Shown: piece by piece, positions 1 to 44,103 of the stretch | Layout: each line of letters begins with the position of its first letter | Numbering within the stretch: the first letter of the stretch is position 1 | DNA from: an uncultured Bacteroidales bacterium | Lineage (GTDB): Bacteria > Bacteroidota > Bacteroidia > Bacteroidales > UBA4417 | Length of the DNA: 44,103 bases | Direction of reading: 5' to 3' | Assembly (NCBI GenBank): GCA_903946925.1 | Contig: CAJAXK010000024.1 | Coordinates: 1-44,103, forward strand | Made by a program: the position numbers and the translations under genes | Notes under the pieces: generated by a model | Seen by the model: only the letters and a program-made list of their open reading frames with translations | Database searches by the model: none | Told to the model about the DNA's origin: nothing

Positions 1-113
1 AACAATATACGTGAGGCATTCCCGTTTTGCAGCGCAAAACCAAATTGTATGCCCATAAACCCGAAACTCATGTTCCAGATTTGCCCAAACGAAAGGCGAG
101 GTCTTTTTCCCAT
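1..113 (-). CDS. Sugar MFS transporter (SLC45-like), N-terminal fragment
   Basis: Not in the ORF track because it runs off the left edge. Reading the minus strand from the ATG at 113-111 gives 37 open codons starting MGKKR-like (MGKRPRLSFG) and continuing with IWNMSFGFMG and IQFGFALQN. That is the conserved N-terminus of the SLC45-like major facilitator family used by Bacteroidota for maltose or sucrose-type disaccharide uptake across the inner membrane (family memory). Only the cytoplasmic start and first membrane segment are present. A candidate -7 box on the minus strand (TATTTTTG) lies at 152-145, about 32 nt upstream of the ATG. A GTTTTGC-AGC-GCAAAAC hairpin at 24-40 is inside the coding region. 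The amylase at 10091 could feed such a transporter, but they are not in one operon. Confidence 0.8.
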   Translation of the reverse strand, partial: MGKRPRLSFGQIWNMSFGFMGIQFGFALQNGNASRIL

Positions 114-144
114 AACTCTAAATAATTATCGTGTAGCGATACCA

Positions 145-152
145 CAAAAATA
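145..152 (-). promoter_or_regulatory. Candidate -7 box for the MFS transporter
   Basis: The minus strand reads TATTTTTG, matching the Bacteroidota -7 consensus TAnnTTTG, and sits a plausible distance before the start codon at 113. No convincing TTTG -33 element is visible at the expected spacing. The rest of 114-351 shows no other gene. Confidence 0.4.
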
Positions 153-351
153 TTATTTCATTTGGAATATCTAAGCTAAATATTCAAAAATTATTGGTTT
201 CGGGGATTTGGTGAACGATAATCTGTTTTTGAGAGGTGTTTTTCACGAAAATTGGTAAAGACGAACCTAGGTATTTTTGTTGGGAAATAAGAAAAGCAAA
301 AGAATAGTAAACATGTCGGCCAAACAAAAATAGGTGCGGGAAAGTTTCGCC

Positions 352-1137
352 CTACCTTATATCCTTTCCCATTTCCTGCTTTACAATATTCTCGAACCGT
401 GTCCGGCTTAAATAATGGTCTTCAAGTAACTTGCCATCCTTTATCAAGCTAAAAGTCCCAAACCCGGAGGGTGTATTTCGGGCTTCTTCAGGTGTTAACA
501 GCTTTGTGACTTTCATTTCTATACCATAATCCGAGGCTGCTTGCACCAAATCATTTACTGATTTTTGATGCCATGGGCATTGGTCCGAATATACAAGGTT
601 CCAGTCTGTATATTCAGTTTGGTGCTTGGTCCAGTCGATAAAACGCGGTTGCGGGAATTTATCATCGAATGTTAAGCTCATTAGCTCAAAACGACCGAGT
701 TTGTCCACTTCACGATAACCGTTTTTCTCGAACAATGTCCTGTTTGCCATCCAAACGCCATTGCTGCTCATGGCACAAACCCCGGATTTATTGTTCTTAC
801 GAGCATCCATCTCGCAGTAATTGAGCAATGCTGAGCCAATGCCGTTTTGCCTTGCCTCCTTCACCATTAGCGCAATACATTGCACAAACAGGTAGTTTGT
901 TGCTTCAACCGGTCGCCAGGCAAGTTCGGAAGGGATATATTCGATAAAACCCAATTGCTTGTTTTGCTGGTCGGTGGCAATCCTGATTTTGATTCCCTTA
1001 TTGATAGCTGACTTAAACCAATCCATTTTTGAGGTGTAACCTGGCGCTTTTTTATCTTTTATACAGAACAAACCGATTTCGGAAACATTCGCTGGAGTTA
1101 CTTCAAGTATTGTTATTTCATTTGATTGAATGGTCAT
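352..1137 (-). CDS. GNAT N-acetyltransferase with C-terminal YoaP-like domain
   Basis: 261 aa cytoplasmic protein. Residues about 8-150 form a GNAT acetyltransferase domain; the acetyl-CoA pyrophosphate-binding turn is visible as ARQNGIGSALL (Q/RxxGxG/A type). The remaining ~100 residues match the YoaP-like domain that follows GNAT domains in YoaP proteins, with a CPWH motif recalling a thioredoxin-type CPxx site. The domain pair is a known architecture, so this is a full-length family member. The acetyl acceptor is unknown. It starts at a normal ATG and is followed downstream by the MFS gene. Upstream, 27 nt away, lies the DHFR-like gene on the same strand, so co-transcription is possible. 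Confidence 0.85.
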   Translation of the reverse strand: MTIQSNEITILEVTPANVSEIGLFCIKDKKAPGYTSKMDWFKSAINKGIKIRIATDQQNKQLGFIEYIPSELAWRPVEATNYLFVQCIALMVKEARQNGIGSALLNYCEMDARKNNKSGVCAMSSNGVWMANRTLFEKNGYREVDKLGRFELMSLTFDDKFPQPRFIDWTKHQTEYTDWNLVYSDQCPWHQKSVNDLVQAASDYGIEMKVTKLLTPEEARNTPSGFGTFSLIKDGKLLEDHYLSRTRFENIVKQEMGKDIR

Positions 1138-1164
1138 TTTTCAAATGGTTTATGTATCTGATAT

Positions 1165-1716
1165 TTATTTGATTATGTCTTTAACGTTTTTAGGTAGTCG
1201 GTAATGTAGTTGGGTCAGTCCGGAGTCGAATTGTTTTGCTGAGATGAGTTCCAGCTCCTGTTCAGGACGTCCATCATTAAAGAGCCTGGTTCCGTTACCA
1301 ACTAAAACTGGTACGACAGAAATTATTAACTCATCAAGTAATCCGTATTTCAAAAGTTCGTTCACTATTTCAGCCCCACCATCACAAAAAATGTTTTTTC
1401 CTTTTTCTGTTTTAAGTTTAGCAATAAGTTCCTTTATTCCGCCGGTATAAAACACTATTTTTCCAATACTTGGCCTTGCGGTTCTGGTTATGATAAATGA
1501 ATTAATATCAGCGTGCGGAAAAACCGGAACCTGCGTCATAACCCAATCGTATGTCCTGCGACCAAGTATAACAGTATCAATTGATTCAACAAATTGGTTG
1601 TAGCCATAATCCTCACTCTCGCGTTGAACAATTGATAAAAAACTTAGATCATCATTTGGTTTGGCAATATATCCATCTAAGCTTGTGGATATGTATAAAA
1701 TCACTTTTCTGTTCAT
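1165..1716 (-). CDS. Dihydrofolate reductase family protein (RibD C-terminal-like)
   Basis: 183 aa, one domain of the RibD_C/DHFR fold, close to the Bacillus YyaP/YwjB group. Visible motifs are the N-terminal strand with SLDGYIA, the GRRTYDWV segment, the nucleotide-binding CDGGAEIVN segment and the C-terminal IISVVPVLVGNGTRLF core that is typical of these NAD(P)H-dependent reductases. Substrate is not established for this subgroup; it is not the housekeeping folA. ATG start at 1716. It is downstream of the AraC gene (89 nt gap) and 27 nt upstream of the GNAT gene, all on the minus strand. Confidence 0.85.
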   Translation of the reverse strand: MNRKVILYISTSLDGYIAKPNDDLSFLSIVQRESEDYGYNQFVESIDTVILGRRTYDWVMTQVPVFPHADINSFIITRTARPSIGKIVFYTGGIKELIAKLKTEKGKNIFCDGGAEIVNELLKYGLLDELIISVVPVLVGNGTRLFNDGRPEQELELISAKQFDSGLTQLHYRLPKNVKDIIK

Positions 1717-1805
1717 GGTATTTTTTCAATTATAAAATGTATTTAACTCTATCTCAAGTTGCCCTTCTTCTAAATCCTTAATTGAAAGGAATCTATCAAA
1801 AACAT

Positions 1806-2684
1806 TTATGTTTCAATCATTTTCAAGAACTGTTTCCTGAAATCAGATGGCGTACACCCTTTTATTTGCTGGAAAATCCTGTTATAATGAGTAGTACTGT
1901 TAAAGCCCGACTGATAAGCCAATTGAGGAATACTGGTTTCGGGATGTTCGGACAACAATTTGCAAAAATGCGAAATCCGGATGGCATTTAAGTATTCTGT
2001 GAACGATTGTCCGGTAACTGATTTAAAAAAGCGGCAAAATGACGAATCTGTTAAATGTGTCAGTCTTGCTGCTGTTGAAATACTGATATTTTCAGCAAAA
2101 TGCTTTGCGACATACACAAAAATAGCGTTGATCCGTTCCATGTTGTATTTGTTTAATGAAGGCAAATAGCTTTCAGATGCTAAGAGATCATATCCCCTCA
2201 ATTTACTTAATTGATTTAGAATCAGCCAAAATCCTGTCAATTTTTCGAAATCGGAAGCTTTGAAAAGTTTAATTAAATTTTTACCTGTTGCGGTTGAGTG
2301 CTGATTATGAAAAGAAACTCCCCTTTGTGCCAACTGTAAAAGATTGTGAATTCCTTCAAATTCAGGGAAACCTGAAGATGCATCCGGAATTAGTTTGCTC
2401 CTGAACTGAAATACCACAGCCTTCGAGGTTTCAGCATCATTGAGGGATTTTTCCGAATTCCAAGAATGCGGAAGATTGCTCCCTAAAAGCACCAGATCCC
2501 CTTCGCGGAAGCTTTCAATATTATCGCCAACAATTCTTTTTCCACTGCCTCTAATTATGTATGTCAACTCATATTCAGGATGATAATGCCAAAAAGGCTC
2601 AAATGATGGCAAATCGAGCATCAGACTCTTCAACGAGGATTCCTTTTCAGTATTCGCTATTTGCTCAAAACTAGGCTTTAACAT
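1806..2684 (-). CDS. AraC family transcriptional regulator with cupin sensor
   Basis: 292 aa. The first ~150 residues form a cupin-like ligand-binding domain (HYHPEYELTYI, then GDLVLLGSNLPHSW, the usual AraC-family cupin signature). The last ~100 residues contain two helix-turn-helix motifs: the first around STAARLTHLTDSSFCRFFKS and the second around IPQLAYQSGFNSTTHYNRIF, followed by the conserved G-x-TPSDFRK ending. It is transcribed divergently from the GH127/GH92 operon across a 130 bp gap holding a strong promoter and a TTGAC/GTCAA inverted repeat. It is therefore a reasonable candidate for the operon's sugar-responsive activator; this role is inferred from position only. Confidence 0.9.
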   Translation of the reverse strand: MLKPSFEQIANTEKESSLKSLMLDLPSFEPFWHYHPEYELTYIIRGSGKRIVGDNIESFREGDLVLLGSNLPHSWNSEKSLNDAETSKAVVFQFRSKLIPDASSGFPEFEGIHNLLQLAQRGVSFHNQHSTATGKNLIKLFKASDFEKLTGFWLILNQLSKLRGYDLLASESYLPSLNKYNMERINAIFVYVAKHFAENISISTAARLTHLTDSSFCRFFKSVTGQSFTEYLNAIRISHFCKLLSEHPETSIPQLAYQSGFNSTTHYNRIFQQIKGCTPSDFRKQFLKMIET

Positions 2685-2725
2685 TATTTGTATTTTGTCT
2701 TATAAACAGCAAATATCTAAAATTA

Positions 2726-2743
2726 TTGACAAAATACGGTCAA
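2726..2743. promoter_or_regulatory. Inverted repeat between AraC gene and GH127 operon (candidate operator)
   Basis: TTGAC and GTCAA arms separated by 8 nt lie 17 nt upstream of the operon's -33 element. The location is typical for an AraC-family activator site, but there is only one copy and the arms are short, so this is a candidate. Confidence 0.35.
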
Positions 2744-2759
2744 CACTTGATAAATTAGG

Positions 2760-2792
2760 TTTGCATACACCTCTGATTTTTTTCTACTTTTG
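2760..2792 (+). promoter_or_regulatory. Promoter of the GH127/GH92 operon
   Basis: TTTG at 2760-2763, a 21 nt spacer, then TACTTTTG at 2785-2792: a near-ideal Bacteroidota housekeeping promoter. The start codon at 2815 is 22 nt downstream of the -7 box. Confidence 0.75.
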
Positions 2793-2814
2793 AATCAGCC
2801 AAATAAACCATAAA

Positions 2815-5655
2815 ATGAGAAAAACGATTTTCCCCCTACTTATGCTAACTGCATTGCTGACCAACAAGCCAACAATTATGGCCCAAACTGTAAACAATAA
2901 AGTTTATCAGGTAACAAAACCGCAGAATCAGAAACTGGAATACCTTCCGTTCGGAGAAATCAAACCTGCCGGTTGGATGAAACAGCAGATGCAGCATGAC
3001 CTTGATGGTTTTGTAGGCCATCTGGATGAACTGGTTCCCGATTTAATGGATGATAAAATATATGGAGCCGACCGACTTACAAAAGATCATAAATCAAAGA
3101 ACCTCGGTAATATCGGCCCGGATATGGATCCCCAATACCTTTGGTGGAACAGTGAAACTCAATCGAACTGGCGTGATGGTTTTATCCGTAATGCAATTTT
3201 ACTCAATGACACAAAGTATCTGGCAAAAGTGCAGGAATATATTGACTATATACTTTCAACCCAGGATGCTGATGGCTATCTCGGCATTTATTCCGGCGAT
3301 TTGCGCTACACTTTTAAAGACGAAAATGGTGAACTTTGGGCTAAAGCAACGGTTCTGCGCGGATTGCTTGCATGGTACGAATATACTCAGGAGCCCGAAA
3401 TCCTTCAAGCAGTTGCAAAAGCGGTTGACAATGTAATGAAGAATTATACCATCAACTCCAGTTCCCCTTTCAAATCGGTTAAGCCATTTGCTGGAGGCGT
3501 AACACACGGATTGGTTTTTACAGATATTCTTGACCGACTTTACCAGATTACCGGAAAGCAATTGTACCTCGATTATGCGTTATTTCTTTATAAAGATTTC
3601 TCTGAAAATATATTGGCGGAAGATGCGCAGTACGCAAAAATCATGAACCCTAACTATAAACTTAAGGAACATGGTGCCCATACTTACGAGCATTTGCGTC
3701 CATTGGCCTTGGCATATTTCACTTCTGGAAACCCCGAACTGAAAAAAGCCTTGGATATTTATCTTGATAGGATTGCGGATTGCACAACCCCGGCAGGCGG
3801 CCCAATTGGTGATGAATGGGTTGGTGAGCGGACGGCCAATGCCACACACACGGGCTACGAATATTGTTCGTTACAGGAATTGATGGACGGATATATCAAT
3901 TTGTTGCAAAAATCGGGCAATGCGCACTTTGGCGACCTCACCGAAAACCTGTTTTTTAATGCTGCCCAAGGAGCGCGGCTTAACGAGAAAAGCGCGATAG
4001 CCTATTGCAAAACCGATAATTCGTATCAAATGACAGGTTCCAGGAATGGGGAAGCTCAGGGAACCGAAAAGCAAACGCGGTTTAAATATTCGCCTGCGCA
4101 CCAGGATGTGGCCGTGTGCTGTTCACCAAATGCTGGGCGCATAATGCCATATTTTGTAAAATCCATGTGGATGAAAGACAGTGAAGGCCTTGTTTCTGCT
4201 TTGCTGGGGCCAAATGAAATTAAAACCACGATAAAAAACATTCAGGTTCAAATTGTGGAAGAAACCGATTATCCATTCTCAAATTCAATAGTTTATACTG
4301 TTTCAGTCGAAAAACCGGTGTCGTTTACCATAAAAATCAGGAAACCTGAATGGGCAAAAACATTTAAACTCAACTGCAATTTCACCGAAAAGGACGGATA
4401 CATTATTGTGACAAAAGCTTGGAAAAACAAGGAAACCATACAGCTTGAACTCGATGGCAAACCTGATTTGAAAAAGGATAGGAACCGGGAAAATTATTTC
4501 ACTTATGGCGCATTGGTTTTTGCATTGCCGATTGAAAGCAAGGAAACAATAACAAAGAAATATAGTGTTGAGGGGTTAAACGATTATGATTATGAACCTG
4601 TTAACCTTCAGAAATACAGGCTTTCTTCCTCTGAAAAACCTGAAATCGCAATTAAAAAACCTGAAGTTACTGCTAGCAAATGGCATAGTATTGAGATGAA
4701 TACCATTCTTATAAATGAAAAAACCGGCAAAGCCGAAAATGCAACTTTGGTTCCTTTGGGGGCAACCATTTTGCGTCAGGAAACCTTTCTGGATGAAGTA
4801 AACACTTCGTCAGGAACATGTGTGCGTTATAATGATTTCGCTTCAAAATATGTTAATCCACGCAGGGTTGATGTCTGGCTGCCTGATGGTTACGACGCAA
4901 AAAAGAAATACACTGTTCTCTACATGCATGATGGGCAGAATCTTTTTGACACCACCGTCAACACGTTTAACCACCAGGAATGGGGTGTGGATGAAACCCT
5001 TGGAAGATTGATTAGCGAAAAGAAGGTAAAAGATTGTATGGTCGTTGGCATTTGGAATACGGCTCAAAGGCATCAGGAATATTTCCCACAGAAACCCTTC
5101 GAATCGTTGAACCCCGAAGAAAAGGCCATTGTTACCAAACAGTTGCAGGCGGCAGGAAGAACCACTGAATTATTTAATCCGGTGTCTGATAAGTACTTGA
5201 AATTTGTTGTTGAAGAGTTGAAACCATTTATTGACAAAACCTTTTCCACATTTACTGACAGGGACAATACTTTTATCGCCGGCAGCAGCATGGGCGGATT
5301 GATTTCGATGTATGCAATTTGTGAATATCCTGAAGTGTTCGGCGGGGCAGCGTGCCTTTCAACGCATTGGCCCGGCACATTTTCGATGGAAAACAACCCG
5401 GTACCTGATGCATTTATCAGCTACCTGAAAAACAATCTTCCAATCCCTCAAAACCACAAAATCTACTTCGATTATGGCGATCAAACCTTAGATGCCATGT
5501 ACCCTCCTTTGCAGAAAAAGGTGGATGAGGTTATGAAAGTAAAAGGGTTTACTGATAAAAACTGGGAAACCAAATTCTTTCCGGGAAAAGACCACAGTGA
5601 AAAATCGTGGAACGAAAGGCTATCTGTACCCTTACTCTTCCTGTTAACAAAATAA
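2815..5655 (+). CDS. Secreted GH127-type glycoside hydrolase fused to CE1-like esterase
   Basis: 946 aa with a signal peptide (residues 1-23, cleavage near MAQ). Residues about 38-610 are a DUF1680/GH127-type (alpha/alpha)6 barrel. GH127 beta-L-arabinofuranosidases use a zinc-bound cysteine nucleophile held by an E-x-C pair and a CC pair; here E349-Y-C351 and C435-C436 fit, so the domain looks catalytic. From about residue 640 a second domain begins: a putative esterase of the alpha/beta-hydrolase fold (esterase D/CE1 group) with an oxyanion-region YMHDG, nucleophile elbow GSSMGG (Ser825), a candidate Asp near 889 and His927 (GKDHS). It probably removes arabinose-type residues and ester groups from the same glycan. 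First gene of an operon with the GH92 gene, 4 nt downstream. Specificity could be GH146 or another DUF1680 relative instead. Confidence 0.88.
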   Translation: MRKTIFPLLMLTALLTNKPTIMAQTVNNKVYQVTKPQNQKLEYLPFGEIKPAGWMKQQMQHDLDGFVGHLDELVPDLMDDKIYGADRLTKDHKSKNLGNIGPDMDPQYLWWNSETQSNWRDGFIRNAILLNDTKYLAKVQEYIDYILSTQDADGYLGIYSGDLRYTFKDENGELWAKATVLRGLLAWYEYTQEPEILQAVAKAVDNVMKNYTINSSSPFKSVKPFAGGVTHGLVFTDILDRLYQITGKQLYLDYALFLYKDFSENILAEDAQYAKIMNPNYKLKEHGAHTYEHLRPLALAYFTSGNPELKKALDIYLDRIADCTTPAGGPIGDEWVGERTANATHTGYEYCSLQELMDGYINLLQKSGNAHFGDLTENLFFNAAQGARLNEKSAIAYCKTDNSYQMTGSRNGEAQGTEKQTRFKYSPAHQDVAVCCSPNAGRIMPYFVKSMWMKDSEGLVSALLGPNEIKTTIKNIQVQIVEETDYPFSNSIVYTVSVEKPVSFTIKIRKPEWAKTFKLNCNFTEKDGYIIVTKAWKNKETIQLELDGKPDLKKDRNRENYFTYGALVFALPIESKETITKKYSVEGLNDYDYEPVNLQKYRLSSSEKPEIAIKKPEVTASKWHSIEMNTILINEKTGKAENATLVPLGATILRQETFLDEVNTSSGTCVRYNDFASKYVNPRRVDVWLPDGYDAKKKYTVLYMHDGQNLFDTTVNTFNHQEWGVDETLGRLISEKKVKDCMVVGIWNTAQRHQEYFPQKPFESLNPEEKAIVTKQLQAAGRTTELFNPVSDKYLKFVVEELKPFIDKTFSTFTDRDNTFIAGSSMGGLISMYAICEYPEVFGGAACLSTHWPGTFSMENNPVPDAFISYLKNNLPIPQNHKIYFDYGDQTLDAMYPPLQKKVDEVMKVKGFTDKNWETKFFPGKDHSEKSWNERLSVPLLFLLTK

Positions 5656-5659
5656 GGAG

Positions 5660-7834
5660 ATGCAATCACTTAGAAAACTAATTACGGTTTCTGTCTACTT
5701 TGCTTTACTAAGTTTCGAAGTAAAAGCGCAAAAACAGCAAACTGATTACACCCAATTTGTCAACACATTTATTGGAACCGATGGAACCGGCCACACTTTC
5801 CCCGGCCCATCCATGCCTTTCGGGATGGTGCAACCAGGCCCCGATAACTGCGAAGAAGGCTGGAATTATACAAGTGGTTACCAGTATCAGGACAGCGTAA
5901 TCATGGGATTTTCGCAAACACGCTTCAGTGGGACCGGTATAAGCGAAATGGGCGATATTCTGATGCTTCCTTTCGCCGAAACCAGCGACATAACACTGCG
6001 AAACCGCTATTTCAAAAATTCTGAAAAAGCAAGTACCGGTTACTACACCCTCACCAAAAAGGATCAGGTAAAAGTAGAACTCACCTGTTCGGAACGGGTA
6101 GCTTTTCACCGATATACTTACCCACAGCAACAAAGTTTTTTACTTGTCAACCTGCAACATGGGCTGCGTTTCCTTACCGATAGCCTGATACTGGAAAGCA
6201 AGGTTAGGATCGAAGATAAAAATACCATTTCAGGCTATTGCCACACAAAAAACTGGGTGGAACGGAAGTATTTTTTCGTGATCAAATTTGACACACCTTT
6301 CACAAAGTCCGAACTGCTCGCGAAAAGCCCGAAAGAAAATGCCCCGAAATATATCCTGTCCTTTGACCTTGACAATAGAAAAGTTTTGCTGGTGAAAATT
6401 GCTTTATCCACCGTGGATATTGAAGGGGCTAAACTCAACATGAAAACTGAAATTCCGGGTTGGGATTTTGAGCAGGTGAAAATAAATGCCAAGAAAACCT
6501 GGAATGATTATTTGGGCAGAATTGATATTGAGGCTGAGCTAAAACAGAAAGAAATATTCTATACTTCTCTATATCACTTGTTTTTGCAGCCATCGAATAT
6601 TGCCGATGTGAACGGGAAATATCGCGGGGCAGATGACAACATTGCTCTGGCGCCAAATAATGAATATTATTCCACCCTTTCGATATGGGATATTTATCGC
6701 GGGGCATTCCCCTTACTGCAAATTATTGCTCCCGAAAAAATCAACGGCATAATCAATACCATGCTGTTGCACCACAAGGCAGCCGGTTTCCTTCCTATTT
6801 GGACCGCTTGGGGCCAGGACAATTTCTGTATGATAGGCAACCATTCCATCCCAATGATACTTTCTGCTTTCAACAAAGGATTCACAGGGTTTGATAAAAA
6901 CGAGGCGCTGAAATCAATGGTAGAAACCTCCACAAAAAGCCATATCAATTCCGATTGGGAATTGTACAATAAATATGGGTATTATCCTTTTGATAAACTG
7001 GATAATGAAGCCGTAAGCCGTACCTTAGAAAGTGGTTACGACGACTGGTGTGTTGCCGAAATGGCATCAAAACTCGGTGATAAATCAACTGCTGAAATTT
7101 TCCGGAAACGGGCCAATTACTACAAGGAACTTTACGATACAAGCACGAAACTGTTTCGCGGCAAAGACACCAAAGGAAACTGGCGCAGCCCATTCGATCC
7201 TTTAGCTGCCACTTCGCCCATGAATAATCCGGGCGATTACACCGAAGCCAATGCCTGGCAGTATTTCTGGACACCAGCCCAATATGATGTGGATGGAATG
7301 AAAAAGCTTTTGGGTGGAACCGATGATTTTACCAAACAACTCAATGATTTTTTTACCATCGAAGCTCAAAACCCGAACAAATTTCTCGGGCAGGAAGCCA
7401 TGATTGGGCAATATGCTCATGGCAACGAGCCTGGACATCACATCGTGTACTTGTACTCCTTTTCGAACACTCCGAAAACCGGGCAGAAGTACATACACCG
7501 TATAATCAATGAGTTCCATAACAATACGCCAAACGGAATGATAGGCAACGACGACTGTGGTCAAATGTCGGCTTGGTATATTTTGTCAAGTTTGGGATTT
7601 TACCCGGTGAATCCAGCTAACAATGAGTTTATTTTGGGTGCGCCGCAACTGAAAAAGGCGAAGTTGAATTTGCAAAACGGGAAAGTGTTTGAAATCAAAG
7701 CAAATAACATTTCTTCGCAAAATATTTATTCTGATAAAGCGATCTTGAATGGGAAAATACTTGACAAACCGTTTATTACATTTGAACAGATAATGAATGG
7801 TGGTAGTCTCGATTTTGAAATGGGAGAAAAATAA
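5660..7834 (+). CDS. GH92 family alpha-mannosidase
   Basis: 724 aa with a signal peptide (cleavage near VKAQ, residue 24). It has the two-part GH92 layout: an N-terminal beta-sandwich opening VNTFIGTDGTGHTFPG and PFGMVQPGPDN, and a C-terminal (alpha/alpha)6 catalytic domain. Signature motifs are SIWDIYRG, TEANAWQYFW, GNEPGHH (Glu590, expected general acid) and GNDDCGQMSAWY (Asp631/632, expected base site with calcium-dependent catalysis). GH92 enzymes are calcium-dependent exo-mannosidases acting on alpha-1,2/1,3/1,4/1,6-mannosides; the linkage cannot be read here. The ATG follows AAGGAG, a Shine-Dalgarno-like sequence unusual for this phylum, overlapping the stop region of the GH127 gene. 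Probably periplasmic or surface-exposed. Confidence 0.93.
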   Translation: MQSLRKLITVSVYFALLSFEVKAQKQQTDYTQFVNTFIGTDGTGHTFPGPSMPFGMVQPGPDNCEEGWNYTSGYQYQDSVIMGFSQTRFSGTGISEMGDILMLPFAETSDITLRNRYFKNSEKASTGYYTLTKKDQVKVELTCSERVAFHRYTYPQQQSFLLVNLQHGLRFLTDSLILESKVRIEDKNTISGYCHTKNWVERKYFFVIKFDTPFTKSELLAKSPKENAPKYILSFDLDNRKVLLVKIALSTVDIEGAKLNMKTEIPGWDFEQVKINAKKTWNDYLGRIDIEAELKQKEIFYTSLYHLFLQPSNIADVNGKYRGADDNIALAPNNEYYSTLSIWDIYRGAFPLLQIIAPEKINGIINTMLLHHKAAGFLPIWTAWGQDNFCMIGNHSIPMILSAFNKGFTGFDKNEALKSMVETSTKSHINSDWELYNKYGYYPFDKLDNEAVSRTLESGYDDWCVAEMASKLGDKSTAEIFRKRANYYKELYDTSTKLFRGKDTKGNWRSPFDPLAATSPMNNPGDYTEANAWQYFWTPAQYDVDGMKKLLGGTDDFTKQLNDFFTIEAQNPNKFLGQEAMIGQYAHGNEPGHHIVYLYSFSNTPKTGQKYIHRIINEFHNNTPNGMIGNDDCGQMSAWYILSSLGFYPVNPANNEFILGAPQLKKAKLNLQNGKVFEIKANNISSQNIYSDKAILNGKILDKPFITFEQIMNGGSLDFEMGEK

Positions 7835-7862
7835 TGCTAAGCAAAAGCTTCTGAAATACCGT

Positions 7863-8735
7863 CTAAAAAAGGGATAACTGAACCGTTCGAACATTTGTTT
7901 CCACTGGTTTATAGACACCAAATACCTGATATTTTTCTCTTAGTTTCTTGATTTTCACGCTTATTTGCTGTGCATAAGCCGCATCAGCTGTTGAAGTTGC
8001 ATATAATTTGGCAAAATCGGAGTACAAATCAGGAAAATGCAGTTTAATCAGTGAAAGGAATTTCGTTTTTACATCTCCCCTCAAAAACAATATACTGGTA
8101 ACCACATTGTCTATTCCATACGCTTTTGCCAGCCGGAAAACCGTTTCCAAATTTTCATCGGTATCCGATATAAGGGGAATTATTGGCATAAATCCCAAGG
8201 TTGTGCTCCGGCTGATGCCTTTAAATATCGCAAGCATTTCGAGCCTTTCGATGGTTGGGGATGCACCTGGTTCTATTATTTTGCGGATGGATTCGTCGAA
8301 TGTGGTGATGCTTGTGGCAATATCAACCGATGTGATTTCCGACAGTTCTTTGAGAATCTCAAAATCGCGCAAAATCAGTGTTGATTTCGTTTGGATGAAA
8401 ACAGGATTTTTATGCCTTTTTATAACAGCATAAATCTTTGGTAGCAATTCGTATTTTTTCTCCAAATGCTGGTATAAATCGGTAGTTCCACCAATTTTTA
8501 TCTGAGCACAACTCCATTTTTTCTGGCTCAATTCCTTTTCCAGCCTTTCGGATACATTAGTTTTGACCAGAATATCTTTAAAAAAATCATCAAGCCCCAG
8601 GTATTTATGCGAATATTGGGCAAAGCAATATTTGCATCCGATGGTGCATCCCCTGTATGGGTTTAAATCCCAATGGGTTGGAAATGCATCCGGATGAAAT
8701 GTCAGTACTTTTTTTGCCTGGATTTCTTTTATCAA
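7863..8735 (-). CDS. Radical SAM protein of the spore photoproduct lyase (SPL) family
   Basis: About 290 aa. The radical SAM 4Fe-4S cluster motif is CTIGCKYC (CxxxCxxC) in NPYRGCTIGCKYCFAQYSH, the form found in SPL-like proteins. Later IKIGGTTDLYQHLEKK and STLILRDFEIL are typical of the SPL/Rv2578c-type group. Bacteroidota do not sporulate, so true spore photoproduct repair is unlikely to be the role; the physiological substrate is unknown. The start is uncertain: TTG at 8735 is the first start codon in the track, but the frame stays open to a stop at 8771-8769 with only a CTG in between. It converges with the GH92 gene, 28 nt apart. Confidence 0.85.
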   Translation of the reverse strand: MIKEIQAKKVLTFHPDAFPTHWDLNPYRGCTIGCKYCFAQYSHKYLGLDDFFKDILVKTNVSERLEKELSQKKWSCAQIKIGGTTDLYQHLEKKYELLPKIYAVIKRHKNPVFIQTKSTLILRDFEILKELSEITSVDIATSITTFDESIRKIIEPGASPTIERLEMLAIFKGISRSTTLGFMPIIPLISDTDENLETVFRLAKAYGIDNVVTSILFLRGDVKTKFLSLIKLHFPDLYSDFAKLYATSTADAAYAQQISVKIKKLREKYQVFGVYKPVETNVRTVQLSLF

Positions 8736-8875
8736 AAACAGCGGGTTGAAAAATGAGCCGAAACACGTTTAGCCCATTTTTGGATTATAATTTATTGTCT
8801 TTTCCCGGAATTTTCAATCAAGGTAATTTGCTGACAGTTTGCCTTTATACAGATCATAAAAAAGTTGGGAAGATA

Positions 8876-9346
8876 TTACCTTTTCCTTACTGGCCGTGCC
8901 TGTTTTACGTTGAACAGCCCAACAAAAACGGAATAACCCATCAATGCGCCAAAGCCGATTTGTTTCATAACGCCCAACAAATCGGTTGTTTGCCACTCCT
9001 GCATCACTTTTCCGTCTTTCACTTTTCGGATAAAAATCCCATTTATTTCCAAATTCTTGTTATTTGCTGGTGCTCCCATAAATTTCCCTGTGTTCACGGC
9101 AGAGGAAATGAAGCGGATAGAAGCCATGTCGCCATCAACAACAATATGTGGGAATTCCATTTTCAGGTTCGAGAAGGCAGCTTTCATATCCTGCATAAAC
9201 CCAATGTACTCGTCTTTTGTAAAAACAAAACCATCGCCTGTATAGGTAAATTTGTCGTCGAGCAGATTATCCAAATCATTCCAACGTGCTTCCAATATGG
9301 CTTTCGAAACTGCCAATGCTGTGTTTTTAACCTGTTCTTTATCCAT
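8876..9346 (-). CDS. SnoaL-like / nuclear transport factor 2-fold protein
   Basis: 156 aa. An N-terminal helix pair with ARWNDLDNLLDDKFTYTGDG, then FTKDEYIGFMQDMKAAFSNL and GIFIRKVKDGKVMQEWQT, matches the SnoaL-like polyketide-cyclase/ester-cyclase group of the NTF2 fold. Members act on small lipophilic substrates or simply bind them; no function can be assigned. ATG start at 9346. It is divergent from the HxlR regulator with a 139 bp gap holding an inverted repeat, so it is the likely target of that regulator. A weak minus-strand -7 box (CAATTTTG) is at 9385-9378. Confidence 0.8.
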   Translation of the reverse strand: MDKEQVKNTALAVSKAILEARWNDLDNLLDDKFTYTGDGFVFTKDEYIGFMQDMKAAFSNLKMEFPHIVVDGDMASIRFISSAVNTGKFMGAPANNKNLEINGIFIRKVKDGKVMQEWQTTDLLGVMKQIGFGALMGYSVFVGLFNVKQARPVRKR

Positions 9347-9413
9347 TTTATTCTGTGTTTATTATTGATTGATGCTGCAAAATTGCGATTTGCACTTTGT
9401 AAACACAATATAC

Positions 9414-9444
9414 TACCCAAAATGAAAGTACTATCTATTGGGTA
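9414..9444. promoter_or_regulatory. Inverted repeat in the SnoaL/HxlR gap (candidate HxlR operator)
   Basis: Perfect 7-nt arms TACCCAA (9414-9420) and TTGGGTA (9438-9444) flank a 17 nt centre that contains a small AGTACT palindrome. The right arm overlaps the TTG -33 element of the regulator's promoter, so a bound dimer would block transcription. HxlR proteins commonly control the divergent neighbour and themselves; the site assignment is inferred. Confidence 0.5.
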
Positions 9445-9471
9445 AGAGAAAACTAAAGACGATTATCTTTG
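9438..9471 (+). promoter_or_regulatory. Promoter of the HxlR gene
   Basis: TTG at 9438-9440, a 23 nt spacer and TATCTTTG at 9464-9471. The ORF track starts the gene at this same TTG, upstream of the -7 box, which cannot be right; the promoter sets the start at the ATG at 9486. Confidence 0.6.
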
Positions 9472-9485
9472 CAAAAAAAAGTGGG

Positions 9486-9815
9486 ATGAAACGATACGAA
9501 TTGGATGGCACATTTTACTATTGTCCGGTTGACTTAACGCTCTCCATCATTGGCGGAAGATGGAAAAGCCTGGTGTTTTGGAACCTGCGGAACGGCACCA
9601 AACGTTTTGGCGAAATAAAAAAAATATTGGTTGGGATTAACGATAAAATGCTGGCCCAGGTGCTGCGCGAACTCGAAAAAAGTGGAGTGGTTAGCCGCAA
9701 AGTGTATGAGGTTATCCCGCCAAAAGTTGAATATTCGTTGACCGATGAAGGGAAAAAACTATTGCCGGTAATGCAACTTATGTCCGATTGGGGCGAAAAG
9801 TTCGAAGTGTTGTAA
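9486..9815 (+). CDS. HxlR family winged-helix transcriptional regulator
   Basis: 109 aa from the ATG at 9486 (MKRYELDG...). The family hallmarks are present: an N-terminal cysteine before the first helix (YYCPVDLTL), IIGGRWKSLVFWNL, the recognition region GINDKMLAQVLRELEKSGVVSR and the wing PPKVEYSLTDEGKKL. HxlR/DUF24 regulators are dimers, often sensing electrophiles or quinones through that N-terminal cysteine. The track start at 9438 lies upstream of the -7 box TATCTTTG and is rejected. Likely controls the divergent SnoaL-like gene. Confidence 0.9.
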   Translation: MKRYELDGTFYYCPVDLTLSIIGGRWKSLVFWNLRNGTKRFGEIKKILVGINDKMLAQVLRELEKSGVVSRKVYEVIPPKVEYSLTDEGKKLLPVMQLMSDWGEKFEVL

Positions 9816-10058
9816 GTATAGTTGTGATATATTTGAAATTGATTTCGGCTTGTTTTTATTCCCTTTCATTAGCTTGAAACAATTTAATAGATTTCTACTT
9901 CCTATTATCAGGTAGATGGTTTCTATATGAAAATATTATTAATTAGGCTATTTACCAATGTGTTAACTCATTGGATTAGCATTTTTTAGTACCTTTAACT
10001 AACCAATAAAAATCCAACTTTAAGCTAAGAAGCTATTAAAATATTGGCCACAAAAAAT

Positions 10059-10066
10059 TACTTTTG
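10059..10066 (+). promoter_or_regulatory. Candidate -7 box of the GH13 gene
   Basis: TACTTTTG matches TAnnTTTG and ends 24 nt before the ATG at 10091. The track's start codon (TTG at 10064) is the last three bases of this box. No clear -33 TTTG at the usual distance. The gap 9816-10058 is AT-rich and otherwise shows nothing recognisable. Confidence 0.5.
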
Positions 10067-10090
10067 TATCAGATAAATAACAACTTCATT

Positions 10091-11929
10091 ATGAAGCTAA
10101 TCCTTGCACTCTTAATGGCCACAACAACAGCTTTTTCATCGGCCTGGGCACAAACCCCGTTCAACGAACCTCCTTCCTGGGCAAAAACCGCAATCTGGTA
10201 CCAAATTTTTGTGGAACGATTCAACAACGGCGACAAATCCAACGACCCAAAGCCCGAGAATATGGATGTTCCGTTTATGAACATCAAAACGCCGGAAGGC
10301 TGGTCGGTTACGCCTTGGAACCACGACTGGTATATGCTGGAAGATTGGGCCGCGAAAACAGGTAAATCGTTTAACGATGCTGTTCAATACCGCCGTTATG
10401 GTGGCGATTTGCAGGGCGTACTGGATAAACTCGATTATTTACAGGATTTGGGTGTAACAGCTTTGTTTATGAATCCGTTGAACGATGCACCTTCGTTGCA
10501 TAAATACGATGCACGGAACTACCACCATATTGATGTGAATTTTGGCCCCGACCCAATTGGCGACAACAAAATTATTGCTTCCGAAAAGCCAGATGACCCA
10601 ACAACCTGGAAATGGACATCTGCTGATAAAATGTTCCTTAAATTAGTGGAAGAAGCACACAAGCGAGGCATGAAAATTATCATGGACTATTCGTGGAACC
10701 ATACCGGTACTTCGTTTTGGGCGTTTGAAGATTTGGTTAAAAATCAAAAAAAATCGGTGTGTAAGGATTGGTACAACGTTACTTCATTTGATAATCCGGC
10801 AACAACCGAAAATGAATTTGCTTACGAAGGCTGGCTTGGCAACAAATACCTTCCCGAAATAAAAAAAGTTGACCTTACCACCGAACGCAAGATTGGCCAT
10901 GCTTACGAAGGGAACATCAACGAGGGTGCAAAGCAGCATATTTTTGATGTTACCAAACGCTGGTTATCGCCTGATGGCAATGTTGCCAAAGGAATTGATG
11001 GTTTCCGCCTCGATGTGGCCGATCATATTGGGCTTGGCTTTTGGCGCGAATATCGCAAAGTGGTCCGCTCGATTCAGCCGGAAGCTTACCTGATTGGCGA
11101 AATATGGTGGGAAACCTGGCCCGACAAGCTTATGAACCCTGTGCCTTTTACCAGTGGCGATGTTTTCGATGCCGTGATGTTTTACCAATCGTACCGCCCG
11201 GCAAGGTATTTTTTCGCAAAAACGATTACCGAAATAAATGCGAAACAGTTGAAGGACAGTCTCCAATTTCAATGGAACCGCTTGTTGCCAGCAAACCGGT
11301 TTGCCATGATGAATACTTCCTCTACCCATGATTCGCCGAGGCTTTTGACCGATTTTTACAATACCAATAAATATAAATTCCAGGCAAACCCAAACGAGGA
11401 CAAAGCTTATAAAACCGACAAACCCAACAAGGAATCGTACACACGGTTGGGGCTGTATCTGGTACACATGTTTACAACCATTGGTGCACCGCAGATTTGG
11501 AATGGCGAAGAAATGGGTATGTGGGGCGCCGATGACCCCAACTGCCGCAAACCCCTGATGTGGAAAGAAATAAATTTTGATCCCGAAACGCGGAACAACA
11601 TACAACCCGGCAAAAAAACTTATGATAAGGTAGAATTTAACCAGGCTCAGTTTGATTTTTATAAAAAACTGATTGCTATCCGCAAAAGCAACCCTGTGCT
11701 ATCAACCGGCGATTTGAAATTTCTCACTGCAAAAGGCAAAATGTTGGCGTACAGCCGTTTCGATTCGAAGGATGAAATTATTGTATGTTTCAACCTGGAA
11801 CCCACCGCCCAGGAATTCGAATTGACAAAAAAATCTACATGGATTGATTTGTTGACAAATAAAAAGTTCAGTGGCGATAAAATCAAATTGAAAACCCTGA
11901 CGGCTGCTGTATTGAAAAGGGTGGGATAA
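10091..11929 (+). CDS. Secreted GH13 alpha-amylase family enzyme
   Basis: 612 aa from the ATG at 10091 with a signal peptide (MKLILALLMA..., cleavage after AWA, residue 20) and no lipobox, so probably periplasmic. All GH13 conserved regions are intact: region I DYSWNH (Asp199-His204), region II GFRLDVADH with nucleophile Asp308, region III IGEIWW with acid/base Glu337, and region IV STHDSPR with Asp414. The layout with an aromatic-rich start (IWYQIFVERF) and an inserted B-domain resembles neopullulanase/cyclomaltodextrinase-type enzymes; a C-terminal beta-domain ends the protein. Likely degrades starch, glycogen or maltodextrins. There is no susCD neighbour. The track start at 10064 is inside the -7 box and is rejected. 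Confidence 0.93.
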   Translation: MKLILALLMATTTAFSSAWAQTPFNEPPSWAKTAIWYQIFVERFNNGDKSNDPKPENMDVPFMNIKTPEGWSVTPWNHDWYMLEDWAAKTGKSFNDAVQYRRYGGDLQGVLDKLDYLQDLGVTALFMNPLNDAPSLHKYDARNYHHIDVNFGPDPIGDNKIIASEKPDDPTTWKWTSADKMFLKLVEEAHKRGMKIIMDYSWNHTGTSFWAFEDLVKNQKKSVCKDWYNVTSFDNPATTENEFAYEGWLGNKYLPEIKKVDLTTERKIGHAYEGNINEGAKQHIFDVTKRWLSPDGNVAKGIDGFRLDVADHIGLGFWREYRKVVRSIQPEAYLIGEIWWETWPDKLMNPVPFTSGDVFDAVMFYQSYRPARYFFAKTITEINAKQLKDSLQFQWNRLLPANRFAMMNTSSTHDSPRLLTDFYNTNKYKFQANPNEDKAYKTDKPNKESYTRLGLYLVHMFTTIGAPQIWNGEEMGMWGADDPNCRKPLMWKEINFDPETRNNIQPGKKTYDKVEFNQAQFDFYKKLIAIRKSNPVLSTGDLKFLTAKGKMLAYSRFDSKDEIIVCFNLEPTAQEFELTKKSTWIDLLTNKKFSGDKIKLKTLTAAVLKRVG

Positions 11930-12073
11930 GTGTTTGGATAGCAGAATATCCGGACTTTGATTTTAATGGGTAAATGAACACTACTGTATTGACTCCGGTA
12001 CCTCACAACCCATAACTACATATACCACCAACCGTTTGCAACATGTATTTAACACCTAAAAACTTCCCAGTAA

Positions 12074-12532
12074 ATGAAATTTATTCTTCTACTCCTTTTG
12101 TTTTGTGGCTTTTGCTTTTCGGCAAATTGCCAGTCAGATAATCCTAACTATGACAAATTGCTTGCTGACTCGTTAGGTGGCGATGATTATGGGATGAAAA
12201 CTTACATTTTCGTTATTTTAAAAACCGGGACAAATAAAATTGACGACAAAACTGTGCTCGACAGTTTATTCAAAGGCCACATGCAAAATATAGGCCGTTT
12301 GGCAGCAAATGGCAAATTGGTGGTTGCTGGCCCATTTGGAAAAAATGATAAGGCTTATCGCGGCATTTTCATCCTAAACGTAAAAACAATTGAGGAAGCT
12401 AATGCATTATTAGAAACGGATCCCACAATAAAAGAAAAAGTATTGGAAGCTGAAGTATTTAAGTGGTATGGATCGGCAGCACTGCCAATGTACCTGCCTT
12501 ACCATGAAAAAATAGAAAAGAATAAAATGTGA
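12074..12532 (+). CDS. Exported YciI-like protein
   Basis: 152 aa with a signal peptide (MKFILLLLLFCGFCFSANC; the late NCQ may be the cleavage region or a poor lipobox). Residues about 40-130 form a YciI/YCII-related ferredoxin-like domain: YIFVILKTG, GHMQNIGRLAANGKLVVAGPF and FILNVKTIEEANALL. The family's conserved His (in GHMQNI) is present. YciI-domain proteins are mostly cytoplasmic with unclear enzymatic roles; export is typical of the Bacteroidota branch. It lies 144 nt after the amylase gene, with its own weak upstream region, and converges on the LytTR gene. Confidence 0.8.
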   Translation: MKFILLLLLFCGFCFSANCQSDNPNYDKLLADSLGGDDYGMKTYIFVILKTGTNKIDDKTVLDSLFKGHMQNIGRLAANGKLVVAGPFGKNDKAYRGIFILNVKTIEEANALLETDPTIKEKVLEAEVFKWYGSAALPMYLPYHEKIEKNKM

Positions 12533-12618
12533 TGGAAGAGTTTATAAAAGCATATTTGCGATAATTGGGTGCGATAAACAGAGACAAGGCAAATCCTGCA
12601 TCTTTTTCATTCTATGCC

Positions 12619-13398
12619 CTACCCAACTTCCCCATTCATCCATGCCTTGAATGCTGCTGTTTTAACCCTGCTTACTACAATTTCGAGTTTGGGATCAGCA
12701 GCAATTTCAACTTTAAGCTTGAAATTAAAGTAATTGTGTACTTTTTGGATGGCATCGCCCGAAATAATATACTGTCGGTTTACCCTGAAAAATAGTTTGG
12801 GATCAAGTTTAGCTGATAAATCTTCGATAGAATAGGGTATAATAAACCTGTTATTGTCGTGGGTAAGTAGAAATACCTCTTTCTCTTCAGCGTAAAAGCA
12901 AGCAATTTCCGAAACTTTAACCGGAATCATCGCATTCCCTTTATTTATCAGAAAACGTTCCTTATACGATGCTTTACCTGGCATTTGCAGGTTTCTGAGC
13001 ATCTCGTAGAGGTTGTTGTTTGGGTTACTATCACCATAGTATTGTTTCAGGTTATGAAATTTTTGTAATGATGCTTTCAGCTTTTCCCTGTTCACAGGTT
13101 TCAACAGATAATCAATACTGTTAAACTCAAATGCCTGCAAAGCATATTCGTCGTAAGCCGTGGTAAATATCACGGGAGTAATAACTTCACATTCGTCGAA
13201 AATGCTAAAGCTTTTGCCATCAGCCAATTGAATATCCAAAAGTATTAAATCGTAAACCGGTTTTAATTTCAAATGTTGAACAGTTGCCGAAACAGTATCG
13301 ATTGGGCCATGAATTTCAGCTTCTGGTTCTATTTCAAGCACTAACTGACTAAGCCTTTTAGCTGCAAGTTCTTCGTCTTCAACAATAAGGATTTTCAT
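12619..13398 (-). CDS. LytTR family response regulator
   Basis: 259 aa. Residues 1-120 are a receiver domain with the acidic pair VEDEE, phospho-acceptor Asp55 in LILLDIQ, the Thr in VIFTTAYDEYA and the Lys in LLKPVNREKL. Residues ~150-255 are a LytTR DNA-binding domain (FLINKGNAMIPVKVSEIACF, RVNRQYIIS). It is the natural partner of the LytS-type kinase encoded just upstream on the same strand, although 311 bp of repeats separate them. Targets are unknown. Confidence 0.93.
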   Translation of the reverse strand: MKILIVEDEELAAKRLSQLVLEIEPEAEIHGPIDTVSATVQHLKLKPVYDLILLDIQLADGKSFSIFDECEVITPVIFTTAYDEYALQAFEFNSIDYLLKPVNREKLKASLQKFHNLKQYYGDSNPNNNLYEMLRNLQMPGKASYKERFLINKGNAMIPVKVSEIACFYAEEKEVFLLTHDNNRFIIPYSIEDLSAKLDPKLFFRVNRQYIISGDAIQKVHNYFNFKLKVEIAADPKLEIVVSRVKTAAFKAWMNGEVG

Positions 13399-13716
13399 GG
13401 ATGGGTTAGGTTATTAAGGTGTTCAAGGTTCAATGCTTCGCGTTTAAGGGTTCAATGTTTCGCGTTCAAGGGTTCAATGTTTAATTGGCTTCGCCGTTCA
13501 ATTGGCTTCGCCGTTCAAATGTTCGCTTGTTCAAATGTTCGCTTGTTCAATTGTTCGCTTGTTCAATTGTTTTATTGCTAAAACGTTCAATTGTTTGCTT
13601 GTTCAATTGTTACAACTACCGCTTCAAATCCCCACATCCTCAAATCCCCACATCCTCAAATTCCTACATCCCCACATTTTCAAATTTTCAAATTATCTCA
13701 TTTTCAAATTTAAATT
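13399..13716. repeat. Two low-complexity tandem-repeat blocks between kinase and regulator
   Basis: The 311 bp kinase-regulator gap is almost entirely repeats. Block one (about 13415-13610) is a chain of 16-22 nt units beginning TTCAA, for example two copies of TTCAATTGGCTTCGCCG-like and several TTCAAATGTTCGCTTG-like units; some contain a GGC-TTC-GCC mini-hairpin. Block two (13622-13716) has units like CAAATCCCCACATCCT and contains no G at all for 95 nt on the plus strand. It starts exactly at the kinase stop codon (13712-13710). Both blocks would be transcribed if kinase and regulator share an mRNA. Confidence 0.85.
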
Positions 13717-14777
13717 GCTTTCTCAAACAGTGGCAGCATTACCACAAATTTATCATTTTCAAATTTAACAACAATATTTTTCCCGGTTAGATGCAGATAG
13801 CGGTTGCGGATATTATCAAGGCCAACACCGGTTGAAGCATCTTTGTCGATTTTGGTTTTTACAGTATTTTCAACAACTACAAAACTGTTTTCACGAACAT
13901 AAACTTTAACAAAGAGGGGATCTTCTTTAGAAACCACATTGTGCTTCAGTGCATTTTCGAGCAGCATCTGCAGGGCTAAAGGCGCTATGGCGTAATGATA
14001 GAACTTTTCAGGAACATCAAACTCCACATTCAGTTTATCGCCAAAACGGCTTTGCTGTATAAAAACATAGTCGCGGGCAATTTTAAGTTCGTCGCGGAGC
14101 AAAACGGCATCTTTATCGCGCGATTGCAGCATGTAACGCATTATTTCCGAAATGCTTTCAACATACCGGGCTGCAACCGGGTTATCGTCAACAAGCATCA
14201 GTAAAGTATTCAAACTGTTAAAAAGAAAATGGGGGTTTACCTGATTGCGTAACGTATCGTAACGTGCTTCGAGGTTTGCTTTTTCCAATGCCTGTGTACG
14301 CAGGAGGTTCTCCTTCCATTGAATGAAAAACGCCACCGATGCATAAATGGAACTGATCATGAAAGTTATAATCAAGGATCCAACGATCAAGGCAGTTTTT
14401 TCCGATTGGGAAATTGAGACTTTCAGGAAATATTCGGCAGCATAAATTTCGCCCAACTCGACCAACAAAACAAAAACACTGAGCGAAACCACCTGAAATA
14501 CAATTAGTTTAGTGGTTTCTTTAAATACCGGGTATCGTCTTAATGCATACTGTATCAGTATCATGCTTCCGTTCCAAATCAAAGCGGTACGGATAAATGA
14601 TATTATGAACGCTTTCATTAAACTGGCTCCCCCTTGAGCATAACCAAAATCAAGGAACACCGAAACTGCTGAAATCAAGGTTATCCCAACTACGCGGATA
14701 ATAATCTCGCGCCAATGGTTCTGAGGCTGTTCAATTACAGGTATGCAATCTATTGTATCCTTGGGCGAAGTTTTCAT
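13710..14777 (-). CDS. LytS/YehU-type sensor histidine kinase
   Basis: 355 aa. The N-terminal ~150 residues carry about four hydrophobic membrane segments with no obvious extracellular domain. Then comes the His_kinase core: phospho-acceptor His in NQVNPHFLFNSLNTLLMLV, and the N-box in APLALQMLLENALKHNV, with a glycine box in GVGLDNIRNRY. This is the usual partner of LytTR regulators. ATG at 14777. It lies 44 nt after the NAD(P)H oxidoreductase gene on the same strand and 311 nt before the regulator. Confidence 0.93.
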   Translation of the reverse strand: MKTSPKDTIDCIPVIEQPQNHWREIIIRVVGITLISAVSVFLDFGYAQGGASLMKAFIISFIRTALIWNGSMILIQYALRRYPVFKETTKLIVFQVVSLSVFVLLVELGEIYAAEYFLKVSISQSEKTALIVGSLIITFMISSIYASVAFFIQWKENLLRTQALEKANLEARYDTLRNQVNPHFLFNSLNTLLMLVDDNPVAARYVESISEIMRYMLQSRDKDAVLLRDELKIARDYVFIQQSRFGDKLNVEFDVPEKFYHYAIAPLALQMLLENALKHNVVSKEDPLFVKVYVRENSFVVVENTVKTKIDKDASTGVGLDNIRNRYLHLTGKNIVVKFENDKFVVMLPLFEKAI

Positions 14778-14821
14778 TGGAATGGCATTATAAATTCACG
14801 ATAAAAATACTGCTTTTGCTA

Positions 14822-15400
14822 CTATTTCAACTGTTTGCCCAATAGTTCCACTTTTTGCATCCACTCTTTCCGCTTGCTTTCTGCCGAGTTCCTCATTGGC
14901 CCAAACGATGTTACTTTTACTGGTTTTATCCCACAAAACCCCAATATGCCTTTTTTCATGGTGGTATGCCCTGGGCTTTTCAAAAAGAGCGCATAATACC
15001 AGCTTGGCGAATCCATGGTAACTATAAGCCTTGCAGTTTTCCCACTGAGCAGTTTATTTATAAAAACACTGTTTTCGCGGTAACTGAAAGCGAAACCTGG
15101 AAGCAGGATGCGGTCGAGGAATCCTTTTAACAATGCCGGATATGTTCCCCACCAATTTGGGTAAACCAATACAATATGTTCGGCTTTTAGTATTTCCTGC
15201 TGCATCATCAGCAAATCGGGTTCCAGCTCGGTGCGTTTGCGATATCCGTTGGAAAGGCTTGGATTGAACTCCAAATCGACAAGGTTTACCAATTTACATT
15301 CTGCTCCGGCTGTATCGGCGCTTTTTTTATATCTGAGGGCCAATTCGTTGCAAAAGCTTTGTTTGTCAGGATGGCCATTTATTATAAGGATCTTTTTCAT
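14822..15400 (-). CDS. NAD(P)H dehydrogenase (quinone), flavodoxin-like fold
   Basis: 192 aa, KefF/MdaB/NQO-type flavoprotein. The N-terminal FMN/FAD phosphate loop region reads IINGHPDKQSFCNEL, and the central VLVYPNWWGTYPALLKGFLDRILLPGFAF is the family hallmark (PxWW...P..K.w.DR). Reduces quinones or other electrophiles by two electrons in the cytoplasm. Followed 44 nt later by the sensor kinase, so it may be part of the same transcript and respond to the same stress; that link is inference. Confidence 0.9.
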   Translation of the reverse strand: MKKILIINGHPDKQSFCNELALRYKKSADTAGAECKLVNLVDLEFNPSLSNGYRKRTELEPDLLMMQQEILKAEHIVLVYPNWWGTYPALLKGFLDRILLPGFAFSYRENSVFINKLLSGKTARLIVTMDSPSWYYALFLKSPGHTTMKKGILGFCGIKPVKVTSFGPMRNSAESKRKEWMQKVELLGKQLK

Positions 15401-15578
15401 TGTTCGAATTCTTAAATTTGTTGCTTTGTTGTTGTTACTAAACTGTTTTCAGGCATATTTTTTCGGGTCCAAGTTAAAAGTGCGGAACTGCTGACAGTGT
15501 ATTTCAAATCAATTTTTCAATCCCGTTCCAAGTATTCAGCTCTGAAACATCTTACTTTCCATCCCCCTCCCAACCCAA

Positions 15579-15641
15579 ACCTTTGACCTTTGACCTTTGA
15601 CCTTTGCCCTTTGCCTTTTGCCCTTTGCCTTTTAACTTTTG
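15579..15641. repeat. Period-7 tandem repeat after the TonB receptor
   Basis: Four exact ACCTTTG units (15579-15606) are followed by CCCTTTG, CCTTTTG, CCCTTTG and decaying copies, ending about 8 nt from the stop codon of the TonB receptor gene. The rest of the 15401-15648 gap shows no gene. Confidence 0.9.
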
Positions 15642-15648
15642 AGCTTTC

Positions 15649-18009
15649 CTAAAAATGAATCCTATACTGCATCATTGGGAAAAACCCTAACTGATAAACA
15701 TTGGTAACTTCGTTTTTCGAAGGACTGTAGGTTTGCATTAGAATATTGTCGTGGTCGGTAAAATTTTCGATGTAAAACACCCATTCCTGCGAAACTTTGC
15801 GCCAATTAAGCCTGTACCCAAATTTTATATCCGCTTTAAAAAACGCATCAAACTGCTCGCTATATGCTTTTGTTTCATCGTATTTGGTTGCACCTGCGTT
15901 CTGCGAAGCTTCCAAATCAATTGGCGTGTAACGTTTGCCTCCGGCATAAGTCATTTTAAAATCAATATTGAAAGTTGATTTGCTATTTATGGTAAACTCT
16001 TTGCCAAACAATACATTAGCTACGTAATTTCCATTAAATGCAGTGTTCCTTTCCATCCCGTCGCTGCCTTTGTATTTTGATTCGAACAAGGATAGCGTTG
16101 CCAGGTAATAGTAGTTTTTATAAAAAAACCGCTCTGCTGTTAGTTCCAATCCGTAGTTTTGGCCGGTTCCGGTATTAATAAGGCTATCCTGAGCCGCAAC
16201 GCCCCAGCCGGCACCGGTATTCAACATGCTGAACGAAGTACTGTTTTTTTCTACCGGCACATCATAAAGTGTTTGATAGTACATTTCGGCCTTCAAACGA
16301 GTGTTTGCGGTTATTGAATTGTTGTACCCTAACACAAACTGGTGCGATTTGGTGAAACCAAGATCGTTGTTGGTTAGAATTAGTGAACCATCATCCATTT
16401 GTGTACCAAGGTAATAGGTTGACAAGGCTTGTGTACGGGAATGGAGTCCATACCCAAAACTCAGTTTATGTTTTGTATTTATCTGCCAGTTTGCACCAAG
16501 CCGTGGCTCAACGCTGGCTGCCCCGTTAAGGTCGAAATAACTGAAATGTAAGCCGGGCACAAGGCTATATTTTTCGTTAAAACGATACGTTGCCTGTACG
16601 TATGGCTGATATAAAGTAACCCCTTCGGCCAAACTTTTGCTGTCGTCAATCAATGCGCGCAAGGTATTGGTTTCGCTGTCGTAAACTTTCGACAACAGGT
16701 CAAAACCCATGCGATCAACAAGAAATCCAGCCCTTGCCGACAAGCGGCTATTGTATTTTTTATGCAGGAAACCGCTCAGCGAGGTACGGAATTCGGCATA
16801 GTTGTGGTCAACATAAGGATGCGGGATGCCAGTAACATCAAGCGTATCAATGGTTGTTCCCCCTTTTTGGTAAATCCCGGAAAGTATGATTTTGTAGTAC
16901 GTATGTTCGTTCATGAAACGAGTGTACGAAATTCCGGTTGCGCCCATCCTCGAACTGTTTACCAAATCCTGACCTTCGCCTGAATACATATCCTGTTCAT
17001 TGCCATTTTGGCTGTCGAGCATGGCTATTTCGCTGTCGCCACCCAACCCGAAAAACGTTATCTTTCCTTTTTTAACCGGGAAATTAAGCTTGAACGAAAG
17101 GTCTTTGTATTTTGGGATCCCGGTAGTTCCCAAATCTATTATTCCATCCATAAGTTCCAAAGTGGAATAGCGGAAATTGGCCAAGTATGAAGCCTCATGT
17201 TTCTTGCTGAAAGGACCTTCGGCACCAACCTCAAAACCATTGAAACCAACCTGAAAAAGTTGTTCGTGTTTTTGGTTGTTGCCATTTCGCATATTCAGGT
17301 CGAAAACGCCGCTCAGCGCATTGCCATATTCGGCAGGGAAAGCACCGGTGAAGAAATCGCTGTTTTCGAGCAGGTTGTTGTTTAACATGCCAACAGGGCC
17401 GCCGGTTGTTCCGCCTTCAGCAAAATGGTTTGGGTTTGGTATATCAATATCTTCGAGCCTCCAGAGCAATCCACTGGGCGAATTGCCACGGATAATAATA
17501 TCGTTGCGCTGGTCGTTGGCCGAAGAAACACCGGCATAGTTCATGGCCATACGGGCTACATCACCTCGGCTTCCGGCATATTTTTCGGTCTCTTCAACCG
17601 AAAAAGTACGGGCGCTTACGGTTGCCATTTGGTTGCGGGTCTGATCCTTGCGGGCGGAACCTGTAATTACTACACCGCTGCTCATGGTTACATTTTCCTC
17701 AAGTTCCACTTCAAGCACAACTTCTTTCACCGAATTGACAATTATCCCTTGAAAAGTGGCTGGTTTATACCCGATATAACTAACCTGAATGCTTTGACGG
17801 CCAATTGCAACCTTTTCGAGACGGAAATTTCCATCGTTGTCGGTAACAGTTCCGGTTAAAGGTTGAACGTCGAGCAGCACCACATTTGCCCCAGGCAAAG
17901 ATGTTTTTGAATCCTTGTCGAAAACGTGCCCGCGGATGGTTTGAACCTGTTGTGCCCAGCCCAAAGCCGAAACAAGGAAAACTAAAGTGAAAATAAATGT
18001 CCTTTTCAT
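15649..18009 (-). CDS. TonB-dependent outer membrane receptor
   Basis: 786 aa with a signal peptide (cleavage near GWAQ, residue 20). Residues ~23-110 form a carboxypeptidase-regulatory-like beta-sandwich (IRGHVFDKDSKTSLPGANV, GTVTDNDGNFRL). A plug domain follows (DQTRNQMATVSARTFSVEE, NDIIIRGNSPSGLLWRLED), then a ~550-residue beta-barrel ending in the aromatic MQYRIHF signature. It is shorter than SusC proteins (~1000 aa) and has no SusD beside it, so it is more likely a siderophore, metal or vitamin-type receptor; the ligand is unknown. A minus-strand -7-like box CATCTTTG (18043-18036) lies 27 nt before the ATG. Confidence 0.92.
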   Translation of the reverse strand: MKRTFIFTLVFLVSALGWAQQVQTIRGHVFDKDSKTSLPGANVVLLDVQPLTGTVTDNDGNFRLEKVAIGRQSIQVSYIGYKPATFQGIIVNSVKEVVLEVELEENVTMSSGVVITGSARKDQTRNQMATVSARTFSVEETEKYAGSRGDVARMAMNYAGVSSANDQRNDIIIRGNSPSGLLWRLEDIDIPNPNHFAEGGTTGGPVGMLNNNLLENSDFFTGAFPAEYGNALSGVFDLNMRNGNNQKHEQLFQVGFNGFEVGAEGPFSKKHEASYLANFRYSTLELMDGIIDLGTTGIPKYKDLSFKLNFPVKKGKITFFGLGGDSEIAMLDSQNGNEQDMYSGEGQDLVNSSRMGATGISYTRFMNEHTYYKIILSGIYQKGGTTIDTLDVTGIPHPYVDHNYAEFRTSLSGFLHKKYNSRLSARAGFLVDRMGFDLLSKVYDSETNTLRALIDDSKSLAEGVTLYQPYVQATYRFNEKYSLVPGLHFSYFDLNGAASVEPRLGANWQINTKHKLSFGYGLHSRTQALSTYYLGTQMDDGSLILTNNDLGFTKSHQFVLGYNNSITANTRLKAEMYYQTLYDVPVEKNSTSFSMLNTGAGWGVAAQDSLINTGTGQNYGLELTAERFFYKNYYYLATLSLFESKYKGSDGMERNTAFNGNYVANVLFGKEFTINSKSTFNIDFKMTYAGGKRYTPIDLEASQNAGATKYDETKAYSEQFDAFFKADIKFGYRLNWRKVSQEWVFYIENFTDHDNILMQTYSPSKNEVTNVYQLGFFPMMQYRIHF

Positions 18010-18059
18010 GGTTTGATGTTTTTTGTTTTATGCTGCAAAGATGCGGCAGTATTTGAAAG

Positions 18060-18215
18060 TACGAAATACTATTCCGATGAAATGAAGAAAAAGGAGGATG
18101 AAAGCGGTAAAATGTGGGGATGAAATGAGATGGCTGTTTTGGTAAAGGAAAATGATTTTTGGTGAGGGGAGAGGAGAGAAGAAGACATGTAGAGGGGGGC
18201 AAGGAGAAATGGCGA
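18060..18215. repeat. Purine-rich low-complexity tract upstream of the TonB receptor
   Basis: Plus strand is dominated by GAGGGGAGAGGAGAG-, GATGAAATGA- and AAGGAGGATGAAA-like runs; in the sense of the receptor gene it is C-rich and G-poor. Several overlapping ORFs in the track (17780-18202, 18028-18222, 18069-18293) are products of this composition. Confidence 0.7.
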
Positions 18216-18273
18216 CCCGCATATAGGGAATATTACTAAAGCATCAGAAAAAAGACCCAAAACATTCGGGTTA

Positions 18274-18585
18274 TTACTTTTTACGAATATCAATTATTTT
18301 ATTTTCCGGATCCCTTTTACAATCCCAAATCATAATTACAAGTATTAATTTATCAAAAACTTCGTAAAGTATTTGATAATCACCTGTTATTAAGGCACGT
18401 ACAGGAACAACCTCTGTTTGTTTTCCCAGAAAAGGATTTTTGCAAAGCAGTCTGATACTCTTGTTAATACGAGAGAATAATTTTCTACTATAAATAGAAT
18501 TCCCATTGCGGTTGATATAAAACTCCAGGATATCCAATAAATCTAATTTCGCTTCGGCCGACCATTCTACTTTGATTGTAACCAT
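18274..18585 (-). CDS. RelE/ParE family toxin
   Basis: 103 aa. VEWSAEAKLDLLDILEFY is the characteristic N-terminal helix pair of RelE/ParE-superfamily toxins, and NPFLGKQTEVVPVRALITGDYQILYEV matches their central sheet with the conserved arginine/YxIxYEV strand. Either an mRNA interferase or a gyrase poison; the sequence alone does not decide. It overlaps the antitoxin gene by 19 nt, the usual translational coupling. Confidence 0.88.
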   Translation of the reverse strand: MVTIKVEWSAEAKLDLLDILEFYINRNGNSIYSRKLFSRINKSIRLLCKNPFLGKQTEVVPVRALITGDYQILYEVFDKLILVIMIWDCKRDPENKIIDIRKK

Positions 18586-18803
18586 TGGTCAATCTCTTTT
18601 TGTAATTCATCATGCGAAATAGTCTGTCCTTTAAGCAGTTGTTCCCTACCTGTGCGAATCCTATCTTTCTGATACCCCGAAAGTTTATAAGCTTCTTCCT
18701 TAGCCTTAGAATCTATAATCGTTTTTATCGCATTCAGGAAAGATATATCATTAATTTGAGTTAGTTGATTAATTATCAACTCCCTAAGCTCTATGGTACT
18801 CAT
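18567..18803 (-). CDS. Antitoxin of the RelE/ParE-type module
   Basis: 78 aa from the ATG at 18803 (MSTIELRELI...); the track's earlier start at 18833 adds a hydrophobic stretch not expected in this family. The protein is small and charged, with an N-terminal helical dimerisation-like part and a C-terminal toxin-wrapping tail ending HDELQKEIDQWLQSK, typical of Bacteroidota addiction-module antitoxins. It is followed by the toxin gene with a 19 nt overlap. Confidence 0.82.
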   Translation of the reverse strand: MSTIELRELIINQLTQINDISFLNAIKTIIDSKAKEEAYKLSGYQKDRIRTGREQLLKGQTISHDELQKEIDQWLQSK

Positions 18804-18858
18804 AGCAATAAATTTTATCCAAAAGTACAACAATTTTTATTGCCCGGTTAATTTGTGA

Positions 18859-18978
18859 TTCTATGAAAAGCATGCCGCACCTACCGAAAAACAGCGTGCG
18901 CAAAAGCAGATGTGTGGGTTTATTGAACCACGCGAAAGGATTTGGGTGGTGGCGGGGTCTATGGACGAGTTTTTCTAA
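18859..18978 (+). pseudogene. Possible remnant of a coding sequence
   Basis: Between a stop at 18856 and a stop at 18976-18978 one plus-strand frame reads like the C-terminal end of a protein (EKQRAQKQMCGF, EPRERIWVVAGSMDEFF) with codon use and GC content richer than the surrounding islet. There is no plausible start codon for a complete gene other than an internal ATG. It could be a decayed gene end at the islet border or chance. No family recognised. Confidence 0.3.
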
Positions 18979-19077
18979 TGTAATAAATTTAAAAAGAAAG
19001 CAAGTTTCTGGAAAGATATCTTGTGCCCAAACAACGTGAAAATATGATATGCCTAAACATAAGTTTTCCCGAATCCA

Positions 19078-20007
19078 TTATTTATCAAATAATTTACCAA
19101 TTAAAATTAGTGTGTTTACTGACTTGATAGTATGAATAGCTGTAAGAGTCCCATGTGCATATTTTATATCATCTTTAAGATAGAATGTTGAATCCGAACC
19201 AAGATTTGGGGCTAAATCTTCTTCATAATATGCTTTATGAGATTTTCCTTCTAATTTATGGGAAAAAATATGTCTTGATTTAGCGATTGCCTTTATAGAA
19301 GCAACAATCTCCGTTTTCGATTTTAAAGATTTGTATTCATCTAAATTAAAAAAATCATCAATTCTTTGACTAAGTCCTTTTTGCTTGGTATAATCACATG
19401 TTAGGCAAGGTTTAGTTTTTACTTTAGGAGTTGTGTCATATTCCTTCATAATAGATTCGAACAATTGAAATTGTAATGTATTTTCAAATAATGCATTATT
19501 AAATATTTTTTGAGTTATCATCATAATTGGATTGACTACAGCTAAATAACTCAACGATTTATAAAGGAAGTCAGTTTCTGTTATGTTATGTAATCTGTTG
19601 AAGGTTTCAATAAATGAATACATGGGGGGTTCAGGCATTAGTAGTAACAAAGGCATTTCAGCATAATTAAAGTGTGTCATTAAATACCTTACTTCTGATT
19701 TGTTCTCATAATAAATATCCGCAATTGATTTATATATTTTCGTTTGAGAAGATAAACATACACCAGAAAACCATTTAATAGAATCATAATTTTGTCCAAA
19801 AATATTCTGTACAATAATAAAATCTCTAATTATCTTCTCTACAATAGAATCAGTATCTGCTTTTATTGCTAAGCAAAGACATGCTTTTATTCCATAATCA
19901 GTAAAAGCATCGATTTCTTTAGAAGGAAAACAATACACAGATTCTTTGATTTCAGTTAAACTATTTGGAATAGTGTGTGATGGAATATGGAATACGTAAT
20001 ATGCCAT
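19078..20007 (-). CDS. Uncharacterised AT-rich protein with HEPN-like C-terminus
   Basis: 309 aa from the ATG at 20007 (MAYYVFHIPS...); the track start at 20019 is a TTG. The protein has no signal peptide or clear membrane segment. Near the C-terminus the segment GLSQRIDDFF... SRHIFSHKL holds an R-x4-H motif (Arg245, His250) in predicted helices, as in HEPN ribonuclease domains of the Apea type. A CLTC pair sits just upstream. The gene is visibly richer in AT than its neighbours and lies alone between two toxin-antitoxin loci, suggesting acquisition. A defence or RNase role is inferred, not shown; the N-terminal 200 residues are unrecognised. Confidence 0.6.
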   Translation of the reverse strand: MAYYVFHIPSHTIPNSLTEIKESVYCFPSKEIDAFTDYGIKACLCLAIKADTDSIVEKIIRDFIIVQNIFGQNYDSIKWFSGVCLSSQTKIYKSIADIYYENKSEVRYLMTHFNYAEMPLLLLMPEPPMYSFIETFNRLHNITETDFLYKSLSYLAVVNPIMMITQKIFNNALFENTLQFQLFESIMKEYDTTPKVKTKPCLTCDYTKQKGLSQRIDDFFNLDEYKSLKSKTEIVASIKAIAKSRHIFSHKLEGKSHKAYYEEDLAPNLGSDSTFYLKDDIKYAHGTLTAIHTIKSVNTLILIGKLFDK

Positions 20008-20019
20008 GTATGCAATCAA

Positions 20020-20306
20020 TTTTAAGTAGTATGTAAGATATTCTGTTTTGCTTCTTTGGAGTTTCCCGTTTCCCCCGTTGGTGCGCGTCTTATTCTCTGA
20101 CGCGTGCCGGTAAAAATTAGCATTAAAATATGGCCATTGCTATCCATCTTATTTTCTTTCGCACACTTCAGGCTTTAAATACTGCTGTAAAAGTACCGAA
20201 TTAAGTGAGCTGAAGACAAGCTATTTCTTAAATAAATGAGGTTTATTTTGAATGACAGAACCCGATATTCGCCATGAAATTTGTAATTCTACAGAAAAAA
20301 AGTAAG
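20020..20306. other. Gene-free gap with a CGCGTC/GACGCG hairpin
   Basis: Mostly AT-rich, but 20061-20110 is a GC-rich patch with CGCGTC (20084-20089) and GACGCG (20099-20104) arms around a 9 nt loop. It may be part of a small mobile or repeated element at the islet border. No gene or clear promoter seen. Confidence 0.4.
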
Positions 20307-20549
20307 ATGGACTTACAAACACGCAAAATATCATTTATACAGGAATTCCTTAACATTCAGAGCGAAGAAGTTGTAGTTCGTTTGGAGAAATTATTAAAAA
20401 AAGAAAGGGCGAAATTTGCGGAACCCGGTTTCTCGCCAATGACTGTGGATGAGTTGAATAAAAGGATAGATAAATCGTTGCTTGATGCAAGCAATGGAAG
20501 GATTACCAAAAATGGCGACCTCGCTAAAGAAATAAAGGAATGGAGCTAA
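20307..20549 (+). CDS. Antitoxin-like protein, module apparently decayed
   Basis: 80 aa from the ATG at 20307 (MDLQTRKISFIQEFL...); the track's start at 20274 adds 11 residues without support. It is of the same general kind as Bacteroidota RelE/ParE-module antitoxins: an N-terminal IQEFLNIQSEEVVVRLEKLL helix, then FSPMTVDELNKRIDKS and a C-terminal DLAKEIKEWS toxin-binding tail. Its partner toxin would be expected to overlap the stop codon, and a short reading frame starts there (next entry) but ends quickly. Confidence 0.75.
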   Translation: MDLQTRKISFIQEFLNIQSEEVVVRLEKLLKKERAKFAEPGFSPMTVDELNKRIDKSLLDASNGRITKNGDLAKEIKEWS

Positions 20550-20617
20550 CCTGGTTTATCCACAAAATTTTAAAGGATCTGGAAAACACGGATGTTACAG
20601 GTTTACACAGAAAATGA
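20540..20617 (+). pseudogene. Truncated RelE/ParE-type toxin start
   Basis: An ATG at 20540 overlaps the last 10 bases of the antitoxin gene, exactly where a toxin should start. It encodes MELTWFIHKILKDLEN, similar to the family's M-x-x-x-W-...-A-x-x-D-L opening, then runs into the palindromic repeat at 20581 and stops after 25 codons. The rest of the toxin is missing. Short matches can arise by chance, so the call rests on position plus the W...DLE pattern. Confidence 0.5.
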
Positions 20618-20664
20618 TAAAAATCCTTTTTAATTCGTTTTATCAGTGTCATCAGTGTTCTTTT
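20581..20664. repeat. Imperfect palindromic intergenic repeat (ACACGGATG type)
   Basis: Left arm GGAAAACACGGATGTTACAG and right arm ATCAGTGTCATCAGTGTTC (complement GAACACTGATGACACTGAT) pair imperfectly around an AT-rich centre. It resembles the dispersed ACACGGAT/ACACAGA intergenic repeats seen in many environmental genomes (memory, unnamed). It follows directly on the truncation point of the toxin-like frame. Confidence 0.6.
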
Positions 20665-20827
20665 GCCCTTTAGAGATAATTTATTAAGAATTTACTAGAA
20701 CCGGATTGAAATTACAGATGTTTTCGATACAAGGCAAAACCCGGTTAATTAAAAAGAACGGAATTGCAACAGTTTTTCAAAATCTTCAATCAACCGTATC
20801 GAAGGTTAGTAAAAACCACTCGAAGGG

Positions 20828-20926
20828 TTTCATTTTCACATCCCCAAATTCTCAAATTTTCAAATTCTCACATTACCGCATTACCACATTATCGCATTCT
20901 CACATTATCACATTATCGCATTATCA
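20828..20926. repeat. Period-8 tract forming the 3' end of ispG
   Basis: Chain of about 8-nt units of the CACATTAT/CGCATTAT kind preceded by TCAAATTT units; only three G residues in 99 nt on the plus strand, so the ispG-sense strand is almost free of C. The ispG stop codon (20915-20913) and last codons are built from the repeat. Two overlapping plus-strand ORFs of the track (20706-20996, 20764-21006) are artefacts of it. Confidence 0.85.
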
Positions 20927-22496
20927 GCTCCACCAACTTTTGGATAGCCTCGTCGGGATGCAGATTTTTAAACGCAATTTCTTTTCCTTTATATAGAGTT
21001 ACCTGATCCTTGCCGGCCCCAACGTACCCATAATCGGAATCGGCCATTTCGCCTGGTCCATTTACTATACAGCCCATAACGGCAATTTTCAGGCCTTTAA
21101 GATGCCCTGTGGCGGCTTTTACCTGCTGTAATGCGCTTTCGATATCGAAAAGTGTCCTTCCACACGATGGGCATGAAATAAATTCGGTGCGGGTAATGCG
21201 GGCACGGGTGGCTTGCAGGATGGCAAAAGCTGTATTATTAACCGCTTCGGGATTTATATTTGGGGCTGTTGGCCAAATGGCATTACCAATCCCATCAATA
21301 AGCAAACTGCCAAAATCAATGGCACTATTTACCTGAAATTGCAGCAGATCCGAAGTTAAATACTTGTTTTTCAACACTATTGGTTTACTGCTTTCAACAT
21401 CCATTTTATCAAGTTCCCGCCTTAATCCTGAAGCATTTCCTTCGCATATTTCAAGAAGGTGGAAGTTGTGATCGGGCAAATTGCCGACAACAGAAAAATG
21501 TTCGTCAACCAAACAGGTTTTGCCAATTTTTTCAGCCAAAACAGCTACCGGATAATTTCCGCCAATGCCCGAAACGGCTATGGTTTCGCGTTGCCCAAAA
21601 AGCTTTGGTTTGGTAGGTTTCCAACTTATTCCCTTTTGGCCCAGGTTTCGTGCATGATTATATCGTTCGGTAATTGCCAAAGCAACTGGTATTTCGATTT
21701 CGGGCGCTCCTGTGAGCGAAACACGTATGGTATCGCCAATTCCATTTTCGAGTAAGGAGCCAATGCCGGCTGCTGATTTAATAATACCATCCTCGCCATC
21801 GCCAGCTTCGGTAACACCAAGGTGGATAGGGAAGTCCATTTTTTCGGCTGCCATTTTTTCGGCTAACAACCTGGTAGCCTGCACCATTACGCGCACATTG
21901 CTCGATTTTATCGAAAAAACCAAATTTTTGAAATTTTCATTCAGGCAAATCCTGCCAAATTCCAGGGCACTTTCAACCATTCCTTCGGGCGTATCGCCAT
22001 ACCTATCCATAATTCGCCCACTCAGCGAACCGTGGTTGGTGCCAATGCGTATTGCGGTGCCGTTTTGTTTGCAAATTTGCAGCAATGGCCTAAGCCGTTG
22101 GGCTATCCTTTCAAGTTCTTGGTAGTAATCGCGTAAGGTTAATTGGTTGGCCGATATGCGTTTGTCGGTATAATTTCCGGGATTTATCCGTACTTTTTCC
22201 ACAATACCGGCAGCAATTTCGGCAGCGTTTGGGTTAAAATGTATATCGGCAATAAGCGGGACTTTTATCCCTTTCGAGCGTAAGCTTTTCTTAATCAAAG
22301 CCAAATTGTTTGCTTCGGTAATTCCTTGTGCTGTAATGCGCACCATCTCGCATCCGGCATTTACCAGTCGGACACACTGATTGACGGTTGCTCCAATATC
22401 GTTGGTGTCCGTATTGGTCATGGATTGCACCCTTATCGGGTAATTCCCGCCAAGGGGCAGGTCGCTGATGTTTATGGTGCGGGATTGGAAGGACAT
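20913..22496 (-). CDS. ispG: 4-hydroxy-3-methylbut-2-en-1-yl diphosphate synthase
   Basis: 527 aa from the ATG at 22496 (MSFQSRTINI); the track's 29-residue extension reads through a low-complexity tract and is rejected. IspG reduces methylerythritol cyclodiphosphate to HMBPP in the non-mevalonate isoprenoid pathway with a 4Fe-4S cluster. Visible are the TIM-barrel start (GNYPIRVQSMTNTDTND, VRITAQG), DIHFNP, RIGTNHGSLS and the C-terminal cluster domain with cysteines in SCPSCGRT and AVMGCIVNGPGE. It is longer than the ~370 aa E. coli enzyme because it carries the extra middle domain of the plant/Chlamydia/Bacteroidota type, though in a shortish version. Possible -7 box TACCTTTG at 22542-22535. 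Confidence 0.97.
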   Translation of the reverse strand: MSFQSRTINISDLPLGGNYPIRVQSMTNTDTNDIGATVNQCVRLVNAGCEMVRITAQGITEANNLALIKKSLRSKGIKVPLIADIHFNPNAAEIAAGIVEKVRINPGNYTDKRISANQLTLRDYYQELERIAQRLRPLLQICKQNGTAIRIGTNHGSLSGRIMDRYGDTPEGMVESALEFGRICLNENFKNLVFSIKSSNVRVMVQATRLLAEKMAAEKMDFPIHLGVTEAGDGEDGIIKSAAGIGSLLENGIGDTIRVSLTGAPEIEIPVALAITERYNHARNLGQKGISWKPTKPKLFGQRETIAVSGIGGNYPVAVLAEKIGKTCLVDEHFSVVGNLPDHNFHLLEICEGNASGLRRELDKMDVESSKPIVLKNKYLTSDLLQFQVNSAIDFGSLLIDGIGNAIWPTAPNINPEAVNNTAFAILQATRARITRTEFISCPSCGRTLFDIESALQQVKAATGHLKGLKIAVMGCIVNGPGEMADSDYGYVGAGKDQVTLYKGKEIAFKNLHPDEAIQKLVELIMR

Positions 22497-22499
22497 TTT

Positions 22500-22560
22500 T
22501 GAAGGAAAAAGGGAAAAAGGCAAAAGGAAAAGTGCAAAGGTAAAGTGAAAAGTGAAAAGA
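22500..22560. repeat. Purine-rich degenerate repeat carrying a possible ispG promoter box
   Basis: Degenerate AAAAGG/AAAAGTG units on the plus strand. Read on the ispG strand this is CTTTTCACTTTACCTTTG..., including TACCTTTG (22542-22535), a full match to the TAnnTTTG -7 consensus, 39 nt before the ATG. No obvious -33 TTTG accompanies it. A similar stretch without the box lies at 22755-22815. Confidence 0.55.
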
Positions 22561-22601
22561 ACTACACGATAATTATTGCCCAAATTTGCAGGGTATAGGC
22601 A

Positions 22602-22640
22602 CCCCTCTCATTTTTTCAAGGAGAGGGGACGGGGGTGAGG
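22602..22640. repeat. CCCCTCTC/GAGAGGGG palindromic intergenic element
   Basis: Perfect 8 bp arms (22602-22609 and 22621-22628) with an 11 nt loop, followed by ACGGGGGTGAGG. This matches a type of GAGAGGGG...GGGTGAGG intergenic hairpin found in many unrelated genomes (memory). The rest of the 22497-22861 gap is AT-rich plus low-complexity sequence; no gene seen. Confidence 0.7.
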
Positions 22641-22861
22641 TTTTGGAGATGAAAGGCTTACCAATCAGAACATGCTAAACACATTCAACTTAAAGTAAAA
22701 AAGTGCAGAACAACCTTTGTAATAACCTATATATCTGTTATATAACATTAGTTTATGAAAATGGTAAAAGGAAAATGGCAAAGTGAAAAGCAGAAAAGTT
22801 CAGGGCAGAAAAGGCAATTTAGTTAGACTCCCCCAATCAACTTTTCACATTGCAAATCAGG

Positions 22862-24316
22862 TTAAAACCGCCATTTAACACCGGCTGTAACCGACGAGTA
22901 GTTGTAATCGGGGTTTGTAACTGTTGTAAGTGTTTCGGTGGTTGTTTGCGCAGGGGAAATTGTGGTTAAAAACAAGCCCATTTTTTGATACCGGTACATA
23001 AGCAGAACTTCCAGATGTTGGCCTATATATGGATAAATTGTTGCGCCAAGCCGCATACTTACCGGATAAACAAGGTTATAAACGATGTACGCATTTTTTT
23101 CGTTGTAATTTTTCAGTTCGCCCAACATGGCAAAGGCTTCTACCCAGCCATTTTTGTAAAACCTGCCCCCTACGGTTTGTTCAAAAACTGTACTCGAAGC
23201 GGTTTGATCGTTCAAAAACGTGAAAGCAGTATTTGTGTAAAGATTGGTATTCCCCATTGGATACCAACTAATTGAAGCCCCGATTTGAAATATTTTTTTT
23301 TCGAGTATCCGCGAATGGCTGCCTTTTAATTCCAAGGATATTTTCCCCAAATCTTTAGCAATTGAAAGCGAAAATACATGGTCGAAGTACGAAGTATCGG
23401 ATATATTTATTTGGTAACCGTAGGCATTATAATCGAAAGTGTGCCAGGTATTATCCAATTTGTTGTACCATGCGGTGTCGGTTTTGGTTGTAATTGTTTG
23501 CTCGGCAATAACTTTTTTAGCCTGTATATGCAGGTAATGGATTGAAGGTGAAATTTTTAAACCAGCAACCGGGAAATAGGTACATCCAAGATAATAGGAT
23601 AATTGTTGGTTGCTAAATTCCTGCTCGGCATAATTTGCTTTAATCGGGAACGAATAATAATAGTCATTCTCGAATTGTTGCTCAATAATGGTATCGCACA
23701 CAGCATCCTGCGTAAGATACCCAAAGCTTTTTTTATCGGTAAGGTCAATTTTCGAAAAGCTCAGAAAAACCGAGAGGTTAGGCAAAGGGCGCAAGTTTAC
23801 CCCTAAACTTTGATATGTACGGCTTATTGGGTTGATAAGTTCCTTGTAGTAAGTTGACGAATCGGTTATAACCGCACTGTCGTTCACTTTTCCAGGAAGC
23901 ACAATGCCAGCATCGGCATACATATAATCGAATAAGTGATATGTTTTTTTACTTCCCTTTTGCTGAAACGTTTCGCTACTGCGCCCTGCCCCCTTGCACG
24001 AAAGGTTGTAGTACAAAGCTGCCGTCGAATCGAAAGAATCGAACTTTAGCGCTTTGTGGAAATTTTCGGCAGCGTTGCGGTAATTTTCTTTATAAAAATA
24101 GGCAAAACCAATCCGCAACCGTAAGTATTTATAATCGTAGCCTAACGATATGGCTTGTTTGCCACTGTAAATCAGGCCGTTCCAGTTTCCTGAAAGATAT
24201 TGCTGATAGGTAAGGCTGTCGTAATATTGAAACGACTTTTGCTGGTTTTCCCCACAGTAAGCTGACGGAATAAGTTGAAGTGAAAGTGTTATAAATAGCA
24301 ATAACCTGAATTTCAT
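22862..24316 (-). CDS. TPR-containing outer membrane beta-barrel-like protein
   Basis: 484 aa, not recognised as a named family. Signal peptide (MKFRLLLFITLSLQLIPSAYCG). Residues ~30-115 look like TPR-type helical repeats (RLRIGFAYFYKENYRNAAENFHKALKFD). The rest is rich in alternating, aromatic beta-strands with paired turns (SVFLSFSKIDL, YYLGCTYFPVAG, RFYKNGWVEAFAML) and ends in VTAGVKWRF, a C-terminal aromatic typical of outer membrane barrels. It follows the ECF sigma gene (77 nt gap) on the same strand and may be its target or co-operonic output. The TPR-barrel mix is reminiscent of transport or assembly components, but no function can be given. Confidence 0.65.
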   Translation of the reverse strand: MKFRLLLFITLSLQLIPSAYCGENQQKSFQYYDSLTYQQYLSGNWNGLIYSGKQAISLGYDYKYLRLRIGFAYFYKENYRNAAENFHKALKFDSFDSTAALYYNLSCKGAGRSSETFQQKGSKKTYHLFDYMYADAGIVLPGKVNDSAVITDSSTYYKELINPISRTYQSLGVNLRPLPNLSVFLSFSKIDLTDKKSFGYLTQDAVCDTIIEQQFENDYYYSFPIKANYAEQEFSNQQLSYYLGCTYFPVAGLKISPSIHYLHIQAKKVIAEQTITTKTDTAWYNKLDNTWHTFDYNAYGYQINISDTSYFDHVFSLSIAKDLGKISLELKGSHSRILEKKIFQIGASISWYPMGNTNLYTNTAFTFLNDQTASSTVFEQTVGGRFYKNGWVEAFAMLGELKNYNEKNAYIVYNLVYPVSMRLGATIYPYIGQHLEVLLMYRYQKMGLFLTTISPAQTTTETLTTVTNPDYNYSSVTAGVKWRF

Positions 24317-24393
24317 TCGTAGTTCCGTTTAGTAGTTTGGATGTGGGATTCTGTAGGTAGAAGTTGTTTTATTTTAATATCTGACCAAAGCGT

Positions 24394-24966
24394 TTATTCA
24401 AGAAACTCTTTTATATCGGGATCATTCTCAACTAATTTTTTCAAGGCTTCTTTACAAAGATATTTTTTTGTTTTGGCATAAAATTCCGATTTATATCCCA
24501 TGCTTTCGGCAATTTCTTTTGTCGAGATATCGGTAAGGAATAATTTCAGTATTTTCTGGCAATCCTCGCTCAAATGCTCAAATTGCCTGACAAACGATTG
24601 GTACTTTTCTTCGTATTCGAGGTGTACTTCAATGCCTACTTCAGGCGTGTCGAGGTATCGGGTGAGTTCATCCTGGTTTTTTTGTGTCATCCTTTTACGT
24701 TTAAGCCGTTGAAACCAGATATTTTTACTGATCGAATACATAAACGTGATAAACGAGGAAGTCAACTCGAAATTATCATCTTTTATTTTAACGAGGATTA
24801 CCAACAAGGCTTCCTGAAAAACATCCTCTGCATCTTCCTCCAAACCAGCATTGTTCTTGATAAAATACCGTATTGCCGGAAAAAACTCCTTGTACACATA
24901 GCGAATTATAAAATCACTATTGAGCCTAAGGCCTTCAACAACGGCATAATCGGAATAGTGAATCAT
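24394..24966 (-). CDS. ECF-type RNA polymerase sigma factor
   Basis: 190 aa, sigma-70 family of the ECF size class. Region 2 is visible as EDAEDVFQEALLVILVKI and ITFMYSISKNIWFQRLKRKR; region 4 as LSEDCQKILKLFLTDISTKEIAESMGYKSEFYAKTKKYLCKEAL. No anti-sigma (FecR-like) gene is adjacent, unlike the usual sigma/FecR/SusC units of Bacteroidota. The gene is followed by the TPR/barrel gene. Regulation is unknown; a TAACTTTC stretch 45 nt upstream is only a poor -7 box. Confidence 0.9.
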   Translation of the reverse strand: MIHYSDYAVVEGLRLNSDFIIRYVYKEFFPAIRYFIKNNAGLEEDAEDVFQEALLVILVKIKDDNFELTSSFITFMYSISKNIWFQRLKRKRMTQKNQDELTRYLDTPEVGIEVHLEYEEKYQSFVRQFEHLSEDCQKILKLFLTDISTKEIAESMGYKSEFYAKTKKYLCKEALKKLVENDPDIKEFLE

Positions 24967-25253
24967 TTCCTCTGCTAAGGTTTATGTACTAAACGGAAAG
25001 TTAAGCCTGAAACAGAAATGCAAATTGAATTAAAGTAGTATTTCTTTGTCCGCTGCTTCAGGTTTTGGTGGTTTTTGGGGTGTGAAGATATAGAATATTT
25101 TTAAACAACAAACTAAAAACAAGCAATTTTGAACCTCAAATAGTTAGGTTGCTTATTAACAGATTCTTAAAAACTACTTTATTGAAAGATTGTGAGCCAA
25201 CAAAATCCGAAAAGCTACTTTTATGGTTGAGTCCGTTCCGAAAAGTCTTTTTT

Positions 25254-25347
25254 CGCCACAAAGCCACTAAACCACTAAGTTTCGCCAAGTCTATAACTTT
25301 GAATAACAATACTTTGTGAACTTTGAAGTCATTGTGACTTGGTGGCG
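25254..25347. repeat. Imperfect palindromic intergenic repeat (CGCCACNAAG type)
   Basis: In the 515 bp gap 24967-25481, the arms CGCCACAAAGCCACTAA and (complement) CGCCACCAAGTCACAATG pair imperfectly; the centre carries TTCGCCAAG and CTTTGTGAACTTTGAAG motifs. It resembles the widespread 'CGCCACGAAGGCACGAAG' kind of intergenic repeat (memory). The remainder of the gap is AT-rich with no gene; the promoter at 25458 follows. Confidence 0.65.
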
Positions 25348-25457
25348 TTTCTTCATTTTTAGGATATCAGAGAGGACTCAAGGTTATTTGTTTTAATTAT
25401 TTTGTTAAAAATGCCGAACAACACACTGCCAACGCAACTTTATGACGGCATTTTTGT

Positions 25458-25465
25458 TATCTTTG
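25458..25465 (+). promoter_or_regulatory. -7 box of the T9SS-sorted protein gene
   Basis: TATCTTTG, a full match to TAnnTTTG, ending 16 nt before the ATG at 25482. The -33 element is weak. Confidence 0.5.
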
Positions 25466-25481
25466 CTAAAAAATAACCTCT

Positions 25482-26525
25482 ATGAACAAGATACATTTAC
25501 TATTGATTTCAACGTTTTTTGTTGCTTCAAGTGCGTTTGCGCAGTTTGCCCTCACATATAAAAACAATGCGCCTTTGGTTGGCGACTCTATACGCACCCA
25601 ATCAATTGAAAACATTTCACCAGGCGGCGATGGGCTTGATCAGGTTTGGGATTTTTCGAAAATCCAGTTTACCAACGAAAAAGCAACCAGCTTTCTAACA
25701 CAAAACCCATCTAAACTTATTGATGGTATTGGCAGCCACAACGCTACCCTGAACGATAAAGCTTATGAGTACGTTTACAATATTGGAGAAGACAAATCGG
25801 AAATTGTTGGGCTTATGACCAATGGCCTTACTGTTGTGTTTTCTGATCCCATTCTTAAAATAAAGTATCCAGTTGCGTTCGGGACTTATTTTACCGATGG
25901 GTTTACTGGCAACGGAGCCGATTTATACAAATCGAACGTGGCCGTAAGCGGCACCAATTCGTTTAAAGCCGATGGATACGGAACATTGAAACTTCGGGAT
26001 AAAACATTGAACAATGTTTTGCGCGTGAAAATTGAGGAAAACAAGATACAACTAAACCCTTGCAGCGTTTACGAAATGAAAACCACAACCTATTTCTGGT
26101 ATGCCCCAACATACCGCTATCCGGTAATGGGAACAACAACGCGCGAGGTAAAGTCGAGTACAAAAAACACCGAAGTCACCCAAACATCGTTTATTAACGA
26201 GAAGCTAATAAACTCAAGTAGTTTGGTTACCGGTTTGGATAAAAAAGAAGCAATTCCCGATGAAATTTCGTTGTCGCTATATCCTAACCCATTTATCGAA
26301 AAACTCAATTATAGTTATTTCCTGCCAAAACAAATGCCAGTAACCATTGAATTGATTGACATTACAGGCAAAACCATAATTGAACTTGTTAAGGAGCAAA
26401 TTCAGCCGGAAGGTTTCCATAGCGGAAATATTGATGCCCTGAAAAATCATTTGGAAAGAGGGATGTACTCGTTTAGGATTAAATGCGGCGATAGCGTAAT
26501 TGTAAGCAAAGCCGTAAAAATGTGA
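25482..26525 (+). CDS. Secreted protein with type IX secretion sorting domain
   Basis: 347 aa. A signal peptide (cleavage near AFAQ, residue 21) and a C-terminal T9SS sorting domain (SLYPNPFIEKLNYSYF, ITGKTIIEL, ERGMYSFRIKCGDSVIVSKAVKM) mark it for export through the Por machinery and probable surface anchoring. The middle (residues 25-260) has no recognised domain; it is beta-rich and begins VGDSIRTQSIENISPGGDG, a pattern seen in other uncharacterised Bacteroidota secreted proteins. Function unknown. Ends before a strong bidirectional terminator. Confidence 0.85.
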   Translation: MNKIHLLLISTFFVASSAFAQFALTYKNNAPLVGDSIRTQSIENISPGGDGLDQVWDFSKIQFTNEKATSFLTQNPSKLIDGIGSHNATLNDKAYEYVYNIGEDKSEIVGLMTNGLTVVFSDPILKIKYPVAFGTYFTDGFTGNGADLYKSNVAVSGTNSFKADGYGTLKLRDKTLNNVLRVKIEENKIQLNPCSVYEMKTTTYFWYAPTYRYPVMGTTTREVKSSTKNTEVTQTSFINEKLINSSSLVTGLDKKEAIPDEISLSLYPNPFIEKLNYSYFLPKQMPVTIELIDITGKTIIELVKEQIQPEGFHSGNIDALKNHLERGMYSFRIKCGDSVIVSKAVKM

Positions 26526-26576
26526 AAGGATTATAAATGTTTGTTTTACAATAGCATACATTAATATTATAAATGT

Positions 26577-26613
26577 AAAAAGGACAAAAAAGATTAACTT
26601 TTTTGTCCTTTTT
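26577..26613. terminator. Bidirectional intrinsic terminator
   Basis: Perfect 16 bp stem AAAAAGGACAAAAAAG / CTTTTTTGTCCTTTTT with a 5 nt ATTAA loop, between converging genes (stop at 26525 plus, stop at 26639 minus). A/T runs on both ends provide U tracts in both directions. Confidence 0.9.
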
Positions 26614-26638
26614 GCTTTTTCTGAAAGTAAGCGGGAAA

Positions 26639-27223
26639 TTATTTTTCAACAATAAACTTATCTTCTTTCATTTTTAACACTACTTCTTTTGCCACATCGT
26701 TAATAAGCTTATCGAGTTTTTTAGGGTTTGTTGATGCGGTTACCCCCGACCATAATAGCTTTTCGTTACTTACCGAAAAGAAATTGGTTGAAACAATATA
26801 ATCCATATCGGTTGCGTAAGCGCCTGCGTTAACATAATCGCCAAAATAATAAATGCCATTTTTCTGATACGCTTGGTTATGGCCTCCCTGAACAAAAGTA
26901 CTCTTGGCCTTGGTTGTGAGTAGCCTCATAACCAGCAAAGCATCAAAACCTTGAGCTTTTATCATATTCTTCACCTTCAGTGTATCGTCGCCCAATTGTG
27001 TACTCGAAAACATTGGGTAAGAGGCTTGAAGGGATTTGTTGTTCGAAACAATCAGATCTTCAGCCGCTCTACGGGCTTGTTCGTCCTTTGCCAATACCAC
27101 TACCAAAACTTTTTTATATTTATCGGGTGTATATGTTTCACCTGGTGCTGTCCAGCTATTAACAATGGATGTGGAGCTGCAACTGGCAGCAAGAATGCAT
27201 AATGCAAAGAAAAGTTTTTTCAT
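26639..27223 (-). CDS. Lipoprotein of unknown function
   Basis: 194 aa from the ATG at 27223 (MKKLFFALCILAASCSS); the track's 35-residue extension is rejected. Signal peptidase II-type N-terminus with Cys15 after LAAS. The body has a DUF4136-like flavour (IVNSWTAPGETYTP, YKKVLVVVLAKDEQARRAAEDLI, DTLKVKNMIKAQGFDALLVMRL, SNEKLLWSGVTAST), a fold found in several Bacteroidota lipoproteins; the subfamily is not certain. Likely outer membrane anchored. A minus-strand TAATTTTG at 27296-27289 could be its -7 box. Confidence 0.75.
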   Translation of the reverse strand: MKKLFFALCILAASCSSTSIVNSWTAPGETYTPDKYKKVLVVVLAKDEQARRAAEDLIVSNNKSLQASYPMFSSTQLGDDTLKVKNMIKAQGFDALLVMRLLTTKAKSTFVQGGHNQAYQKNGIYYFGDYVNAGAYATDMDYIVSTNFFSVSNEKLLWSGVTASTNPKKLDKLINDVAKEVVLKMKEDKFIVEK

Positions 27224-27447
27224 TTTTGTAATTCGATTAGTTAAGAGTGGAGGATTTACGAAACCACAAACGCAGGTTTCGGTGGCAACAAAATTATGTA
27301 AAATAAACGTATCTGGCTGGTTTTTCATTGCCGCACACCGGAGGAAGTTACAATCACGTTTTGTAAAAGGTATTTTCAGAAAAGTGATGCACTATATTGA
27401 AGGGAAAGCATTAAAAGAGAGATAAAAACACCAAACACAACTCTATC

Positions 27448-28443
27448 CTACGGCTGGAAGCAATCATCAAAATCAATTTTTAACAACTTAGCGCGACGCA
27501 ATAACCAGCCGTTAAGTATGCTTTCGGAAGAAATAAAAGCAGAATTATCATTTTTCAAAAATATGCCTTCCGTTTGCCCCACATGCAAAACCGAACCTAA
27601 ACTTAACTTTTTCCAATGCTCATTAACAGAAAACCCTCTGTTGTTCGCAGTGTTTGCCGTTAGCAACCAGACAAATGAGGTATATATTTTCCTTCCTGTG
27701 TTTTTATAGCCCAACAGAACAATATTGCCATTTTTGTGGATTGATGCATCGGTTATAAGCCCATCGGCATAAAACTGGCTTACAAAATGGGCTTCATAAG
27801 TGCCGGAATCGGAAGGAAGGGAATAGAGTTTGGTTTTATTATCTGACCAGTTTTTGGTAAAAAGATAAATCGAATCGTTGAAGCACAAGAATGCCTCGCA
27901 ATCAAAATTATTGTTATTGAAGTTGGGTGCAAAATCTTTTTGATCTGGATAATAGAACTTTATAAATTGGGCGTCAGCTTGGGTAATTGAGGTTTGGCGC
28001 AGTTCCCCTTTACTGATTTTTAAGATTTGAAGGTTTGTGCGATTCCCAGAATTATTGCCAAAATCGCCAATGTAAATATTATACTCGTCCTGGGCCATAC
28101 TTTCCCAATCGCAATTTGGGGCATTAATTATTTTTACCGTCCTCAAAACCTGCCCGTTAACGGTGTCGATCTGATATATTTCGGCAGGATTCCCGCCATC
28201 GTTAAACGTCCATAAAAGCCCATCAAACATCAGCAAACCAGAAGTTTCTTTTAATCCGGCAGGGAGTTTTGTTATTAAACTTGGCTTTATTTTTGCTTTT
28301 TTGCAAATTCCCGTTGAATGGAAAACACTGTCGTTTTTAGTTTGAAGGTTTGTAACTGTATCGTTTTCAATATTTTGTGCTATGCCGTAAAAACTTAAAA
28401 ACACAAACTTTACAACAATAAACAACCGAACCATTTTTTTCAT
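27448..28443 (-). CDS. Exported beta-propeller-like protein of unknown function
   Basis: 331 aa from ATG at 28443 (MKKMVRLFIVVKFVFLSFYGIAQ, signal peptide). The track start at 28548 lies before this signal peptide and is not supported. Repeated motifs such as LLMFDGLLWTFNDGGNPAEIYQID, CDWESMAQDEYNIYIGDFGNN and CEAFLCFNDSIYLFTKNW suggest a propeller as in SdiA-regulated or phytase-like exported proteins; the DWE and DGGN motifs are shared with that kind. No catalytic site can be pointed to. Lies between the lipoprotein and the BamA-like gene, all on the minus strand. Confidence 0.7.
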   Translation of the reverse strand: MKKMVRLFIVVKFVFLSFYGIAQNIENDTVTNLQTKNDSVFHSTGICKKAKIKPSLITKLPAGLKETSGLLMFDGLLWTFNDGGNPAEIYQIDTVNGQVLRTVKIINAPNCDWESMAQDEYNIYIGDFGNNSGNRTNLQILKISKGELRQTSITQADAQFIKFYYPDQKDFAPNFNNNNFDCEAFLCFNDSIYLFTKNWSDNKTKLYSLPSDSGTYEAHFVSQFYADGLITDASIHKNGNIVLLGYKNTGRKIYTSFVWLLTANTANNRGFSVNEHWKKLSLGSVLHVGQTEGIFLKNDNSAFISSESILNGWLLRRAKLLKIDFDDCFQP

Positions 28444-28593
28444 AATTGAGCAGAAACCATAAGGGGCAAGAAAGCCAAAGCCAAGAGTTGCCTCAAAAAC
28501 AATCCTATTCAAACATTTAAAAATACAATTCGCTAACTCTTTGTACATGATCGGCGTTTGGAGAAATAAGTATCAATTGATGTTTCCATCTTT

Positions 28594-30426
28594 TTATCTG
28601 AATTCCAAAAATTCGGGTTTTCCGATAACAAAATCAATAAATCCAAAATCGGTAGTCCTCACCGGATTTGCTTTCAGCACATTATTTCCTTTGCCCGGAA
28701 TGGTAGGATAAAATGCGAAAGAAAGTTGAAAATACCGTATCACCAAAAAATCATTTTTTATCAGTACGCCCATTCCAATTTGTGGGTACATCCTACTGTG
28801 GCTGAACCCATTGGCTTCGTTTCCTAACATACCCAAGGCAAGGTTAAGGTAAGGCCCAAACCTGAAACCAATTAAATTCCAAGGTGCATACGTTTGGGTT
28901 TGGAAAAGGAGCAAAAAACGGCTGGTGCCGGATAACACATCGCTGTTGAATCCATTGAGGCCGTATCCATCGTTCAGCGAAAGCCTGATAAAAGGAGTCC
29001 GACGATAACCAATGGTAAGTTCGGGTTTAACAAACTGCCTGATTTTCCATCGTGAGATAGAAAACAAAGGTGAAAAATAGCTGACACCTGCTTTCAGAAT
29101 CCCATCCGTTCGGTACGATGCGTTGATAAAAGTACCATATTCGATGCTCGTGCCTATATACCCAAGGTTGAAAAAATTGCCCCACGAATAGCGAAGGCCC
29201 CAATACCAACGTCCTTGGTTTTTCACCTGGTATCCAAACACCAATCCATAAGCAAGACCCACAGGCACATCTTCGGTTGTGCCAAACCTGTAGATATAAG
29301 TTTGCTTCACATACTTACGGCTCGATATGCCAACGCCTCCCAATACGGCCAATTCGTTGGTATAATAGTCTAAAAGTTCAGGCTGTTCCAAAGGTTTTTG
29401 CAGATAATTTAACCCGACTACCCTTCCCGATAAAATCAGCTTTGTGGTCCTGGCAGTTGCCGAACCGCCTTTAAAAAGTTTAACAGCTACCGCCGCCCAG
29501 TAATCCTGGTAATTTGATTTAGAAAGAAGGTTTAGGCGCGTGGTGTCATTTTTGTAAACCCAAGCTGGGATAAGCTGTTGAGCGAAAGAAACACCACTTG
29601 CCCATTGTGCCAAAGGCGAAAAAAAAGGCCTCTCGAAACTAATCCCTTTGCTGTAATTCCGATTCTCATTAATGGAGTAGAAAACACGGGCACTAATATA
29701 TGTGTTCTTAAAATTTGGCACTAAGTAATACGCTGAAAAAGCATTCTGCCCATTTGTATAATTTTGTTTAAAAGTATTTGAAAACGTGTGCCCCAAGCCG
29801 GCAAGGTTCTTATCGCTAAGCGAAATTGTTGCCGAACTTTTGCTAAGGGCAAAATCGCCGCCAATACTCCATAAATCGAGAACCCTTATCGTAATATCAA
29901 CCGAATCGGAATTTGCCGAACTATAGGCAACGCCCACTTTAATATCCTGCACATACTTTTGGCTGCGTATTAAACGTTCCGATTCTTTCACCATCAGCGA
30001 ATCGAACATATCATTTTTATGGATAAGCAAATGGTTGCGGATGGTGGTTTGCAACGACTTAACATGCAGGGCATTACCAGATTTTTCGAGAGTGCTCCTT
30101 GGCCTCGAAGCAGTGTCGGATACTAGAAAGCCAAATGGATCGAGTGAAACTATGTTTATTTTCCTGATAATTTTATTTTCAAAACCTGCATAGCTTTCCC
30201 CAATTTGCAGGTTTTGCATTAAAGGCTCTTTTTGGGGATGTTCTTGCACAGGTTTTAAAACCAAACCATAAAGTAAGTTTGTGAATTTTCGTTTCGAAGA
30301 ATAATTTTCAATTTTCCTGTAAACCCCTGATTCATTTGTACTGTCGGTTTTCTCCTGCGCAACCACATGACCGCTTTCGCACACAAGCAGTATCAGTATC
30401 ATGACGACAGAACAGCAAAATTTCAT
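28594..30426 (-). CDS. BamA/TamA-like outer membrane protein
   Basis: 610 aa with a signal peptide (cleavage near VVAQ, residue 24). Residues ~80-200 hold POTRA-like sequence: NALHVKSLQTTIRNHLLIHKNDMFD and SERLIRSQKYVQDIKVGV, followed by VDITIRVLDLWSI. The remainder is a surface-antigen type beta-barrel with frequent aromatic strands. It has fewer POTRA domains than BamA (five), so it is a TamA/BamA relative rather than the essential assembly factor. Partners are not encoded nearby. Likely role in outer membrane protein assembly or secretion, by family inference only. Confidence 0.82.
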   Translation of the reverse strand: MKFCCSVVMILILLVCESGHVVAQEKTDSTNESGVYRKIENYSSKRKFTNLLYGLVLKPVQEHPQKEPLMQNLQIGESYAGFENKIIRKINIVSLDPFGFLVSDTASRPRSTLEKSGNALHVKSLQTTIRNHLLIHKNDMFDSLMVKESERLIRSQKYVQDIKVGVAYSSANSDSVDITIRVLDLWSIGGDFALSKSSATISLSDKNLAGLGHTFSNTFKQNYTNGQNAFSAYYLVPNFKNTYISARVFYSINENRNYSKGISFERPFFSPLAQWASGVSFAQQLIPAWVYKNDTTRLNLLSKSNYQDYWAAVAVKLFKGGSATARTTKLILSGRVVGLNYLQKPLEQPELLDYYTNELAVLGGVGISSRKYVKQTYIYRFGTTEDVPVGLAYGLVFGYQVKNQGRWYWGLRYSWGNFFNLGYIGTSIEYGTFINASYRTDGILKAGVSYFSPLFSISRWKIRQFVKPELTIGYRRTPFIRLSLNDGYGLNGFNSDVLSGTSRFLLLFQTQTYAPWNLIGFRFGPYLNLALGMLGNEANGFSHSRMYPQIGMGVLIKNDFLVIRYFQLSFAFYPTIPGKGNNVLKANPVRTTDFGFIDFVIGKPEFLEFR

Positions 30427-30751
30427 TCTTAAAAAAGTGAAGGAAAGTAACAGGAAAGTATAAGTGTTTGGTCAACAACACGATCGCACAAAAATATACA
30501 TTTTTTCGACATGCCGGGTTTTGCATTTTAACCCACGACTACCAATAAAAGCAAACATAATGTGGGCGCCTTTCGTGTAAGGTCTCATTTTTACAGCCTT
30601 AAAACCGCTGAATCGTTACTATTCCAAACTGGAAGTTATAACTGAAACAACGCCGTTCGCCAGGCAATATATTTTTATTCGCTATAATAACAGGATAACC
30701 AAGAAAGCCAGATTTCTACAGTTCATCTTTCATCTTTCAAATAACAAATAA
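30427..30751. other. Gene-free gap
   Basis: About 325 bp, AT-rich. Holds a short GTTCATCTTTCATCTTTC repeat near 30720 just downstream of the T9SS gene's stop codon and a TATACTTTCC that resembles a -7 box upstream of the BamA-like gene. No ORF, RNA or clear terminator seen. Confidence 0.5.
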
Positions 30752-32833
30752 CTATTCAACTATGAGCTTATGAGCTTCAATCCCAGAATGGTTTTCCATT
30801 TTTACAAAGTACAAGCCTGTTGACAAGTTGCTTAAATCTATTTCTACGTTGGTTACATTGCTGGTTATTGATTTCATCATAAGTTTTCCGGTTATATCTA
30901 TTATGCTTATACAAGTTTCGCCTCCCTGAAGGCCTGCACTAAAGACAGTAACCTTATTGTTTGCAGGGTTTGGATATATGGTAAACTTGTGTTTTGATAC
31001 CTGAAATTCTTGAAGCGGCACAAAAGTCCCATTGGTAGTTTTCAATATAGTTCCATTGCTACCCACGGCATATCCGGTATTGGCATCGGTAAAATATACA
31101 TCCAGCAACCAGCCTGCATATCCGCCGGGGAAAGGGATCCATGTTGCGCCGCCGTTAACGGTCATCAACATGGTTTCGGCTCCAACCACATACCCAATAT
31201 CGGCTACCGGGAAATACACCGACATCAAATCGCGTGTGGTGCCGCTTGGCAGCAAAGTCCAGGAATTGCCGCCGTCCACGGTTTTTATAATTGTGCCATA
31301 CAATCCAACGGCATATCCGGTAAGCGCGTCGGTGAAACTAACCGAAAAAAGCATATGCTCGGCACCGGTTTGGCACAAAGTCCAGGTATTTCCGCCATTC
31401 CTTGTTTTTAGCACCATCCCTTGGGTGGGCGAACCACCGGCAGCATAACCTATATTGGCATCCACAAAATCAACCGCAAACAAATGGTCGCTTATGCCGC
31501 TGTTTTGTGCGAACCAGGTATTTCCCGCATCAATGGTTTTAAGGATAGTGCCTTGATGGCCAACGATGTATCCGGTGTTAGCATTTGTAAAACAAGCCTC
31601 TTCAAGCACTTGTGTTGTTCCGCTGGGCATGGATTCCCAATTTGAACCCCCATCAGTTGTTTTCTTTAACAAACCAACCCGGCCGATAGCATAGCCTGTA
31701 TTTGCATCAGTAAAATAAACGGATTCGTACCATTCGGATTGAATACCGGAATTCGACAGTACAGTCCAGTTTGAGCCTCCGTTTATAGTTTTTAATATGG
31801 TGCCATACATGCCAACCGCATAACCCGTGTTTGTTTCGGGGAAATGGATTGAAGACAGTTCGTTAGTCAAACCCGAAATTGTATTGCTCCAGGTTACACC
31901 GCCATCAACAGATTTTAGCATGGTTGCATTCATCCCCATTGCATGAATGGTTGTTCCATTGGTTGGGAACACCGAAAATAAACTATTTGTGGTGCCGCTC
32001 GTAACTGTTGTCCACGAAGTTCCTCCGTTTGTGGTACGCAAAATGGTCCCATTGCTGAAAGTCCCCATGTTTTCACAAACCGCATAACCTTTCATTATAT
32101 CGGTAAAATATACTGCACTAATATCTGATCCGTTTCCTTGAGCCGAAACTGTCCAGTTGGTGCCTTTGTCAATGGTTTTCAATACTATGCCTTGCTGCCC
32201 AACGGCAAATCCGATGTAATCGTTGGCAAAAAATATCGATTTTAAGTCCATATACATGCCATCGGAAAAAACTGTCCAGGTAGTGCCGCCATCAATGGTC
32301 TTAAGTATGATTCCATTGTCGGCTGCCACAAATCCGTTGTTGGCATTGGTGAAAAATACCGAATTTAACTTAACTGCCACAGGACACGATATTTCTGTCC
32401 AGGAAATTCCCCCATCGGCAGTTTTAATAATAGTTCCCGAATCGCCAACCGCATACCCGGTATTTATTTCGGGGAAATGGATCGAATACAAATTTTTTGA
32501 AGTGCCGATCGATAAAGCCTCCCAAGTTGAACCTCCGTTTTCAGTCTTTAAAACTGTGCCGCCAGTACCTGCTACAAACCCTGTATTTGCTTCGGGGAAA
32601 TTGACTGAATAAAAACTGCTTGAACTTACCAAAGGCTGAACGGCCCAGGTATTCCCACCATCGCAGGTCCTTATAATAGTCCCAAACGAACCAACGGCAA
32701 ACCCATTTTCGTTATCAACAAAGCAAACCGACATTAGGTGGTTTCCCTGTGGCAGAGGGTTTTGCCAGATCCATTGCGCGGAAGCAATTGCTGAAAGGAA
32801 TAAGAAAGTCGTGAGGAAGGGTGCTTTTTTCAT
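30752..32833 (-). CDS. Secreted YCF48-like multi-blade propeller with T9SS sorting domain
   Basis: 693 aa. Signal peptide (cleavage near AIASA, residue 19), then about 13-14 repeats of roughly 45 residues of the form TGYAVGxxGTIxKTxDGGxxWT, the signature of YCF48/PSII-stability-factor and BNR-type propeller blades. A T9SS sorting domain closes it (FTIYPNPANNKV, IIDITGKLMMKS, STGLYFVKMENHSG). The number of blades is compatible with two seven-bladed propellers. These proteins are surface-exposed, with unclear roles in adhesion or carbohydrate binding. The repeats are diverged at the protein level and not identical in DNA. Confidence 0.92.
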   Translation of the reverse strand: MKKAPFLTTFLFLSAIASAQWIWQNPLPQGNHLMSVCFVDNENGFAVGSFGTIIRTCDGGNTWAVQPLVSSSSFYSVNFPEANTGFVAGTGGTVLKTENGGSTWEALSIGTSKNLYSIHFPEINTGYAVGDSGTIIKTADGGISWTEISCPVAVKLNSVFFTNANNGFVAADNGIILKTIDGGTTWTVFSDGMYMDLKSIFFANDYIGFAVGQQGIVLKTIDKGTNWTVSAQGNGSDISAVYFTDIMKGYAVCENMGTFSNGTILRTTNGGTSWTTVTSGTTNSLFSVFPTNGTTIHAMGMNATMLKSVDGGVTWSNTISGLTNELSSIHFPETNTGYAVGMYGTILKTINGGSNWTVLSNSGIQSEWYESVYFTDANTGYAIGRVGLLKKTTDGGSNWESMPSGTTQVLEEACFTNANTGYIVGHQGTILKTIDAGNTWFAQNSGISDHLFAVDFVDANIGYAAGGSPTQGMVLKTRNGGNTWTLCQTGAEHMLFSVSFTDALTGYAVGLYGTIIKTVDGGNSWTLLPSGTTRDLMSVYFPVADIGYVVGAETMLMTVNGGATWIPFPGGYAGWLLDVYFTDANTGYAVGSNGTILKTTNGTFVPLQEFQVSKHKFTIYPNPANNKVTVFSAGLQGGETCISIIDITGKLMMKSITSNVTNVEIDLSNLSTGLYFVKMENHSGIEAHKLIVE

Positions 32834-32919
32834 ATAGTTGGAATTTGTGCTCCGATTATATTGTGAAGATTAAGGCTAAATTAAAAAGGAATTGTTGTGC
32901 AAACAAATGTAGATATTTA

Positions 32920-32949
32920 TTGGGACGATTATAAAACAATCTATTTTTG
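32920..32949 (+). promoter_or_regulatory. Promoter of mtnA
   Basis: TTG at 32920-32922, a 19 nt spacer and TATTTTTG at 32942-32949, an ideal Bacteroidota promoter. The track's mtnA start codon (TTG at 32947) is the end of this -7 box; the real ATG is at 33007. Confidence 0.75.
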
Positions 32950-33006
32950 CATGGCAATCAAACAGAGATTTTATTTTGTTCAGACTTAGCTCATCAAATC
33001 CATAAA

Positions 33007-34107
33007 ATGAACGTAAACGGAACCCATTATCGCACTATTTGGATGGACAGCCTAACCGGCATAGTAAGCATGATTGACCAAAACGCCCTTCCCTTTGAGT
33101 TTAAGATTTTTGAAGCAAAAAGTTATCGCGAAACCTGCCATGCTATTGTTACCATGGTTACCCGTGGGGCAGGCGCGATTGGTGCTGCAGCCGGATTTGC
33201 CATGGCGCAGGCTTTTTTGGAAGGTGCGGGTTTGGATGTGGAAATGAGAGGGGAGAAGGGCGAGGGGAGAGGGGAGAGCGAAACTATGTATTCGGTGGCG
33301 CAACTTGGTTTTTTTGATCAGGCACGCAAAGAAATAGAAGCTACGCGCCCTACTGCCCGGAACCTGTTTTTTGCCACTGAAAAAGTGTATAATGCCGGAT
33401 TGAAAAGTGTGGATGCTGCTTTACAAGAAGCCCAATTTTTAGCTGATGAAAATATTGCCGATTCGAAAAAAATTGGCGAATACGGCAGCAGACTGATAAA
33501 AAATGGCAGTAAAATACTTACCCATTGCAATGCCGGATGGCTTGGTTTTGTTGATTTTGGAAGTGCATTGGCTCCTTTGTATGTTGCCAAACGGCAAGGG
33601 AAAGATTTTTTTGTTTATACTGACGAAACCCGCCCGCGCAACCAGGGCGCTCGGCTAACCGCCTGGGAATTGCAGAACGAAGACATTCCACACAAAATTG
33701 TTCCCGACAATGCCGGCGCACACTTGATGAGCCATGGATTGGTTGATTTGATAGTTGTGGGTGCCGACCGCATAGCTGCCAACGGCGATACGGCCAATAA
33801 AATCGGGACTTTCGAGAAAGCCATCGTAGCTAAGGAATTTGGGATACCTTTTTATGTTGCCGTACCTTTTTCGACTATTGATTTTTCGATCTCTGATGGG
33901 TCGCAAATCCTTATCGAAGAACGTAGCGAAGACGAAGTATTGTTTTATTCCGGACCAGATTCTGAAGGTATTATGCGGACTATACGTATGGCATCACTTG
34001 GTTCGCACGCCATCAACCCTGCGTTTGACGTAACTCCGGCAAAGTATATTACGGGGTTTATTACAGAAAAGGGGATTTTTTCAGCTGAAGAATTGTCTGG
34101 ATTGTAA
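33007..34107 (+). CDS. mtnA: S-methyl-5-thioribose-1-phosphate isomerase
   Basis: 366 aa from the ATG at 33007. MtnA isomerises methylthioribose-1-phosphate to the ribulose form in methionine salvage; the eIF2B-like alpha/beta fold is cytoplasmic. Motifs are intact: TRGAGAIGAAAGF near residue 52, EATRPTARNL, ILTHCNAG with the catalytic Cys174, TRPRNQGARLTAWEL and VVGADRIAANGDTANKIGT with catalytic Asp254. Between residues about 75 and 95 it carries an odd charged stretch (EMRGEKGEGRGESET) encoded by a purine-rich low-complexity repeat, absent from usual family members. No other salvage genes are adjacent. Confidence 0.95.
   Translation: MNVNGTHYRTIWMDSLTGIVSMIDQNALPFEFKIFEAKSYRETCHAIVTMVTRGAGAIGAAAGFAMAQAFLEGAGLDVEMRGEKGEGRGESETMYSVAQLGFFDQARKEIEATRPTARNLFFATEKVYNAGLKSVDAALQEAQFLADENIADSKKIGEYGSRLIKNGSKILTHCNAGWLGFVDFGSALAPLYVAKRQGKDFFVYTDETRPRNQGARLTAWELQNEDIPHKIVPDNAGAHLMSHGLVDLIVVGADRIAANGDTANKIGTFEKAIVAKEFGIPFYVAVPFSTIDFSISDGSQILIEERSEDEVLFYSGPDSEGIMRTIRMASLGSHAINPAFDVTPAKYITGFITEKGIFSAEELSGL
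33240..33283 (+). repeat. In-frame purine repeat inside mtnA
   Basis: GAGAGGGGAGAAGGGCGAGGGGAGAGGGGAGAGCG-type sequence with repeated GAGGGGAGA units, adding Gly/Glu/Arg-rich residues in frame. It is the same composition as the intergenic tracts at 18160-18210, 22621-22640 and 43840-43930. Confidence 0.75.
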
Positions 34108-34166
34108 GGAATTTAAAATTCTGAAGACTCATCCTGTAAAAATAATATTGTTAAAGGGAATTAAAA

Positions 34167-34748
34167 ATGACTGAAAACACCTGCAACTGGCCCGGAAACG
34201 ATCCTAAAATGATCGAATACCACGATAACGAATGGGGTGTTCCGCTACACGATGACCAAAAACTGTTTGAATTTATGATTTTGGATGCTTTTCAGGCCGG
34301 GCTGAGTTGGAAAACCATCCTTCATCGCCGCGAAGGTTTCTGTAAAGCATTTGACGGTTACGATGCCGTGAAAATTTCAGTGTACGGCGAAGAAAAAATC
34401 CAGGAACTGATGCAGGATGCTTCCATTATCCGCAACCAATTGAAAATCCGCTCAACGGTTACCAATGCGCAGGCTTTTTTGAAAGTGCAAAAGGAATTCG
34501 GGACTTTCGATAAATATATCTGGCAGTTCACCGGAGGCACAACCATTTACAACAATTGGACTGATCTTAAACAGCTTCCTGCAAAATCTGCCGAATCGGA
34601 CGCCATGAGCAAGGACTTGATTAAGCGTGGGTTCCGCTTTGTTGGTTCAACCATCTGCTATGCTTTTATGCAGGCAGCCGGTATGGTGAACGATCACATG
34701 GTATATTGCTCAAAGCATAATAACATGAACAAGCAAATGTCCTCCTAA
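34167..34748 (+). CDS. tag: DNA-3-methyladenine glycosylase I
   Basis: 193 aa. Tag removes 3-methyladenine from alkylated DNA. The zinc-ligand framework is visible: Cys6 and His19 at the N-terminus (MIEYHDNEWGVP) and the C-terminal NDHMVYC His/Cys. The helix-hairpin-helix region GRRFVG-like segment KRGFRFVGSTICYAFMQA is intact. At the position of E. coli Glu38, which helps recognise the base, this protein has Asp40 (LDAFQAGLSW). That is a conservative change, so activity is likely. Starts 59 nt after mtnA on the same strand; may be co-transcribed. Confidence 0.93.
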   Translation: MTENTCNWPGNDPKMIEYHDNEWGVPLHDDQKLFEFMILDAFQAGLSWKTILHRREGFCKAFDGYDAVKISVYGEEKIQELMQDASIIRNQLKIRSTVTNAQAFLKVQKEFGTFDKYIWQFTGGTTIYNNWTDLKQLPAKSAESDAMSKDLIKRGFRFVGSTICYAFMQAAGMVNDHMVYCSKHNNMNKQMSS

Positions 34749-34969
34749 AAGAGTTTCTATTGACTTTATTGCTGTTTTCCAGTTTTACATCTGGTTTTGA
34801 GTTGTGGCGTTTGATTTGATAGAAATCTTGTAGCTTTAAGCTTTTAAAAATCTGTCTTTTTGCATTGATATCGGAGAAACCTGTTGCGTTAAATCTACAT
34901 ATAATTACAGAATAGTTCAAAAACATATCCATAATTAATTACTGTTTTTTGAATCAAAAAGAAACTTAA

Positions 34970-35593
34970 ATGGGGGTAAAAGAATCCTATAATGATTGGG
35001 CTGACCAGTACGATACAAACCTTAATAAAACAAGAGATCTTGAAGCGGTTTCACTAAGGGAAACGCTGATAGATATGTGTTTTGACTCCTGTCTGGAAAT
35101 AGGTTGCGGCACAGGGAAAAACACAGGATGGTTGTCCGAAAAATCTAACAAAGTCCTTGCCGTTGACTTTTCGGAAGAAATGTTGTTTAAGGCAAAGTTG
35201 AAAATCAATTCGCCAAAGGTGGTTTTTCGACAAGCAGATATAAACAACAAATGGACTTTTGGAACCAATAAATTTGATCTGATTGTTTTCAGTTTGGTGC
35301 TCGAACACATCGAGAACCTTGATCCGTTATTCGAACAACTTTCAGAGAGCATACAAAAAGATGGATATGTTTACATTGGCGAACTTCATCCTTTCAAACA
35401 ATATTCGGGAACAAAAGCAAAGTTTGAGACGGAAAGCGGAACACAAGCCGTTTCAAGCTATACGCATAATATTTCGGACTATACTCAAGTGGCTGCCCGA
35501 TATGGTTTCGCTATTTTAAAAGTGAATGAATATTTCGACGACAACGATAGGGTTTCGATACCTAGAATTTTGACTTTATTGTTTCAAAAATAA
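34970..35593 (+). CDS. Class I SAM-dependent methyltransferase
   Basis: 207 aa, single Rossmann-like domain. Motif I is CLEIGCGTGKNTGWL, motif II VLAVDFSEEML, and the post-motif segments FDLIVFSLVLEHI and DGYVYIGELHPFK are typical of the Methyltransf_11 group. The acceptor substrate is unknown. The start ATG at 34970 is preceded by AT-rich sequence. Ends before a terminator shared with creD. Confidence 0.88.
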   Translation: MGVKESYNDWADQYDTNLNKTRDLEAVSLRETLIDMCFDSCLEIGCGTGKNTGWLSEKSNKVLAVDFSEEMLFKAKLKINSPKVVFRQADINNKWTFGTNKFDLIVFSLVLEHIENLDPLFEQLSESIQKDGYVYIGELHPFKQYSGTKAKFETESGTQAVSSYTHNISDYTQVAARYGFAILKVNEYFDDNDRVSIPRILTLLFQK

Positions 35594-35629
35594 GATTCCA
35601 TATAAAATTCCGACACAGAAAATAAAAAG

Positions 35630-35663
35630 AAACCCTGCCGGGAATTGATTCCTAACAGGGTTT
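35630..35663. terminator. Bidirectional terminator between methyltransferase and creD
   Basis: AAACCCTG (35630-35637) and CAGGGTTT (35656-35663) form an 8 bp stem, with an inner GGAAT/ATTCC stem; A runs before and T run after give U tracts in both directions. Lies between converging genes. Confidence 0.85.
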
Positions 35664-35689
35664 TGTGTTTGGTAAATGCTATTATTCGA

Positions 35690-37081
35690 TTAGCCTTCAG
35701 TCTCAATTTCCTCACTTTCCCTTTCCTTGTGCAAATTCCTTGTTAGCAGCATAATAACCGATAGCATCACAGCCATGCCAATGGAACCAAAGAGCAACGA
35801 ATAGAGTTGAAGTTGCAAAAGCGTATAAAAATATGCATACAGCATAAACAAGATCAACCCAACAATAATCCCATATTTGCGGTTGGCAAAAATTGCCCCG
35901 GCATACAACATTACCATCAAGGTAACCACCACTGCCGCAATGGCATAGGCCAGATCGAAAAGCATGTACTCAGCCATGGAAAGCAACAATAGATAAAAAA
36001 GCATGATTGCAAATCCCACAATCAGGTATTGCAGCGGATGCACATATTTTTTGCGCAGCAACTCGAAGAAAAAGAAAGTTACAAACGTTAGTATCACAAA
36101 CAAAACACCATATTTGGCCGCACGGGTGGTACGCTGGTACTGATCAACCGGCATAATAAGGTTTACACCAAAACCACCGGCTTCGTTGTCGGGCGAAATG
36201 CGGTCGTTGTTGAACATCATTTTGGGTTGTTCTTCGCCGTTTCCAATAAAATTATCGAACCCAAACTGTCCGTAATTGCGGTTTAGCTCCAATATTTTCC
36301 ATTTTGCTGTAAAACCTTCTTTTGCAACCGTTTTATCGTAAGGGATAAAAGCCCCTTCAAACGATGGATTTGCCCAAGTGGATGTTAGGTTCACATTGGT
36401 TTCGGCGGCAAATGGCAAAAATGCCAACAACCTGCTACCATTCAACTGGAGTTTAAAACTGAATTTATTGTCAATTGCCGGATTTATTGCCACTGGTATG
36501 CTTACCCCTCCTTTAATAATATCGTGGACTGGCAAACCCGCCTTCATGCGGTAAACCGAATCGTTCCATGCCAGATCAATGTTTTCCTTCACGCCTTTCA
36601 TATCCGAAATGCCAAAGGAAATATAGGCTTTGTCCCATTTAATATCTGTTGGCTGCACATTCAAGCCTTTAGGATTCAATGGTTTGAAATTACCTTGCAA
36701 AGTTAAGTTGCTGGAATACAACACAACTTCGTAAATGCTGCGGTAGCGTTTTATTGGGGCTACTTCACCTGAAACGCTTAGGTTTTCGGGCAAAAAATGA
36801 AGAAAACGTGTTGTTGATTCGATAGTTCCACCAGCAACAGATTTGTTGGTTACCACCGGAACACTGATAACCGGACCGGCTAAAACCTGCCTGTCGCCCC
36901 AGGTCCGCCAAATCTCCGAAATGGTTTCGTTGCGGGTAGCTTCGCGTTCGCTGATCAACGACTGCACCAACTCCGATGGGATTAGTAGGATAAGCACAAA
37001 AAGCCCGATAACCATAAGTTTCAGGCTGATGGAGTTACGTGCCCATTGATTGATTTTGTTGAAAGTGGAAGAGGTTGTCAT
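35690..37081 (-). CDS. creD: CreD family inner membrane protein
   Basis: 463 aa. An N-terminal membrane anchor (LKLMVIGLFVLILLIPSELVQSLI) is followed by the conserved EREATRNETISEIWRTWGDRQVLAGPVISVPV, a periplasmic domain of ~230 residues and at the C-terminus five or six hydrophobic segments (residues ~310-445). This is the CreD layout; in E. coli CreD is linked to envelope integrity and the CreBC system. No creB/creC genes are adjacent, so the regulatory link is not conserved here. Confidence 0.95.
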   Translation of the reverse strand: MTTSSTFNKINQWARNSISLKLMVIGLFVLILLIPSELVQSLISEREATRNETISEIWRTWGDRQVLAGPVISVPVVTNKSVAGGTIESTTRFLHFLPENLSVSGEVAPIKRYRSIYEVVLYSSNLTLQGNFKPLNPKGLNVQPTDIKWDKAYISFGISDMKGVKENIDLAWNDSVYRMKAGLPVHDIIKGGVSIPVAINPAIDNKFSFKLQLNGSRLLAFLPFAAETNVNLTSTWANPSFEGAFIPYDKTVAKEGFTAKWKILELNRNYGQFGFDNFIGNGEEQPKMMFNNDRISPDNEAGGFGVNLIMPVDQYQRTTRAAKYGVLFVILTFVTFFFFELLRKKYVHPLQYLIVGFAIMLFYLLLLSMAEYMLFDLAYAIAAVVVTLMVMLYAGAIFANRKYGIIVGLILFMLYAYFYTLLQLQLYSLLFGSIGMAVMLSVIMLLTRNLHKERESEEIETEG

Positions 37082-37245
37082 TATTGAAAAGTTTGATTTA
37101 AAACCAAACGGTCTTTAAACCTCAATATTTCATTAAAACAGTAATAAAAACGCTGATTTAACATTTCTTACAATTGGGATTCCCTGAAAACGGTTCCTCC
37201 TATTTTTTCATAAAAAAGTATAACTTGTTACCAGAAATAATGGGA

Positions 37246-37278
37246 TTGCCCTACTTGGAACTTAAATTAGTACCTTTG
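37246..37278 (+). promoter_or_regulatory. Promoter of nadB
   Basis: TTG at 37246-37248, a 22 nt spacer and TACCTTTG at 37271-37278; the ATG at 37304 follows 25 nt later. Confidence 0.65.
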
Positions 37279-37280
37279 CC

Positions 37281-37295
37281 ATCCTGAAATAGGAT
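37281..37295 (+). promoter_or_regulatory. Small inverted repeat in the nadB leader
   Basis: ATCCT-GAAAT-AGGAT directly after the -7 box, at the expected transcription start. It could be a repressor operator or a 5' hairpin on the mRNA; the arms are only 5 nt, so the call is tentative. Confidence 0.3.
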
Positions 37296-37303
37296 AGAAT
37301 CTG

Positions 37304-38902
37304 ATGAGAAAAAATGTTGATTTTTTGGTTATAGGTACAGGTATTGCCGGACTGAGTTTTGCTTTAAAAGCATCAAAGTTTGGAAAAGTTTGCATTGTTG
37401 CCAAAACCAAGGCCGAAGAAACTGCTACCAAATATGCCCAGGGCGGTATTGCTGCTGTAATGTACACCCCCGACACATACGAAAAACACATTCAGGACAC
37501 TCTGATTGCTGGCGACGACCTGAACGATGAAAAAGCAGTTAGGATTACCATTACTGAAGCACCTGAAAGGATTAAAGAGCTAATCGAATTGGGTGTTAAT
37601 TTTGATAAAAACGCATCGGGGAAATACGATCTCGCCAAAGAAGGCGGGCATTCCGAATTCCGGGTGCTTCACCACAAGGACCAAACCGGGCTTGAAATTG
37701 AAGAGACTTTACTTGAAAGGGCTCGCGAAGATAAAAATATCGAAATCCTCGAAAACCATTTCACGGTCGAAATTATCACACAGCACCATTTGGGCGAATA
37801 TGTAAACCGCCGCACTCCAGATATTACCTGCTACGGTGCTTATGTCCTCGATCGTGCCAACAACAGCATTGATACCATTCTTGCAAAAATCACTTTGATG
37901 GCTACCGGCGGGGCCGGAAATGTGTATGCCACCACTACCAATCCCCCGATTGCGACCGGCGATGGTATTGCCATGGTTTACCGGGCAAAAGGGACCATAG
38001 AAAAAATGGAATTTATCCAGTTCCATCCTACTTCCTTGTACAACCCTTCCGAAAAACCGTCGTTCCTGATTACCGAGGCTTTGCGGGGTTTTGGAGGGAT
38101 ACTGAAGGATGCAAACGGGAACGAGTTTATGCAGAAATACGATAAACGCCAATCGCTCGCCCCACGCGATATTGTTGCCCGTGCCATTGATAACGAACTG
38201 AAAATAAGTGGGGAAGACCATCTGTTTCTCGACTGCCGCCACCTCGACCGCAACAAACTCATTGACCATTTTCCCGGCGTTTATGCTAAATGCCTGAGCA
38301 TCGGCATTGATATGACCAAGGAAATGATACCTGTGGTACCGGCTGCCCATTATACCTGTGGCGGTATTAAAGTAGATGAATGGAGTTGCAGTTCTATCAT
38401 CAATTTATACGCTTCAGGCGAATGTTCATCTACCGGATTGCATGGAGCTAACCGATTGGCCAGCAATTCGTTGCTCGAATCGCTGGTTTATTCGCACCGC
38501 GCTTGTATTGATGCTTCCGAAAAGCTTAAACATATTGAATATTGCAACGAAGTGCCCGATTGGAATGCCGAAGGCACCGTGATGAATGAAGAAATGGTGC
38601 TTATTACCCAAACCATGCGCGAATTGCAGGGGATCATGACCAATTACGTGGGCATTGTAAGATCCAATTTGCGTTTGAAACGTGCTGCCGACCGGCTTAA
38701 CATACTTGAACGCGAAACCGAAGATTTGTACAAGCGTTCCGTACTGATTGCCAAAATATGTGAAGTACGCAACCTGATAAAAGTTGCAACCCTTATTATA
38801 AAAATGGCCCTCGAACGCAAGGAAAGCCGAGGGCTACATTTTTCAATTGATTATCCAAAGGTCAACGATAAGGAAATTCATTCGTTTAGTCCTGAAGATT
38901 AA
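37304..38902 (+). CDS. nadB: L-aspartate oxidase
   Basis: 532 aa. NadB oxidises L-aspartate to iminoaspartate, the first step of de novo NAD synthesis, using FAD. Visible are the FAD-binding start VIGTGIAGLSFALKA, TKYAQGGIAAV, GGHSEFRVLH, ATGGAGNVYATTTNPPIATGDG, EFIQFHPTSLY, LAPRDIVARAID and the C-terminal CGGIKVDEW...LYASGECSSTGLHGANRLASNSLLESLV. Length is normal (E. coli 540). nadA and nadC are not adjacent, unlike in some genomes. The stop codon is followed by a G-rich tract that can form a quadruplex. Confidence 0.97.
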   Translation: MRKNVDFLVIGTGIAGLSFALKASKFGKVCIVAKTKAEETATKYAQGGIAAVMYTPDTYEKHIQDTLIAGDDLNDEKAVRITITEAPERIKELIELGVNFDKNASGKYDLAKEGGHSEFRVLHHKDQTGLEIEETLLERAREDKNIEILENHFTVEIITQHHLGEYVNRRTPDITCYGAYVLDRANNSIDTILAKITLMATGGAGNVYATTTNPPIATGDGIAMVYRAKGTIEKMEFIQFHPTSLYNPSEKPSFLITEALRGFGGILKDANGNEFMQKYDKRQSLAPRDIVARAIDNELKISGEDHLFLDCRHLDRNKLIDHFPGVYAKCLSIGIDMTKEMIPVVPAAHYTCGGIKVDEWSCSSIINLYASGECSSTGLHGANRLASNSLLESLVYSHRACIDASEKLKHIEYCNEVPDWNAEGTVMNEEMVLITQTMRELQGIMTNYVGIVRSNLRLKRAADRLNILERETEDLYKRSVLIAKICEVRNLIKVATLIIKMALERKESRGLHFSIDYPKVNDKEIHSFSPED

Positions 38903-38912
38903 AGGTAGGTTT

Positions 38913-38938
38913 GGGTTTTGGGGGTTGGGATTTAGGGG
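38913..38938 (+). other. G-quadruplex motif after nadB
   Basis: Four runs of at least three G (GGG, GGGGG, GGG, GGGG) separated by 4, 2 and 5 nt within 26 nt, 10 nt after the nadB stop codon on the sense strand. It fits the G3+N1-7 rule and lies in a 56 nt stretch with no C (38893-38948). Confidence 0.65.
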
Positions 38939-39069
38939 TAAAGTAATACATTTTCATATTAAAGGAAATTGATGATTTTTTGAGAAGAACGTAAGACAAA
39001 TTGCGTTTTCAGTTGTTTTTGTTCTGATTAGAAAATAACTTTAAGCACCGACACTTTAAACCATTTATA

Positions 39070-39477
39070 ATGCGATCGCAAATATTTATCAATCTACCGG
39101 TTAAAGATCTGGAAAAGTCATTCAATTTTTACACAGAAATGGGCTTTACCAATAATCCCCAATTCTCTGACGATAGTGCTAAGTGCATGGTTTTCAGCGA
39201 GGATATTTTTGTGATGTTACTAACCCACGACAGGTTCAAAACATTTATTACCAAACCAATTGCAGATGTTTCAAAAGCTACCGCTGCATTGTTATCCATT
39301 TCGGTAGAGAGCTTGCAAAAGGTAAACGAAATTGCCGACAATGCTTTAGCGGCAGGCGGAAAAGAACCCGTTGAGCCAAAGGATCATGGTTTTATGCAGC
39401 AAAGGACAATAGAAGACTTTGACGGCCATATCTGGGAAATTTTTTACATGGATATGACTAAATTTCCGGTACAATAA
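39070..39477 (+). CDS. VOC (glyoxalase/bleomycin resistance-like) protein
   Basis: 135 aa, single vicinal oxygen chelate module pair: IFINLPVKDLEKSFNFYTEMGF at the start and QQRTIEDFDGHIWEIFYMDM at the end, with the metal-ligand-type final Glu retained. Substrate is unknown. It lies 17 nt before the next VOC gene, on the same strand. Confidence 0.85.
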   Translation: MRSQIFINLPVKDLEKSFNFYTEMGFTNNPQFSDDSAKCMVFSEDIFVMLLTHDRFKTFITKPIADVSKATAALLSISVESLQKVNEIADNALAAGGKEPVEPKDHGFMQQRTIEDFDGHIWEIFYMDMTKFPVQ

Positions 39478-39494
39478 CCAAAACTTGTATAACA

Positions 39495-39917
39495 ATGGCA
39501 AATCCAATTTATCCATGCTTGTGGTTCGATGGCAAAGCCCACGAAGCAGCAGAATATTATTGCTCTGTTTTCCCAAATTCCAAGATACTTTCACTAAACC
39601 CGATGGTTGCTATTTTTGAACTAAATGGTACCAAATTCATGGGTTTGAATGGTGGCCCGGAATTCAAATTCACGGAAGCAGTTTCGTTTGTTGTAAATTG
39701 TGAAACACAAGAGGAAATTGACATGTACTGGGACAAACTTACCCAAGGTGGACAAGAAGGCAAGTGTGGCTGGCTTGTTGACAAATTTGGTGTGTCGTGG
39801 CAAATAGTCCCTTCCATTTTGGGCAAACTCATGAACGATCCCGAAAAGGCACCAAGGGCAATGTACGCATTCATGCAAATGAAAAAATTTGATATCGAAA
39901 AATTATTGAATGCTTGA
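39495..39917 (+). CDS. PhnB-like VOC protein
   Basis: 140 aa, the 3-demethylubiquinone-methyltransferase-like (PhnB) branch of the VOC superfamily: PCLWFDGKAHEAAEYYCSVFPNSK, LNGGPEFKFTEAVSFVVNCETQEE, CGWLVDKFGVSWQIVP and MKKFDIEKL. It is slightly shorter than the usual ~155 aa because the loop after SKIL is reduced. The name ubiquinone methyltransferase is historical and not supported. Probably co-transcribed with the preceding VOC gene. Confidence 0.9.
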   Translation: MANPIYPCLWFDGKAHEAAEYYCSVFPNSKILSLNPMVAIFELNGTKFMGLNGGPEFKFTEAVSFVVNCETQEEIDMYWDKLTQGGQEGKCGWLVDKFGVSWQIVPSILGKLMNDPEKAPRAMYAFMQMKKFDIEKLLNA

Positions 39918-39989
39918 TTCCATCTTGTATTACTAACCCAAAATCGAACCTAAAAAAAGGTAAAACAACAACTTCAAACCCAAAACAAA

Positions 39990-40538
39990 ATGCCTCTCAT
40001 TTATCCCATTAAAGGAATTGCCCCAACCATTGGGAAAAACACATTTATAGCCGAAAATGCTACCATTGTTGGCGATGTGGTTATGGGCGACAATTGCAGT
40101 GTGTGGTTTAATACTGTAATCCGTGGCGATGTACATTCCATCCGAATCGGCAACAATGTTAACATTCAGGACGGCGCCATTATCCATTGCACTTACCAAA
40201 AAGCACCTGTTTGTATTGGAAACAATGTTTCAATAGCCCATGCTGCCATTATCCATGGCTGCACCATACACGATAATGTTTTGGTTGGCATGGGAGCCAT
40301 TGTAATGGATGGGGTGGTGGTCGAAAGCAATTCGATAATTGCCGCCGGGGCAGTGGTTTCCCAAAATACACTTGTTGAATCGGGGAGCGTTTATGCCGGT
40401 GTTCCCGCAGCCAAAATCAAATCGATAGACAAAACCTTACTCGAAGGCCAGGTAAACCGAATATCGAAAAGCTATACCATGTATGCCAGTTGGCACGATG
40501 ATTCTATTGTTCCATTGGTTGAGGAAGGGAATGGTTGA
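39990..40538 (+). CDS. Gamma-carbonic anhydrase family protein
   Basis: 182 aa, YrdA/PaaY-type left-handed beta-helix. Hexapeptide repeats are visible throughout (IVGDVVMGDNCSVWFNTVIRGD, NIQDGAIIH, IAHAAIIHGCTIHDNVLVGMGAIV, GAVVSQNTLVESGSVYAGVPAAK). The three metal-binding His positions of this family appear in DGAIIH, IAHAA and IIHGC. These are trimeric cytoplasmic enzymes or metal-binding relatives; carbonic anhydrase activity is uncertain without assay. The stop codon TGA is built from the first unit of the GGTTGAT repeat that follows. Confidence 0.93.
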   Translation: MPLIYPIKGIAPTIGKNTFIAENATIVGDVVMGDNCSVWFNTVIRGDVHSIRIGNNVNIQDGAIIHCTYQKAPVCIGNNVSIAHAAIIHGCTIHDNVLVGMGAIVMDGVVVESNSIIAAGAVVSQNTLVESGSVYAGVPAAKIKSIDKTLLEGQVNRISKSYTMYASWHDDSIVPLVEEGNG

Positions 40539-40764
40539 TGGGTTGATGGTTGATGGGTTGATGGGGGAAATAGAAAATAGGGAAATAGAAAGTAGTTATT
40601 GGGAAAATGGGAGATGAAAAAATAGAAAATAGTTAATTGGAAAATGGAAAATGGTAGTTGGGAAATGTTAAAACAGTCGTTCTTGTTTCAGCAATCTCTA
40701 AATGGCAAAATTTCAGTCAACTATTTTCCATTAACTATTTCCCAATAACTAAACCACAACAACT
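40514..40764. repeat. C-free and G-free tracts forming a long inverted repeat
   Basis: From 40514 to 40673 there is no C on the plus strand (160 nt), built of GGTTGAT/GGGTTGAT and GAAAATAG units. The right part is G-poor, with 40717-40764 free of G. TAGTTATTGGGAAA (40593-40606) is exactly complementary to 40738-40751, and TAGTTAATTGGAAAAT (40630-40645) nearly to 40723-40737, so the two halves form an imperfect inverted repeat. It fills most of the gap between gamma-carbonic anhydrase and the YugP-like gene. Confidence 0.85.
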
Positions 40765-40833
40765 GCCACAATGTCGCACCCATTCCCTTGGCAGGGAATT
40801 TGTTAAATAAGCATCAATCTAAAAACAGAAACC

Positions 40834-41508
40834 ATGTACATAGTAATCTTTATTGGTTTTATGATCATCAGTTTGATTGTGAGCCAGGTGTTAAAATCGA
40901 AATTCAAGAAATATTCTGCCATTCCCATTGGTAAAGGCTTTACGGGAAAAGAAATTGCCGAAAAGATGCTCCGCGACAATGGGATTATGGATGTTCAGGT
41001 AGTTTCGGTGCAGGGACAGCTTACCGACCATTATAACCCACAAACCAAAACCGTAAACCTAAGCCAGGATGTATATTACAAATCGAGCATTTCGGCTGCT
41101 GCCGTTGCCGCCCACGAATGTGGCCATGCCGTTCAGCACGAGGAAGCGTATGCTTTCCTAAAGTTGCGTACCGCAATGGTTCCAGCAGTTAGTTTTGCCT
41201 CCAACTGGATGCAATGGGTGCTGCTGGCCGGAATTTTACTCATAAACACTTTCCCCCAACTCTTGCTGGCTGGTATCATTTTATTTGCTGCCACAACCCT
41301 TTTCAGTTTTGTAACCCTGCCTGTTGAAATTGATGCCAGCCGTCGTGCCCTGCTTTGGCTCAACAACAGTGGTATAACAACTGCCGAAACCCATCCAAAA
41401 GCACAGGATGCACTTAAATGGGCCGCTTATACTTATGTTGTAGCTGCTTTGTCGTCGTTGGCCACACTTCTGTATTACGTAATGATTTTTATGGGCCGCA
41501 GGGATTAA
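40834..41508 (+). CDS. YugP-like membrane zinc metallopeptidase
   Basis: 224 aa. N-terminal membrane anchor (IVIFIGFMIISLIVSQVL), a cytoplasmic or periplasmic segment, the metallopeptidase motif AAHECGHAVQH (HExxH, with the family's AxHECGH form) and two or three further membrane segments near residues 125-165 and 195-215. It is a single-subunit integral membrane protease of the Zn_peptidase_2/YugP family; its substrates are unknown. Ends 20 nt before a good terminator. Confidence 0.93.
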   Translation: MYIVIFIGFMIISLIVSQVLKSKFKKYSAIPIGKGFTGKEIAEKMLRDNGIMDVQVVSVQGQLTDHYNPQTKTVNLSQDVYYKSSISAAAVAAHECGHAVQHEEAYAFLKLRTAMVPAVSFASNWMQWVLLAGILLINTFPQLLLAGIILFAATTLFSFVTLPVEIDASRRALLWLNNSGITTAETHPKAQDALKWAAYTYVVAALSSLATLLYYVMIFMGRRD

Positions 41509-41528
41509 ATTCCCACACAAAATAACAC

Positions 41529-41561
41529 AGCCGGATATCCTATAAGGATTCCGGCTTTTTT
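41529..41561 (+). terminator. Intrinsic terminator after the YugP-like gene
   Basis: AGCCGGA-T-ATCC pairs with GGAT-TCCGGCT around a TATAA loop, followed by a T run: a strong rho-independent terminator 20 nt after the stop codon. Confidence 0.92.
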
Positions 41562-41617
41562 AATGATATTTTTTACTGCAAACAGCTCCCCTTTTTCCTT
41601 CTTGTTTCAAAACCCAG

Positions 41618-41699
41618 CAAATTTCATATTTACATACCTACAACCTACTTCTCAAACTCACAACCAATTACTCACTACTCAAACCATTCAAAAAAACAC
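41618..41699. repeat. G-free tract upstream of the ABC ATPase gene
   Basis: 82 nt with no G on the plus strand, made of loose CAACCTACTTCTCAAACTCAC units. It precedes the promoter at 41762. The remainder of the 41562-41761 stretch shows no gene. Confidence 0.75.
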
Positions 41700-41761
41700 G
41701 CTCAAATCAACAACAAAATTAATTTCGACAATCTTTCAAATTATCCCATACTAAAAACTAC

Positions 41762-41769
41762 TACTTTTG
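41762..41769 (+). promoter_or_regulatory. -7 box of the ABC ATPase gene
   Basis: TACTTTTG, full match to TAnnTTTG, 28 nt before the ATG at 41797. The track's start (TTG at 41767) is the last three bases of this box. Confidence 0.55.
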
Positions 41770-41796
41770 TTATCCATTTATTTATCCCCTTTACAG

Positions 41797-42522
41797 ATGA
41801 GTCAGCAGGAAATAATCCGATTAACCGAAATTACCCGTACCTACAAAGTTGGAACCGAATTGGTAAGGGCTTTGCGGTCAGTTTCCCTTTCAATTTACAA
41901 GAACGAATTTGTAGCCTTAATGGGGCCATCAGGCTCAGGGAAATCTACTTTGATGAACCTGCTTGGCTGTCTCGATACGCCAACAAGCGGGCAATATATC
42001 CTTAACAACCAGGATGTAAGCAAGTTGAACGACAACGAACTTGCCCGCATCCGTAACAAGGAAATAGGTTTCGTGTTTCAAACATTCAACCTGTTGCCAC
42101 GAAGCACAGCCCTTGACAATGTAATGCTACCACAAATTTACGCAGGGGTTTCGAAAACTGACCGGCTTAACCGCGCAAACGAAGTAATTGGGAGTGTGGG
42201 TCTTAGCGACAGGGCACATCACAAGCCTAACGAACTTTCGGGCGGACAACGACAACGAGTGGCTATTGCGCGGGCATTGGTAAACTCCCCTTCGATTATC
42301 CTTGCCGATGAACCAACAGGTAACCTAGATTCAACCACATCGTACGAAATCATGGGAGTGCTTGAGCAAATACACCGTGCCGGAAACACCATTATTCTGG
42401 TAACACACGAAGAAGACATTGCCCTCCATGCCCACCGCATTATCAGGCTTATGGACGGAAAAGTTTCAGCCGATTATTTAAATACAAATATTATTTCGTC
42501 GGCTCAGGCATTGAACAAATAG
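41797..42522 (+). CDS. ABC transporter ATP-binding protein, MacB/LolD/FtsE-like
   Basis: 241 aa from the ATG at 41797 ([19 protein letters not shown]). Walker [10 protein letters not shown] (43-51), Q-loop FQTFNLLPR, signature [15 protein letters not shown] (147 on), Walker B IILADEP with Asp171-Glu172, D-loop and H-loop TH. The [15 protein letters not shown]... start and the NPNELSGG-type LSGGQ place it in the MacB/LolD group that powers lipoprotein export or toxin-type efflux with an FtsX-fold permease. No permease is adjacent; a promoter precedes it and repeats follow, so it appears to be an orphan or to work with a permease elsewhere. Confidence 0.93.
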
Positions 42523-42826
42523 GGGTGGATGGTTTGTTATTAGGTGGGTCAAATTTTTGGAGGTTCTATTAGTTTATTGAATAATGGTCTGCTCCTTGTA
42601 AAAATAAGATTTTTTTATCCGCCATTTTTTCCCCAGAATTTTAGAGAATAAAATTTGGGGTTAATTGGAGCCTTTCCATAAAGTCAAGTTTTATTGTTAT
42701 TTGCGATGACCGAATTACAATTGACAAATATAACTCACTGAAAAACAATCGTAATTCGTAATTCGTAATTCGTAATTTTTAGAGTGAACCAAGTTTAAAA
42801 ACAGACTCTAATTAACTCCCCCACCC
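42523..42826. other. Gene-free gap with hairpin and CGTAATT repeat
   Basis: Starts with G-rich sense sequence (AGGGGTGGATGG). CCCCAGAATTTT and AAAATTTGGGG (42631-42660) form a hairpin, preceded rather than followed by a T run. Four tandem CGTAATT copies lie at 42750-42777. Neither terminator nor gene is certain. Confidence 0.6.
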
Positions 42827-43399
42827 ATGAAAAACGACTGGAAAATATACACCAAAACCGGCGATAAAGGCGAAACTTCCCTTATTGGCGGTACGCGCGT
42901 ACCAAAATACCACGAGCGCATTGAAGCGTATGGAACATTGGATGAACTGAATTCATTTATAGGATACCTTCGCGATCAGGTTGAAGATAAGCACATTAGG
43001 GAAGTATTGCTAAAAGTTCAGGAAAACCTGTTCACTGCCGAATCGCTTCTGGCCACTGACCCGGATAAAGAAATCGCACGCAAATTGCCACAATTAAACG
43101 AACGCGATGTTGAAGTGCTTGAACTCGAAATTGATGCCATGAACCAGCACCTTCCAGCTCTGGGTTCGTTTGTTTTACCTGGTGGCCACCCTTTGGTTTC
43201 GCTCTGCCATATTTGCCGTACGGTTTGCCGCCGTGGCGAACGGATAATTATTCTATTGGCTGCCGATACAAAAGTGGACGGGATACTTATAAAATACATA
43301 AACCGCCTATCCGATTACCTTTTTGTACTGGCACGCGAACTTGCCTTTGCTAACAATGTAGCCGATTTGCCTTGGAAACCTGACGTTTCGGACCAATAA
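42827..43399 (+). CDS. PduO-type cob(I)alamin adenosyltransferase
   Basis: 190 aa. The N-terminal ATP-binding motif KTGDKGETSLIGG is followed by ERIEAYGTLDELNSFIGYLR, and the C-terminal helix bundle has CRTVCRRGERIIILLAADT and the conserved YINRLSDYLFVLAREL. These trimeric enzymes form adenosylcobalamin (coenzyme B12) from reduced cobalamin and ATP. No cobalamin riboswitch or other cob genes were seen upstream. Length and motifs indicate a functional full-length gene. Confidence 0.95.
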   Translation: MKNDWKIYTKTGDKGETSLIGGTRVPKYHERIEAYGTLDELNSFIGYLRDQVEDKHIREVLLKVQENLFTAESLLATDPDKEIARKLPQLNERDVEVLELEIDAMNQHLPALGSFVLPGGHPLVSLCHICRTVCRRGERIIILLAADTKVDGILIKYINRLSDYLFVLARELAFANNVADLPWKPDVSDQ

Positions 43400-43497
43400 A
43401 AACCATTGGATTAGTTGCATTTAACCCGAATTTTTAGCTTAAAACCCTTGTAAAACCACTGCCTGCTAATAAGTTATTCACAAATTTACAACTGTTG

Positions 43498-43527
43498 TTG
43501 CTTTTGAACCCGAATAGATTATTTTTG
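43498..43527 (+). promoter_or_regulatory. Promoter of the DUF2795 gene
   Basis: TTG at 43498-43500, a 19 nt spacer and TATTTTTG at 43520-43527, about 30 nt before the ATG at 43557. Good match to the Bacteroidota consensus. Confidence 0.65.
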
Positions 43528-43556
43528 CAAAAAATATAAACCCTAATTTTCGACAA

Positions 43557-43778
43557 ATGTACTGGACGTTAGAATTAGCCTCAAAACTTGAGGATGCCCC
43601 CTGGCCGGCTACAAAAGAAGAACTTCTGGACTACTGTGTTCGCTCAGGAGCTCCAATGGAAGTGGTTGAAAACCTCCAGGAACTGGAAGACGAAGGCGAG
43701 ATTTATGAAAGTATCGAAGATCTTTGGCCCGACTATCCGTCTAAAGAGGATTTCTTCTTTCACGAAGACGAATATTAA
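43557..43778 (+). CDS. Small acidic DUF2795 protein
   Basis: 73 aa, strongly acidic, beginning MYWTLELASKLEDAPWPATKEELLDY and ending YPSKEDFFFHEDEY. This sequence type is highly conserved across Bacteroidota and belongs to the DUF2795 group, whose role is unknown. Its conservation, its own promoter and terminator suggest constant expression. Another reading frame (43588-43824) in the track is a shadow. Confidence 0.9.
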   Translation: MYWTLELASKLEDAPWPATKEELLDYCVRSGAPMEVVENLQELEDEGEIYESIEDLWPDYPSKEDFFFHEDEY

Positions 43779-43793
43779 CCTACAACAAACAGG

Positions 43794-43819
43794 GCACTGG
43801 CAAAACCGGTGCTTTTTTT
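43794..43819 (+). terminator. Intrinsic terminator after the DUF2795 gene
   Basis: GCACTGG / CCGGTGC stem (one G-T pair) with a CAAAA loop, followed by seven T residues. Confidence 0.9.
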
Positions 43820-43837
43820 ATTAAGGGAATCCTTGAT

Positions 43838-43935
43838 GTTGAGAATGCGAGGGGAGACAAGGAGAAAGGAGACAAGGAGAGGGACAATTTTCTGAAATAG
43901 ACATAGAGAGGGGAGACAAGGAGAGAGGAGATTGC
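43838..43935. repeat. Purine-rich GAGGGGAGACAAGGAGA repeat
   Basis: Three or more loose units of GAGGGGAGACAAGGAGA/AAGGAGACAAGGAGAGGG lie after the DUF2795 terminator and before the IS element; the composition is the same as the repeat in mtnA. No gene in 43820-44033. Confidence 0.8.
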
Positions 43936-43971
43936 TTCCAATTCCCAATTCCCTTTCACCTTTAACTAATA

Positions 43972-44103
43972 ACTGTCCTATCATGAAATAGGTTGACAAG
44001 AAGTTTAGTTCATAACTTTACAATTTGTCAAAAATGGGACAGAACAAAGTGCGACGCACCTTCAGTGAACCTTTCAAGCGGGAGAAGGTTAAAATGCTTG
44101 AAG
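43972..44103 (+). mobile_element. Left end of an IS3-type element (partial)
   Basis: The sequence from about 43974 (TGTCCTATCATGAAATAGG) to the window end carries the start of an IS3-type transposase A gene. The exact terminal repeat cannot be set without the other end. Confidence 0.55.
44034..44103 (+). CDS. IS3-type transposase OrfA, N-terminal fragment
   Basis: From the ATG at 44034 an open frame reads MGQNKVRRTFSEPFKREKV and continues to the window end. The RRTFSEPFKREKVKMLE pattern is the typical opening of the helix-turn-helix transposase A (HTH_Tnp_1) of IS3-family elements. Cut by the right edge. Confidence 0.7.
   Translation, partial: MGQNKVRRTFSEPFKREKVKMLE

Follow-up and report, generated by a model that had tools for sequence, protein, structure and literature searches.

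Short tandem-repeat arrays in Bacteroidales are oriented by the gene end that they touch

The intergenic DNA of an uncultured Bacteroidales bacterium and of its relatives carries degenerate, decayed tandem arrays with a unit of 7 or 8 nt. Where such an array touches a gene, its orientation is set almost perfectly by which gene end is touched, the G-rich strand being the sense strand after stop codons and the C-rich strand before start codons. The placement rule itself is already known for the heptamers of Xanthomonas and Nostoc, in which it was linked to G-quadruplexes (PMC4692102); what is new is that it holds in repeats which mostly lack the standard (G3) quadruplex motif.

The window analyzed here is a stretch of 44,103 nt, in which the original prediction had singled out tracts free of C or of G at gene ends. 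Recounting confirmed all six sets of coordinates: there are 160 nt without C at 40514-40673, 48 nt without G at 40717-40764, 95 nt and 82 nt without G at 13622-13716 and 41618-41699, respectively, 56 nt without C at 38893-38948, and three G in the 99 nt of 20828-20926. At 20.3% C, and assuming independent bases, a C-free run of 160 nt has a probability of about 1e-12 per window and is thus beyond chance, as had been claimed. All periodic runs of the window which abut a gene boundary obey the orientation rule, namely those at 13613-13705, 15580-15636, 20837-20925, 30724-30752 and 40533-40667 at stop codons and the run at 22504-22559 at the ispG start (Table 1). Some of the initial examples fit only in part: the tracts at 38893-38948 and 41618-41699 are aperiodic at the threshold used, the former being either a decayed array or a product of chance and the latter perhaps a decayed array, and between the end of the focal G-free arm and the start of the YugP-like gene there are 69 nt, the arm stopping just upstream of a promoter-like element. 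Judged by its sequence, this element looks like a candidate activator site combined with a sigma-54-type promoter. In most relatives, the orthologous gap holds low-complexity sequence of another dialect, while the promoter-like element is retained.

Table 1. Repeat arrays, tracts and neighboring features of the window (positions in nt; strand of the feature or of the given unit)
Feature	Position	Strand	Remarks
Octamer array GTGGGGAT/TTGAAAAT	13613-13705	-	G-rich sense; 4 nt past stop of histidine kinase 13710-14777
Heptamer array AAAGGTC	15580-15636	-	G-rich sense; 12 nt past stop of gene 15649-18009
Octamer array GTGATAAT	20837-20925	-	G-rich sense; overlaps stop codon of ispG (GcpE, 20913-22496)
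Heptamer array AAAGTGA	22504-22559	+	C-rich on ispG sense strand; 7 nt upstream of ispG start
Short heptamer array TTATTTG/AAAGATG	30724-30752	-	G-rich sense; at stop of gene 30752-32833
Purine run, GAGAGGGG-type	33246-33278	+	Within open reading frame
C-free tract	38893-38948	+	Spans stop of nadB-like gene 37304-38902; below periodicity threshold
Hexapeptide-repeat gene, gamma-carbonic-anhydrase-like	39990-40538	+	TGA stop inside array
Focal C-free tract	40514-40673	+	Degenerate repeat array; includes stop codon of upstream gene
G-rich periodic run of focal array, sense strand	40533-40667	+	Units TTGATGGG, GAAATAG, AAAATGG
Focal G-free partner arm	40717-40764	-	Reverse complement GGGAAATAGTTAATGGAAAATAGTT; imperfect pairing with focal tract
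Element between focal arm and YugP-like gene	40763-40803	+	CTGCCACAATGTCGCA then TTGGCAGGGAATTTGT; kept in same-genus species
YugP-like putative zinc metallopeptidase (Zn_peptidase_2)	40834-41508	+	
G-free tract	41618-41699	-	Upstream of ABC ATPase; below periodicity threshold
Balanced heptamer array TCGTAATTCGTAATTCGTAATT	42749-42778	+	Precedes cobalamin adenosyltransferase gene
C-rich heptamer run CCAATTCCCAATTCCC	43938-43973	-	

The tracts are defined by their period. An autocorrelation (lag) scan, which is blind to base composition, was applied to four genomes of the same genus, including the bacterium's own (G000). In 466 kb of the latter, the intergenic arrays number 41, 17 and 40 at lags 7, 8 and 14, whereas other lags give 0-2 and shuffled sequence about 0.3. 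The corresponding counts are 38, 8 and 31 in G003, 34, 16 and 30 in G013, and 13, 3 and 10 in G004; over all four genomes, other lags reach 0-5 and shuffles stay below one. A scan restricted to the tracts shows an additional peak at lag 21. The same spectrum is found at lower density in 75 Bacteroidales loci outside the genus (36 at lag 7, 13 at lag 8, 25 at lag 14, and at most 5 at any other). Units of 7 nt include TTAATGG, AAAATAG, GGATTGC, GGAAGTC, AATAGTG and GGAGAAC, and those of 8 nt include GTGGGGAT, GGTTGATG and GTTCAAAG. The predicted genome-wide class therefore exists, but the absence of C or G does not define it and is displaced in this role by the 7/8-nt period: many units carry C, such as GGAAGTC, GGATTGC and GGAGAAC with one C position each, the C-free arrays are one subset, and some arrays are compositionally balanced. 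The balanced array TCGTAATTCGTAATTCGTAATT of the window is missing from the orthologous gap in both G003 and G013. The sequence at 42655-42816 belongs to a repeat of about 155 bp that is dispersed, with about 25 or more copies of 71-83% identity in G002, and contains a short TCGTAAT array.

The arrays are abundant. The bacterium's own genome contains 5143 plus 6116 overlapping C-free 60-mers, and within the 466 kb there are 49 intergenic C-poor, G-rich tracts, compared with 7.7 when dinucleotides are shuffled within single segments and 0.3 with pooled shuffling. It also bears the largest tract load in its genus: overlapping C-free 80-mers number 6616 here and 34-3377 in the 15 relatives counted. 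Dialects are genome-specific, each genome preferring its own units: TTAATRG/RAAATRG has 128 + 121 hits (249) in G000, where the reversed control scores 1 + 1, the 197 other Bacteroidales genomes usually show 0-7, and GGRAGTC is distributed patchily (17/296 Bacteroidota). The related genomes that carry names are metagenome-assembled, and the genomes, one per species, are fragmented and probably metagenome assemblies in general. Since contigs were partly chosen for holding arrays or orthologs of the window, absolute densities are biased, while orientation counts should stay unaffected.

Turnover between species is rapid: among 70 orthologous gaps of G003 and G013, arrays occur in both species in 9, in one in 11 and in neither in 50. 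This sharing exceeds chance (p = 1e-4) and thus indicates that the site of an array persists even as its dialect and length change; at G003:C126:37751 and G013:C94:14814, for example, lengths of about 72 and 156 bp are found. Other repeat types were seen as well. G003:C94:22951-23168 is occupied by tandem copies of a longer unit of about 25 nt (CAATAGATTTTCTGAAGAACAAG), in a gap whose ortholog in G013 holds a heptamer array, and short hairpin-like repeats resembling CTTCGAC...GCTCAG...GTG stand within or beside arrays as if inserted (G013:C24:72109-72375, G000:C234:19765-19904 and others). A BLAST search of one array against plasmids, perhaps with low-complexity masking active, found no match.

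Placement and orientation were determined over 2.39 Mb of the four same-genus genomes, with gene ends taken from our own calls of ORFs of at least 100 aa rather than from curated annotation. Of the 854 tandem gaps, 150 contain arrays, as do 31 of the 186 convergent and 14 of the 204 divergent gaps, so that divergent gaps are nearly three times poorer in arrays than tandem ones (p = 6e-5). In tandem gaps, the odds ratio for orientation is 12.6 (p = 1e-12). At direct contact, the G-rich strand is sense in 72 stop-abutting arrays and antisense in 2, and all 22 start-abutting arrays are C-rich on the sense strand. The predicted rule is thus borne out in a sharper form, and the genome-wide check proposed along with it found both enrichment and orientation bias. 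Outside the genus, where numbers are small, the direction is the same, stops giving 9:1 and starts 5:2, so that 14 of 17 arrays obey the rule (p = 0.013). The polarity has a short range: on the stop side, the ratio of G-rich to C-rich sense arrays is 74:3 within 15 nt and 14:10 at 16-40 nt, and on the start side the ratio of C-rich to G-rich sense runs through 26:0, 9:2, 17:8 and 10:17 with growing distance, fading over about 80 nt.

Start and stop codons abound in C-free sequence and could bias the called ends of ORFs, and those related genomes that carry names are metagenome-assembled; we nevertheless regard an artefact of assembly or gene calling as extremely improbable. Gene calling was ruled out by two simulations. 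When real arrays were inserted at random into array-free gaps and genes were called again, the odds ratio was just 1.67. When arrays were inserted exactly at stops or starts, the two orientations were detected in 290 and 259 of 350 cases at stops and in 185 and 201 at starts, and this nearly equal detectability means that gene calling is not the cause of the polarity. Moreover, the same class is present in independent assemblies of different projects and outside the genus, and the same rule has been published for finished, annotated genomes (PMC4692102).

Contact with the coding sequence is intimate. Periodicity runs across the stop codon, extends about 12 nt at most inside the gene, and peaks at the third stop base (0.62 vs 0.42, z 4.5), where A and G both preserve TAA/TAG as a stop. 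TAG stops are enriched at array-bearing ends (34/73 vs 362/1508, p = 4e-5). In ortholog pairs, a non-conserved C-terminal tail of at least 4 aa accompanies 32% of ends with an abutting array, compared with 16% otherwise (tail length, p = 0.005), so that remodeling of the C-terminus is about twice as frequent. The focal hexapeptide-repeat gene provides an example, ending in VEEGNG before its stop codon where the array-free ortholog of G007 ends in VEEGK, and in the ortholog of G002 the stop lies within another array word. That arrays insert into coding tails and themselves provide the stop was rejected as the sole cause, given that too few arrays lie inside tails and that the position of many abutted stops is conserved.

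The account we favor, to which we give about an even chance, is that the arrays are a prolific kind of the heptameric simple sequence repeats found in other bacteria, that they are born by slippage and that their orientation is filtered by compatibility with start and stop codons. Their period, degeneracy, dialects and turnover point to an origin by slippage together with copying between arrays; replication slippage, one of the origins initially suggested, fits these features best, although it is from them that we infer it. Arrays would most likely lengthen, shorten and switch unit through strand slippage and copying among arrays. A loop of 7-8 nt is expected to evade mismatch repair. They would be tolerated in intergenic DNA, less so where promoters stand back to back, and their growth would continue until a coding boundary is reached, where codon content would filter orientation. 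None of the three stop codons (TAA, TAG, TGA) or of the common start codons (ATG, GTG, TTG) contains C. As a consequence, the G-rich strand is dense in starts, stops and Shine-Dalgarno-like GGRG, whereas the C-rich strand is almost devoid of starts and GGRG: per kb, start codons number 97 vs 7.6, stops 74 vs 30 and GGRG 22 vs 0.5. Only an array with G-rich sense could reach or cross the stop codon at a 3' end and still provide a stop, and only one with C-rich sense would keep clear of false starts at a 5' end.

Codon compatibility is the simplest account of the polarity, and the short range at stops together with a range of leader length at starts fits it better than models based on R-loops, Rho, promoters or quadruplexes. 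It does not account fully for the avoidance of intact, conserved stops by arrays with C-rich sense (2-3 exceptions), and overrunning of stops cannot be the whole story, as many arrays begin directly after stops of conserved position. Furthermore, species-wide dialects at many unlinked sites indicate that units spread from site to site, something that would not follow from local slippage alone. Two candidate drivers were rejected. Loss of mismatch repair as the cause of the array load is contradicted by the presence in the bacterium's own genome of MutL and of MutS_I, whose open frame of 608 aa is probably truncated by the contig end, and spread driven by reverse transcriptase is contradicted by RVT_1 hits which do not correlate with tract load (none in G013; one in G014, which has almost no tracts). 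The MutS_I matches lie at G000:C472:1027-1287 and G000:C405:18096-18428, the weaker one (C472) having an in-frame stop and possibly representing a MutS remnant.

A role of transcription, which the original prediction had considered, could take several forms. Ribosome-free RNA past the stop codon might form R-loops, in which slippage would expand the G-rich non-template strand that has been displaced. This transcription-coupled expansion accounts for G-rich sense arrays right after stops and for the scarcity of arrays in divergent gaps; nonetheless, we hold it to be improbable, since it predicts G-rich sense also in the ribosome-free leaders before starts, where the opposite is found (22:0 C-rich), and also a persistence of the bias past the first 15 nt from a stop, which is not observed. 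Alternatively, the arrays might act as insulators, with read-in RNA being C-rich and G-poor, of the type that loads Rho, so that read-in and antisense transcription are stopped, or with a promoter-like activity of the G-rich strand which must face away from genes. A single geometry, in which the G-rich strand faces away from the nearest gene, fits both ends, and the composition of the C-rich strand, although its composition only, matches C-rich, G-poor Rho utilization sites. The chance that this explanation is correct is nevertheless slighter still: the bias, lost at 16-40 nt from stops, does not reach far enough for Rho, TAnnTTTG is scarcer on the G-rich strand than in ordinary intergenic DNA (0.5 vs 1.9 per kb), and an insulator role sits poorly with the free gain and loss of arrays among relatives. 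A function linked to transcription or RNA ends is unsupported, and the polarity is too closely confined to codons to require it.

Structures formed by the arrays have also to be weighed. The heptamers of Xanthomonas and Nostoc, which follow the same placement rule, fold into quadruplexes in vitro (PMC4692102), and a G2 motif is found in 36 of the 72 stop-abutting arrays, compared with 6% of array-free gene ends. The arrays might accordingly be functional G-quadruplex elements, or i-motif elements of the C-rich strand, with an orientation that reflects regulation by quadruplexes. We assign this a low probability. The standard G3 motif is present in just 3 of the 72 stop-abutting arrays and in 25 of 249 runs overall, so that most lack the runs of G3 or G4 able to form quadruplexes, and because 69 of the 72 do without it, quadruplexes cannot be the general cause. 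The rule is also kept by dialects such as TTAATGG/AAAATAG and GGAAGTC, and the polarity is gone at 16-40 nt from the stop, a behavior that an effect of structure need not show.

Even less probable is that the arrays are hairpins, acting as terminators or 3'-end stabilizers, with a G-rich and a complementary C-rich arm. At the focal site, the predicted pairing as an inverted repeat held up moderately better than in shuffled sequence, with a fold of the gap at -52.9 kcal/mol (z -2.9, 1/200 shuffles as good), and in several species the orthologous gap has differing inverted-repeat arms. As a typical architecture, the pairing failed. Gaps with arrays are no more structured than array-free ones (median z -0.59 vs -1.44), matched inverted arms which surpass all cross-pairings are found in 11% of the former and 18% of the latter, and most gaps hold tracts of one polarity only; complementary arms with structure beyond chance are thus seen at the focal site only and do not characterize the class.

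The closest known system consists of the G-rich heptamers GGGAATC of Xanthomonas and GGGGA(C/T)T of Nostoc PCC 7120, which lie on the sense strand within 50 bp of a stop and on the antisense strand in the 50 bp that precede an ORF, and for which quadruplex formation was stressed and no function was found (Rehm et al., 2015; PMC4692102). Like these, the arrays described here are intergenic and dispersed, commonest between aligned ORFs and rare between divergent ones, G-rich on the sense strand near stops and on the antisense strand near starts, and they vary in copy number among relatives and include some inverted pairs (PMC4692102). The Rehm heptamers have one main consensus with G3/G4 runs, whereas here there are many dialects, octamers as well as heptamers, strong degeneracy and mostly no G3 motif. 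Beyond the published rule, the polarity of abutting arrays is near-absolute, fades within tens of nt and is independent of the G3 motif. The recurrence of the rule in at least three distant phyla could also reflect a shared, quadruplex-independent and orientation-sensitive process which lays arrays from the gene boundary, G-rich strand first and away from the gene, instead of later selection against the wrong orientation; we think this unlikely, if somewhat less so than the other alternatives.

Direct repeats of the heptamer TAACTGA have been described in Beggiatoaceae, Cyanobacteria and five Bacteroidetes (MacGregor, 2015; PMC4679880). They resemble the present arrays in being intergenic, patchily distributed and often located beside start codons, and differ in that one heptamer is fixed and related heptamers are rarely repeated in the genome tested (PMC4679880). 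A survey of long repeats found 7-nt units, termed LSSR, over-represented in some genomes and proposed polymerase slippage (Mrazek et al., 2007, as cited in PMC4679880 and PMC4692102); it is a general survey, and the passages that cite it mention no orientation rule. The lag spectrum reported here has the same over-representation relative to shuffles, for 7-nt and also for 8-nt units. TAACTGA is not among the commonest array units here. In heterocystous cyanobacteria, the STRR are families of intergenic heptamer tandem repeats. STRR fingerprinting of Nostoc has been mentioned (PMC5088731). A 50-kb stretch of a cyanobacterial plasmid contained a single intergenic lag-7 array and yielded no positive control.

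A noticeable share of the intergenic DNA in these Bacteroidales thus consists of fast-changing arrays of 7/8-nt units. That dialects without G3 follow the rule removes quadruplexes as its general cause and offers a simple, testable alternative. Furthermore, the findings suggest that repeats are rewriting the 3' ends of genes, stop codons and C-terminal residues among them, and they serve as a warning that predictions of terminators, sRNAs and promoters may stumble on arrays in such genomes.
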